In this document: piece after piece, positions 1 to 64,000 of the stretch | Layout of the letters: the number at the start of each line of letters is the position of its first letter | Numbering within the stretch: position 1 is the stretch's first letter | From: Homalodisca vitripennis | Lineage: Eukaryota > Arthropoda > Insecta > Hemiptera > Cicadellidae | Direction: 5' to 3' | NCBI RefSeq assembly: GCF_021130785.1 | Contig: NW_025776858.1 | Location: forward strand, 1-64,000 | Length of the DNA stretch: 64,000 nt | Translations under genes and position numbers: made by a program | The notes under the pieces: model-generated | Database searches by the model: none | Told to the model about the DNA's origin: nothing | The model's input: only the letters and a program-made list of their open reading frames with translations

Positions 1-3000
1 CTCGTTTTGGTCTTTTACTTCAAGCACTACAATCCACTAACATTTAAAATCCATGTGCACACAATTATTGAACCTAAAGAGGTTTTGGAGATACATTCCA
101 TTCTTGCTACCACTTAAATAAAATACCTGTGAGTGGTTTTAAAATTGTTTTACCCATTAATTCAATCCTATTTACCAGTAAAGGTAAGGTTAGTAGACGT
201 TTTAACACGCGACTGAAAATCTTATTCGTAAAACATTATTGTCGTTTTATGAAACAAAAAATAAACTGAATTTATTTCCGATGAGTTTAATTTGTTACTC
301 CCTATACACAACGCGATTTGTTCGAATTTGTGCACTAATATTGTTATTACTTAGCAGACAAGTTATCTCTAAACCATTCTCAATTAAGTAATTAAAAAAT
401 CAAAATTTCTAAAACGTATCCATCTGATTTTTTTATAAATAATTATATCCAGTCTATCTATTTCAATATTATTAGTTCTCTTGATGAATAGTTGACTACC
501 ACAGGCACATATAAAAAGTTTACCAATGTAATAGTAAAATTTGAATTAGATCAATTATATTTTTGGTTCAATTCCTGACCGATTGAAGAGATAGCCTACA
601 GAAAAACAATAGTTTTCAGCACATTTGCATTCAGAAATATCTTTCTCCAAGAACTATATTATTTATACCTGAGTTTCAATAGTGCAATTACTAACGTAAA
701 AAATACATGTAACAACGAGCCAGTATATTCAGAAATAAGCAGTATTATCACAGCCCTTGTGATGTAGTTGATTCTCTGACCCAAATCCTTATTCTTTTGT
801 TATCACAACAAAGGTTTTGAATAATTAAAATGACCTCTTTGTTTCAATAACGGCATAGGAATAATGACTCCGTGTAACTTTGAATTGTGCTCGAAACCGC
901 ATTAATTTTAAATAGTTTTTTACATGTCTGATTATTTACAGGATTACATATTTTCCTTATTTCTATAGACTTCATAAGTATCTTCCCAATTGGGATATTT
1001 TATAAAATTACCCAGGTTTTATTAAAATAGTATTGGGTCTTGAAGAATGTCCATAGTTAACATTGTCAAGAAAGCGCATCACAACCATCTATTGAAAATT
1101 CCCAATGTATTGCACTTATGTTCCACTTTGCAACGTACATGTGAAAGTAACTACAGGAGCCCGCACGTAAATAGTCCGATTACGTTTGGGGCGGTGTTGC
1201 CATATCGCTGTTTAACAACCAGCTGTTCCTGCTATGGCGTGGATATGGCCATTACTTTATGTTTATGGTCGTGTATTTGTTTACAGCAACTAGAGATCAA
1301 ATAACTTGATCACTAATGGAAACGGATCTGCCGATTATTATACACTATACATGTATCTGTGTACTTACACGAACATTATAGAGGCCAAGGTGAAACACAG
1401 AATAAATTAATTTCCACTCACTCATTCAAAAACCAATATGAAATGTTCACCTTTGAAGCTCAGGACTCGAATTTAATTGCTTCAACTGTTTTCATTTATT
1501 ACAGTACTTAGCATAACTCCTAACGTAATACAGTTACTAGAGGAAGTAGGACTTGCATTCAATGAAACAATATAACATTTCGCCTTAGATAAACTTATGT
1601 TTTTTTATATATATACAACTATGATTTTAAAGTAGCTATTTTGTTTTTCTATTATTCTAATTTTCTGACCTTATGGTGCTACTAAAATTTCGAATATGCA
1701 TAATAGCTTTGGATGGATAAATTATATATCCGGAGGGATAAAATATTACTTTATTATCCGGTTAAAAGTTTTATAAATATATCTCAAAGTATATTGAAGA
1801 AAATCTGTGAGGCCGTTATGTTTCTATGGTCTTGAAAAAACTTCGTAGTCCGACTCAAAGTGTTATATCCTTGAGTTTGTTAAGATCTTCATACAATATA
1901 TCTTGATAGGGTACTTTTCGTATAAATTTTCGTTATATAATTAAGGATTACGCACTGTGGTATTCGTGAGTCAATGATAATGTGTTAATGACCATATTTG
2001 ACTATTTCCTGTATTAAAAAATGGTTATCTAGAATTATATCAAGTCTAATTAATTAGGAATGTGTAATAACAAGTTTCTAAGCTTATCATGAAGTACTGC
2101 CTTGTGACAAAATTCTTATTCATCATCGTTAGACGCAAGAGCTGAGTAAAGAACTTTCGGTTAAAATATTTAAATCATATAGGGATATTGTACACACATG
2201 AGTCAGGGTTCACAGCAAATACGTTGTCTGTCAATTCCCAGCACACTGTAATTAAAAACATGCGCCTAATGAAACGCAGTGTCACTATTTCTTGTTTCAC
2301 AGCGAGAGTAAATTTCAGAAAATTCCCTACCACTTTCACAACCATTGTCAAAAAAATACTTTAAACAAATAAAATTCTAACTTTAAGAGAAGCCAAGTCA
2401 TGGTCCATGTTAAGTTACTGTAAAACAAGAAAATCAATGTAAAATAATAAAAAAATGTATGTAAAAGCTGTATTGCTCAGTAATAGCTGTTGAGCTCGTT
2501 TTGTTTGTCATCCTGTTGCAGATTTGCTCTACATACAAATAAAATTTAATACATAAAAACAAACTGTGGAATCGATGAATTAAAAATGATATAGTTTTAA
2601 GCCTGATTTAAGTTTAGATTATTTCAGTTATTACGTAATCTGGCAATTATGTCTAATAAGCCTTATGTTACTAGTTTTCAAGTTCAAAATCGTTTAATAT
2701 TACGACTAGTCTATTGGTATTATAAGGGTAATAATTAATACTTACACAACAATTAGGTAAACAGTTTATAATAGCAACATAGTTACATGTACTTTTAACA
2801 AATTTATTTATCAATCATTAATCTCTGTTTCAAATGTTGATAGTTATTTGAAAACAGATAAAGTACAACGCCACAGAAAAAGTATTTGTAAAAATGTTTG
2901 AAGACTATAAGATGAATAGGGAACACAAAGCCAGGAACAAGGCCGCGAAGCTATTATTAGCCTATGAAATAAACAATGTAATGTTGCCTATTAAGTAATG

Positions 3001-6000
3001 AACAATTAAAACTCAGTAGGTGAAACTATTGACCATTAAATTCCATTGGTGATACAATCAGACCGCACATAACAGGTTCGGTCTATTGTTATTGTTGAGT
3101 TAACAAACAGTTACCTACCTGTGCGTATCAAGCCGAGCTTTGTCACAGAACAATTGAACAAAAAGAACTGCTTAACAAATATAATATTACAATTAACTGG
3201 TATCCCAAAGGTATTTGATAATTAAATAGGTATTCATGTTGGTATAAAAATAATACTTACATGTATGAAAGAGAAAGGCAACAAAAAACTGTTGTGCTTA
3301 AACTTCATGTGGACTGAGTTAAACCACTTCATCGTTCTGCTGCTCATTCTGCTCATTATTTTCTTAATCTTCTAACGGCTTTTTACAAACTAGTTCCAGG
3401 AGAAAATTTCAAAATGGATATTAGAATACACATTTATTTCAACAAAGTTGTGTACACCATTCTACAATTTTAAAAAGATTGTTTTCACCTGTTGAATAGT
3501 TTTTATAACTAGCAAGTAAGTTTCTGATTCACAACGGGTAGTAACATTGCTTACTTAAATTCTTATAAAGATTTGGTCCCACCGTGAAAAACTATTATAA
3601 GTAAATGTACGTTCATTTAAGGGGTAATCAAATTAATCTTACAACTTTTGAGTGACAAATTTCAATATAAAGAATGTCGCCAGTGCAATCGATATGCTCA
3701 TTTGCTGGATACTATAAGATAATAAATTTATACTGTAAGAGAAAACTTGCTAAGGTCAACAGTTTCAGTCAATCTTCAAGCTTTTGTCTTGGTCGGGTAA
3801 TTTACCGAGGAAGTTTTCCCCTCAGGTGACAACACTGGGAGACTCTTCAATTTCAAGTCCCCACATCCTGTTTGGGTATGACCATATGTGGTTTAATAGT
3901 TTTTCGTTATTTTTATATTATGTTTTAAAACTGGTAGAAGTATTTTTTTTATTTTATTATAACCTACAGTCATTAGAAAGATATTATTTTCTACAGAAAT
4001 AAAACTAATGTATTTAATAACAATGCCGAGATATCTCAGTTTAAAAATACTGCAAATAAATCAGTAAAGAAGTATGTTAGAAACTGTACTCATTTTGCGT
4101 TACACGAAATATTCCGCTCACACAAAATCTTTTCTGCACCTCATGCAAAATAGCATATAAATGTAAATACTGATGTGATAATGCTTTTGTGTTCATTTTA
4201 GCAGATTTCGTTATTTAACATACATACATACGTCTAGCTATATTTAAATTCTACTTCCTCTGTTTATTTTGAATAGTGATATTCTATTCATTAATACGAG
4301 TTTGTTCTTTACTGCAAGTAAAAGTACTTTCTGAAAAAAAGTCCACTAAATAATTCATTCTATTTTAGTTTACGTAATTATTCACATGGGCTGACTTATG
4401 ATTTGTCAAAATTTAAATATTTCGAGTTTCACGTTTTTCATAACAAATGAATACATTCAACTACATTAGCAGATGAATATATTTATATTGAAAAACCCCG
4501 TTGAATAGATGCTAGGGGTTTCTCTTGAATAAGGAAGACTTTTTCGTATAATATTACAATTCAGGTAGGAGCCTCAACAAGAGCTCACTCTGCTCCAGCA
4601 TCCCTTACGACCAAGCATGCGCAAGTTACAGTTTTAACTATGCAGGTGTGCTTTTTTTAATGTTCAAGATCATTATAAATCATTTGCTTAAAATTTGTTT
4701 ATAGGAGATAGATGGCTTATAAGGATTATAGTTATCGGACATTTGGCTTCGTTATATGTTACAAAATGTATAGCAATATGTTGGAGGATTGAAATGGACC
4801 GTTTTTTCAAGGTGTAAACGATCAATTCATAAACATGTACATAAAACCTAAAAATTTTGGCAATGGAGTTCCTATAAATAAAAGAAAAATTGTATCATTA
4901 TTGACAAAAGGTTGAAGTTCAGAGAGGATAAAATGAACCCAGGCGTTGTTACTGCAAAGAATTCAAAAGCTCAAACAAAACGTTACACCTACACATGCGA
5001 TTGTTGAACACTGACACGAAAATCAAAGTCGGTATTTCCTGCGGTGCTTGTCATCTAAAGCACTGGGGGGCAAGAAAGAGAGGGTTGAGAGGGGAAATGG
5101 TAAAGGCGGCCACCTCCGACTCAATGTTTTGGTTTCTCGACAATAATTTCATGGCGTCTGCATGAATCTTACTAGTTGAGGATTGTTTGATTTCAACATT
5201 TTTAACAATATCTAGTTAACTTTTGTTTTATTATTGGTATCGACAGTGGCATTAACTCAACCGGAGATTGACTTAACTGTTGATCTATTCATTTTAAGTA
5301 TAGAGCCCTCAATAAGTTCGCGTTTGAAGAAATTCTCCACGAGGTATAATACGTTGGCTTCGTTTCATTTTGTCAGAAGATTTTTACACCAGCAGTGCAA
5401 ATAATTTTAGACTTTTAAACTTTTGAAATTATGGCCTGTATTTTATTTAAGTTCTTTAATTTTTACATTTAGTGGTATTTATATATTCCAAATTGCAAGT
5501 GCGTGATTTACTGTAAACTCAATTTTTGAGCGTTGTGTGCTATATTTTGGACATTTTAAACATTAACGAAGATAAAGATATTGGTAAAAAGAACTTAACG
5601 TCGAAGAAGAAGTAAAATCGGTCGTTTACTATTGGTCGTCAGAGCAAGTGAAATAAATGTTGAATGATGGATTACGAAATGTGGTTTTATGGTACAATAA
5701 GATCTAAAAACGTAATTAAAAAGGTTTTTTATTTTCTAAAACAGTTTGTCCAGTACTTTTTACATTTATTTACTCCTCAGAGAAAATTTTGATAAACTTA
5801 TAAATTACTTTATATAAAAAAGCCCGACATCGTACTGAGAACGTTTCGATGAAAGGTTTACACATAAAAACTGGTGCAAACAATACTTGTATTAAAAAAT
5901 AACTAAATAACAGCACAAACAATAAGTAGTTACGAACATAAATTAGACGTTAATGCTTGCATTGAAAAAAATACGTAGATTTTCATCATTCAGCTACATT

Positions 6001-6736
6001 GAACATTCTGGCAGAACAATGTAACTTATAATGACACAATACGGATTTAGGTCAAAGTATACACTACAATACAATGGCTGCAACAATTGTGTTCATTTCT
6101 GATTCGTATTGGCTCTTTGTTACAAATATACAATGGTAGTTAAACAGTTGGCTCAGAACAGAGGTCCAATTAGTTGACAGCTCGTTACTCCATTACTAAT
6201 TGATATCATGCTATGTGTTGAGGACCAACTAACCTGACTTAAAATTGTGTATCAATCTTAACATAAGTTAAGATTGATTATTGATTATTGATATTATATA
6301 AATAACAGTAATTTTTATTGATTATGGTGGATATCACTTCAAGTTTCAAATGTTGTTTAAAACACCGGTTCACAGTCAAATGAAACGCCGCAGATAATCC
6401 AATAAAAATATAAATATGAACTCATAAATAAAACACACACCTGTTCATATGAACCGTGTTAGTAAATTGTGTTTAGTTGAAAAATATCTTCTGGACTAGT
6501 AAAATTCGGATAGAATATTCAGGCATATTATGTATATAATTTTGAAAGTATTGACCTAAACAACCTTTTACTTAACAATAACTAAAGATTTGTTATTTAT
6601 CAAAATTAAATTGTATAGGTATATTCTATCCAATTTGTATAACATCCCTTTGTTCTTATAACATGCAGACAATATAATCATAATTAACTGGAAGAATATA
6701 CCGTAATCTTTAATATGTACAATATACAAGGGAGGA
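1..6736. other. Gene-poor AT-rich DNA, nothing assigned
   Basis: I see no supportable gene, RNA or mobile element here. The reading frames present are short, of low complexity, and resemble no family I know. The only structure noted is a perfect small palindrome at 6251-6278, listed separately. Confidence 0.6.
6251..6278. repeat. Perfect 12-bp-arm palindrome
   Basis: Two perfect 12-bp arms (atcaatcttaac and its reverse complement) flank a 4-nt ATAA loop. It could fold as a cruciform or hairpin. No neighbouring gene gives it a function, and chance in AT-rich DNA is possible. Confidence 0.5.
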
Positions 6737-7400
6737 ATGCGCCCGCCAGACCACTTATTACGTAACAGGCTTCCCTGAAGTTTGAATGCAAAATGTCAAG
6801 TCAACAGCTTATTTCATTATGTTACTTGTGTTACTGTACAATACGTTACAATGTGAAATAACTGTCCTCTATTGGTTTATAAATTTGTTTATTCTACGAT
6901 TTTATCGGTACCATTACGTTTACTATTAAATCAGTGTAAAAATGTTCGCTAACTCTCAGCCAAATATCTTGGAGTTACATGAAACCATAATCGAACTCAG
7001 TTTTGCAATAATGCTCGTATTGACCTATATAGCTTCGTGCATAAGTGTATAGGTCAGATTGGTTTCGAGATATCTCTTGGATAGACTTTCGACGGTTTTA
7101 TGTTTCAGCCTATCGAGTGAGAGGCTTCACTAACGCTCAGCCACATAATATGAAGTTACCTATAGACAATGGAAGGTATCGTCAATCCGAAAAGTGATTC
7201 GTTCAACTTTTCGCGAGGAACTGAAAAAGCCAATTATTTGGAACCTTGATATAAATAGGCAAAACCTATGAAAATATGAATAGATATAACAAAAATTCCC
7301 TACAGACACCCGAGAACTACATGTTTGTAATATCTCGAGTTATAGCCTTCACTAACTCTCAGCCAATGATTCACCAGCCACTGCAAGCCTTATTACGTAT
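6737..7400 (+). repeat. Dispersed repeat, copy 1
   Basis: This stretch shares several ordered blocks with 34072-34790: a start like tgcgcc..ccagaccactt, then cctgaagtt.gaatgcaaaat.tcaag, a block gaggcttcactaacgctcag followed by ccacat, and a block tttcgagatatc. The gcttc.ctaac.ctcagcc block occurs about three times here (near 6945, 7120 and 7350), so the copy may be internally duplicated or composite. No coding capacity is visible. It is probably a non-autonomous mobile repeat of the host genome. Confidence 0.55.
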
Positions 7401-8959
7401 TCACGCGTTTAAAGGTGTTGTCCCCAGTAACATGTGAATAATACTTTTGAAATTTGCAGTTAACTACTGATGTAAATTTTTTAGCTAGTATTTGCCAAAA
7501 TCTCGCATCAAAAGTATTAATATTGTGAGCTACGAATATCCATAGTACGTCTATTTACAAATGGAGCAAGTTGGGTTGCCCCTCTTTAAAAATGAGAAGA
7601 TAATCAAAGTCGTACAGAACAAAGAATTGCGTTTCATTACATTCTTTTACTTATTACAATGAAAATAGAAAGAATTATAGTTTTGAACATTTGGTATATA
7701 CAGTTTACATATTAGGATGTATACAAGGAATTTATCCCATAAATGCAATTTTATAACTCCTTACTGAAGTAATTAATAACATTCTTAATTAAGTGTTCAT
7801 TGAAAGGTAGGTGATTTCAAAACTTCCAGTAACTCGTAAAGGCTGCAGTTAACTAATAGGCGGTGATTATTTAAGCCAAAGTCCTTTGTAATAAGTGTGA
7901 CTGACAAATTTGGTAACTCAGTCTAAACGATCCTAATTTTATTATAAATAACTTCGTTTTAATTTTTATACCATTCTAGTAATAGTTCTTGCTGTTTGAT
8001 GTGTGTTTCTATTGAATAACATGGACACCATCGCTTTTAAATATGATAATAAACACTGAATGAAATGTCTGAATAAAGTAAGTCGTTGGAAGATAGTCTA
8101 GTTTCTTGATCAACTGTACAATAATTGGGCCCTAAAATAAACTTATTGAGTATTGTTTTGGGGTCTTGAATTTGGAGAGTGAAACGGGTTTTAATTACTA
8201 TCAACTAAATAAACAAATTTATCTGTAACATTCTACAGTGTATGAATTAATAGGTCCAAAATTCCCATTACCACTTGAAATATTTTCTGGCAGAGTGGAG
8301 AATAATACATCATTAGTGATCTTAGTGATGTCATTTACTATGTAATATGAGTCCTATAATAATGTTAAATTTTTAATTAGGCAAGTTTTTGTCGCGTACT
8401 ATCGACCTTTTACTGTATCGAATCTCCACCTTATAGTTATTGATAAGGTCAATGCACAAGCTAGAGCTTCTTGAAGGCCTAAAAGAAAACGTAATTTGAA
8501 AAATATTGATTAAAGAAGAAAAATAGCGCAAAATAGACTTTTTTATTACTACCCAGTACAAAATGGTAGCTTATTGAAATTAGTTAAAAATTAATTGAGG
8601 AAAAACATAAACATCTACATTCAGAAGGTAAATAACTTCAATAGACAACCACTGTCCTGTTTTATAGTTGTTACCTGCTGCAGGGCAGGCCTCCTAACAA
8701 TAAGTTATCTTATTTTTTCAGGAAGTTTTGTTTGTTTGAAATTAAGAAAGGTAAGACATGTTTTTGTTATACTTTACGTTGTAGTGTTTTAGTGAATAAG
8801 AACGTATTAGAATTCTGATAATGCGAGGCTACGGAGACCAGGTGGTATCTTATGATGGAATAAGGTATTTATTTTATGACGCTTATCTTAACAGAAGCGT
8901 TGTATCAAAATCAGGAGTTCAAAAAATAAATCCAACATTTCTAAAAAACATGCAGCATT
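7401..8959. other. No feature recognised
   Basis: AT-rich DNA with a few 60-65-codon frames on both strands that show no recognisable motif. Confidence 0.55.
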
Positions 8960-9199
8960 AATGACCGACCTAAACGTGGACGACCAAAATCGGCTACAAA
9001 GCATTGTCACTTGACGTTTTACAGTCTGTTGTAGAAATCCTCATGCCTCAACAAGATATCTTTCAAAATATTAGGTATATCTCAAAGATCAGTTGGTAAA
9101 GTTTTACATGACAGTGGATACAAGGCATACAACATTCATTTAGGTAATGAGCTAAATGAGGACAATTTTAATCATCGAGTAGAATTTTGTAATATAACG
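8960..9199 (+). pseudogene. Tc1/mariner-type transposase fragment (helix-turn-helix part)
   Basis: Conceptual translation of two or three frames gives, in order, a basic hook (DRPKRGRPKSAT), a first helical segment (LDVLQSVVE), a helix-turn-helix (ASTRYLSKILGISQRSVGK, then VLHDSGYKAY) and a linker ending NELNEDNFNHRVEFC. This order is that of the DNA-binding half of insect Tc1/mariner-superfamily transposases, which bind the element's terminal repeats. Frameshifts separate the pieces. No DDE catalytic domain and no terminal inverted repeats are visible around it, so it is a dead, truncated relic. The family assignment rests on motif recognition alone. Confidence 0.7.
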
Positions 9200-12100
9200 T
9201 TGCGGAACATTTATAATAATACAACGTTCCGTGAATACGCGACCCATGAACGAATACGCGAAGTAGACTACTAATAACGTACATTATGAGGTAGTTCTAA
9301 GGATTATGTTTACAAACACAGTTTAATGTTGTGTTTATATTTCCATATTATGCGCTCTTGGTAGGGGATATTGCATTAGGCAATCTTTGATCACAAACCA
9401 TCTCTATTGCAAACTCGACCTTAATTCTCACAAACAAACATCTATTTCGCTTTTGTAAACATAATCAATTTCATGAGTGGATTTAATTAAAACTGAATGA
9501 ATGGATGTATTTAATGAGCATAACTTTAAACGATATAGAAAATATATTGTCGTTTATAAATATTGTGAACGTCATTACGGATAGAGAAATATATATTTCT
9601 CCATTCATATATAAAGTATTAACAATATAATGTTAAATATAATATTTAAAATATTACCAGTTTGAATTTTGGAAACATTTCGTATCTTGACCAGTCCCCA
9701 ATGTCTGAGAAGTTTCAAAACTGTAATTCATACAGAGTAAATTTTATTGATAGATTTGTAAAAATCTCTTAAGGTTTCATGATAAAACTGTCCAGTTTAT
9801 TATGTATCTCGAGTTTATTAATAATAACTGTTGATATTAATATGGAAGCTTGTTACCAACGATTAAAAACACTTTATTTTTTTCGTTTTTTATCGTATAC
9901 ATATAGAAATTACACAATGGAGTGGTACTCCATAAAAGAAAGGGCAAGTTGCACTAATAGTTATTGAAGGGCTGAAATGCTGAGACAACGCCTCAAAGAA
10001 TCGATAATTGAATCACGTGTCGAAAATGTACTGAAAATTATCATTAGAACTAATGTTTGAAGAAAATATCACTGTTAGAGTACCTAATGTAGGCTGTCTA
10101 GGTATAGTATTGTTGACTGTTCCTATGATGGAACGAGTGTGATACACATTTTGTAACGTTTCCGTCCACTTCATTGAGCACACTATAACAAACAAACAAC
10201 AACAACAACAGACAACCCAAACTCTCGGCAGATAATCCTTAAGCTCGAAGATACAGTTTCAAAAATATTAATATCATCAGCATACCGTAGGTTTTTTGAC
10301 GCCCAAATGTAAGTATAAAATGGTAAAGAGAAATGGAGCCATGTCCTTCAGGTACTACCAGAAGTCGATTGAATAAGACTTTCTTAATTAGGTGCTATGG
10401 AATTGAAATACTAATGGCATAGCATTTCCAATAGGTAGATAAAATATGTGTTGTGGAAAATGCTGTAAATAAGATATAATAGTATTTTTATTATTTCGTT
10501 ACTATTTCATTTAAAAATAGTAATAGTAACTCACATCTAAATAAGTAAACAATTCTAGTACTTTATCGTTTAATGAAATGTGTTACTCCATAATACAATA
10601 CGAGTATAATTATTTAAATTTATATAATATTTTATACATATTATTAGGCAATAAATATATTTATTTGTATAAGATTTGTTTGGGTTATTTTGTATATATT
10701 TATATTAAGTAGTTCAGTATATGTCATGCAGGTTTTAAATATGCTGCTATATTCATATAGGGTTTACATAATAAGTAATTGCTCTTTGTTTATTTATTAC
10801 AATACTAAACTAAAATTTTCTAATTATAATTTCACTCAACAGTTGGCATGATTTAAATATGCAAATCTGTCTAACTTGTTTTAAAATTCTGCATCAACAG
10901 TTTCAAAATTGAGGTGAAATATGGTTTTATTCAATTTTGAATTAGATTTTGACGTGGTTACGAAAGGATAAATTGATTAAGTTTCCAACAGAAATTACAC
11001 GTTCTTAATTTAATTTCCATTTAATTACGTTCTAACTCTATTAACAAATAGCCTTCGTTATAACTTTTACAACCCTTCATTGTGTTGGTAAGTAAACATT
11101 TAATAAAATGAATTGTATGTCTTTCTGTAAATACTTGTTTGATATAATTTTATTATCTATCAAATAAGTAAAAAACGAATTCTATATAAACTGCGATATT
11201 TCAAATATAATATAGAATATTTTTTGCATAAATATTTATATGACAATATTGTATTACAAAAGAATTGTAACCATGCGTAAGGTAGCCTTTTATGCGTGGC
11301 TCCACTAACTTTGGCTTTAGCAAAGACGTTGTTGGAGAAACGATATGGCTGAATGATTAAGGCTGAGACTTACTGATCATCGCTAAGATCAACGTTAGAT
11401 ATTGCTTAAAATCGCTTTAAATATTATCTGTATTTGAGTAAATATTTGTTACTAATATAAGCTAAGCTAGGTATAAGACACTGTATATATAACACGGCGA
11501 TATGGTTGGACTCTAACAGTCCAGGAGCTGAGAGCCAAATTGCTCTGTACAAACACACAACCTGATTCTTCTTGAAATTGATGAAATAGGATGTTTTTAG
11601 GACAAAATCTATCGTTAGTCACACACATTTGGTGTTCGAAATAAGAGGGTACCTGCAGGTAAAAATATGAAAAAAAAACTTTTTCCAGGATTATATTGGT
11701 TCTAGCTTCACAATTTTATATCCGATCGGCAGAGGCTTTAGTTATAGTTAGGGCCTGTGTAATGGTTAGATAAACGGATAAGGAAACTGAAAGTTAACAT
11801 TTCAAGGATCTGTATGGAGTTATTTAACAGTGAAAAGTGGCTCTCACCTCCTGTAAAATAAAGTTAATCATCTTCTGATTAGTCATCTTCGAACACCATG
11901 CAATAAGTACCGTTATTCTTTTGGTTTTGCATCTCAATTAGCATGGCTTTAAAGGTGAATTTACTTAGGGACGGTAAAAAAAAACTAAGTTGCACTTGTG
12001 AACCGTACAACGTGTTATATAATTTTAAATTTTATAACTTGTTTTTATAACTATGCCGTATGCTTTGTTCAAAATCGTTAGGTACTATGGCTGGTTTCAA

Positions 12101-12964
12101 AGGATAATAGGATTTATGATATTTCTTTGTTTAAAGTTTGTTACTGACGATGGGAGGTTTGAAACTATAACACACTGTGACTCTCGTAGTTGTGACTTAC
12201 GCTCGGGACTTGGATTCTGTGTAGTGACAACGCCAGGACTGGACTCCAAGCAGTTTTTGGGTATGTTTGAACCCTTTTCTCTTCCTTCTGTTCTTCATCC
12301 TGTTCTTTATTTTTGTATGCGTTAATACCTCCCCATCTGACGAAAAGGATGAATTCCAATCCTCAAAACCTTGTTTAACATATAGTGATAGCAATTATCT
12401 GAAATCCTGTTATGACATTTGATTCACATTCGTTAGTTAGGGGGTAATGTGTTTGTGTTCACGGCTCCTGTGTAGTGACAGCGCTTGGTGTATTTTCTCC
12501 TGCGAGGTAATATGTAATAATTATGAATGATAACTGCGGGTGGCAGGCCATTGTCACAAACTTTAGTCTTTTAAAATCTTAGGACAATTTGTACACCTGA
12601 CGAAGAGAGTAGATTTTTAAACCTCGAAATGTAGTTTTACTCTCTTTCGTAACACACATTGATGACAAATGTCCGGAAGCCTACTCTTCCAAACAAATAT
12701 AATTTAGTTATTTAAAATACAAAATTTAAAGATTTTCCTTAGTTTAGATAGGGTATCTAATTGTAAAATGTTTGGTCTAATGTTTCACACGCCATTTAAC
12801 AAATAACAAAAGTAATGAAGTTACATTTAGATGTTCTACCTGTATATTAAGACAAAAAATTTAATAAAAAGAATACAAACAAACTAGCAGTTCCCAGTGA
12901 CTTTGGAATTCCACTCTTAAATAACGTGGAATAAGTGATAGCCACGCATTAGGTGTATAAAAGG

Positions 12965-12966
<2 letters not shown>
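9200..12966. other. No supported gene
   Basis: AT-rich spacer. A CAA-rich stretch at about 10191-10210 and a weak tRNA-like D-arm at about 11345 are the only patterns seen. The overlapping 60-90-codon frames around 12.05-12.4 kb lie on both strands and carry no motif. Confidence 0.55.

Positions 12967-13026
<60 letters not shown>
12967..13026. repeat. (TA)n microsatellite
   Basis: About 29 uninterrupted TA dinucleotides. The Tyr-Ile-repeat frame running through it is a translation artefact. Confidence 0.95.
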
Positions 13027-13029
<3 letters not shown>

Positions 13030-13943
13030 TGATTCATTAACACCCATTATAAACCATGACAGGTAAAGTCACAAATTAGGTACAACCGATTATTTTGCAC
13101 CTTAGCGACGCTCTACGGAAGCATTTTTCTCGCCAACCACAGGAATCCACTCGCTTTTCAATACTCTTTGTATTTTTCAACAAAACCGTATAGATAGAAA
13201 TAATGTTTCACAGTTTTTTGTCTCAATAGCATGTACAGTATTACTGGCGTTATAGAGACAATGCTGAATAACCTGTCACTATATAGTGACAAAGCAGAAT
13301 AACCTGTAACTATGTCTTTACAACCTTGTATCCTCCGGCAATCAGACTGATATGTTCCCTCAATGTACACGTTATTATTCCTTAATCAGGTACTCTGATC
13401 CAACAATACTCGGCTGCAGCCCTAGGTGTTCTTAGTAATAATGCTTATTGTTTTTATCGGCAAACGTAGGGTTTAAGAAAGGATAATTATAGAGACCTCA
13501 TATTAATTAGTGATGAATGTATTTAAAACAGTTCTTTAACATATATACATAATGTCCCGTAGTTCTCTGGATAAAGGTAAACACTTTAATGCTCAGATCA
13601 AGATAAACATATTTTACCATATGAACATGGGTCTCCGATGCTTAGTTTCCCATCTGTCTGTACGGTGTGTTTTTTTATAAACAAACTAATGTCTTAAAAT
13701 GTAAAACATTAAATTATACCAAATTTGACTCAAAGGTTTGTGATAAAAATGCCAATTATGGCAGAATGTCATAATATTCATTTTAGTATTTTTAAAATGG
13801 CGTCTATTAAAACTTTGATTTTCTTATAAATTAGCTTTCAGCATTATAAGATTTCAAACATTCTAGCCGATAAATGACTAAAATACATGTTTAAGAGCTC
13901 CGGTTGGGGTTAATGTTTTGCGTATTTTTACGTACGTTGAGAA
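13027..13943. other. No feature recognised
   Basis: Spacer between the TA repeat and the LINE tail. A tandem-like phrase (gtgacaaagcagaataacctg against tagagacaatgctgaataacctg, about 13250-13305) is the only internal repetition. Confidence 0.5.
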
Positions 13944-13968
13944 AAATCAAATCAAATCAAATCAAATC
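13944..13968 (-). repeat. 3' simple-repeat tail of the LINE, (GATTT)5
   Basis: Five AAATC units on the plus strand, read on the minus strand as GATTT repeats, directly follow an AATAAA signal at the end of the minus-strand LINE. Short tandem 3' tails of this type, rather than poly(A), are known for several non-LTR retrotransposon clades and mark the 3' end of insertion. Confidence 0.8.
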
Positions 13969-15115
13969 TTTTTTATTGCATCGACAATTCTTACATTGTA
14001 TGGCAAACGTCATGGTTTTTTAAATAAATTTCTGACATTCATATAACAATACACACTCACACATACAGTTTCACAGTTACGCCTCTTTCATACATCGCCA
14101 ATGCAACCCACTTAGTACAGCGGAGTCAGTTGTCTAATTGGGCGGTCTCCCAGTCGAATGCCAAAAACTCACCTGCATTATAGAATGCTTGTGACACCAA
14201 GAAGCGTTTAAGGCGAGTATTTAACGCCTTGGGCGTTGGAGTATCTTTAATTGAATTGGGCAGTCTGTTGAGGAAATGAACACCCGCCTGCGAGGGCAGG
14301 CGTTCATAAACCACCGTTCTGTGTCTCCCAGTTCGGTAGTTTGCTCTACCACGTGTCTCATACATGTGTATGTCTTGGCCTCTGGTTAAGGCGCATTTAC
14401 TCACACAAAACAAAGTTTTTTCCAAAATTTAGAGGCACAGCAGAGTCAACAGCTGCAATTTCTTGAAGGATTCTCTGCACGACTCTCTTTAATTTGATTT
14501 TGGCGATTATTCGAATTGCTTTTTTTGGAGTCTGAATGCTCTTTGAAACTGTGTGTTTGCGCAAGCTCCCCAAAGGACCACTCCGTAGGCCAGATGGGGG
14601 TAAATCAGTCCATAATACGCCGTAATCAGTACCTGACTCGGGCAGTATTTGGCTAAAGATCTCAGAACACAAATACCTGAGCAGACTTTGGCGCAAACAT
14701 AGTCAATATGCTCATTCCAAGTCAGCCCTTGGTCAAGGTGCATTCCTAGGAATTTTGAAGAGCTGACTTCTTCCAGTGTGGAGTCATCTAACAAAATAGC
14801 AGGCCCACACTGGTTGCCCGCAGTGCGCAAGGCTATATTGAAAAACGTTGGTTTTTGAAGGGTTTGTTGTAAGATTGAGGCTGTGGAAGTATTGGACACA
14901 GTTGTTGACGTCAACAAAAGCCTGCTGTTCCAAAACCTCACTTGATATTGCATTGAAAAAGAGAGCCGTTGATATCATCGGCAAACTGCACTAATTTTGC
15001 ATGCAGAAGCGATGATTTTACATCGTTGGACGTAAAGCAGGAAAAGCAAAGGACTGAGGATGGATCCCTGAGGGACTCCGTAACTCAGTTCTATTTTTTT
15101 GGACGACTTACTATT
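13969..15115 (-). pseudogene. 5'-truncated non-LTR retrotransposon, reverse transcriptase C-terminal half
   Basis: Read on the minus strand from about 15110, frames give the RT motif VPQGSILSPLLFLLY, then the start of the catalytic F-A-D-D region (about 14975-14990), then a thumb segment (NPSKTNVF), and a classic post-RT region: SSKFLGMHLDQGLTW, HIDYVCAKV, YYGLIYPHLAYG and later NYRTGRHRTVVYERLPSQAG. The pieces lie in three frames (14507-14953, 14397-14696, 14126-14425), so at least two frameshifts break the protein. The upstream endonuclease and N-terminal RT are absent, as expected from target-primed reverse transcription aborting early. The RT type fits a Jockey- or CR1-like clade, but I cannot place it by eye. 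It is non-functional. Confidence 0.85.
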
Positions 15116-15797
15116 TGGACGAAAATATAAGTAAAGTATCGTAAACACGATGGCGACCGGCCTATGAGACAGAATATGGTAGTTATAGAACGCACAACTT
15201 TCGTTATCTCGTCCCTCTAAGGCTGCTTAAAGAGACCTAGATCGTGATATATTTTCAACTATTTTACAAATATCTTGTTAGCTTCTACATGATTTCTCGT
15301 GACATCTTAAAAACGCTTATTTATGAACAATAAAATATAAAACTATTTTTGTAAGATTCAAGTGTTTATAGCCTGATGTAATGTGGTTGTGGCTGTAAAC
15401 GATTACACAATGAAAATTCAGTAGCTTCGACGTTCATACGATCACTATCCCAGCACGTATACTATCACTATTACAGAATGTATAGATCACTATTACAGCT
15501 TGTATACGATCATTACAACAGAGATGTGACGTTTCAGGGTGTTTTAAGACAGTAGCAGGCAAAAATACCGTTAAACGAAGAGAAACCGTTATCTGTCCAG
15601 ACTTGCATGCTTAAACATGTATACGACCATTCTGATGGTATGTGTACGACCAATAGGGCAAGGACGTGAGAATCAACTCAGGATGTTAAGACCGCGGTAG
15701 AGTTGTAAATTTTGCCAAACTCACCAATTTATATGTATAATAGAATATATAAATTATAGTTTTTGCGAATTATGGATATTTATATATATATATATAG

Positions 15798-15846
<49 letters not shown>

Positions 15847-18800
15847 TTGTAAAAATAAATGAATAAATTGACTGATAAACATACAATTAATGTTAATGAG
15901 TCCCCTTTCAATGTTAATGATAATATATTGAAAAAAGATACCTCTACTCAAAATCGGGTGTAGTCTCAAAACACTTTTCAATAATCAGCGTTTTCACAAA
16001 TTTTCTCTTGGTATGTAAACTTATGACATTAGTTATATAAACTTGAAATTATTTCATTATGAATAGGTAAATTGAATGATATAAAAGTAAACTTGAACGA
16101 ATTATGCGATATGTCGTAACAACCTATCCACATTTTAATGCAATTGTTAAATATAACATTAATTCTATGGACAAAGCAAGTATTACAATGTATTAAAACA
16201 ACAATATTGAAATGGCCAACTACTTACAATACATGAACTATTTACGATAGTGCGGACATAAGAAATTGTACAAAACGGCAAAAGCCTATTTGCACTGTAT
16301 AAGCAAACAATCTTTTGAAACCTATGAAAAAATCAATCGTCAGCCGCCCTAGTTGTGGGGGTGGTAGAAATGAAAGAGTATTGAAAGGGTGAAAAATATG
16401 AACATATATATTTTTATACAACATTTTTCTAGTTTGGTACACATGAAACGGATAGTTAGATTATATATATACTAAGAGTCATCACTTTCCGTGTTTGATT
16501 TTGATGCATAAATTCGACTGTGTACTATGTAAATTAATTATTTAAAATTGTACACAAACTATACACCTGAGTGTAAACATTGTCTTGATGTGATGGAATC
16601 CGAGCTTTAAAAATACTTTTGCTTTTTCTGGAAACTGTGCGTTGTGATTTCCGCTTGGGGTGGCACATCGCAATCACCTCCAGCAGGTCTTCCTTTCCAA
16701 TATTTCAACCCTATCTCTCTGTGTTTTAATGTTTTGTTTAGTGTTTTAATGCAGTTTATGTAACCTGAAAATAATTCTAGATTCAATCAAATGGTTACAT
16801 TCAGGATAAAACAATATAATAAAATTTAAAGAACAATTTCTGGATAGATGGAATTCTGGACAATTCAAAGGTCAACACTTAAATATACATTATACATATA
16901 TCATTTAATATTTTCCTGTTGCCAGTAAAGTGTAACGTGATATTTGGTGTAAAACACAAATAACAAAGAATTCGGTCGTGCTATTTTTTTTATATTGGCA
17001 ACACTATAGAAGAAAATGAAGGTTATAATATGAAGGGTGTAAATAGTTCAGCGACGATAGAACAGATGACGGTGCCCAAAATACTGACATATTACCTAAT
17101 TGACCCGATCAAAACATGATGGAAGAGCAGATCACTTGAGACAGTACAGGAAATGAAGACCTGATTGTCATTTTATTCGTTGAAATGAACGAATTAAATT
17201 CACTGAGATGCAGAATTTAGCCTGTTAAATAGAAATCACGTTGATATTTTCAGTGATCCGTGACTCCTTTTGTGCCTACGCCTGAAAAGTGTCACACGTG
17301 TCTGTTAAAAACTAAATCAATTTTAACATACAAGAAAGTTTATTGTTTAGGTATCTCTCGAATATATAACGGTACTCACGACAGTTTAGGACGTGAAAGA
17401 GGTGATAAGTTTTGATAGAAAAAGATTTCGGTTAACATTTTTTTCCAGGAGCAATTCGCATTATAAAAACACATAATCTGATTTTAATTGAAAGCGATAA
17501 AGACACTTATCCCAAGAATGTAATTAATCATTTGCGCTACTTTCGCTGGAGGTCCTGATGGAGGTCATAATAACTATTAAAATTATAAATCTTTTCAAAA
17601 CATAATTTTCTTAGCTTCAAATCAAATAGTTTACTTGCTCGTTACAATTAAAAATAACGAGCAACACAAACAATAGTTATATCATCTTCAGAGAAATTAG
17701 ATCTGTAATTTATGACCAAAATTATTTACAATATCTGAGGGAGTTTTTTAAATTGTGATAAGCTAAAAAATATGCCCCTTTGAATTATTTCTTGGTTCGG
17801 GGCAGATTTTTCTGCCAATTTTAGGGAAATGTTGATCATACAATGGAAATGAGGTCTCGGCTTCTGTTCTAATAAAAAGTTATAGTTAAGAAAGTATTAA
17901 TAATATCAATATCCTTAAGCAATGTTGGATTTGTGTTTAAGTTACTTCCATCCACTTCATTAGAATAACAGGTATAGCCACAATTTAATATAACGTTGTA
18001 TATGACAACAGTTTTTAGAAATCAAGTTTTCCTGAACCCAAGGAAGAATTAACGGGTTTGGTTCATTATTTTATAGCTGGGATAAAAGTGGTTTGATTTA
18101 TTTTGATGACTCCATCAACACAAACAAAAATTCCCTCTCGTAAAGTCAAGTCAAATATGTTTTCGTAGGAAATCACTAACTACCTAAGTTTGTGATGGAA
18201 TAGTAAAACAGAGTTAATATGTTTGCATATGATGTGGGTAAGAAGGAAATTTTAACTTGAATTATCAATAATTTTATGTAAATTACATATAACAAATACT
18301 TATGGGGCAAAATGGAACTTATAATTAAAAAAAAGATCGAACTCTGTGTCTTTAACATAAAAAATATTTCTCCAATGACATCAGTTTAGCCAGTTACTAT
18401 TTTTTTTCATATTTAGAACACTTCGATTATAACTGCTGGATCGTAGCTTATTTATTGGCTGCAAATTTAATTGTAATATTTGTAAAGTCTTAACTATAAA
18501 TCAGAAGTTGGATTTATAAATTATCATAAAATAAAATATTTCAGTAAATAAAATTATATATGCACCTCTTAGCAAAAACCGTATTTACTAAAACATTCAG
18601 TTATTTTAGACATTGTTACTTCTCAACTACCAGAGCAAATGTAATTTTTTAATATCCCTGGAAAAAAAATTAAACTATAAGGATTAATGATTAAATAACT
18701 TTAATGTTGAATTTATATGTTAAAAGTCGTTTAATACTAGTGTTGCTTTTATTTTGTCAGCCATCGTATTATGTATTGGCATCGCCATACGCAATTTATC

Positions 18801-20344
18801 ACTCTCACAACAGTGGAAGTCTTGTTGAATGAAGCCGATTACAAAAGCGACACAATACGCCAAACACTAGTTGTGTTCACTAACGCGTTCAGTGACTGCT
18901 GAATCGGTCTGTGACAGGGCAACGCCAAACTGATACCAACATTATAGGCTATTGTGATGGTGATTTCACAATCGGTGGTGAAATACCGCTTGTAAAAAAT
19001 ATTGGATCGTTTTAAACTATTTAGTACAATAATACTTTCCGATTCCGACGTTTCGTTGAATAACCCATTCTTTAGGTCTCTAGGTCCAACGTCCCCATTC
19101 ACACTGATCGTTAGCCCAAATAAAATTAAAGGAAACTGTTTTCATTAGTCCAACCTAGTGAACGAATACCTCCTTAGAATAGCTCTATCATCTAGCATTG
19201 TAAATAATATTTCTTTGGAAATGGGACTTCTAGGGATTTATAAAGGTAGTGCGCATTTCATTTGTTGCCACGTGGAGCAGACATTTTCGTGGACTACTTT
19301 TATTCACTATACAATAAGAACTCATGCGCCGTATAACTTATCGCCTTCCTTAAATACATCTTCAAAGAATTTCCATACCCGTCCTAATTTCACTGGAGCA
19401 GACTCCATAAGTACTCCTGATTTTATTTTAAAATCAATTCAAACTTCACTTTAACTATAACATAAAAACTTCTTTAAATATTACATCATTTATGGATACC
19501 TCCTACCATAACGAAACGTACACTTTGTAATATGCTTGTACTAACCATATAACAAAACATAATACAAACTTACATCTATTTGTGTATTACAAATCACATA
19601 TATGATTATTCGTCTGTTAAAAAGATCATTTACTTTCATACAAATTTAAACTTAACTTTCAGACTTAAAGCAGAAATAAAAAGAAGGACCGCCTCAGGAC
19701 TTTTAAATTTTATACAAAGGTATATTTGAGAGAAGAGCTTACAGCAAATATTAACTGACCTATGACTCTTTAATGAGGCCTCTCAGCATCGTGTATTATG
19801 TACTGTGCCTTGTAAAGTAAAAACGTCCGTCTTGTTATCAGTTACATCTGACCGGTGTATCGCGCTACACCTATTATATTTAATTAAACTATTTTGATCC
19901 TAAAAATCACTTAGCCGATTTTAATAAAGTTTTGAAAGAAAACTTATAGGGACCTTGTTTAACATATGGGCCTCTTCATATTTCTGAAACCCCTTCTGGC
20001 AATGCCAAACTGGTCTTGTATTACAGCATATAAATAATATTAATTAATTGAAAGAGTCTGTTAAATGTAATTAACTGTTCTTTGTGAATATTGTTTGATA
20101 ACAGCACAACTATGTGCTTAATTATTTAATCACTATTTTCAATTTCTTTATATTTATTTTCTTAAAAGCATACAGTAAGCTTGATAGTAGTAACAACACT
20201 TATTTAAACATTTTATACAACGGCTGTTGAGCACAGAGTAATAAATATCCCGATAAGAAAATTGTAAGATTAAGTAAAGGTATATTTTTAACTGTAAGTA
20301 TTAAGTACGATTGTTCATTACTGTTATTAATGGACACGTGTGAA
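15116..20344. other. Gene-poor DNA with one (TA)n tract
   Basis: No supportable gene. A (TA)n tract lies at about 15777-15842. Remaining frames (for example about 18840-19450 on both strands) are short and unrecognised. Confidence 0.55.
15777..15842. repeat. (TA)n microsatellite
   Basis: Interrupted TA dinucleotide tract with a GATA and an AAT interruption. Confidence 0.9.
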
Positions 20345-20430
20345 TTAAAAGTAGGGAAATACTCCGATTAGTTTTTGGTGGATAAAGGCGGAGGGATGGA
20401 ACTCGGGACTCCTTTCTCGGAAATTGATGT
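20345..20430 (+). repeat. Short host repeat left of the Gypsy element
   Basis: The phrase ttagtttttggtggataa, followed by ggatggaactcgggact and cctttctcgg, recurs in inverse orientation at about 27978-28060, on the other side of the Gypsy element, as two diverged copies. It is likely a dispersed non-coding repeat. Confidence 0.6.
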
Positions 20431-20548
20431 GAACGTTTTAGTCACTGTTACAACTTTTCCCATTTTTTAAATATATTTTTAAAATTTTGTCCCTATATAA
20501 CGCCGTTTGAGCTAAATAAAACCTGAGTTCTAATAGGTTACATTTTTG

Positions 20549-20552
20549 ATAG
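20549..20552. repeat. Gypsy target-site duplication, left (ATAG)
   Basis: The 4 bases immediately before the TG of the left LTR are identical to the 4 bases immediately after the CA of the right LTR (27611-27614). A 4-bp duplication is typical of Gypsy integrases. Confidence 0.85.
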
Positions 20553-21412
20553 TGAGCCGGTTCAATACCTATATCTCCCCGGCTCATGTGTGTTTTATAT
20601 AGTGTATGTGTGTGTGGTTTATTGGCTGCAGAGCCCACTGACCTTTTGAAGGCGTTTGGCCTTTCCGGTAGAGTGGTAGAGACTCCGAGCCGTGGTGTAC
20701 AAGTTAGGAGTAGCTCCAGTTTAATATTTTGTTTAATTAAGTGTTTGTTAGTTTTGCTGAGCTGTTCTCCTTCTGACATGTGCGGCTAAGTTTACGGCCC
20801 CTCACTGATGAGGTCCAGGAGATGAGTTGATTTTCTGCTGTCGTCTCTCCATCATGCGTGGTCGCAGAGAACCTTCGCTTTTGCGCTCTGCTGAAGGACG
20901 GCCACCATGATGGACATTTCTACTAGTCAACATCTGTGATACCCTGATCATATTCTTTATTTATTTGTTATTGTTATTGTTGCCATTTATATAGTTTATA
21001 TTTTGTTATTTAATTTTAAGTTAGTTTTAGATATTATTTAGTTATTTCTTGGATTTCATTAGGAGCCCGCCCTTAGCCGAAGGATACTGGGTGGAATTGG
21101 CTTTTCTTGTTTGAAATTATGGCGTTTCTAATTTTTGTATGCAGGTGCAGCTGACAAGGATTGTTTGAGGTATACTACTGCAGGCACTTTTTATTTTTTT
21201 TTATTTTTTTTTTATTTATAGTATATATATATATATATTTTTATATTGACTGGATAGGCCTATGCTGTGTCTTAGTAAATGAACCTGAGTATACTGACCA
21301 CGGTGTTCCTTTTTACCTAGTTTTGTTTTGATCCGGCATCCCGTTCGCCACCATGGGCGCGCGCTTCCCTGATGGTTTGCTGTGGGTGTGCGAGCGGCGA
21401 TGTACGGTTTCA
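20553..21412 (+). repeat. Left LTR of the Gypsy element
   Basis: An 860-bp LTR starting TGAGCCGG and ending TTTCA, almost identical to 26752-27610. A TATATA motif at about 20597 could be the U3 core promoter. Two phrases in the LTR (aggagcccgcccttagccga and gtgggtggaattgg-like) are repeated in the leader downstream at about 21530-21580. Confidence 0.95.
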
Positions 21413-21413
21413 A

Positions 21414-21431
21414 TGGTAGCAGAGCGTGGTT
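21414..21431 (+). other. Primer binding site (initiator Met-tRNA type)
   Basis: One base after the LTR end, TGGTAGCAGAGCGTGGTT begins with the TGG that pairs with a tRNA CCA end, and continues as the complement of the acceptor end of eukaryotic initiator Met-tRNA (AGCAGAG.. type). The tRNA match is from memory and was not searched. Confidence 0.7.
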
Positions 21432-21845
21432 AGCTGCTCTCTCAGCTGTCTCTCAGTTCTGGTTTTGTTTGTTAGTGTAGGTTAGTGTTAGGTAGGGGGA
21501 GGTTAGAGTACACAACTTTTTTTTTCATTAGGAGCTCGCCCTAGCACAGGATACCGGGTGGAATTGGTTTAGTGTCTTGCTTCCTGCAGACTTACCCTTT
21601 GCAGGGAGCAAGGGACTCTAAATTGCTTAACCGCTAAATTTATCTAACTGTACTCTACTTCTCCCCTATCAATGTGTTGTTTTGTTATATTTATTGCTTC
21701 TGTGTTTGTAGGTTGTGGTTAGTGTATATTTGCAGGGTATCCTTCTATTAGGTAGCAGGTATTAAGTTCTTCACTTGGTCCTCGTCAGTGTAAGCCATTT
21801 GTGAGTTGAGTCCACTTAGGTTACTAAGTAATTGTTGCGTACGCT
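21432..21845 (+). other. Gypsy 5' leader
   Basis: Untranslated leader between primer site and gag. It contains a partial second copy (about 21528-21582) of an LTR segment found at about 21055-21110: aggagctcgcccta, then a gap, then ggataccgggtggaattgg. A packaging or dimerisation role is possible but not shown. Confidence 0.6.
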
Positions 21846-23165
21846 TTGTTGTTTATTGTTGTATTTATTTGTCTTAATTGTTTGGTATGGCGTTTTTCCC
21901 TGGTGCCTGAACATCTACGCAAGCCCGAGTTGGTTTTTGAGGTCCTGGCGAGAGGACAGAAGCCCGAGGGAGATGTGAGGGCATTAAGAGCTCAATTACG
22001 GGCTTGTATAGCGTTGGACCGCAGCTGGAATGCAGAGTTACAAATTAACACAGAATTTGAGTTTTGTAAAACCCGAATGGAGGAATTAGAAGACGATATT
22101 AATTTTGAGTCACTTCCCATGTCCGGGTCAGCAAAGGCTAGATTGGCATCTCAGCTTTTACATTGGCGTGACAGAATAGTTTTACTTATGTCAGCTCCTA
22201 GTTTAGACTCTGATATTAAAAGTTGGGCTTTTTCGGCCAGTAACAAATTAAAACAAGCCTTAGATGGTTTGAGTGAGGTGCGCTCGGTGAAAGAGAAGGG
22301 GGTACTATTTTCCGCTGTCACTCCAACGGAGGTTCCCACTACCATTACTTTTGCTAACCATCCACCGGCTCTTTCTTTCGAGCCTCCCAGAGTTACTATG
22401 TCTCCGATGGGTAGTGGCCCTCCTGAAGCGGCTGGTGAGGCATCATCTATAGTTGTGCCTTCCTTTTCTAGCTTTGGCAAACTGCCCCATCCTTTGGGGA
22501 GTGTTTTACAACACTTCCCCACAGTTGATGGGCTTGGCACTAATTTGCTTATCCATTTCCTTCTGGAAGTTTTTAAGCTAAGAGAATTTCCTGGTATGAC
22601 AGATGCCATGCTTATGCAGATTTTAGCGCAGTTTTCCTTAAGGCCGCTTTTTGATCGCCTTCTAGACTGCCTTAAGAGAGGTGCCACCTTTGACCAGTTC
22701 CACGCCGAGGTCTTGGAGTTCTTTGTACCTGCTCGGGTTAGGGAGCGCTTGCGGGTGGAACGCGTTTATCGTCCTCAGGCACCAGACGAGACGTTGAGCC
22801 ATTTTGTCGGGGAGATACGGGATGTAGCCCGGGTGTTGCGCTTGAGCTTGAGCGAAACGGAGTTGGTGAGCCTTATTTTGGAGGGCATTAAACCTGAAGA
22901 ACGCTCCCGTTTGATTTTTTGTAGCCGTCCCGCATCTTTTGCGGATTTTGACCGCCTCTCCATCATCTCTAGAGGGGTTCAGGATGCGGATGATCAAAGG
23001 GAGGCCATGTCGAGGCATCTTCCTCACTTGCCTCCGGGGCCGGTCCATGCTCCGGTGCAGTCTGAGCCAGCAGCTGCTCCTTCCCGTAGGCAGCCTCCTA
23101 CCTGTTATGGCTGCAAGCAAGTGGGACATATTAGACCGTTTTGTCCACTTAATAAAAAAAACTAG
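21846..23165 (+). CDS. gag: Gypsy Gag polyprotein (capsid and nucleocapsid)
   Basis: This frame encodes a retrotransposon Gag. A helical capsid-like region with FDQFHAEVLEFFVPARVRE and DETLSHFVGEIRDVA lies around residues 280-335, and a single CCHC zinc knuckle (CYGCKQVGHIRPFC) sits close to the C-terminus. Gag assembles the cytoplasmic particle and binds element RNA through the knuckle. The true start is uncertain: the frame opens without ATG at 21846, an ATG at about 21890 lies in another frame and is soon followed by a stop, and the first in-frame ATG is at about 22077. A one-base indel near 21890-21900 would explain this. The region between about residues 150 and 230 is Pro/Ser-rich. The stop falls in an A-rich tract just before the protease frame, a position where programmed frameshifting between gag and pol is common in this family. 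Confidence 0.9.
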   Translation: MLFIVVFICLNCLVWRFSLVPEHLRKPELVFEVLARGQKPEGDVRALRAQLRACIALDRSWNAELQINTEFEFCKTRMEELEDDINFESLPMSGSAKARLASQLLHWRDRIVLLMSAPSLDSDIKSWAFSASNKLKQALDGLSEVRSVKEKGVLFSAVTPTEVPTTITFANHPPALSFEPPRVTMSPMGSGPPEAAGEASSIVVPSFSSFGKLPHPLGSVLQHFPTVDGLGTNLLIHFLLEVFKLREFPGMTDAMLMQILAQFSLRPLFDRLLDCLKRGATFDQFHAEVLEFFVPARVRERLRVERVYRPQAPDETLSHFVGEIRDVARVLRLSLSETELVSLILEGIKPEERSRLIFCSRPASFADFDRLSIISRGVQDADDQREAMSRHLPHLPPGPVHAPVQSEPAAAPSRRQPPTCYGCKQVGHIRPFCPLNKKN

Positions 23166-23170
23166 TAAGC

Positions 23171-23491
23171 TTGCGGACGAGTAAGCCCGACTCGTGCCGT
23201 AAAGGTAATTTTGAGGGCAAATATTTACATGATTTTGATGGTAAAAGGGTAGCTGGTTTAATACAGAACAGAAAGAAAACAGAAAGAAATAGACTTGGGG
23301 ACAGTTATCATCGTTGGCCGAGAGGGGAGGTTGCTGCTCTGGCTGCGCAGGGAGTAAGGGCTGCCCGCTCAACCTGCCCTCAACTGGATGTACTTGTGGG
23401 GAAGGTGGTGCAGAAGGCCCTGGTTGATTCTGGGTCAGCACGCAGCCTGATTTCTTTGTCGTTTTTTGAAGATCTAAAATCCTCTGGGTAA
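23171..23491 (+). pseudogene. pol: Gypsy protease, N-terminal part
   Basis: The frame following gag carries the retroviral-type aspartic protease active-site motif as LVDSGSARSLIS, preceded by the strand LDVLVGKVVQKA. The second half of the fold, recognisable as FILGADFI, is in a different frame (from about 23640), so the domain is split by a frameshift near 23490 in a GGG run. The enzyme would cut the Gag-Pol polyprotein. The overlap and adjacency with gag fit the normal gag-pro-pol arrangement. It is broken as read here. Confidence 0.8.
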
Positions 23492-23493
23492 TA

Positions 23494-24965
23494 CGGCAGG
23501 TTGAGCCTAGTTCACTTATCTGCTGGACTGCTTCACGCACACCTTTACCTATTATCTGTAGTGCCCAGATTCACATCAAAATTAATTATTTCTCTTGGGA
23601 TTGGAGCTTTTTGGTGGCTAAGGACCTGACTTTTCCTTTCATCTTGGGAGCAGACTTTATCGGAAAAACTGGCATGATTTTGGATTTGGCCTCCAGTCAT
23701 GTTTTCTTTGCTTTCGCCAGGCGGGTGCTCGTTCCCTTTTCAGATGTCGAGTCTCGTGGGACTGCTGCCTTAGAGATGGAAGATAAGAGCTTGACTACTC
23801 CTGACCAACTAGGACATCTTACGCCGAAAGAGGCTGAGGACATAAGGCAGATTTGTTCCAGTTTTCCTGAAGTCCTAACTGACAAACTGGGCACGACCAA
23901 TCTCTTGGAATACGAGATTCGTCTTACAGACACCCGTCCTGTACGTTCCCATCCATATAAGCTTGCTCCGCCCAAGATGGAAATTCTGAGAAATATGATT
24001 GATGATTTACTTAAGAGTGGGGTAATCGAGCCGTCTTGCTCAAATTTTTCCAGTCCAGCGTTTCTAGTGCCGAAACCTAATGGGAAGTCCAGATTGGTCC
24101 TGGATTATCGAAAGCTCAATGCTCAGATAGAAATTGACTCCGTGCCTCTCCCCGATTTGCATTCTGCTTTCGACTGGTTTGGTAAGGCCAAGTATTTCTC
24201 CATTTTTGATCTTAATCAGGCATATCATCAGATTCCTCTAAAACACGAGTCTCGACCTCTCACTGCCTTTTGTGTGCCTTGGAATTTGTACCAGTTCACA
24301 CCCGAGTGCCAATGGGCTTGGCTGTGGGGGCCCAGACACTCACCAGACTCCTGGATTCTATCTTTCATGATGTCAAATTTAAGTTCGTGTTCAACTATCT
24401 GGATGACCTGCTTGTGTACAGTGAGAGTTATGAGGAGCACTTGATTCATCTAGAGGAAGTTCTAACTAGGCTGCGAGAGTCTGGCCTTACCGTCAATCCT
24501 GAAAAGGTGAGTTTTGCTCAGCCTGAAATATCGTTTCTGGGTCATCTTGTCTCTTCTCGAGGTGTTTGTATTGATCCAGAGAGAACCCAGGCAATCAGGG
24601 AGTTTCCTCCTCCTAAGGATGCCAAGGGGATTGCCCGTTTTGTGGGAATGATAAATTTTTATCGTCGTTTCATCCCCAATGTTGCTGAAGTGGCGGCCCC
24701 TCTGAACTCTCTTAGGAAAAAGGGTGCCAAGTTTGAGTGGGGTGAAGCGCAACAGACTGCTTTTGAGCAGCTGAAAGAGGCAGTGATGCAGCCTCCAGTC
24801 TTGGCTATGCCTGATTTCAGTCGTAAGTTCGTCTTGCAAACTGATGCTTCCTCCTTAGCCGTTGCTGCTGTTTTATCGCAAGAAGTAGATGGTATCCGGC
24901 AGCCCATAGCTTATGCTTCACGCACGTTAACCCCTTGTGAGAAGAAGAGTTGTTTCTGTTTATGA
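23494..24965 (+). pseudogene. pol: Gypsy reverse transcriptase and N-terminal RNase H
   Basis: Two overlapping frames (to 24444, and from 24270) cover the RT. Visible in order are the protease flap remnant ILGADFIGKTG, the fingers strand GVIEPSCSNFSSPAFLVPK, the palm motif YFSIFDLNQAYHQIPL with its first catalytic Asp, VPMGLAVGAQT, the catalytic YLDD box (NYLDDLLVYSESYEEHL), LGHLVSSRG, and the connection segment NFYRRFIPN. The second frame continues into RNase H (FVLQTDASSLAVAAVLSQ). A frameshift at about 24300, where the ACACCCGAG stretch seems to hold extra bases, breaks the protein between LYQFT and VPMGL. A second at about 24940 moves into the next frame. Otherwise the residues are well conserved and there are no internal stops. 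Confidence 0.9.
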
Positions 24966-26478
24966 GCTGGAATGTTTGGCTGTCGTGTTTGGAATTAATA
25001 AGTTCAGGCGTTACCTAGAACATAAAGAATTTTTGTTGGAAACCGACAACCAGGCACTTTCTTGGCTCCTTGCCCACCCCCGTCAGCTCGGGAAGATTGG
25101 TCGCTGGGTAGTCCAAATTTCTGCCCTTAAGTTCACAGTGCAGCACGTGCGAGGCACCCAAAATATCATAGCGGACACTCTGTCACGCATGTATCACTTA
25201 CCCAACGACCACCAGAATTTATCAGAGCCGCCATGTTGTGGCGTGCTCCTAGACTTTCCTCTGGCATTTTCGGACATTGTTCCACACCAACTTAAGGATC
25301 CCGAGCTGACTGCTATCATCAATGAGCTTAAAAACGGAGGTGCCCACCCTCCTTATTTTCTGTACCGAGGTGCTCTATGCTGTCGTGACAAGCAGCGGAG
25401 AAAACCTAAGTTAGTGCTGCCAAGCTTTCTTGTACCGATGGTCTTTCAGTATTTTCATTCTTCTCCTGTGGGCGGACATCTAGGAATTCATAAGACCATC
25501 GCGAAGATTAGGGATCAGTTCATCTGGAAAGGTATGGACCGGGATATTGCAGCTCGAGTACGTTCTTGTGAACTGTGCTCGCTAAGCAAACCCGTTCAAA
25601 ATACCAAGTTGGGTCTTTTGTCATCTGAGGTGGCGGAAAAACCTTTGGAGAAGGTTTTCATTGACTATGTTGGGCCTCTCCCGCGTAGCAAGTCCGGAAA
25701 TAAGTTCCTACTTGTTTGTGTGGATGCCTTCTCCAAGTTTGTTTGGTTGTTCCCATTGCGGAGTGCTACCGCGCAGCTCACGGTGCAAGCACTTCGTAAC
25801 CATTTTTTTCAACACTTTGGAATCCCCGCCACCTTAGTTTCCGATAATGGTTCACAGTTTGTCTCCAATGTCTTTAAAAGAATGTGCTTTGGGCACGGAA
25901 TCCGCCATGTGACTACTTCCCCTTTCTATCCTCAGCCTTCTCACGCCGAACGGTTTAATCGCAATCTTCGATCTGCTCTCATTGCCTTTCATGTGGAAAA
26001 TCAGACCACCTGGGATCAACAACTACCTTGGATCCAATTTGCCTTTAATACGGCCCAGCATGAAAGTCACAAGGCGGTACCTTTCGAGTTATTATTTGGC
26101 TTTCCGCCAAACAACCCTTTGGCGAACCTTTGGAAAATTAGCGATCTTCTCCCACCTCCTGGTACTCCCAATGTGAAAGCCACTTGGGAGGCAGCCAGGC
26201 GGAATCTCATTCGGGCTAGGGAGTTAGTAAGGAGGAAGTACAACCGAGGTCGTATTGCCAATCCCTTCCAGGTGGGGGATCTAGTTTACTGCAAGGCTCA
26301 CCCAGTCAGTTCGGCTGTGGATAAAAGAGCTGCTAAACTTTGCTACAGGTGGACTGGTCCCCACCGCATCTTGAAGTTTCTGACTCCGGTGACTGCCCGA
26401 CTGGGAGATCCTCAGTCCGGGAAGATTTTCAGGAAGGCGCACATATCCCATCTGAAGCCTTGCCGGAGTCATCCGTGA
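24937..26478 (+). CDS. pol: Gypsy RNase H C-terminal part and integrase
   Basis: This 513-codon frame starts inside RNase H (ETDNQAL with Asp at about residue 37, and IIADTLSR at about 78-84). It continues into integrase: an HHCC zinc domain (His about 174 and 181, CELC at 211-214), a catalytic DDE core (Asp about 243 in FIDYVGPL, Asp about 303 in SDNGSQF, Glu about 338 in HAERFNR), and a C-terminal GPY/F-like module (YRWTGPHRILKFL). It inserts the cDNA and is responsible for the 4-bp ATAG duplication. The frame is intact through integrase but lacks its own start, since it should be translated as part of Pol. Frames on the opposite strand are shadows. Confidence 0.92.
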   Translation: MRRRVVSVYELECLAVVFGINKFRRYLEHKEFLLETDNQALSWLLAHPRQLGKIGRWVVQISALKFTVQHVRGTQNIIADTLSRMYHLPNDHQNLSEPPCCGVLLDFPLAFSDIVPHQLKDPELTAIINELKNGGAHPPYFLYRGALCCRDKQRRKPKLVLPSFLVPMVFQYFHSSPVGGHLGIHKTIAKIRDQFIWKGMDRDIAARVRSCELCSLSKPVQNTKLGLLSSEVAEKPLEKVFIDYVGPLPRSKSGNKFLLVCVDAFSKFVWLFPLRSATAQLTVQALRNHFFQHFGIPATLVSDNGSQFVSNVFKRMCFGHGIRHVTTSPFYPQPSHAERFNRNLRSALIAFHVENQTTWDQQLPWIQFAFNTAQHESHKAVPFELLFGFPPNNPLANLWKISDLLPPPGTPNVKATWEAARRNLIRARELVRRKYNRGRIANPFQVGDLVYCKAHPVSSAVDKRAAKLCYRWTGPHRILKFLTPVTARLGDPQSGKIFRKAHISHLKPCRSHP

Positions 26479-26751
26479 TTTCTCTTTAGTCTGTGCGGGA
26501 GGGTTTTAGGTCCAGAGGCCTGATCACCTCTGCTCTTTCTTCCTGATCAAGGTTCCTGTTTTCTTCTTTGTACCCACGCAACTCTTGGAGTGATTTCTTG
26601 CCTCCAACTGGATTTTCTTGGTTTTCCCTTCTGCAGACTTCAGGGTTTCCGGTTTATAATTCTTCAACCATTGGGGGGGAGAGGCATTTCGTTTGGTTCT
26701 TCATTTTGAAGAAATTAACAGAGGGGAGTTCCTCCTTTTGGGGGGGGAGTC
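26479..26751 (+). other. Gypsy 3' untranslated region and polypurine tract
   Basis: Non-coding stretch between the integrase stop and the right LTR, ending in a purine-rich tract (GGGGGGGGAG, about 26740-26749) two bases before the LTR TG. This is where plus-strand synthesis is primed. No env-like frame is present. Confidence 0.75.
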
Positions 26752-27610
26752 TGAGCCGGTTCAATACCTATATCTCCCCGGCTCATGTGTGTTTTATATA
26801 GTGTATGTGTGTGTGGTTTATTGGCTGCAGAGCCCACTGACCTTTTGAAGGCGTTTGGCCTTTCCGGTAGAGTGGTAGAGACTCCGAGCCGTGGTGTACA
26901 AGTTAGGAGTAGCTCCAGTTTAATATTTTGTTTAATTAAGTGTTTGTTAGTTTTGCTGAGCTGTTCTCCTTCTGACATGTGCGGCTAAGTTTACGGCCCC
27001 TCACTGATGAGGTCCAGGAGATGAGTTGATTTTCTGCTGTCATCTCTCCATCATGCGTGGTCGCAGAGAACCTTCGCTTTTGCGCTCTGCTGAAGGACGG
27101 CCACCATGATGGACATTTCTACTAGTCAACATCTGTGATACCCTGATCATATTCTTTATTTATTTGTTATTGTTATTGTTGCCATTTATATAGTTTATAT
27201 TTTGTTATTTAATTTTAAGTTAGTTTTAGATATTATTTAGTTATTTCTTGGATTTCATTAGGAGCCCGCCCTTAGCCGAAGGATACCGGGTGGAATTGGC
27301 TTTTCTTGTTTGAAATTATGGCGTTTCTAATTTTTGTATGCAGGTGCAGCTGACAAGGATTGTTTGAGGTATACTACTGCAGGCACTTTTTATTTTTTTT
27401 TTATTTTTTTTTTTTATTTATAGTATATATATATATTTTTATATTGACTGGATAGGCCTATGCTGTGTCTTAGTAAATGAACCTGAGTATACTGACCACG
27501 GTGTTCCTTTTTACCTAGTTTTGTTTTGATCCGGCATCCCGTTCGCCACCATGGGCGCGCGCTTCCCTGATGGTTTGCTGTGGGTGTGCGAGCGGCGATG
27601 TACGGTTTCA
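26752..27610 (+). repeat. Right LTR of the Gypsy element
   Basis: An 859-bp near-identical copy of the left LTR. The differences I could see are G/A at the tctgctgtcGtctc position, T/C in ggataTtgggtgg, and the lengths of the poly-T and TA tracts. Confidence 0.95.
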
Positions 27611-27614
27611 ATAG
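27611..27614. repeat. Gypsy target-site duplication, right (ATAG)
   Basis: Matches the four bases before the left LTR. Confidence 0.85.
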
Positions 27615-29858
27615 TAGTTAAATTAACACCACTTTATAGCATGTTTCTAATATTCTAGATCATTATGATGCTAGTTCACCGAAATTAATTAAGTTAAAAG
27701 CATGGATAGATCCTGCTCAACCTTCAATGGTTATAGATAGAGGAATAAAACTCAGGAAACAAAAGATAAATTTGCTCAAAATGGGATTTTTGGGAGGCAG
27801 AGATGGGTACTGGGTAGAGATAGAAAGCTTTAGTTTCCTGTGTTCTTATTTTAGAAAAAACTCTCAAATGAGGTGTCACTTAATGGTGTCACATTCAAAA
27901 ATTTAAGACGCTCCCTCCCCCCCCCAAATCCCATTTTATGGAAATGGGCCAAATTGAAACAGTGAATCAAATTTTTACTTCTATTTCCTAGAAAGGTGTC
28001 CCGAGTTCCATTCCCCTATGATTATCCATCAAAAACTAAACAGAATGTATCAGTACTTTTAACTCTCACTGTATCCACAAGACAAAGTTACTATCTACTT
28101 TTAGTATAAGATTTTTTTTTTTTAACTAAGTAAAAACAAGTAACCCTGTGAAATGAAATGTACATTGGAGATTTAGGAGCTTTGACTGGAGTTGAACAAC
28201 TTATGAGTTTTATATTAAATTGAGAATATAACATGAATTCTCTAACAGTGAGGGCTATATCTTAGAAGTAACTATTTTAAACAGCACACAGAAATCTGAT
28301 TCACCTAGTTGAAATATTTTTATCCAGATTTATCAATTCATCCAATAATTAATGAAGAAACAGATATCGATTAGACACAAAGGGCTTATTGGCATCTCCT
28401 TTTATGTGGAAATAAACAATATAGGAATAAACGGCAGGTATGCTTGGTTTCTCTCTCAATAGTCTCTCATCCATTACAATTGATTTTCAGAATCGCGATG
28501 GTTATAATCGACAGTCCGATACCAATGTTGATCCTCTTGATTGTGTTTGTCTTTGACATCATACAGACGAATGATGAAAATACCGAGTCAGTTACGCCCA
28601 ATAAAATAGTGGTTTTTTTGTTATTAAAGCAACCTAAAAAATGAACCTAAAACTTATAATTTTGTCTCTAGCTGAGAGTATAATTGTTTACAATAGCTAC
28701 ACAATTATGTTATAATAACTAATTTATTCTATTTCATAAATAATAATATAACTTTTAACAAAGTTACATGCTAAACATAATAGTAATATATCATTAATTT
28801 CACATCTTTAAATAATTAGAACAATATTCGGATAAATACGTTATTTATGGATTTAATCTTTAAAGTCTTCCATTAATAGCAACAGTGAAAATCGTTAAAA
28901 TTATTATAATAATCTATTTAATTTACTTCTTGGTTAATAAAATCAAGGGAACTGTTCCGTGTTCTGTTTCTTATGGGAAATATTATCTTTTTAAAATATT
29001 TTGTTTTTTTTTTAATGGGATTTACACTGCAGGTAAAACTTACTCATTTATTATATCTTGTTTGGTTTTTTAACTGTCTGCTTATTAAGTGACTGCTTTA
29101 TCATTTGCTATAGTCTTTGCTGTTAGGCCCGTTCATATTAATAAATTTTTAATTGTTTGATTTTCACTTTAAACATTTTTATAATTATATACGTTAATTT
29201 TGATGTTCCCTTGAGTGATTTGAGTTTCAAAAAACATTTCACAGGGGTTTTTAATATTTCAAATTTGTGGTTTGACGTTACCATATACGTTTTAAATTGT
29301 GTTTAAATATGTTTTTTCAAACCATATACTTTATTTTCTTCTTGAATTTCTTTCCAAATAGGACTAAATATATAGAAGTTTAAACTATTTATATTTCATT
29401 TCCTTCAAAAATATAACAAATGTATATCTATACCTATGACCTATTTTTTTCATTGTATGCAGAAAAAACGTGTAGCCTAACGAGCGTGGCAAAGGAAAAA
29501 TAGTAGTACAACTAACACATTTTCTTACATATACTATTTTTCATTGTATCTAAAATAATTTGTTAATTGTGAAGTTTTTGGTTCTATTACTTTACCAATC
29601 TCAAGGGTAGTAAGAATACTTTGTTGTTTGTACAGATAACGCAATCTGTATTGTTTGAGTACAATTTTTCTATGTCAAATGATTCAACTTATCGTCACTA
29701 GATATTTTGTGTCCATGGGTCTCCTTTATTGAAATCTGATGTTACTGATTGTGAGGAGGGTTTCCTAGTCTGTTTCAATTTTGAATTTCTTTGCTGAAAG
29801 CTAACTCAACTGTATAAGTAAGTGTAAATGTATGAAGAGTTCACTCTGTAAAGACGTA

Positions 29859-29862
<4 letters not shown>
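27615..29862. other. No gene; one host repeat copy
   Basis: AT-rich DNA. The only assigned structure is an inverted, diverged copy (about 27978-28060) of the repeat found at 20345-20430. A C9 run lies at about 27916. Small frames at 28444-28644 and 28885-29073 are hydrophobic but unrecognised, and I do not support them as genes. Confidence 0.5.

Positions 29863-29936
<74 letters not shown>
29863..29936. repeat. (TA)n microsatellite
   Basis: About 35 TA units flanked by TACA on both sides. Confidence 0.95.
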
Positions 29937-29938
<2 letters not shown>

Positions 29939-30631
29939 CAAACAACATATGTATTACAATAAACATATGGGAGTTCCATTACTTTCGTTAAGTATTATCA
30001 CATTATCATATTCAATAAAACCAAGGCTTTATTTTGTAAAATAAATTCACTACTAAATACATTTAAATATAAAGTGATTAAAAAAAATATATAAAATTTC
30101 TTTGATTGAGCCGAAACCTCAATTAGCCGGCAACTGGGTAATCTATCAAATGTGCCGAATATCAATTAAAATTGAGCTCAATCCATCAATTCGGGTATTG
30201 AAAGTACCAGAGTGTTTTGTATAAAACATACAATCCAATGTTTGGGAAAGATTCTGGGAAAGTATGTTTCTAGTAATTGGTTGAAAAGTACTTTCAGAAG
30301 CAAATAGAACATGGCTGTGACGAGATATAAGTGGGGTTTTATTAAGACCAGCTCCTAGTTTGTACTCAAGTCCAATTACAGTTGATATACTTTACTAGTA
30401 ATTAGTATGACGCATTTAAATACGGATATTTGAAGTTAGAAATGCTAAGGAAAAGAAGAGAAAACAGCAAAAAGACATTCAAAGTAGTTAGAATCTGCAA
30501 CTTTGTATATTTCAACTCATATGTGACAATATTTCAACAAGAAAACGTGTTTTATAACCATAGTTTTTCTTAAATATTTTAAATTTCTCTATTTAGAATT
30601 TTACTTGGCTCCTTTTATATATATTATATCT

Positions 30632-30800
30632 TTCACCCGGCAAGTGAGGGATCCGGGTTCGAGTCCCGGCGGAGCAAGTAATTTTTGAGATTCAATGTTT
30701 ATTGAAATTAAATTAGGCTATTACCACTTATACAATTTAATGAAAGTAAATAAAAGTCATTTGACAGGTATTTGGTCTTTTGATCATATTATGTTAGTTT
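30632..30800 (+). repeat. tRNA-headed SINE, copy 1 (5'-truncated)
   Basis: Begins inside a tRNA-like region (ttcacccggcaagtgagg, then the B-box-like ggttcgagtcccgg) and continues into a unique body (gattcaatgtttattgaaat, taggctattaccacttatac, tttgacaggtatttggtctt). The same body follows the tRNA-like heads at 30866 and 33545 (minus). The A-box half is missing. Confidence 0.8.
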
Positions 30801-30833
30801 TTTTATTTAAACACATATGTGAAAGAAACAGCC

Positions 30834-31007
30834 AAATACAAAGTAATTGAATCGTAAAAAGTGAGGGCTCTGTGGTGTAATGGTAGCAACCTCACCCGGC
30901 AACTGAGAGATTCGGGTTCGAGTCTCGGCGGAGCAAGTACTTTTTGTGATTCAATGTTTATTGAAATTAAATTAGGCTATTGCCACTTATAGAATTTAAT
31001 GAAAGTA
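30834..31007 (+). repeat. tRNA-headed SINE, copy 2
   Basis: The tRNA-like head is at 30866-30936, with A box (tggtgtaatggtagca), anticodon-stem loop region (ctcacccggcaactgag), B box (ggttcgagtctcgg) and acceptor-like ends (ggctctg against cggagca, which pair imperfectly). The body then matches copies 1 and 3. About 30 bp before the head (aaatacaaagtaattgaatcg) are also shared with copy 3, so the family unit begins upstream of the tRNA. The anticodon loop has C where U33 is nearly universal, which argues against a working tRNA. Confidence 0.8.
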
Positions 31008-31009
31008 TA

Positions 31010-33160
31010 TGCATGATAAATAATTAATTAATTATACATATACATATTAGCTTTAAGCCGCAAATATCGTCTTCCGGAGAGTTTGGATTTTACTCACTGC
31101 GATCCTGAGGGTTTCCCACTCTTGAGGAATCCTTACACAGTACGTCATAACAAATCATCCAGAATCCTCGTCGTAACATCCTGAATCCCCAAATATATCC
31201 AAAATAAATTTTTTTTTATCATAAGTAGTAAGCTATCTTCTTATAGTATTTTGGCTGAGCGTTATCAAAGTTTATAAAACTTGAAGAGGTGGAAAAAATC
31301 TTATTTCTGTTTGTCACTCTACCTGCCTGTTGTTCCCTTCATGGCCTGAAAACCAACTGACATATGGACTTCATTGTTGTGTAAGAAACGTCGGTATTGA
31401 TGATGGTGCATTTCATTCAATAGGTGAGCGTTAGCGAAAAATTTTTACATTAGTTAGTTAATGGAAAAACCACGATGACACGAGAAATTCCAAGAGTAAT
31501 ACAAGTATGTACGATCATATTGATAGATTTTTTAAAGTCTTATCGTAACGTATGTATTCTAGTGAAATTAGTTATAAACTTGAAATTTTGCATGCAGTCT
31601 CAGTGAACCCTCTTACACGCCACATGGAATAAAACGTATTAAATTAGAATTTATGCAGCCCTCTCTGAAAGACACTAGTTGTTTTATTTTGGCAAGCCTT
31701 ACTAAAGCTTGGTAGTAATATTACCAAGCCTAATTAATAAACCCTTACAGGGCAGCTGGTTGGTCTAGAGGGTGTCCTCCTAAAATGTACCCAAATGTAG
31801 ACCAAATTGTATGTCCGCGTCAATTGTAATCTCTCCAAGGGGATTTTTCTAAAACATCTAAAAGATTCTTAAAAATTGCTGTTTTGAAACCAGGAAAACA
31901 TCATACTGCGCTGATGATGCCTATACTCCAATAGTCTTTTTGAGTGTGTTACAGTGTATCCAACTCATTTAAAATAGTATTTTGTCCACTGAAAATAATT
32001 TTATCCCTCCTGACCATGAGTAAGTTGTGACAAAAATGTAATGCAAGTATTTTCAAATACAGTGGGCTTGTAAAGAAAAAGCACCTCAGTTTATTTGAAG
32101 ATATCTCAGCAGTATGATACAAAATAGATCCACTAGTGAATCTTTAAGGGCTGATTTCTTTCCCTCGTTTACAAACTGGAAAGTTTATTTTAGTTCAACT
32201 GTAGGTGGGTTTATTGAGATACTTTAGAAATAGTCAAGAATTCATCTAATGTAATGTTTAAAAGTTAAACAGAGTTAAACAGCTTTTTGGCCAAATATTG
32301 ATTTATATTTAGTCCTTATTATTGTTTGGAATCTCTCTGTATGACAAATCAAATAATAATAACATCTATTTAGTAATTATTGACTTTTATACACTATTTC
32401 TTGTCTCTTATGAAATAATGGGATAGCTAAAAAAAGTTTAAAGCATAGTTTTTTGTAATTTATATAAACCAACAAAATGTCTTCACCAAGTATTGGCAAC
32501 AAAATAAATCTAAAGTTTCGTTAAGTTCAATGATCTTTATACTGAATCAGAAATTAGTTGTACTCAATTTGAAAAAAACACATATCAGATTTAATTTTTG
32601 GAAGAGACCTTTTAAGACTTACGAAATCTATCCCTGAGATACACGAATAAGAGATAATATAGGTAACAAAACATTGGAAGAAAATACTCTTTAAAAACAT
32701 ATACGAAATAGTTAAAGTGGTCTGAGTGTTCACTTGCATAAGTTAAATGAGGCTGAAAATGTTTCAACTGTAAGAAGAAAAGTAGCACAAAGAAAGAAGA
32801 ACCGTTATCGTTATAAATGACAAAACTGTAGAAACTTTATACTCGTTGTCTAAGGTATTATTGTCAAGATATATTTGATTCTTAATGACTATACACCCTG
32901 GGAAAAATATATCCATTGTTTTGTCCACAAAATAAACAATGTTGTGTATAATAAACAATATAATATTTATAAAATAATAGCTTATTTCACCAAAATATTA
33001 TAAGTCAAACGTACTCAAATTAATTAAAATTAATACTTTCTAATAAAAAATAATAAAAATGCTAAGGGATATGATAATTCTTATGAGGAAATTGTAAAAT
33101 AAATCGTAAGATGTAAATATAAATGAAATTAAATGAAATATGCAATTATTTAAGAAGCGG
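31010..33160. other. No feature recognised
   Basis: AT-rich spacer. Short frames at 32554-32958 (minus) are unrecognised. A phrase at about 31750 resembles a tRNA D arm but lacks the rest. Confidence 0.5.
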
Positions 33161-33164
33161 AGTT

Positions 33165-33175
33165 ATTAATATATA

Positions 33176-33223
<48 letters not shown>

Positions 33224-33390
33224 TAATAGTTTCCCAACTATATCTGCAATTATTTAATTGTTTCATTCGTCACTGTAATGGCTAAGTTTATAAACAGACT
33301 ATTTCCCTATTTAGAACCCAATTTTCATTCATTAAACTGTATATATTTTTGCGAGGTTGAGTGGTAGAGAGGGCTAAAAATAGCCCTAAC

Positions 33391-33421
<31 letters not shown>
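33165..33421. repeat. Two TA-rich microsatellite tracts
   Basis: TA tracts at about 33168-33225 and 33391-33421 bracket about 165 bp of ordinary AT-rich DNA. Confidence 0.85.
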
Positions 33422-33422
<1 letters not shown>

Positions 33423-33432
33423 TCTTATAAAA

Positions 33433-33650
33433 AGCAAACTAACATATTATCGGAAGACCAAATACCTGTCAAACGACTTTTATTTACATTAAATTGTATA
33501 AATGGTAATAGCCTTATTTAATTTCATTAAATATTTAATCACAAAAAGTACTTGCTCCGCCGGGAGTCGAACCCGGATCTCTCACTTGCCGGGTGAATGT
33601 GCTACCATTACACCAAAGAGCGCTTACTTTTTTCCGATTCAATTATTTCG

Positions 33651-33655
<5 letters not shown>
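33433..33655 (-). repeat. tRNA-headed SINE, copy 3 (longest copy)
   Basis: On the minus strand: leader (acgaaataattgaatcgg), tRNA-like head (ctctttggtgtaatggtagc at the A box; B box ggttcgactcccgg), then the family body ending near ggtatttggtcttccgataa. It is flanked on both sides by (TA)n, so the element may have landed in a TA tract. Confidence 0.8.

Positions 33656-33705
<50 letters not shown>
33656..33705. repeat. (TA)n microsatellite
   Basis: About 25 TA units abutting the 5' end of SINE copy 3. Confidence 0.9.
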
Positions 33706-33708
<3 letters not shown>

Positions 33709-34071
33709 TTACTAAGTTTCTTAACAAATATAGAACCATCAGTTGTATAAAATATAATCAATAATCAAGGGTATATCAATAACACTTTTTTGTATATTGT
33801 TGCTACGTTAATTATTAAGTAGGAAGCAAAACATATAAGAGTACAAATTATAAATTTATCGGTTAATTAGTTTAAATATAATCAACACTATCGTTTTAAA
33901 AATATTTTGCTAGATAAAATACATTGTACCAAAGCAAATATTTAGTAAAGCAAAGGATGCCGAGAGCACAGTGAGACGTGATTGCACCAGAACACGTCCC
34001 AGCGGACCATAACGTCCCTGACCGCACGTTGTCACATCCTTTTTAAATCTTGGCTCCAATTATCAAAATTT

Positions 34072-34790
34072 TAGTGCGCCACACCACTTGACGCGTATTA
34101 GCCTTTCCTGAAGTTCAATGCAAAATTTCAAGTATATAGTTCATTTAATTATTGACAGATAAAACGACAAAAAAGTATACGGCAAAGATATTTTTTACTT
34201 CCCCCAGCAAACAAAAGAGAAATTGTGTCAGCCTACTGAGTGATAGGCTTCAATGATGCTCAGCCACATTCCATGATTGGATATTCAACGTCATACAACT
34301 CATTCTTATATATGTAAAAATTAAGTTTCATGCACTATTTAAAGTCTACAGATACTACCTTTGTCGAGATATCTGGCCACATATTCATATATGTGTTCTG
34401 TAAATTTCATTTCAGTATTTAAATAGTAAAGATCTACCCACCAAGTCACCATAAAACTATGTGTGATGTGTTGGGGTAGTTAGGCTACATGAGTTATTAT
34501 GTTACATTTTAATGTTATTGTTATTGTTACAAATCTCTAATGAATATACTTACTAAGTTTGTTAACAATTTATTTATTCTGTTATTGCCCGTTGTCAATC
34601 ATGGTTAAAATCAATGTAAAAATATTTTAAATCACCCAGCCAAACCCAATGGTGCAACATTTACTCAGTTTTCTTCATATAAAAATGGAAGCTTCATTCA
34701 TAAGCCCAAGTGTGTTGGTCACTTCGTTTTCGAGATATCGTGTGGACAGACAGACATAAATTAAATTTTCCAGCCACAAGGGTTTCCACA
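34072..34790 (+). repeat. Dispersed repeat, copy 2
   Basis: Collinear with 6737-7400: gtgcgccacaccactt, cctgaagttcaatgcaaaat, gagtgataggcttcaatgat followed by gctcagccacat, and a terminal block tttcgagatatcgtgtggac followed by agacagac. No coding frame. Likely a degraded non-autonomous element. Confidence 0.55.
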
Positions 34791-35974
34791 ACAGTCTCAC
34801 TATCGTAGTTCTTACCACAGCATTAGGTATTTTTAATATACGCAACCATTAATAGCTTTGCTAATTTTAGTCTACTTATTCGAAATTTAATTTTAATTCA
34901 TGGATGATTACTTCTTATACTCTAAATACATTACTGATTATTGTTAAGGCTTTGCACTCTTTCCCGTGATGACTGAATAAGTATGTTACGAAATAGACCC
35001 AAAGTATAAAGACCCTGGTAGGATATGGTAACTGGCGGGCATTCCTATTTTTTAAAACCTTGAGTCGCTTTAAGGAAATCAAGTATGTTTTTTAGTTACA
35101 AAGCCTTCATGTTGGTGACCTAACGTTTTCTAATGATAACGTGAATGAACGTAATTCTAAGTGATATATGAATGTATCACCGATGGTTTTGCTCATAGTA
35201 TTTAGTCTAGTTTCTTAAGATCTAGGTAATTTCTATCAGCAAAACAAAGGCAGAATCCTGCAATGATACGAATATATAAACTTCCGTGAAAAACTTCATA
35301 CAATTCGTTCCACAATAGGGTTTACCTCAATGATACACAAAACAAAGGCTCTCTTTTGAAATCGTTACTGACGTCATCTGCAGGGACAATGAAAAAGTCG
35401 TGTAATACTTCCAATCCAGGTTTTAACAGTATTCCTTAGCTAAATACTGCAGTGTAAATAATCTTCTACAAACAACGTAAAAATAATTTTGTACTAAAAG
35501 CTAACCATTCTTTGTTATATTGAAGGTATGATTTCAAAAGATGACAGAAAGTCGGTATATATCGATCTATATTACAAAAATTGGACACCACATTTTGAGG
35601 ATTGTGATCTACCCTATTACTCAGATCTACTGCATTCCCTGATACGTGTGGCTTGTAAGGTCCCTGGAGTAAATGATCACAACACTGTCCTGTTATACCA
35701 GTCAGCAATTGCTTGATATATTTACACACAACATGTTATGTTAATAAATTTAATTTATCACCAAAACATATTTAATATGCAGCAATGTTTAAGGCTGTAT
35801 GCCTGTTTACTTTAGTTTATTGTGGTTTTAACACACAAGAAAGTCATGTGTTGCCAAGCCTCGAAACTTAGTAATATTTTAATGTGATCTCGTGTAACGA
35901 TTAAGAATTATAAATCCTAATATCCTCACAATCGTTATTTCTATTGTCTTTGCTGGCAATACTAACTATCCCAT
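34791..35974. other. No feature recognised
   Basis: Frames on both strands at 35466-35729 overlap each other and carry no motif. Nothing else was seen. Confidence 0.5.
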
Positions 35975-36072
35975 AAAGGAGGTATGTACTTAGTGGCCAA
36001 AATGCAATGCTCAAACCGGGATTCAAACTTGGGATCCTGGGGTGATGACCCCGCCCAGCTCCAAAGCACGGT
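35975..36072 (-). repeat. tRNA-derived SINE, second family, copy 1 (partial)
   Basis: On the minus strand, ggggtcatcacccc could be an anticodon hairpin, followed by a T-arm-like aagtttgaatcccggttt and a tail ending ttttggccactaagtac. The T arm plus tail recur at 38044-38160. The 5' part is poorly preserved. Confidence 0.5.
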
Positions 36073-38043
36073 AATAATGTAATTTAAAAGTCGTAAATTT
36101 ATACTATTCCTTTACTAGATATCCACGGATTACCTATACAAACATTTGTGTATTTCAGTCTACTTTTAATTTGATGTTTTTAAGCTACTGAGGCCAAGAT
36201 ATAGGTTTATAATTTGCTATAGGGATAAAAAAGTAGATAACGTCATCGTTAGACTATAACGATACAGGGAAGAAATAGTGGAGAAGATTCAGAGCCGTTA
36301 GAAAACACACACATACTTAGTGTACTTACTTGAAACAAAAACAATACATAAATGCCCTGGAATCTAAGTATATCGCTAAGGAAAGTTTTGTTACGGTTAT
36401 AGTTAATATAAATCAGTGTAAATAGATTTTGCGAATTAAAGTGGCCCTTACAGCTTAGTTGGAATAAAAGTAGATTTAACATGCTGTTATCTAGAAATGT
36501 CAAACTGAAGATGCATTATTAGGTTAGAGACTTTATTTCCTTGGTTATGTTGCGATGGCTCTCAATGTTGGCTCCCCTGTAAATAAACTTTTAAAACATG
36601 TGAAAATGTATAAATTTATTTAAAAATTTTAGACTTGATATTGTTATAATCAGTACATAATTATGTATGAAAACGTATTCACTTACAATAATTTAATGCA
36701 ATTGTATACACATAAACTCTTAGAACGACCACCATCTTGAAACAGTAAGAGTTGTCGAAAAATAATTAAGTATAAACCTTATCTAAAGTTTTTCATTTTG
36801 AATGGAACATCAATTATTATTTAAATTTTGAAATACCACAGATATAAACATTTGCACAAATACTTGAAACTTTTAATTGGTAAAGACTGTCTATCAAACT
36901 TATTCAAGTTAGGAGCAATTAATGTATTTTTACCCAATTTATTCCGTATCTGTAAAATATTATGGCAGTTCATTTTTTTACACTCATTTGTGCAATGTAT
37001 TGTAACTCAAAACTTTGTACAACCACATCTGGAAACCTTGCGATGTATGAAATAATACATCATCGGAAAATTTTATAAGTCATAACTCTAAAACGTTTTT
37101 ATTCTTTGTCCTTCAATGTATAATAGCTGAAATATTACTATGCATGTTCCAACATGTCGACGGCCACAACATTGAAAACTTAATGGATGTCAAAACTGTA
37201 CACGAATAAAAGTTATTCTCAATTACCTAATATTTATAAAAAAGGTTTCAATTTTGAGCCTACACTATTGAATGGTCGAGTTAAATGTTTTGCACAACTG
37301 CAAATGACCGCCATCTTGAAACTTTTTACTTGTTCAGACTGGACCCATCCAAACTATGTGCAAATACTGTCTATGTAGGTTTAGTCAGGATAAATCGAAA
37401 ATTGTGGCAGTTATCATATTCGCAAACTTGCGTTATATTGCATAATAAGCCATTGAAAATATATACATTTTAGAATTACGGTGGTTTTAGAGTGATGAAC
37501 GGAGAAAATACAGAAAATCCAGGAGACTTCGTCATCCGTGTAGTTGTGTTTTATGAAATCTATCTCAAGATAATAAATATATAACTTTACTAATACTTTA
37601 TTAGGTTACCTTAAAATATGAAGGAAGAGGTTTTATTGTTTATAAGCCTGTGTAATTGGTCGATGTTTATTATTAAGATATATTTAAATTCTATTACTAA
37701 TATGAAGCCTAGTGTGAAAAAGAACCTAAGTCTAATGAGAATAAATCAGATTCTCAATGTGTATTAATAAGAGCAATAAAATTATTAATAATGCGACTTT
37801 TTTGCTTTGCAGCTAAATAGAATGAAAGCGTGTTTCTGAATATTCACTGACTCCATCTAGGAACAATAAACAAATAACCGTGTATTAGTCATTTTTTGTA
37901 CAATGCTTTCATACTTTTTTATGTAGCCTGTTTTCAAAACAAAGTTAAAGTATTTTTGTAATAAAACCTTGCTTGCACTATTCACTATTTAATACTTAAT
38001 ATTGGAAGCAAGTATATTGCATGTACACGCTACACTTTACAGT
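36073..38043. other. No gene; weak internal repetition
   Basis: The phrases gaccaccatcttgaaac (about 36727) and gaccgccatcttgaaac (about 37306) suggest a diverged duplication about 580 bp apart. A 17-mer at about 37034 (tggaaaccttgcgatgt) nearly matches the hairpin core of the Polinton. No coding frame is supported. Confidence 0.45.
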
Positions 38044-38160
38044 GAAGAAGGTGAGAGGTTAGTGCCCAGAAATTAGATTCACACACCGGGACTCGAACAC
38101 GAGTCCCTTGATAATAACATAAGGTGGTAACTTCTCAGGTACCAGGGATGATTGTGGCGT
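38044..38160 (-). repeat. tRNA-derived SINE, second family, copy 2 (partial)
   Basis: On the minus strand a B-box/T-arm-like gtgttcgagtcccggtgtg is followed by aatttctgggcactaacctc, resembling the tail of the copy at 35975-36072. Confidence 0.5.
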
Positions 38161-38394
38161 ATTTTAAAGTTGTAAACATGTACTAAGTTATATATTTTTA
38201 CCGTATAGGTGTTATTTCTACCGTCTATATGTACAGATATTTACATATTCTAATACATTTTTAATTGAGTATTTTTACACCAGTGAGTTACAAATATTAA
38301 TAAAAACGAGATTATGTGAAATTTTGTGCGTAAAGTTCATGGGATTTAAGTTAATGCTTTCCAAGCTTTTAAAAGTAAAGTAAAGATGTCTTAT

Positions 38395-38600
38395 TTAACA
38401 TGCGAAGTTAGGGATAAGAAGCCTTCTCTAACACTTAAGCCTTGGGACTTAAGGCTTAGAGGTGACCCGAACTACCGCCAAGGACAGGATAGCTCAGCGG
38501 TCACCCATCCAAGCAGTAACCATGTTCGACGTTACTTAATCCCGTTATCTTGCGATAACCGTTGTACACGCTACACTACGCCAATTGCAGCGCATTATTA
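38395..38600 (-). repeat. 5S-rRNA-derived SINE or 5S pseudogene
   Basis: Read on the minus strand from about 38595, the sequence follows eukaryotic 5S rRNA over about 95 nt. The internal promoter blocks are recognisable as gattaagtaacgtcgaac (A-box region) and tggttactgcttggatgggt followed by gaccgc (C-box region). The 5' part (ggcgtagtgtagcgtgtaca) also fits but is diverged. After the 5S-like head comes an unrelated body (about 38395-38495), the arrangement of 5S-headed (SINE3-type) elements. It is too diverged to be a working 5S gene, and there is no terminator T-run directly after the head. Confidence 0.7.
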
Positions 38601-39685
38601 GTTTAATTAAGTTAAACTCAGCATTCACGTCGTTATTTGTAATATTCTAGACATGTATAATTTTGGACACTTTTGAGTTGTTTCGAAAAATAAGCTAGAC
38701 ATTATTGCAATTTTTTTCGTAACAATTGAACTTTAAAAGCTTTTTATTGCTCGTTAATAATAACTTATATTTAAAATGAGCCATCTTCCTTAACTCCACG
38801 ACTACAAGACTGTAGAAAAACATTTAAACTGAAAATCGTGTGACCTGTGTCTGTCATTAGTTTTTTTCTGTCTAAAACATAAAACACAATATTATTATAA
38901 ACGAAATAATGAAAAGTAATGAATTATTGCTCGTATGTTTATTGAAATAAGATATTGAAACTCTTTAGATAATACACATTTAATGAATGTACTATACATC
39001 AGGCTAGAAATCTTATTTACGGTCAAAGACGAAATTTCCACGTGCTGTTTCTTTGACTCTGTAAAAATGTAATTAAAGTCCGTTGATTAAATCACAAAGA
39101 ATTAAGTATCAGCTTTTTTATAAAAGCCTTGTAAGCAATATCGTGTTTTATTAACCTACCAGTTTTAACATTATTGGGTATTAGTTAACAAACTTCAAGT
39201 ATACAACAAAGTGTTATTTTCGCTTTGTATTTACGTATTGTTTTCAACGAATATATTATATCTCATCATTACTTATGGGAGGAGAGGACATAAAATTTAA
39301 ATTTTTCTCACACATTATGCTACTATACCCACTTGTATCTACTTCGGGATGTCCATAAAGTTGCCGGTATTTTATACGGCATATCATGAAACAATAATAA
39401 ATTCAACCAAAAATATATTTTCTGGCAAATTTGAAGAAACGTAACTTCGCGTTATTTTTAAATCTCAAATTGAATGTTTATCAATATTTTATATTCCCTA
39501 GAAGGATACAACTCTGTATTTTTCACACATTCTAGTTGAATCTACGCTGGATAGAACACAAACAGACGTATCTTATACCTTAGATACCCTATTGATGTAA
39601 GTGGCACATCACTGACCACAAATCTCTATATATCATAGTGGGAGGATAGATCTAAAGGTCTTGGCTATTGCGGAGGATAACTGCT
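38601..39685. other. No feature recognised
   Basis: AT-rich spacer without supported genes or clear repeats. Confidence 0.5.
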
Positions 39686-40096
39686 TTAATGACTAAATGC
39701 GTTAAGAAGTTTCTCAGATTTTGCCCCAAGCGAAAGGTTTGCTGAAAGGTATACACCATTGATGGTGATGAGGTCTTTATGGGTGGCATTCCAATATGTT
39801 AGTTTTAACCAGTTTTTTAACTTTATAAGAATGACAGATTTGATACTATAAGTGCATATGTAGTCCCTAAAATGTTTTGTTAGTCTAAAGAAAATATAAA
39901 TCATGAAAGAAACATTTTCCATTACAAGTGCAACAACTCTTACAACTGGAAGTTTGCTCTGTAAAATAATACGAGTATGATTACTGCTCAGTTGTAACCT
40001 TACTCCATAGTGAACAAAGCCCCTTGTTATGACTGTGTAACAACACCCTTGCAGCTGTATTTTGCGCATTTGGTAATAATTTTGTGTTTTTATCAA
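39686..40096 (-). pseudogene. Decayed C-terminal fragment of a non-LTR retrotransposon ORF2
   Basis: A 136-codon minus-strand frame whose scattered motifs follow the order seen after the RT domain in Jockey-like LINEs: HYGVRL, then SSNHTRIILQ, then VRVVALV, then THKDLIT, then LGAKSEKLLNAF. The conserved residues between them are eroded and no catalytic domain remains. It is unrelated in sequence to the 13.97-15.1 kb LINE. The call rests on motif order only; a chance open frame is possible. Confidence 0.5.
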
Positions 40097-40553
40097 AATA
40101 AATACCTTATTAATTTGGCGTTTCTGCCCATAAGTATAGTATGAGCCTTTTGAGCAGCTGTAAATACTGATAGTTTTACAGGACTTTAACCCGATTTCAA
40201 ATGTTATTTGAGCAGCATTTAGTAAAATAAATACTTAGATAATAATATTTTTCTATAAGTAGAAGTTCTTAAGCTTTATTTAATTTATAAACCATCAATA
40301 TGAGCACTTCCGTTGTCTTGCGTTTGTAAGTCTAAGCGATAAGCCAGTTCTGCCCAAGTACGTTCCAGCGCATTGGGTGTAAAGAAAATTCTGCTGCCAG
40401 AATTATTTCCATATTTTTTCAAGGTAAACAGTGATTTACTTACAGTAAAACCAGTTTTTTAACATGTCTCGTACAATAAAATCAAATTACTTGGTCTATG
40501 TCCTTCACAGACAAGAGATTAGACCTGTTTGAAAAACGAAGGTTCTCTTGCAG
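40097..40553. other. Left flank of the Polinton, no gene
   Basis: Ordinary AT-rich host DNA up to the target duplication. Confidence 0.5.
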
Positions 40554-40559
40554 CACGTA
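40554..40559. repeat. Polinton target-site duplication, left (CACGTA)
   Basis: Perfect 6-bp match to 57931-57936. A 6-bp duplication is the signature of Polinton/Maverick integration. Confidence 0.95.
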
Positions 40560-40818
40560 AGTAGTTATAAAATGTAGCTTCTGGGACAGGACCTTTGACC
40601 CCTGTTATCTCTCTGCGGGGGGTCCTTATCAGTGATAACCTTTGACATTTCCGCATATTTTAAGATAAGCACGTGCCAGATAACCTTGACCCCCAATTAA
40701 AAAGCAATTGACCTCAATTAAATAACAATTAGATAAGCCCGCGAGGTCGCTACTATTGTTTACGTTTCGTTATCGGCACGCGCCGGTTCGTATCGCGAAT
40801 TCTTCACCTCTAGGTCAT
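40560..40818 (+). repeat. Polinton left terminal inverted repeat
   Basis: Matches the reverse complement of 57671-57930, with one substitution (gaCatttcc against gaTatttcc) and three single-base indels seen by eye. It contains six GATA-type hexamers and two half-palindromic GATA sites, a CACGTG E-box (about 40670s), and TTGACC repeats, including an arrangement close to a DR1 nuclear-receptor site (ggacctttgacccc, about 40589-40602). Confidence 0.95.
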
Positions 40819-41057
40819 GGACCTGATATCACTGTCAGGCGTCTGCCAACCAGTCCATCAGACCGATAAGGTTTTTGTCTCTTTAAAACTATGTGATGAA
40901 TAATATAATGCAACGTTATCCAAAAAAAAAAACAATTCTTCTAACTATAGTACGATTGACTCGAGAGTGTTTCGAGTTATATATTTTTCTGCTTAATATG
41001 CATTTTGTAAGAATATAAATGGATTGACTCGCTATTGATTTATTATTATTATTATGT
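40819..41057 (+). promoter_or_regulatory. Upstream region of the left terminal gene
   Basis: Non-coding DNA between the terminal repeat and the first gene. A TATA-like ttatatattttt at about 40977 is the best promoter candidate; nothing else supports it. Confidence 0.35.
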
Positions 41058-41700
41058 GTGTTAATCATGTCGGTAACAATGCCATATGTAATCTTCCTTT
41101 ATGTTTTGAGTGTTGTGTACAGTCAACAAAATTTCTCTTCACAACACTGGGGTAATGGAAGTACACTTGTAGCTCACGCAATATCAAACAGAACAAGGAT
41201 AGATTTACATTACTCACCTAAATCTCCCCATCAAGCGTTGTTCACTTTGAACTATTTCAATGTTAGTAGCCAAGAGACAACTAGTGGATCTGATGGAGAA
41301 GAATCGTTGTCATTTTTTAATGAAGAGACTATGAATGATGCCCCGTCAGAACAAGGTGATGAAACGTTTTCTTTTGACGAAAAACGACTCTACATTTAAT
41401 GAAGACAACTATAGTGATGACACGACCACACTTGAAATTTTAAATGAAACAAATGACTGTTGTCTGCAAGCTGATGATTGCGCATATGTTAAAGAATCTT
41501 TACAAAAAGACATTGAGGAATACATCGATAGAATAGGACAGTTAAATAATGAAATCTCAAGATTGAATACAACAATTCGTGTCCTAGAATATGATGCTGA
41601 ATTAAGAAACAAGGAATTGTACGAAGTGAAGTCACCCAAATATAGAAGTCGAAGATGTTACTGTCGGAGAAGAAAAGGAATTTTAAGACGTGGTGTCTAA
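41058..41700 (+). pseudogene. Secreted or membrane-targeted coiled-coil protein of unknown function
   Basis: I do not recognise this family. The first frame (41058-41399) starts with a good signal peptide (PYVIFLYVLSVVYSQQ), then a segment with potential N-glycosylation sites (NGS, NRT, NVS) and an acidic Ser/Glu-rich stretch. The second frame (41335-41700) continues with acidic residues, a Cys pair (CCLQADDC), a predicted coiled coil (about residues 55-95: IDRIGQLNNEISRLNTTIRV) and a very basic Cys-containing tail (RSRRCYCRRRKGILRRG). The frames join by a one-base shift in an A-run near 41380. The gene lies outside the main operon-like block, between the terminal repeat and the left promoter module, so it may be cargo specific to this lineage. 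An AATAAA follows at about 41706. Confidence 0.55.
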
Positions 41701-42081
41701 GTCTTAATAAAGTTAGAAGAGCAGAAATAATCAACAGTTCAGAAGATTTACTAGAAAAACAATTTTATGTATATATGTTTAATATAAATATAACTTTTTA
41801 CTGAGGTATTAATTTTATTTGTGTTAACGTCCCAATAAAGACAGAACATGATTGGTATAATATTCATTATACTAAGCTTTGATATCAATTGACCTGACAT
41901 CTGATAAATGTTTTATCTAACAACCAATTTAATTTTAAATGAAGCACTATTTGTCCTCTATTTACCCTTGTTTACTACATTTTGTCGACACGTGGTCACC
42001 TTAAACCTTTAGAATGTTTAAAACTGCAACTTTCTATCAACACGTGTTCGCCTTTAACCTCAAACGTCAGTTCTGGATGGG

Positions 42082-42157
42082 TATATAGCGTTCTCTTCCT
42101 CAGAGAGTTGATCAAGTTCAATTTTCGACTTCTACTCGTCCGCTTCTCACTTAACAA
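42082..42157 (+). promoter_or_regulatory. Rightward core promoter and leader exon
   Basis: A TATA box (ggTATATAg, 42082-42087) sits about 25-30 bp before a putative start around 42110. A leader of roughly 45 nt ends at 42157 with a good splice donor (AACAA|GTAAGT). A poly-pyrimidine acceptor at 42509 (ttttattag) or a second at 42575 (tttacag) could join it to the 236-aa gene at 42605. A six-codon upstream frame (ATG at 42516) follows the first acceptor. The same promoter and donor occur in mirror image at 56649-56730. Confidence 0.75.
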
Positions 42158-42185
42158 GTAAGTAGTAATCTTTCACTTTATAGTC

Positions 42186-42239
42186 AGTGTGATAGAAAAT
42201 GGAAACCTTGCGGTGTTAACACAAGTTTTCTATTACACT
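42186..42239 (+). promoter_or_regulatory. Hairpin unit A in the rightward leader intron
   Basis: 14-bp arms (agtgtgatagaaaa and its near-complement) enclose the 20-nt core GGAAACCTTGCGGTGTTAAC, whose end is itself part of a smaller palindrome centred on GTTAAC. Confidence 0.8.
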
Positions 42240-42288
42240 TTAAAGAATTACAAGTCTGTAAATATAATATATACTTAGTGCTGTTGAG

Positions 42289-42328
42289 CAGAGAACGGAA
42301 ACCTTGCGGTGTTAACGTAAGTTCTCTG
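42289..42328 (+). promoter_or_regulatory. Hairpin unit B in the rightward leader intron
   Basis: 8-bp arms (cagagaac and gttctctg) enclose the same 20-nt core as unit A. Units A and B have different arms but one core. Confidence 0.8.
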
Positions 42329-42604
42329 TTTAACAGTTGTTTTATTTTAAATATTGAAAAAAAAAAAAAACGTTAAAGATGTAAAATAACAATTGTTTAC
42401 AATCTTACGCTTTTTCAAAAGTATAAAAGATTAAAAATCAACTTTACTTAGAATAATATTTAGTGTAACACTTATTTGTTATTAATTACTTCTTTTTTTT
42501 TTTTATTAGAGAAAAATGGATTCCGACAAATGGTGAAGCAGTCTATTGACGTCAGAGAACCACGTGATTTTACAGCTCATCACTAGAAGAAGAAGAAGAA
42601 GAAG

Positions 42605-43315
42605 ATGGAGTTCATAATAGATTTTCAAGGGTTTAAAAATAGTAACAATGAATTTATAGTAAAAGAACTTGCTCTTATTTCAACTGATGCACAAATATAT
42701 GAGCTCCATTTATTTCAGCCACCGTGTAATTTTCATGAACTCGCACCACAAATACAAAAACAGGTGCTGTGGTTGGAGAGACAATACCATGGACTGTATT
42801 GGGGATCTGGTTTTACAGAGTATAATTCAATGAAAGATATATTTTCAAATGTTAAAATAAACGGAAATGTGTATGTGAAGGGAAACGAAAAACAAAAGTT
42901 TATAACTAGTTTACTGTCAGATTTTTGTGTTAATGTTATTAATATAGAAGATCTCGGTTGTCCCAATTTGTCTATTTTGAGATCTCAATTTGTACAACCG
43001 AGTTCGATGAAAGAATGTAGTTTTAATCACAGTCCACACAATTGTGCTTATATTAATGTACATGTATTGTTGCAATGGTTCAATGCACAAAAGCTTGTGG
43101 AGAAACAAATGGAAAATGTCAATTTAGCCTTTAAGGAGTGTTTTCAAAAAGGATACAAACATATGTCGGCTGGTATGGTCAAGTTTATCCCAAAACATTT
43201 CATTGTAAATCATTCTGAGGATGTGGAAAATATATATGATAAACTACCCAGCAATTTGAAATGTGATATAGACATTGTCTTAAGCATGACATGTAAAGAA
43301 CACTACCCGCATTAA
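42605..43315 (+). CDS. 236-aa Polinton-associated protein, possibly RNase H-fold
   Basis: Intact gene, the first of the rightward block. It opens EFIIDFQGF, with a buried strand ending in an acidic residue (Asp6), then KELALIS. A middle region holds WLERQYHGLYW and VYVKGNEKQKFI. A Cys/His segment follows (DLGCPNL, about residues 116-122; CSFNHSPHNCAYINVH, about 138-153) and a LLQWF helix. I recognise this arrangement as a conserved companion of insect Polintons. The opening strand-acidic pattern and the late His/Cys motif loosely recall RNase H-like nucleases, but no full catalytic set is evident, so function stays unknown. It lies directly downstream of the rightward promoter/intron, suggesting it heads the transcript. 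It is one of the few genes here without a frameshift. Confidence 0.8.
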   Translation: MEFIIDFQGFKNSNNEFIVKELALISTDAQIYELHLFQPPCNFHELAPQIQKQVLWLERQYHGLYWGSGFTEYNSMKDIFSNVKINGNVYVKGNEKQKFITSLLSDFCVNVINIEDLGCPNLSILRSQFVQPSSMKECSFNHSPHNCAYINVHVLLQWFNAQKLVEKQMENVNLAFKECFQKGYKHMSAGMVKFIPKHFIVNHSEDVENIYDKLPSNLKCDIDIVLSMTCKEHYPH

Positions 43316-43461
43316 CGTTAAGAAAAGACATTGTACGTACTGTTTAAATAAAGTTATGACATCATTATCTGTTCAAAGTTCATAGATAACAAATGTATTT
43401 TTAATAATTGTTCTTTTTGTAATAGTCTTTAGTACGTGCGCTGTTCTAAACAACAACAACA

Positions 43462-43992
43462 ATGTCAGTAGATACCGTTAATGGGTGTTGTAACATTTTT
43501 CAACTGTACTAAAAAGGACTTAACAAACTCTGGATTTTATCGGACAAAGTATTTTGAGAATGTTATTTGCTGCGGATGCGGATGGCAGTCAGACAGCACC
43601 AGACTAACTATTAGACATTTAAATTTCGTTCATAAAATCAACAATCCAGATTGTGACCTGAGTAAATTTATAAAGGAGGATTATAACAAACTATTGCAAG
43701 TACAAAAGGTCTGTTGCTGAAACTGAGAAGGTTATGAAAGAGACTTTTATGATGTGGCCTAAATCATATCCTGCAATAGAAGAAATGGTGAGCACCGGGT
43801 TTTACTACATTGGAACTGGTGATTCGACTACCTGCGTTAGCTGCGGTGTTTACTTTGGATCAGTGGAGTCCAGAAGACAATCCGCAAGAAGAACACAAGA
43901 GAGCATCACCTTTCTGTGAACTTGTCAAAATAAAATACTATATCATGATATATTGTTGTTTTTATTTTTCACTACCAGAGTATAACTCATGA
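43462..43992 (+). pseudogene. Inhibitor-of-apoptosis-like protein with two BIR domains
   Basis: Two zinc-binding BIR domains are visible. BIR1 (frame at 43481-43720) has SGFYRTKYFENVICCGCGW, then the zinc ligands His and Cys in HKINNPDC. BIR2 is split: STGFYYIGTGDSTTCVSCG is in the frame at 43734-43919, and its WSPEDNPQEEHKRASPFCEL half is in the frame at 43810-43992, so a one-base shift near 43860 breaks it. A further shift separates BIR1 from BIR2. BIR proteins bind and block caspases or their antagonists; large DNA viruses of insects carry two-BIR versions to delay host cell death. No RING domain follows. It sits between the 236-aa gene and integrase in the same direction. It is broken as read. 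Confidence 0.8.
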
Positions 43993-44921
43993 TGAATACA
44001 TTAGCTGTTAGAGCTGGTATTGCAAGAGAATTGCATAAACAAGCACGTAGGAATTTTCATACTCGTCATGTTGAACTTAAGGGTATTAATGATCTATATC
44101 AAGCAGATTTAGTGGAAATGATTCCATTTCAAAAATAAAATAAGGGTTTTAAATATATAATGACAATTATTAATTGTTTCAGTAAATTTGCAATTGCTAT
44201 ACCGTTGAAGTCTAAAAGTGGGCTTGAAATTGAGAAAGTTCTAAAACCAATATTATTAAAATATCCTATGAAACATTTTCAGACTGACCAGGGAACTGAA
44301 TGGTTCAATTCTAGAGTTAAATCGTTACTAAATAAGTACAATATAAATCATTATCATACATTCTCAGATAAAAAAGCGGTAATCGTTGAAAGGTTTAACC
44401 GCACACTGAAAAGTAAAATGTGGAGAGCGTTTAGTGAACAAGGTAGTTACCGCTGGCTCGGTTTATTACCAAAGCTTGTAAACGTATATAACAATACTGT
44501 TCACAGAACTATAGGAGTCAAACCTGTTGATGTAACAAATCTAAATGAGAGAGATATTTTATTAAGGATTGTTAAAACCCGTAAAACTCCTCAGTTAAAA
44601 CAAAGATTCAAAGTTGGTGATCCAGTTAGAGTAAGCAAAAAATCTAAAGTGTTTACTAAAGGTTATTTTCCTCAATGGAGCAATGAAATATATACTGTAT
44701 ATAAAGTACAGTTAACGAAACCTATTACATATATATTAAGAGATGATAAAGGAAATGTCATTAAAGGAGGATTCTATCAAGAGGAACTAAGCAAAACCAA
44801 TTACAAAGACACGTATTTAGTAGAAAAGATTGTTAGGAAAAAAGGTGATAAAGTTTTAGTGCGTTGGTTAGGATTTGATAAATCACATGAAAGTTGGATT
44901 GATAAAGTAGATCTTCTATAA
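43992..44921 (+). pseudogene. Polinton integrase (rve DDE core plus chromodomain)
   Basis: From ATG 43992, the catalytic core shows its first Asp in LYQADLVEM, second Asp in HFQTDQGTEWFN and Glu in VERFNRTLK: the DDE triad of retroviral-type integrases. An SH3-like segment (FKVGDPVRVSKKSKVF) follows, then a C-terminal chromodomain (LVEKIVRKKGDKVLVRW, then HESWID), which may tether integration to modified chromatin. It catalyses insertion and explains the 6-bp CACGTA duplication. A single in-frame TAA at 44136-44138 lies between the first Asp and the rest. There is no frameshift on either side, so the stop is an isolated lesion or a base error. The N-terminal zinc domain found in some relatives is not visible upstream. 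The stop codon of the longer frame abuts the start of the ATPase gene. Confidence 0.9.
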
Positions 44922-45594
44922 TGAAGTTTGAAAAACAAAAAAATAATTTTTCTGTTATAAATTTAGATATGATAATAAAGGAGAAGAAATTCAGAATACA
45001 AAAAACATCATGGTAAATTATTACCTAATTCTATAAGATGTATAATTTGCGGTCCTTCCAACTGCGGAAAAACGAACTTAATGTTAAATTTATTATTTTC
45101 TCCGCAAGGTCTGTTTTTTGAGAATATTTATATATTCTCGAAATCATTGTATCAATCAAAGTATGAGTTTTTGGAATGCGTGTTAAAAAAACTTCCTGAG
45201 ATTGGATACTTTTCGTTTTCAGACAACGATGAAGTCCCGCACCCAAGTGAAGTGAAACCGAATTCCATAATGATTTTTGATGATGTAGCTTGTGGTAAAA
45301 CAAACTAATATAAAAAATTACTTCTCCATGGGAAGACATAATGATGTTGACACGTTTTATATTTGCCAAACGTACAGTTACATTCCAAAACAGTTGGTAC
45401 GTGATAATGCTAATTTTATAGTTGTTTTCAAACAAGATGATCATGTAAACCCTGACATGAGTTTCGATACATTTAAAACTATTTGCTTTAGGGTATGGGA
45501 TCAAGGAAACAATAAATTTATTGTTATCGATAGAGAAAGTCAAGTTAATAAAGGACGTTATCGATCAGGATTTGATACGTTTGTAACACTATAA
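44921..45594 (+). pseudogene. FtsK/HerA (A32-like) genome-packaging ATPase
   Basis: Walker A is GPSNCGKT (45051-45074). Walker B is SIMIFDD (about 45266-45285). A downstream sensor-like segment reads MGRHNDVDTFYICQTYSY, followed by IPKQLVRDNANF. This is the P-loop ATPase that pumps element DNA into capsids in Polintons and many large DNA viruses. The start ATG at 44921 overlaps the integrase end. The protein runs through three frames: one shift near 44985-45000 before Walker A, another near 45300 just after Walker B. Residues on either side of each break look conserved, so the breaks may be recent or sequencing-derived. About 220 residues in all, normal for this family. Confidence 0.9.
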
Positions 45595-45711
45595 AGGGAG
45601 AGGTTACAAATCGTTTTGCATTTCATTTACTCCTTCAGTCGATGTTTGACGATCAAGGAGTAAAGATGGAGAGTAAAGCAGCAGAGGACGATCAATGCGA
45701 ACCAATTGAGA

Positions 45712-46913
45712 ATGAAAAAAATTAACAAAACAAAAGAAGATATTATCAAAGAAATTACAGAACTCCGGAAAAATATAAAACGAAAACATAGAACACTTAA
45801 ACGTGACCTTATAGAAACTGAAGATATGTGGAAAAACAAATTAAAAACCAATATCAGAACCGTTACAAAAACTAGTTGAGGAGGGTGAACAGCTTCAACA
45901 ACAACAACAACAACAACAACAAGAAGAAGTTAAGAAAGAACTTAAGAGGAAAAGTTTAGAAGACCATGAAGAAACACCTGCGAAACGTTACTTACCTCAA
46001 CATCCTCAAGGAGTTAAGAGAAAGCCTCGCCTAAATCTTCCAACTCAACCTGATTATGAGAGTGATTATGAATATGATGATGGTAATAGTGAAGAGCTTC
46101 CTTCTGCAAAACGATTAGCAAGTCATGATTCTTATATGGAAACTGAATTAACAAATGATAATAACGATATTGAAATGAATACACCACCGCCGCCAAAGCA
46201 ATTTGACGAGGAAATGGTATACGAGTCAACAACTGGACAGGTATTATTAAAAACACCCCAAGGAAAAAAACTTGCAAAGGAATTTGTAGAACGTGAGTTT
46301 TAAGGGGAAAATTGCTAGAGATTATTTTCTAAAACTTATACAAGGAGGTAAAACTCTAGACCATAATTATGGTATTCGAATCGATGGTGATTCTTGGATG
46401 ATAGGAGACAAACGAATAGATATTCATGTTGATGATATTTTAATAGATGGAAAAAGATATAAAGGTACACCCGGTCTTTATGAATTAATAGTTATGAACA
46501 TTCCAAACGATTATATTTATACTGAAGAGGATTTAAATGCATATGCTGACATTTTGAGAGAAACTAACGTTTATAGAGTGAATTATTCAGCAACAGGAAA
46601 AATTAGATCTAACAGAGGAAGTAAATATAAAAATATAATTGCTCCTCTGATTAATCGAGTACCAACACTTGAAGAGCATCACATGTCAACATATTCTGAT
46701 TTGGTAAATAAAGAAGCTACCGGGAGCGGTATTAATTTAACAAACACCGCACCTAATTATGTCTATTTTGACGATCCAAATGAACTTGTAGATCGATTGA
46801 GGTTATTATTAGCATCTCAACAAGCAGGGAACACAGGTCATTCAAATGAAATCAACTCAATCATTGAAGAACTACTTGAATTAGAACCTGTATTGTCAAA
46901 AAAAACGTTGTAG
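45712..46913 (+). pseudogene. Coiled-coil protein with a conserved C-terminal Polinton domain (DUF8207-like)
   Basis: The N-terminal frame (45712-45880) is a Lys-rich coiled coil (INKTKEDIIKEITELRKNIK). A Gln-rich run (about 8 Gln, 45890s-45920s), an acidic/Tyr stretch and a Pro run (TPPPPKQ) follow in a second frame to about 46290. The conserved domain (46293-46913, 206 codons) has YGIRIDGDSWMIGDKRIDI, then YKGTPGLYELIVM, then YTEEDLNAYADILRETN. The GTPGLYEL core is what I recall as DUF8207, found in insect Polinton proteins; function is unknown, but position among virion genes suggests a structural or scaffold role. One-base shifts near 45880 and 46290 divide it. Confidence 0.7.
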
Positions 46914-46992
46914 TGAAAAAATAAAATAAATATTGTTATCAAGTTGAATATTGTTCATTTTATTTCTATTCCTCACATGATATACATGTATC

Positions 46993-47622
46993 ATGAGTGT
47001 TGATAAATTTGGTCACCATTCACGATCGACTAAGGTTCTTAGAGGTCCAAAAGGAGAAGGGTTCGAACTTACTACCGAAGGCAATTATGATATGCAAAAT
47101 AAGAAACTGTGTAATGTCCAGAGAACCTACCGAGAAGAACGATGTTGTAAATTTAAACTATATCAAAAACAATAGTCTGTTAAGGACCAAAGATGGGAGT
47201 TTGTTTAATGCAGAAAATCTAAAAATATCAAATGTTGGAAAAACCTTCAAATTTACAAGATGTAGTTAACGTGCAATATTTAAAAGATTCCATCGAAGAC
47301 TGTTTAAGGATTGAAAATGGAAAGTTTGATGCGAAAAATAAAGTTATATGCAGTGCTAGTGAACCGGTTGAGGAGTATGACATTGTAAAATTTAAAATAC
47401 TTCAATAAACATGCTGTTAATGTGCAATATTTAAGAGATAACACATTAATACTTAATAAAACAACTAAAGAACTTGATGCAAAGAGTGCTACCATATCAA
47501 ATCTGTCTAAACCTAAGTTTCTGTACGATGCTGTGAACAAATTATATTTTCTAGAAAATATTGCCGACATAAACCTACGCAATTTATTATCAAATTCACA
47601 AAAAGGAGTAAGAAAAAGATGA
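46993..47622 (+). pseudogene. Modular fibre-like protein
   Basis: Starts MSVDKFGHHS, then VLRGPKGEGFEL. It then repeats a unit of about 35-40 residues with the pattern (G.F/Y)D..N..I.NV..P....D.VN..YL: visible pieces are NYDMQNKKLCNV, PTEKNDVVNLNYIK, LKISNVG, DVVNVQYLKDS, FDAKNKVI, AVNVQYLRDN and ATISNLSKPKFLYDAVNKLY. Such repeats resemble the trimeric beta-repeat shafts of phage tail fibres and adenovirus-type spikes, so host attachment is a plausible role; this is inference. At least three one-base shifts (about 47125, 47245, 47400) scatter the units over all frames. It lies between the DUF8207-like protein and the phospholipase, inside the virion gene block. Confidence 0.6.
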
Positions 47623-47742
47623 CTAAATCCGAATGGATAAATAAAGTTATAAAATATAAAAAACATAAATTGGCTTGATCTTTTTTTCAGTTAAAGTAGA
47701 GTCCCCAGTAAGTGAAGACGTCTCTTAGATGTATTTTAAGTA

Positions 47743-48219
47743 ATGGCTGTGCGAAAACAACCGCCTCAGTCGTTATTGTGGCTCCGGACTGTTAAGTACA
47801 ATTGGAAAAACTGCAAGTGCTATTATAAATCGAGGAATTGACATTTTACCTTTTGAAATTACATTTACCTGGAGGTTATCAGTACTGCGGTCCTGGTACA
47901 GATTTACAAAAGAGATTAAGTAGAAACGATCCAGGAATTAACGGTTTAGACGCAGCTTGTAAGGAACATGATATAGCGTACTTAAAATATCAAGATACTA
48001 ATAACAGAGCATACGCTGACAGAATCTTAGCTGAAAAGGCTTGGAATAGATTTAAAGCATCAGATTCAAGTGTAGGTGAAAAAAGCTGCAGCGTGGGCAG
48101 TTACAAATATTATGAAAGCGAAATCTAAATTAAGTGGTGGATCAATAAGTAAGAAGAAGAAGAAAGCAGTACAGAAGAGGAAACAGATGAAAACAAATAA
48201 AAATATAAAAAAACAATAA
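47743..48219 (+). pseudogene. Parvovirus-type phospholipase A2 protein
   Basis: The core frame (47829-48128) has the Ca-binding loop YCGPG (47883-47897) within GGYQYCGPGTDLQKRL, and the catalytic His-Asp pair in AACKEHDIAYLKY (47976-47981), the exact layout of the parvoviral capsid-linked phospholipase domain, which lets particles leave the endosome. An N-terminal segment lies in other frames (MAVRKQPPQS from 47743; STIGKTASAIINRG-like from about 47790), and the C-terminus ends in a Lys-rich run (ISKKKKKAVQKRKQ) that could be a nuclear signal. Shifts occur near 47772, 47855 and 48090. It lies between the fibre-like and protease genes. Confidence 0.85.
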
Positions 48220-48253
48220 GAAAACAAAGACAAACAAGAACAAAACAAAGCAA

Positions 48254-48718
48254 ATGAAAAAAACCTTAAAGGGAAAGGGGTTATATTTAAAACCGTATTC
48301 CGGATCAGGATTAAAAAAAAAAAAAAATATTCATCGAAAATAATAGATGAGCTTCCAAGTAAACCGCTATCACAGTTTGACATTTTAAAATGTGCTAAGC
48401 TTCTAAAGTTACCAGACTTTAGAGGAGTATTTATGAGAGACCTGTTACCGCCTAAAATTAACGATAATGAATCTGCAGTTGTTAATTTAGATAGTATAAA
48501 TGGAAAAGGTACACATTGGGTATGTTATGTGAAACGTGGATATAACGTAGAATACTTTGACAGTTTTGGCAATTTTAAGACCGCCGACCGAGTTAGAGGA
48601 TTATTTTAACAGTGGACCCCATCACGTTACAATCAAATACAATTACTTTCCGAGGCAGAAGGAAAATACTTTTAACTGCGGTCATTTGTGTTTAGACTTT
48701 TTGTTCGTGAAGAAATGA
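48254..48718 (+). pseudogene. Adenain-like cysteine protease (capsid maturation)
   Basis: Catalytic residues of the adenovirus-protease family are visible: His in GTHWVCYVK (codon at 48513), an Asp in VEYFDSFGN, and Gln/Cys in PRQKENTFNCGHLC (Cys codon 48677-48679). The start at 48254 (MKKTLKGKG) precedes a 15-A run in which the frame is lost. A second shift occurs near 48600, between the Asp and Cys motifs. The core lies in a 59-codon-from-Met stretch, short enough to be missed by simple scans. The enzyme processes capsid precursors in Polintons. Its stop overlaps the minor capsid start at 48715. Confidence 0.88.
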
Positions 48719-49417
48719 TTTGTGTTACAGGAAGATCGTCTGATCTCAAGTGTACGTTGTTTCCTCCTTTAGATTTATCAAGATCTAATGACTGGGAAAT
48801 GGGTTTTTTGGATTTAATGACTTACAATTCAATTCCCAATATTGAAGAAAATATCAATAACGTACTTTACATCGGCTCCAATACAATATCTCTTCCAACA
48901 GGATCTTATGAAATAGAAGACATTCATAAGTATATTAACAATAAATTGAAAGAAATAGATCCGACTACAACATTCAAGTTAAAAGCAAACAACAATACAC
49001 TTAAAAGTGAAATATGGTGTTCTAAGAGAATAGACGTTTCGAAACCTCACAATTTAGGTTCGTTACTTGGGTTTATAGATAAAGATATCAAGATATTGGA
49101 TGCAAATAAATGGCATGTATCATCAAGTCAAGTGGCCATTAACAAAGTTGATATCATACGAATCACTTGTAATATTGTAGGAGGTTCATATAGAGACGGA
49201 ATCGAAGGACACGTATTACATGAATTTTATCCAGTGGTTGGACCTGGATTTAAAATTGTTGGAAAGACCTGAATCAGTACAATATCTTCCAATTTACAAA
49301 CAAAATAATTTATCAGAATTTAACATAAAACTAGAAGATCAGAACGGAGATTTAATTAATTTCAGAGGTGAAAACATTAATTTACGCGTTCACATTAGAG
49401 AGAAAGCAGGAAAATAA
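48715..49417 (+). pseudogene. Minor capsid (penton-type) protein
   Basis: Starts MICVTGRSSDLKCTLFPPL, with the diagnostic ISLPTGSYEIEDIHKYIN segment (about residues 62-80), LGSLLGFIDKD, and GHVLHEFYPVVGPGF near the shift. It ends in a second frame with RPESVQYLPIY and FNIKLEDQNGDLINFRGE. This single jelly-roll protein forms the capsid vertices in Polintons. Total length about 230 residues is normal. One shift near 49250 splits it. Its start overlaps the protease stop by four bases, typical of the tight spacing in this block. Confidence 0.85.
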
Positions 49418-49419
49418 CT

Positions 49420-49560
49420 ATGGGCTTGGTGTTTAACTCAACCTCTGCATCTTCTAAAAAAAAAGTTAGTTAAAACCTTTCATACTACACCAAATGTCAG
49501 TATTTCCTCGAACAGTGAAGCCGTTAACATTGAGGAAACCGCATATTTCTTAACTCACTA
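49420..49560 (+). other. Possible very small gene between the capsid genes
   Basis: An ATG at 49420 opens MGLVFNSTSASSKKKVS and stops after an A9 run. The frame beyond the run stays open as TFHTTPNVSISSNSEAVN up to 49560. A single-base error in the A9 run would make about 47 codons. I do not recognise it. Confidence 0.3.
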
Positions 49561-49586
49561 GGAATATTTAAATCACCTTTATCATC

Positions 49587-50804
49587 ATGAACGGGATACT
49601 GGATATTGGTGAAAATGTAAATTTTGATGATTCAGTAATTAATATTGAAATGGCATTCTCACAATCCATACTCTTCGAATTCATTAAAGAATAGTGATGA
49701 AATTAGAATTCCAGTTCACCAACAAGATGTATACACATTACCAAGTCGAAGTTTCCTTCTGATTGAGGGAAAAATTATAAAGGTTGCGGACAATTCTGAT
49801 GATATAACTACGGAGTTGGTAAATAATGCTATGTCATTTTTGTTTGATGAAATACGATACGAACTGTGTGGTACAGAAAATTGATAGAGTTAAAAATGTT
49901 GGTATTACGACTACAATGAAAAATATACTTACATCTCGCCCAAGTGATGTCAACTGGATGGAAAATGCTGGTTGGAAAAATTACATCAGTAGAAAATTTA
50001 AGTGATAGAACTAACTTTTCTTTTTGTGTACCACTTAAATTGCTTCTTGGATTTGTAGAAGATTATAATCATATTTTATTAAATGTTAAACAGGAATTGG
50101 TACTTTTGAGAGCATCAAGTGATAAGAATGCCATCATTCAGAGTGGAGCTGCTTTACATGATTTTTAAAAAAATAAATTTGGCAAAAGTTATTTGGAAAG
50201 TACCTTACGTACAAGTTGAAGACAATATAAAAATTATCTCTTTTAAAAGTTGTAGATAAAGATCAACCTATTTCTATTCCTTTTAGAAGATGGCAGTTAA
50301 ACGAGTATCCATCTTTACCAGCCTCGCAGTTTCAAACATGGACAGTTAAAACTAGTTCAGTTATGGAAAAGCCACGCTACGTCATACTAGGTTTTCAAAC
50401 AAATCGTAAAGATAACGCTGCTAAAAATGCATCTCATTTTGATTTTTTGTCATCTAGAAATTGTGAAACTTTACCTCAACAGCAAGTACTATCCATATGA
50501 TAACTTGAACAGCAAACAAATCATTAATGTATGACTTGTATACAAGATTTCAATCTTCTTATTATTCAGGGATGTGATGATCAACCTTGTCTCGATAAAA
50601 CAACATTTTTAGCTAAAACTCCTTTATTTGTTATTGACTGTTCTAAGCAAGTGGAAACGTTAAAAATCAGGATCACTGGATATACGACTGGAAATTCAAA
50701 CGTCTGCTGCAATACCTGCTAATACGGCAGCCTACTGTTTGATCATTCATGATGCTTTAATTCAATATTTACCATTGTCTGGTATTGTTAAAAAAATTAT
50801 GTAG
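49587..50804 (+). pseudogene. Major capsid protein (double jelly roll)
   Basis: The N-terminus begins MNGILDIGENVNFDDS, followed by the strongly conserved DEIRIPVHQQDVYTLPSRS with LLIEGKI, then NNAMSFLFDEIRYEL. Later come DVNWMENAGWKNYIS, VPLKLLLGFVEDY, ISIPFRRWQLNEYPSL, TWTVKTSSVMEKPRYVILGF and a C-terminal IIHDALIQYLPLSG. About 400 residues, forming the capsid shell as pseudo-hexameric trimers. At least six one-base shifts (near 49640, 49885-49930, 50150-50250, 50470 and 50700) scatter it over all frames, but I see no clear in-frame nonsense mutation apart from those caused by shifts. It ends the rightward block, followed by AATAAA at 50819. Confidence 0.92.
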
Positions 50805-51003
50805 ATTTCTGTATTTATCAATAAAGGAACATGTTACTCTATTTCGATTTTTTCTTCTTTCCTTTTTTCTAATCACCTTGAAAGAAACATACAAGCGTAT
50901 GTCATATATGAAAAGGTTGTGAATTAAAAACAAAGTTTTTTGATTAAAAAGCTGTTTATTCTCACAATAACAAGCACAAAATGACAAGTCAAGAACTTAC
51001 AAG
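50805..51003. terminator. Convergent polyadenylation region
   Basis: Between the rightward and leftward transcription units. A plus-strand AATAAA lies at 50819-50824 and a minus-strand AATAAA at 50955-50960. The two signals face each other, so transcripts may overlap for about 130 bp. Confidence 0.65.
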
Positions 51004-54000
51004 CTATAATGACCATATGCTAGGGTGTTGATGTTGTTTTGGACAAACATATCTCTTATCATCCTTATTACTTAAAGCTAACTTGTTAATTACTACAGTT
51101 TTTACATTGTGCTTCTTTGATTGAAAAGTTCTTACATCTCTTCTCATATTTTCATTTTTAAACAAACAATCTAAATAGTTTTGAAAAACTATAGTCTTAT
51201 CCACGACAGCCTTTGAAAATTTCCTTTAGCTTTTTTCAATCTTAGATTATTGGATTCTTGTAAATAATCATCATTTGTTGTGCGGTAGGCATAAAGTTTA
51301 GGTCGTAAACCTACAAACTCTACAATTGGAATCCCTGTACATTCGTCTTTAAATTTGCCTAATGCTTTTTTGTTAGATGCATCAAAACACTTATGATCAA
51401 AAGGATAGTTGGATAAGTCGAGGTGTTGCTTTAGAATAGGATTCTCAAAGTCTTCATACAAGTCCTCAGTAAATACTTCATACAAAAAAGAATCTGTATC
51501 AAGATATAAAATGTTGATTTGTTTGTTACCATAAAAAAGGTTTTACAATGTTGTAGTGAAAGTTATACATGTGAAGTTTGGACAACTCCAAGACAGTGAA
51601 TCCTACATAAATTGGTTTGTTAAAACAAATCTTATCTTTGGATAGCTCAATAGCTGCAATATTTTCACCATATATTATTCTATTCTTAAAATTAGGCTTT
51701 GAAACTAACTTATCTACTCTTTTGCTATTAGTAACTAGTTCTAAATCAATTCTTTTCCTAATGTTTTCAATTGTTTTTCCAAACATTGCATTGTTTAGTA
51801 ATTTGTAAAATTCTTTCTCAAAATCGTTTTTTGATTCTTTTCGTTTTTTAGTATTAAAATCTATGTAAGGTTTTAACCAAACAACTCTGGGAAAACTTTA
51901 GAATTCTATGAATCTTTTTCAACACAAGACCGTTTTGCAAAGCTTGTTTTAAGTTTAAATAATGACAAACATATTTTTTTTTATCCGTTAATGTTGTTAA
52001 CAGCTTGATCTGTTTTGATCCTGGAGGACGTTTGTTTTCAGGGAGAAAAGGTAAATCATTATGTTCCTCATGAAGATGTTGTGGATAAGATAGATCACAC
52101 TCTAGAATGTAACCATTTTCTCCTTCATCAGGCTTTGTCATAAACATCAAAATGTTTTATCGCTCCCTTTTTTAACCATCTAAAGTTTTCTTTCGGTATT
52201 GGTTGAGACATTGAAAAACCATACAAATTATTTGCATCAATGTAAGTAAGAAAACTGACATCTTTACCAGCATCAAAAGATGATCCTAAATAACTATTGT
52301 TAGCTTTTGCATAGCGTTTAACACATTGGGTAATTCCTCCTCTTATTCCCTTTTCGATAAACATATACATATCATAATCATGAATCAGCTCAAGTTCAAC
52401 TTTAGTATACTTTAGCATAGCATCAAAGGTAAGACTAGGTAAGGTTAAAATAATGTGCTGGATCTAATTCATAATTATTTTATACAAAACTAATCTAAAG
52501 TTTTCAAATACATCACAGAGTAACAACACATCGGTTTTCAGATACAAATCGCTTATAATCACCGAGGGTTTGACAGTTAAATGTATTCCATACTTTTTCA
52601 GCATGTTCATAGTCCGTGTCCGATATTTCGCTTAAACCCATACTATTATAAAATTGCGCTTTAGCAGGGAGTTGAGTTACATCAAGTTTCTCCCAACTAT
52701 CGGTAAACTCATATGGATTACACTCCTTTTCTCGTTACAAGACACAAGTCTTCATCACGAAAAAACATTTTTTGTGTGAATAAATTGATCATTTTTTCAA
52801 ATTTTTAACCAAAGAACTTAGACTACTTGCCATGAACCTAAAGCTATCTATGAACCTTAATTTAATACCGCTATCTGTGTGTTTTTACATAAGAAATGTA
52901 TTTCTCTTTGGTGTTAGGAACAACATCAACTTTATTTTGATCAAGTCCTAAATGTTTAATAATAAAATGGGTATCATAATTAGAAACTACCGTGAATTAT
53001 AACGGGAAGAGATTTTTTGATCTTGTCTTTTTAAATTACAAGAACCGCATAACACTGCTCTGAATTTACCAGTTAAGTGACAATGGTCTCTACAAGGAGC
53101 ATTAAGAGCCTCACTAAATTCTGTGTTACAACATTCACAGTGGGTGGCTGACTTAAATCTATCACTTTCTTCCCTAGTAAGAGGTAACATGGGTACGTTT
53201 ACATTTAACAAATCACCAATCAGATTTGCTATAGATTTAATGTACTCTACAAATTTTAAACCGGGCATTAGGACCTCGATAGAGATAGGGCTCATTAGGC
53301 AAACTGTTTACAATTTCTAGTGGTAACATATTTTCGTTGATAGCAAAATATGCACAGAAGCTCATTGGTTCATGTATTTCTTTTACTGTTACATTGTTGA
53401 GATTGTTTGTTACATTCTTCAGAGCTAGGTTTTTTAGAATAGACTCAAAATCACAATAACATACTATAGGTACTTTATACTTAAAATGAAAGTTATTAAA
53501 AGATAAATAAGTAGGATCATCCTCATTATCTGTAAGATGAGGCATAACAACCTTTACGGGTTTGTTAGGAACACAGTCTTTTCTATGTTTTTTTAACAGT
53601 TTTTTTAGCACGTAAGCCTTGAAAATGTTTTTAAACAACTTTTACAAAAAGCTGCCTTTACTTTATGTTTTGTCATTTGTACACGTACTAATCTAGAAAA
53701 ATTATTAATATAACAATAGTGGCTTACTCCTACATTGTTAGAAAATAACAACAAATCTATGTGATCTTTCTTCTCAGTCTTAACCACTTTCAGAGGATAC
53801 ACCTCATTATTCTTGTTAAGTCCATATACGTTTATACTAACAGTCGGATTGTTTTTTTCAAATTTACCGACTTGATTTAGAGGTGTTGGAAACTGAATAC
53901 CGTTAAAATTAAATTTATGTTGTAAATCAAAGTATCTGTTGTTTACGCGCTCCCTGTGCACACCTTTAACATAATGACATAAAATTGCCCACTTAAAGCA

Positions 54001-54598
54001 CTCGTTATCATGTAAGTTCATCGGATTGATTACTGCTTTTTTAAGCACTATTGCTGATGGCAAAGGTATGAAAGTACTACCTCTAAGCGGTTTGTACCTG
54101 CTGAATCGTACTAAAATCCCATCAATATGTAGAAGAGTCCACCCACTCCCTTTGCTTAACTGTTCACTCTCTTCTCTACAAATTTTTTCTAAAACATTTT
54201 TTGTACAACTCTGGAAATGGAAGTTTCTTCCAAAACCTTCTTGTTTCTGGTTTTGAATGCGCGAGGTGTTACCTCTTGGCTAAGAGGTTTTACATAAGTG
54301 CACTCAAGCACAATATTAAACTTAATAGCATCACTTTCGGCTATGAACCCTGTTAATTAAACGTTCGAGTTTATCCTCATGTTGTTGGAGAAAATCACAA
54401 ATATTTAATAAATTCAAATCCACTGTTTTTAAGGAAAAAAGTTTTAAGTATTCCCTTGAAAGCGGTTTTTATCTCGATAAACTCATCAACACGAGTAACA
54501 ACTTCAAGACGTCTCCGCTTAGTCAATCTTGTAGGTGGAGCGTCTACTTCCATAGCCTGTTCATCACCGGCTAAACTGGAGTGTAATCTCTTAGCCAT
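51004..54598 (-). pseudogene. Protein-primed family B DNA polymerase
   Basis: Spans about 1,200 codons on the minus strand. The N-terminus begins MAKRLHSSLAGDEQ with a nuclear-signal-like LTKRRR. Exonuclease motif I is in VPIVCYCDFESIL (about 53440-53470). A Cys/His insert follows (CECCNTEF, then HCHLTGKFRAVLCGSCN). Exo II lies in VVSNYDTHFIIKHLG (about 52940-52985) and Exo III near LGDYKRF (about 52540). Polymerase motif A is TYIDANNLYGFSMSQ (about 52210-52250), motif B near MFGKTIENIRKR (about 51750-51786), and motif C is LDTDSFLYE (DTDS at 51489-51500), then a KLYAY motif. All catalytic motifs are present. It copies the element from a protein-primed end. At least eight frameshifts break it. 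It is transcribed leftward with the two genes to its right. Confidence 0.92.
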
Positions 54599-54707
54599 TG
54601 TAAAATTTGAATGTAAAAACTAATCTGAAAAAAAAAAAAAAAATTTCTAAAGTGGTTAAGATAGAAGAAAGAAATATCACTTAACTAACCCTATTTACAT
54701 AATATGT

Positions 54708-55745
54708 TTACTTCTTTACTTTCTGATCAATCACCGTTAATTTTGTATTTTCAATGTTTTTAACCTTCTTACCAAAAATAGTTAAAATAGAAGACAGTTT
54801 TTTTAGAGCTTCCTTTTCATCACCTTTAGTGGAATCAATCAAAAACAAGCCTTTTTTTGATACCATCTGCCAATACATGCTACTTGAACTGCAATATTTT
54901 AGGTCTTTTGTTTTAGTAATTTCGATTTTTATTAAATGCGTACCCTGCTCTCCTGGAGAAGTAAACCTTAATCTTTTCTTATTTTTTAAACATTGAAATT
55001 GTTGACTTAAGACTATTGGACCCTTCCCTTTCCTACTTCTAAAAAGACTATCAAAGTCTGATTCAGATTCCGTGTCTTCACTGCAAGAAGATGAGTCTGA
55101 TGAAGACGATGAACTAGAAGAAGATGAAGAAGAAGAAGACGAGGAGGGTTGAGGCTGATCGAGATTTCTTAAGTTTTTTAACAGATTTTTGTTTTAACTG
55201 TTTTGATCTACCTCTCTTGCTACTTTTCTTTTCTTCTTCTTCATTTTTAGATGAGCCCGAAAGAATATAATTTAAACATTGAATTACAGCATTAACTATT
55301 TCAGGTGTGTATTTTTTCCCTTTCAACGGTTTTTTACTTAAAATTGGTTTAAAAAAAGACATTACTTCATCGTATGTTTTAACTTCTGCAGTGAGCAACG
55401 GGACCTTTTCTTGACTAAGATCTACTGGGTTAATATGTACATTGGAATAAAAAACGTTCATAAGTTGTGTTAAGTCAAACACTAGGGCCATAGCGTCAAA
55501 GTTGTTTTTTAAAGTTTCGCATTTTTTTTAGTCCGTTGACTGCCTTCTCCCACATATCCAAAGAATTTAACCCAATCGTATACACATTTTTGAATCAAAA
55601 CTATCAAGCTGATCAACGCACCATCTACTTTTGAAGAAGAAGAAGTGCTTTTCTTTGGTTGGTCAACCACGGCATCAGATCTCATGGATTCATTGTCAGA
55701 ATCCACGGTTTCCACGACATGATGGGCTTGCTCCATTTTCTGCAT
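54708..55745 (-). pseudogene. Ser-rich protein of unknown function in the replication arm
   Basis: Not recognised. Minus-strand frames give MEQAHHVVETVDSDNESMRS, a Ser run (KKSTSSSSK) and a hydrophobic helix (LISLIVLIQKCVYDWVKFFG). A helical segment follows (VFDLTQLMNVFYSNV, then YTPEIVNAVIQCLNYI), then a Lys-rich patch (SSKRGRSKQLKQKSVKKLKK), a long Ser/Asp/Glu tract (about 55060-55140) and a C-terminal domain with RFTSPGEQGTHLIKIEITK and YWQMVSKKGLFLIDSTK. The acidic/Ser linker between two globular parts and the basic patch suggest a nucleic-acid-associated protein, perhaps a single-strand-binding or terminal-protein-like factor given its place between polymerase and dUTPase. That is inference. 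Shifts occur near 55505 and 55140. Confidence 0.5.
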
Positions 55746-55857
55746 TAAAAGAAAAAAAGAAAATTAGTTAACCTGTTAAACGCTTGCAAAAGTTAACAAA
55801 AATATAATATTTTATTTTAACTTAAATAAATCTTAAAAGTTTATAATTATTTTAATA

Positions 55858-56288
55858 CTACACACCACTAGACCCAAACCCATGTGATCCTCTCACGGTC
55901 TCTCCCACGTCAGAAAGCTCACATAACTCAGGATACAGTATTAATTCACAAATCAGTTGTGCTATCCTGTCTCCTTTTTTAATAACAAAGTCTTGATTTG
56001 AATGATTAAATAGTACAACACCTACATTCCCCGTATAGTCCCTGTCAACTACACCTGCTCCAACATCAATGAAATGATGTAGAGCCAAACCGGATCTAGG
56101 TGCTATTCTACCATAACAGTTTTCAGGTAGTTTAATTGCTATATCTGTCTTAATTAATTGTCTGCCAAATTTCTGTACTACATAATCATAGGCACTACAT
56201 AAATCAAAACCAGCAGCTGAAGGTGAGCTTCTATGTGGAGGAAAAGCGTTTTCAGTTAGACGCACGAACCCTAGTTGAGACTTCGACA
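55858..56288 (-). CDS. dut: dUTP pyrophosphatase (dUTPase)
   Basis: Complete trimeric dUTPase of about 143 residues with all five motifs: [46 protein letters not shown] (with the catalytic Asp), [22 protein letters not shown]. It hydrolyses dUTP to dUMP, keeping uracil out of newly made DNA. No ATG lies in frame upstream of SKSQLGFV: the exon begins at 56288 with TG directly after a poly-pyrimidine acceptor (TTTTTTTAG). The leftward leader exon ends with A at 56655, so splicing would create the ATG. It is the first gene of the leftward unit and has no frameshift. Confidence 0.92.
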
Positions 56289-56356
56289 CTAAAAAAATAA
56301 TAAGTTTTACATTAATTAAAGCTGTTTATGATAATAATTATGTATGTCTAGCTAAA

Positions 56357-56396
56357 CAGAGAACTTACGTTAACACCGCAAGGTTTCCATTCTCTG
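56357..56396 (-). promoter_or_regulatory. Hairpin unit B, right arm, distal copy
   Basis: Arms cagagaa and ttctctg around the shared 20-nt core, read on the minus strand. Confidence 0.8.
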
Positions 56397-56430
56397 CTCC
56401 ATAAAACTAAGTACTTATTATTATTTTAAA

Positions 56431-56484
56431 AGTGCGATAGAAAACTTGTGTTAACACCGCAAGGTTTCCATTTTCTATCACACT
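56431..56484 (-). promoter_or_regulatory. Hairpin unit A, right arm, distal copy
   Basis: Same as the left unit A apart from a single change in an arm (agtgCgatag). Confidence 0.8.
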
Positions 56485-56507
56485 GGTCTAAAATAAATTA
56501 CTAATAA

Positions 56508-56547
56508 CAGAGAACTTACGTTAACACCGCAAGGTTTCCATTCTCTG
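56508..56547 (-). promoter_or_regulatory. Hairpin unit B, right arm, proximal copy
   Basis: Identical in arms and core to the copy at 56357-56396, exactly 151 bp away. Confidence 0.8.
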
Positions 56548-56581
56548 CTCCATAAAACTAAGTACTTATTATTATTTTTAA

Positions 56582-56635
56582 AGTGTGATAGAAAACTTGT
56601 GTTAACACCGCAAGGTTTCCATTTTCTATCACACT
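56582..56635 (-). promoter_or_regulatory. Hairpin unit A, right arm, proximal copy
   Basis: Perfect 14-bp arms, agtgtgatagaaaa and its complement, around the shared core. Also 151 bp from its twin. Confidence 0.8.
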
Positions 56636-56648
56636 ATTTTATAGTTGT

Positions 56649-56730
56649 ACTTACTTGTTAAGTGAGAAGCGGACGAGTAGAAGTCGAAAATTGAACTTGA
56701 TCAACTCTCTGAAGAGGAGAACGCTATATA
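56649..56730 (-). promoter_or_regulatory. Leftward core promoter and leader exon
   Basis: Mirror copy of 42082-42157: TATATA at 56725-56730 (minus), the same leader (gagagttgatcaagttcaat and following) and the same donor (TTAACAA|GTAAGT). It drives dUTPase, the Ser-rich protein and polymerase. Confidence 0.75.
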
Positions 56731-57338
56731 CCCATCCAGAACTGACGTTTGAGGTTAAAGGCGAACACGTGTTGATAGAAATTTACAGTTTTAATCATTC
56801 TAAAGGTTTAAGGTGACCACGTGTCGACAAAATGTAGTAAACAAGGGTAAATAAAGGACAAATAAAAATGTGATATTATCAGGAGAGCAGACGTTGCAAG
56901 CATGTTTCGGTGCATAATCACTGTTAGCGGTGGATCAAACAATACCGCTTACTTTAAAATTAAATTGGTTGTTAGATAAAACATTTATCAGAGGTCAGGT
57001 CAATTGATATCAAAGCTTAGTATAATGAATATTATACCAATCATCTTCTGAGCTGTTGAATCTTTCACACTTCTATCTTTATTGGGATGTTAACACAAAT
57101 AAAAATTAATACCTCAGTAAAAAGTTATATTTATATTAAACATATATATATATATACATAAAATTGTTTAACTAGTAAATCTTCAACAATCTTTTTTTCT
57201 TTCTCTGCAATTTGAAGTTTTACGAATGAATTGTACCAATCATCTTCTGAAACTCTCTTCTAACTTTATTAAGACATCAAAACAAAATTATAAAATTATT
57301 TTTTTACTAGTAAATCTTTCACAAAATTTTTATTACTC

Positions 57339-57612
57339 TCAATTATAAGTTTTATGAAAAGTTGTAACCGGTCTCAAATCTTCATCCTTAGAGCTAGCTG
57401 CCACTACTTGAAACTTGAGAGTCTTGTACGCAGTTGTTTGTATCCGTTGGACGTGAAACCTGTGCTTTGTAATATTTTGAATCACCCCACGTCCAAGTCG
57501 AAGATGAAACGAAAGAGCTCTGAATTCGTTCACCTTCACGTCTCTCGTAGAATATTTGATACCTATTTCTCAAAACTCTTAAATTGTAAGCTTTTCTTTG
57601 TTCTTCTGACAT
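57339..57612 (-). pseudogene. Small protein of unknown function at the right end
   Basis: Minus strand, starting at 57612 with MSEEQRKAYNLRVLRNRYQI, a charged helical N-terminus. Two overlapping frames then compete: one ends at 57394 (VSRPTDTNNCVQDSQVSS), the other (57339-57539) carries FHLRLGRGVIQNITKHRF, then FQVVAASSKDEDLRPVTTF. A one-base shift near 57525 probably links start and second frame. It mirrors the left terminal gene in position (between terminal repeat and inner repeat, reading inward) but not in sequence. No family recognised. Confidence 0.4.
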
Positions 57613-57670
57613 TTTAATGTTTTTTTCTCCTCCAAAAGTGGGATGAAAGTAAACAATAATATCAACTTCA

Positions 57671-57930
57671 ATGACCTAGAGGTGAAGAATTCGCGATACG
57701 AACCGGCGCGTTGCCGATAAACGAAACGTAAACAATAGTAGCGACCTCGCGGGCTTATCTAATTGTTATTTAATTGAGGTCAATTGCTTTTTAATTGGGG
57801 TCAAGGTTATCTGGCACGTGCTTATCTTAAAATATGCGGAAATATCAAAGGTTATCACTGATAAGGACCCCCCGCAGAGAGATAACAGGGGTCAAAGGTC
57901 CTGTCCCAGAAGCTACATTTTATAACTACT
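57671..57930 (-). repeat. Polinton right terminal inverted repeat
   Basis: Reverse complement of 40560-40818. The element's last bases are ..TAACTACT. Confidence 0.95.
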
Positions 57931-57936
57931 CACGTA
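57931..57936. repeat. Polinton target-site duplication, right (CACGTA)
   Basis: Perfect copy of 40554-40559. Confidence 0.95.
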
Positions 57937-58149
57937 TTATTATTTTATGTAATTCCGTCTAGTTAAAATAATACAGACAGACAACGCAGTCATACAAGAG
58001 CCCATACAAAATATTGGCTTTGGGTAAGTCACGCCAATGTTCGACTGTTTCATGACGTAGTTTTGATCCCCAAACCCTACAATTGTATCTATTTAAAATC
58101 TTAATAATATGGAATTTCGGCTGTTCTAACATAACTTTAGCTAAATACC

Positions 58150-58335
58150 ATGGAGACATGATCCATCATAGTACTCAATGTTTCTTGTATATAAATGAAG
58201 CTTCATGCATATTTTTAAGTGTATAGATTAGTTCGTTCACTTGATATCGAGTAGGCAGACAGACAGACCAACAGGTAAGAATTTAAGTGCTTCCCGCCCC
58301 TCAAGTGATAGGCTTCGCTAATACTCGGCGAATAA
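58150..58335 (+). repeat. Dispersed repeat, copy 3 (partial)
   Basis: Contains gatatcgagtaggcagacag and caagtgataggcttcgctaa, the two landmark blocks of the repeats at 6737 and 34072, in a different order. The Polinton lies about 200 bp away. Confidence 0.45.
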
Positions 58336-58576
58336 TTACAAGACCAATAGAAATACTTGAGCTTTAACTATGATTGAAAACGCGGCAAACAATTAATTCA
58401 CAGGGACCATTTGACAAAAGCTAAAATTACTTTCGGGCTCAATAATAATCGTGTTTGTGTCTTATACACAGTGTCCATTTGATCGCTTACATACTTTTCA
58501 TATCCTTGTTTTATGTAATAAACAGCCAGAATCATGGACTAAAGTTGCACTCAATTACAAGTAACATGCAATATAC

Positions 58577-58577
58577 G

Positions 58578-58639
<62 letters not shown>

Positions 58640-58642
58640 CAT
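58577..58642. repeat. (TA)n microsatellite
   Basis: TA repeats with a CA interruption. Confidence 0.9.
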
Positions 58643-60760
58643 ATTCATTGAAGTACGCGACACAAACTAATTAGTGAGGTAATTAGGCTTCACTGAATGG
58701 ACGAACACGAGGGGTTAGAGATATCTGAGGTGTTGGTAGTAATAAATATTTTGATATTGTAAAGTTTACTTATAAGCTTAATCATTCCCAAAAAACCCTC
58801 CAAGCACTATTATTAGATGTCAAAATAAAATAATGACTTTCCACGTTGCTGCCAAATAGAGTAATAACGAACTAAAATGATATCTTTGGGGGGGTGGACC
58901 TGGTGGCTCCATGGTTCCAATTTTCTTTCTGATATTGCCTACGAACTTAATCACTTAATCAAATGACTTACCTTCACGATAATGTCGAGTAACCACGCGG
59001 CGTCAGTATCTTGGCTCGACATTGCACGAAAATGGAAGATTGAATCAAAGTAGAATCAATCCAGGATTCGAGGTTGGACTCAAAGATATACTATAATTTG
59101 GACTCAAAGTACTTGAGACTCGCAAAAAAGGTACGCGGGGGGGGGGTACGCAAAATGCTGTCCAATTATCAAAATACTGAAGCAGAGTAAAGTTACATTG
59201 CAGGAGAACTTCCTTTTCAAAGTAAAGTGAAGAGACGTATTATTGCATGTATTTTTTGACATAACTCAGTCTTCTACTGTTAAAGAAATCATCACTTTTG
59301 AGTCGATTTCACATTATTCATATACATTTAGCACTTAAATATCGATTTTATTTGTGTAATTAATTATAAAACTAACATTTCTTGGTTGGCTCTTCTGACC
59401 GCATAATTTCATAACAGTTGCAAACACTAACTCTTCCACCACTGCAGTTTCCTATTTACGTTTTAATTCTGCAGATCGTAAATAAATACAACAATTTCCA
59501 AGCTGGTCGGTGAGGTGCGGTGTGGTCAGTGGTTGGTCATAATTTGATTGCAGTTAACCCACATTCTGTGTCGCCAAATATTCATTGACACCAACAGTTT
59601 ACCTGTTATAGATTCATATATGCTTTTATACAATAGGTGAATGTGTTTTGAATGTTGAGTTTAGCTCCAGTTCGCCTACCGGAGCGTTTATTGCAGCGTC
59701 TTGTATCTAACACTGACTCAGACTCGAATTTTAAATGTATGGAATCATGTTCATCTGAAGAGATCCAAGGAAAGTCGGCGAAGAAGAAGCTCAAAACAAA
59801 CCTTTGCATCGTTTTGACATCAGAGACACCTAAAAATAGGTAAAGTGGAGTCTCATTGTCTCATCATATGCACAGTTGAGGTGAATGTAACTGTTATCTG
59901 AGGATTTACTCATAGGAACCACTCACTGATTCACAACTATTTAAACATACAATTTAAGTTGAAATGTAAATTTGAAATTCATTGATTTTTTCCAATTTCG
60001 TTTTCAGATTTTGTTAATATCGAGTTATTTTCAAGTAATTCAAGAGTTTATGATACGTAAAAAAGGAAAAAACAACCAATGCTTAAAGAATGTTAAACTT
60101 ACATTCTTTAGGCCTACACTCCTCTACTCTACATCTTGGGTAATGTGGACATAGGAGAGCATCGCATATAACTGGATCGCTAGCTACCTGAAGGATTGAC
60201 AACATCTAGTTGATGGGAAATAAAAAAAAAATAACACATCCTATAAAGGAAGATCAAACTTACTTCTAATCATTAGAGGTATGAGTATTATATTGAGGAA
60301 GGTCCTTATACTGAAAATCAAGTTTCTGCAACAGAGTGTCAGTCTAAACTACGTTGAATGAATACACGCCTTTCATGTTTACTCAAAATCTTAAAGTCCT
60401 ATTACTCAGTGTCAAAATAAAAATAACATTTATTGCTGCCACTTTCGTCTGTTAAAAGCATTGTTACAGTCCACTATGCCATCTCCATTCGGTTACTAAC
60501 TGTTATTGTAAACGAATTTGATAATTTAAAATCTTTTCATATAATGATGTTTACGCCAGGTATTAAAACTATAAAAATAAAATGTGTAGAGAAACTTGCA
60601 TTATTCTTCCAGTCATGGTATTATATCACAATTATAATATTTAAAATATAAAGAATAAAATTAAAATAATGTCCACTTTTACATTTATGTTTTTAATCTC
60701 TGGATTTCGGAAATAATCTGATACAATAGCACCTAGCAATCATTGTCTATTTAAGTTTTT
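58643..60760. other. No confident gene; one possible host exon
   Basis: Mostly AT-rich DNA with G-runs at about 58890 and 59138. A plus-strand frame at 59652-59843 (listed separately) is the only coding candidate. Confidence 0.45.
59652..59843 (+). other. Possible coding exon, unrecognised
   Basis: The frame reads MLSLAPVRLPERLLQRLVSN, then an acidic Ser-rich segment (SDSNFKCMESCSSEE) and a basic patch (GKSAKKKLK), with less AT-biased codon use than its surroundings. It ends at an AATAG|GTAAAG that could serve as a splice donor. No family, no upstream acceptor or partner exon found. Confidence 0.25.
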
Positions 60761-61052
60761 TTATCCCCCAGACCAGTTTCGATGTTGAAACATCATCAGT
60801 CATCTCTTTGAAAGATATAATAACTTATCTCCTCTACAGTGTAGTCAGTTGTGTTAAAATCGAGTTAAAATGAGACACACATAAACATGCAAAATACATC
60901 AAACTTATAACTGAATATTGTACTGGTTGGTCAACCATACCTGACCTAACTCACTGGTGTCAAGTATGCGTACGGGGTCTGATAAATCATGTATATCTTT
61001 CTAAAACCTGACTGATAATGATATTTCAATATTGAAACTGGTCTCGGGGATA
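60761..61052. repeat. Foldback (MITE-like) element
   Basis: About 42-bp imperfect inverted ends: ttatcccccagaccagtttc followed by a gatgttgaaacatcatcagtc-like block at the left, and its reverse complement at 61010-61052. The arms contain their own small palindrome (gatgttgaaacatc). The interior (about 205 bp) is non-coding. Confidence 0.6.
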
Positions 61053-62878
61053 GAGAAAACAGAGCAAGCAAGGATTGTTAAAGTAAGTTACTTTTTTATC
61101 ACATCACTTGCAGAATTATTCTTTTAGCTTGAGTATAAGATTCTTCCTTCACTTGATCTGTTCTAAATATACGTTTCTAAATATAGAATACGTTTTAAGT
61201 TTATTCTACAATACCCCTCAGATTAAAATGAAAAAAAAAAAACTATACTTGAATCAGTTCTAACACAAAATGTCCGAAGACAATTAATTAGATATATTTC
61301 AAAAACATAAAGGTTAACAATAATTATATTTTACTGTATTATTGTTCTAAAAACACAAACATCCTTAAAAAAAAATACAAAAAATGATAGATTTTAAAAG
61401 AAAAGCTTTTTTTTCTTAAAAGAAGTTTTATTATGAGGTTGATTAATGGCATGAATTCATTAAAAGCTATAATTGTTTTAATCAGATCTTTTAAGGCCAC
61501 TTTCTCTAAGACATGGCCACTTCAAATGCAACTACGTAGTTTGTACACAGCTTAATGTATACTGTAATAACACACATTTTTAATTAGAGACTTTTGGTGT
61601 ATTATTGATTATTTAAAATTTAAGTGTTTGAAGTTTCAAAACATTTACTTAACGAAAATGTATTAAAACAAAAAAGGTTTGGACTGTTTTAAGACCGCAA
61701 GCTACTGAAGTAAAAACAAAGTAAAAATACTATAAAAATATTGAGATTTTACAAAAATATATAATAAAAACTTGTAACTCATTCTTTACTGTTAAATTTT
61801 TACCAAAACTTTTAATGTGGAATATAAAATAGTAAATAATTAAATTATATAGCTTTCAGTCTCTTGCAAATATTCAAAGCATGTTCGTGTATAAATGTGA
61901 GACTGGAAACTCGTTTAAATGTTAATTACATTTGATTTCTTCCATCCACTCACACTTTTATATTGTCCCATCTATCTTTCACTTTTGGACTTCATTTCAC
62001 TCATTGTTTTATTCAAGGGTGAAGAGTATTTTAAATTCATAAAAGAATCGTAGTATTGAAAAGTTCCTAAGGAATTAAAATTTTAGATCAAATCCAAAAT
62101 GAATGAGAGAGTACTTTTTAAAGCAAAGCTGCAGGTCAGCGTATGGTACACAACTGGTCTCCTGATTGTATTTGTAGAAGAGCTGTTAATCATTCACGTA
62201 ATCCAGCTTATCGACTGCTGTCACTGCACTGTTACTGGAACTGTGCAATACTGCATCTAGCACAATAACACACAATATTACGGGCTTCATCGAAATACTC
62301 TAATATGCATATGAAAAATGTTATTGCTTTTGCAACAACACGTTTCAGTTGAGAATCTTTGAAATTCCACATTTAAAAATGTAAACGCATACACGTAAAA
62401 GATTTCCCAGAACATTCTACATTTGATTGTATTAATTAAACAGGAGATAAAGAAATTGAAACGGACAAGGTGTACTGAGGTCTGTATGATCAACTCAGTT
62501 AATTTTGAGGTCTGCGCCACTTAACTTGGACTGTTACCGTTCAAATATTACTGTGGTAATTACTATACGAGTATACCTGAGCTATATGGATCTCTCACTC
62601 CACAGATGGCAGTCCAAGCTATCACCTTTTCCGTACCTTAATTCACAAGATTAATGTTTTTTACAACTAACACGTTAAAAAAATTGTCCTTATTTAAAAA
62701 GCAGCTGTGAAACTAATATTAATGCCCTAAATAATGATTTTTAATGATAAGTTAATTATATATTTATAAGATAGAACTCGTTATAAAAGAATTTTTAATA
62801 CACTGAGATGATTAATTAATTGTTGTCTTCAAATATTCAGATCTAATCTCTTTAGATAATTAAAGTGTTTGCTTTGAA
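61053..62878. other. No feature recognised
   Basis: Very AT-rich spacer. A 77-codon minus-strand frame at 62287-62520 has no motif. Confidence 0.5.
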
Positions 62879-63108
62879 ATTGATTAAATCCCTTAAGTTA
62901 CAAGTGTTAGTAATGGGGCAGACAAAAAGGGATTCAATATCATTATTAATTGTAGTGTAAGAGCGTAAGATCTTCTCAGCTTGCTGTAATAATCGTTATA
63001 CAAACATTACGTAATTTGTCGACTAGAAAGTTCAGCCTTTGATTATAAACTCAAACAAATACATTAGCCTCTTTGTAACGAGATCAGCCCTTTATATATG
63101 TTTCATGC
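62879..63108 (+). repeat. Direct repeat, copy 1
   Basis: About 230 bp matching 63770-64000: attgattaaatc start, ttctcagcttgctgtaataa, ttcagcctttgattataaac and tgtttcatgc end, with scattered substitutions. Confidence 0.85.
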
Positions 63109-63769
63109 AAGGAGGTAGATTATATTACCTAAAAGAGACTCTGTGACACCTAATTTAATACATACAAGGAAGCGTCTATTCCCTTGAGTATAAAAAATGT
63201 AATTAGTTAAATTTTTTAATAAAAACAACAATAAATCAATAACAATAAAAACTAAATATAAAATCTGGAAATGTTCAACACTGAATTAAAAGTTTTATAA
63301 GTCCAAGACAATTCCAACTCTGCCACAGACGCTTACGAAATGCCAGTGTTAAATAGGTTAATAAAGTTCGGCGCTCCGTAGTTACATAAAAGTGCCCTGG
63401 GCATACTAATCTAATTAAGTTTAACCATGTGTGTTAAAAAAACTATACTTCAATTGTGTAGCATGGTAACCAAACCTTTGCCCGTTGTAATTTAAACTTA
63501 TTATGTCTTGATAATTAATACTTCTCACGTTGACAGCGTTACAGACATTCTAAAACACATATAAAGTACGTAAACTAGGGAGCGTGGCGTCGAGAGTAGC
63601 TTGTTTAACAGGCTTACCCCGGCCTTGAACTTTCTTCGAAAGTTTGACCTGATGCAGTACAGTTAAAGCCCTTGCCTTCAAATCTCGGTACGCTTTTTCC
63701 TCATAGCTCTTTAGTTCAGTCTAGATATTTTATATTTTTTTAAGTACATCATTAATATTTAATAGTGGG
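63109..63769. other. Spacer of the direct repeat
   Basis: No gene. Together with the flanking copies it could form one unit of an ~890-bp tandem repeat, but the window ends before this can be judged. Confidence 0.45.
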
Positions 63770-64000
63770 ATTGATTAAATCACTTAGATACAAAGTGATA
63801 GTATTGGACTAGACAACAAGGGATTCAAGCTCATTATTAATTTTAGTGTAAGAACGTCAGATATTCTCAGCTTGCTGTAATAACCGTTATACAAATATTG
63901 CGTAATTTTTTCGATTATAAAGTTCAGCCTTTGATTATAAACTCAAACAAATACATTAGCCTCTTTGTAACAAGATCATCCCTTTGTTTATGTTTCATGC
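63770..64000 (+). repeat. Direct repeat, copy 2 (cut by window end)
   Basis: Second copy, offset about 891 bp, running to the last base. Confidence 0.85.

Follow-up and report, generated by a model that had tools for sequence, protein, structure and literature searches.

How Polinton genes are switched on is, to our knowledge, hardly known. The element described here shares with Polinton/Maverick elements and adintoviruses its terminal inverted repeats and 6-bp target duplication, together with pieces of BIR, dUTPase, phospholipase A2 and double-jelly-roll capsid genes, of an integrase with a chromodomain-like end, and of candidate PolB and ATPase genes; it differs from them in a second inverted pair with a promoter, a leader and a hairpin-bearing intron, which is unmentioned in the abstracts searched and in the adintovirus passages of PMC8363768 and PMC11071296. 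Passages of the latter define adintoviruses by an OTU-like N-terminal PolB domain and a hexon recognisable by BLASTp. The adenovirus major late unit, as described in passages of PMC7851563, supplies a short AUG-less tripartite leader that is spliced to many mRNA bodies. The leader predicted for our element is likewise AUG-less and would be spliced onto the mRNA bodies of several genes, but our element has one predicted 44-nt leader exon, of which there are two mirror-image copies, and the splice would itself create a start codon. In the ambisense densoviruses JcDV and MpDV, the capsid and replication units converge, each driven by a promoter near its own end (passages of PMC5978394 and PMC11642819), a layout also predicted for our element, and JcDV has identical terminal repeats of 547 nt (passages of PMC5978394). 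These viruses, however, are parvoviruses with rolling-hairpin telomeres, and the passages of the same sources give no account of the two units having identical spliced leaders or hairpin introns.

The Polinton occupies positions 40560–57930 (17.4 kb) of the window, the whole 64-kb stretch of Homalodisca vitripennis contig NW_025776858.1 that was analysed. It is flanked by the target-site duplication CACGTA (40554–40559 and 57931–57936) and bounded, as expected of a Polinton/Maverick, by terminal inverted repeats of 258 bp (40560–40817, plus strand; 57672–57930, minus strand), which differ by one substitution in 257 aligned columns and by three one-base gaps. Inside these lie the two outer genes: L-outer (41067–41700, plus strand) consists of two overlapping open pieces (41067–41399 and 41335–41700) and has a homologous single open frame in L079, a copy of a second family (family 2), and the R-outer piece (57394–57612, minus strand) matches part of the L079 left arm at 53% identity across 53 aa. 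The integrase scores below the Pfam cut-off (rve, 4.3e-06; 27.4 vs 32.6 bits) and has 1424 homologues, nearly all of those listed being annotated PF00665, as befits a retrovirus-like integrase; a DJR-like domain in 49920–50165 (5.3e-14) marks a double-jelly-roll major capsid protein. The matches of the candidate packaging ATPase (ATPase_2, 0.0064; Pox_A32, 0.0069) are below cut-off, as are those of two separate PolB pieces to DNA_pol_B_2 (0.0008–0.0009), the PolB frames being broken and the pieces unjoined. Neither the N-terminal PolB piece nor the candidate for an adenain-like protease has a Pfam match, the best PDB match of the latter being the cysteine protease S273R at E 0.28.

A gapped alignment places the second inverted pair at 41701–42332 (plus strand) and 57275–56353 (minus strand), near the 41690–42330 and 56357–57290 given in an earlier note on this sequence. 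The arms share inverted blocks of 217 nt at 97% identity (41948–42164 and 56648–56864), 110 nt at 95%, 59 nt at 98% and 69 nt at 90%. Each copy holds a polyA signal AATAAA (41706; 57270), a TATA box, a leader, a splice donor and hairpins, and the identity of TATA box, leader and donor between arms is as the earlier note had it: TATATAG (42082, plus; 56730, minus), GATCAAGTTC (42110, plus; 56702, minus) and AACAAGTAAGT (42153, plus; 56659, minus) each have a single occurrence in either arm and none in the rest of the element. The segment 42100–42164, comprising leader and donor, matches the right arm at every base; all six mismatches within the 217-nt block precede it. The TATA boxes (42082–42088, plus; 56724–56730, minus) are predicted core promoters. 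Each predicted leader exon (42114–42157, plus, without an ATG; 56655–56698, minus) is 44 nt long, its start being placed by the distance from the TATA box and by a TCA resembling an initiator, and ends at the donor AACAA/GTAAGTA, so that the introns would begin at 42158 and 56654. Gene content confirms the orientation of the two copies, the left one pointing towards the virion and assembly genes (BIR, integrase, ATPase, phospholipase A2 and double-jelly-roll capsid pieces) and the right one towards the replication genes (dUTPase and PolB pieces).

A hairpin-bearing intron is predicted in both arms, as also proposed, although the number of hairpins is unequal, two on the left and four on the right, the excess being a 151-bp tandem duplication. 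The left intron holds hairpin A (42187–42241, z −3.75; alignment row A4) and hairpin B (42286–42331, z −5.13), both on the plus strand; the right intron holds, on the minus strand, A1 (56577–56634, z −4.98), B1 (56505–56550, z −2.75), A2 (56429–56483, z −4.40) and B2 (56354–56399, z −2.67). Their exact 20-mer core, GGAAACCTTGCGGTGTTAAC, occurs six times (expected 0 in 100 shuffles). Conservation falls on the bulge and loop, whilst the stem varies by compensating changes; for the six window copies, the covariation score and the number of cells paired were reached by 0/500 shuffles, and the number of pairs changed on both sides by 105/500. Every hairpin B contains a further GTAAGT (42317, 56519 and 56368). 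On the right, the probability of being unpaired is 0.02 for the hidden GTAAGT sites and 0.24 for the leader donor; on the left, where the values are 0.07 and 0.09, there is no clear contrast, and a structure-hidden donor is accordingly kept for the more tentative reading below. No Rfam family reached its gathering score; among four sub-threshold matches, Plastid-psbM over hairpin A1 scored 27.3 of the 52.7 bits needed (E 2.9). A twister or twister-sister ribozyme on the antisense strand (motif CCGCAAGG) is not supported, there being no such Rfam match. A kissing loop via the GUUAAC palindrome was rejected because, in most copies, its closing bases belong to the inner stem, and H/ACA-like and microRNA-like hairpins because their sizes and the location of the conservation are unsuitable.

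The spliced leader proposed by the earlier note for both arms is best supported on the dUTPase side. The frame of the predicted second exon (55858–56288, minus strand; Pfam dUTPase, 9.8e-46) is without any Met, and joining the AACAA end of the leader to the acceptor AG/TG, with TG at 56288–56287, would complete an AUG. This AG/TG is present at 30/30 loci of the window's family (family 1; the best 30 of 150 scored dUTPase matches) and at 9/10 related or decayed loci (L059–L064, L075–L078), the exception, L062, reading CAATG; at L064, where the leader lies 2.0 kb upstream of dUTPase with other genes between, AG/TG is still present. Splicing of the leader onto dUTPase is thus strongly implied, because the start codon would be formed only by the splice. 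In the left arm the predicted second exon or exons (42510–43315, plus strand) are uncertain: an acceptor before 42510 has a strong tract and leads to a short upstream ORF, and one before 42576 has a weak tract. The region includes a gene that we name MEF (42605–43315, plus strand), which has no Pfam match. The leader, which has no ATG and whose splicing would make one start codon, may serve several genes, as judged from acceptors. Strong acceptors lie 10 nt ahead of the integrase Met (43979–44921, plus strand, continuing into integrase pieces), 26 nt ahead of the ATG of MAKRLHSS... (54624, minus strand), presumably upstream of PolB, and 3 nt ahead of the ATG of the MEQAHH... gene (55739, minus strand). 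That they adjoin gene starts is a visual judgement, made in a copy whose frames are broken; an automatic test for acceptors adjoining ORF starts gave 0/5 on the left and 2/4 on the right (p 1.0 and 0.11, not significant), the antisense strands hold equal numbers of strong acceptors (4 and 5), and the listing of strong acceptors does not include that of dUTPase.

The mirror-image modules are confirmed, and other copies of family 1 in the host genome have them too. All 20 fetched module stretches, drawn from 40 scored module matches (259 candidates), contain the terminal repeat, TATA box, donor and 2–4 exact hairpin cores; promoter/leader and donor are found in 27 of the best 30 of 150 scored dUTPase matches, and 16/16 left arms chosen by MEF-protein match (14 at 99–100% MEF identity, two at 86%) have the donor and 2–6 hairpin cores. 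The earlier note had itself named related elements lacking the inner repeat as evidence against its layout, and the other families examined in the host genome do lack the left module. It is missing from five left arms at 72–74% MEF identity, one at 77% (L099) and two more distant ones (L081, L082), which lack any hairpin core and resemble their right arms in the terminal repeat only. For family 2, these absences comprise 3/3 left arms found by MEF matches, L079 (over its whole arm) and L080 (over 495 nt). In related families without the left module, the genes on either side of its place abut. The right arms of two related families (L059–L061 and L064) have diverged versions of the module. Since related left arms lack the module and related right arms carry diverged versions, the left module most probably arose by mirror copying of the right one within this family; the layout is thus not general to related Polintons. 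Families at 57–60% dUTPase identity have no such hairpin core, and no relatives were found in viral contigs, genome contigs or phages.

Our preferred reading, to which we assign a probability of about two in three, is therefore of two mirror-image control cassettes, the left a within-family duplicate of the right, with which both convergent gene sets would start with the same spliced leader. RNA polymerase II would start near 42114 and 56698, and the leader would be alternatively spliced to acceptors ahead of several genes per arm. The hairpins would work at the pre-mRNA level, and most likely bind a common, perhaps element-encoded, factor, which would control the splicing or timing of both arms together. 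More tentatively, it is possible that they represent a new family of viral intronic RNA regulators, in which tandem hairpins with an invariant bulge-and-loop core, bound by one factor, gate leader splicing in both arms; opening of the hidden hairpin-B donor (a perfect GUAAGU) would then yield mRNAs without the dUTPase AUG, and folding would switch both gene sets at once. Copying of the cassette to the other end would have placed the virion genes under the switch of the replication genes.

Action of the hairpins as DNA, by protein binding or cruciform formation that serves replication, recombination or packaging close to the element's ends, with the leader and intron context incidental, appears doubtful. 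The core of hairpin A does hold the palindrome GTGTTAACAC, and in the window's family hairpins lie near both ends; in other families, however, they lie near one end only. All hairpins of the window are within the predicted intron, in the same sense as the leader, and in the two cases compared RNA folds better on the sense strand (−18.0 vs −15.8 and −16.0 vs −8.1 kcal/mol). Wobble polarity (14 distinct G-U vs 10 A-C pair types over 49 distinct copies) does not settle the strand. These copies derive from 268 near-matches to the core (≤6 mismatches; the loci overlap, so that copies are counted repeatedly), of which seven without a stem were dropped; the 55 distinct strings, less two judged to be chance matches and four out of register, gave the 49.

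It is also unlikely that the inner pair is simply what remains, towards the inside, of a single long terminal repeat interrupted when the arms came to hold unlike outer genes; the likeness of the promoters would then reflect copying from end to end in the course of replication and have no regulatory meaning. In two contigs, C538 and C5, both arms do share the same outer gene and module, so that the outer repeat runs on into the inner one without a break (1977 and 1964 aligned columns, ~95%), and L014 shows the other exchange, with the right outer gene on a MEF arm. Such copies are, however, a minority: the best 30 of 150 scored dUTPase arms carry the right outer gene in 25 cases, the left in one and neither in four, and 17/18 fetched MEF arms have the left outer gene. 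Related families entirely lacking the left module argue against a single repeat, as do the arm-specific substitutions of the inner arms, which number 21/545 vs 1/257 in the near-identical terminal repeats (Fisher p 0.004; counts from the gapped arm alignment). The hairpins are, moreover, more conserved than coding sequence: between families hairpin A matches at 55/58 and 54/58 positions (93–95%) and dUTPase at 357/426 and 340/427 (80–84%), a comparison that exchange between families (L063) could inflate in favour of the hairpin; the TATA-to-donor segment matches at 60/81 and 60/80 and the upstream region at 80/132. A role of the hairpins in giving rise to small RNAs, microRNA-like or as a Dicer decoy, in place of splicing control is very unlikely, since conserved bulge and loop with a stem replaced by compensating changes is the reverse of a microRNA, even if intronic, tandem, strongly folded hairpins in an insect would suit it and densovirus transcripts yield small RNAs in aphids (passages of PMC11642819).

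If the two-cassette reading holds, the anatomy of the module offers a concrete, testable answer to how Polinton genes are switched on, through an AUG-less leader and a start codon completed by splicing, with an intron whose structure is conserved beyond coding sequence as part of that control. The comparison of families within one genome suggests that a virus-like element had a regulatory cassette mirror-copied to its opposite end, which would be an easy way of bringing convergent operon-like units under common control. For annotation, genes with a splice-made AUG would appear headless to gene finders; an example is the GenBank model of Homalodisca protein P0167, which translates the intron tract as FFFSV.

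The window's Polinton spans 40560–57930 (17,371 bp), with CACGTA on both flanks, and its terminal repeats (40560–40817 and 57930–57672) align over 257 columns with 1 substitution, plus three one-base gaps. Alignment bears out the second inverted pair that an earlier note had placed inside them, at 41701–42332 and 57275–56353, the right copy carrying internal insertions; the same note's assertion that either arm has the same TATA box, leader, donor and hairpins also holds. Each module copy combines AATAAA with a TATATAG box and an initiator-like TCAAG, and also has a predicted leader of 44 nt that lacks ATG, the donor AACAA|GTAAGTA and its hairpins. The likeness of the inner pair is far beyond chance, since it extends over 217 nt at 97% and includes a 20-mer (the hairpin core) found exactly six times where none is expected. 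Several reading frames are broken in this copy, and the gene pieces were searched separately. Left-arm pieces match BIR, integrase (rve; chromo weakly), ATPase (weakly), phospholipase A2 and double-jelly-roll capsid; those of the right arm match dUTPase, PolB (weakly) and, between the PolB pieces, an endonuclease-VII-like domain (52990–53307, minus strand; 1e-07). The element can be regarded as an ordinary Polinton whose expression cassette is unusual and probably derived.

The module recurs in other copies of the window's family (family 1). Searching the host genome with it gave 40 scored hits at 99–100% among 259 candidates; all 20 that were fetched have a terminal repeat, TATA box, donor and 2–4 exact cores, 18 leading into MEF (the next left-arm gene, 42605–43315) and 2 into dUTPase. 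This sample was picked by the module itself, so the test was repeated with loci picked by gene. Promoter, leader and donor are present in 27 of the best 30 dUTPase arms (from 150 scored hits among 400 candidates, the window itself being one of the 30); two of the others (L030, L031) lack promoter and hairpins, and the third (L053) has hairpins and no recognisable promoter. At L030 (C1:68481455), the terminal repeat begins only ~340 nt ahead of dUTPase. Donor and 2–6 cores lie upstream in 16/16 family-1 MEF hits, chosen from 150 scored among 1022 candidates.

Related elements differ between their arms. The earlier note would have counted related elements without the inner repeat against its layout, and this is what the left arms examined in other families show, none of which carries the module; right arms of family 2 (L059–L061) and of L064 have their own promoter, leader and hairpins, 74–75% identical to the window from TATA to donor. 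The family-2 left arm L079 consists of a terminal repeat, a piece resembling the right outer gene (57394–57612), a left-outer-gene homologue with an open frame and, ~140 nt further, MEF; TATATA box, GTAAGT and hairpin core are all absent from it, and L080 agrees with it across the 495 nt compared. Donor and core are likewise absent from three more family-2 left arms (L100–L102) and one 77% copy (L099). Two distant left arms (L081, L082) contain no core, resemble their own right arms in the terminal repeat only, and have a TTTTATAG acceptor with MEF directly after. A left-arm module could instead have been lost from all the other families examined, at the cost of more steps than one copying event in family 1; the simplest history suggested by these comparisons is that family 1 copied the right module, in mirror image, in between the left outer gene and MEF. 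The left outer gene (41067–41700; L079 1338–2003), whose frame is open in a family-2 copy, encodes a product that is hydrophobic at its N-terminus, rich in N-x-S/T sites and in one stretch like a coiled coil; it is possibly a secreted or membrane protein.

In the most likely scheme, transcription of either arm would start from the TATA box lying in it, and the AUG-free leader would be spliced past the hairpins onto acceptors ahead of one gene or another. Strong-tract acceptors lie at 42510 ahead of MEF, at 43979, 10 nt ahead of the integrase Met, at 45639 and 55739, each 3 nt ahead of an ATG, and at 54624, 26 nt ahead of one; three others (48773, 50287, 55113) fall within coding pieces, and strong acceptors are no commoner on the sense strands, the antisense strands carrying an equal number. 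In the distant family L072/L073, a long gene has acceptors 2 nt ahead of its ATG, and dUTPase in L072 also has one directly ahead of it. The proposed leader use may be likened to the adenovirus leader system, as outlined in passages of PMC7851563, and the arm layout to ambisense densoviruses (passages of PMC5978394 and PMC11642819). Abstracts and passages from a library with few subscription journals contained no description of such a layout in any Polinton.

The dUTPase gene (55858–56288, minus strand) appears to depend on splicing for its start codon. Its frame (55858–56325) contains no methionine and is preceded by TTATTTTTTTAG|TGTCGAAG; the predicted splice of the leader end AACAA to this acceptor side would give AACAATGTCGAAG, translated M-S-K-S-Q-L-G. 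TTTTAG|TG is kept at 30/30 best-scoring dUTPase loci of the host genome. Family 2 (dUTPase 83% identical) has TTTTCAG|TGGAGCAG at 4/5 loci, the exception, L062, reading CAATG, and L064 (78%) has the tract TTTTTTAG|TGGAGCAG. In L064, other genes separate dUTPase from the leader, which ends AAACAA|GTAAGTA and lies ~2.0 kb upstream, yet the AG|TG-type tract is kept. At ten loci of 57–60% families the tract ends in AG and TG is absent; in L065 an ATG occurs by chance in the short-tract frame. A Homalodisca vitripennis database protein, P0167, reads FFFSVEQLKLGF at the dUTPase start region and matches family-2 loci L059–L061 and L063 at 137/138 residues, which makes this sharpshooter, or a species close to it, very probably the host. 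In distant families (L065–L074), another gene precedes dUTPase, whose expected start-codon position is taken up by a polypyrimidine tract and AG.

The intronic hairpins, of types A and B, share a plan of outer stem, 5′ bulge UGGAAAC, inner stem CUUGCG/CRYAAG and 7-nt loop GUGUUAA; three outer pairs are altered on both sides between A and B. In the six window hairpins 97.1% of cells are paired, and double-change cells and covariation score lie above all 500 shuffles; the count of doubly changed pairs is not exceptional (reached by 105/500), and RNAalifold favours another small inner stem. L064 has five tandem hairpins, in two of which a U stands where hairpin A has its mismatched C, making the inner stem complete. 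Hairpin A is identical at 55/58 positions to family 2 and 54/58 to L064, against 357/426 and 340/427 for the dUTPase gene; gene conversion across families could add to this conservation. Among 49 distinct hairpin copies, decayed ones included, there are 14 G-U and 10 A-C types, and wobble polarity therefore does not decide between action as RNA and as DNA. The stem of hairpin B includes a second, perfect donor site, GTAAGT (42317, 56519, 56368).

Against a left-module query, left arms score ~99–100% and right arms mostly ~97%, with fixed differences between arms. Substitutions number 1/257 in the terminal repeats and 21/545 in the inner arms (p 0.004, counts tallied by hand from the alignment). 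From such patterns, the module arms appear to evolve apart yet exchange ends. Of 14 left arms compared again with the left query, L086 reaches only 96.8%, so exchange between arms is not rare. Contigs C538 and C5 have the left outer gene on both arms, in a continuous repeat of 1977 and 1964 columns; on C8 (L013/L014) and C1 (L015/L016), convergent modules lie 12.8–13.1 kb apart with both arms leading into MEF, and these pairs are palindromic or rearranged copies. In L063 a family-1 promoter is attached to a family-2 dUTPase.

Elsewhere in the window, open frames at 21828–26478 resemble, by eye, the gag and pol genes of Ty3/Gypsy-type retrotransposons, and a frame at 14507–14974 (minus strand) looks like a non-LTR reverse transcriptase fragment, also by eye.
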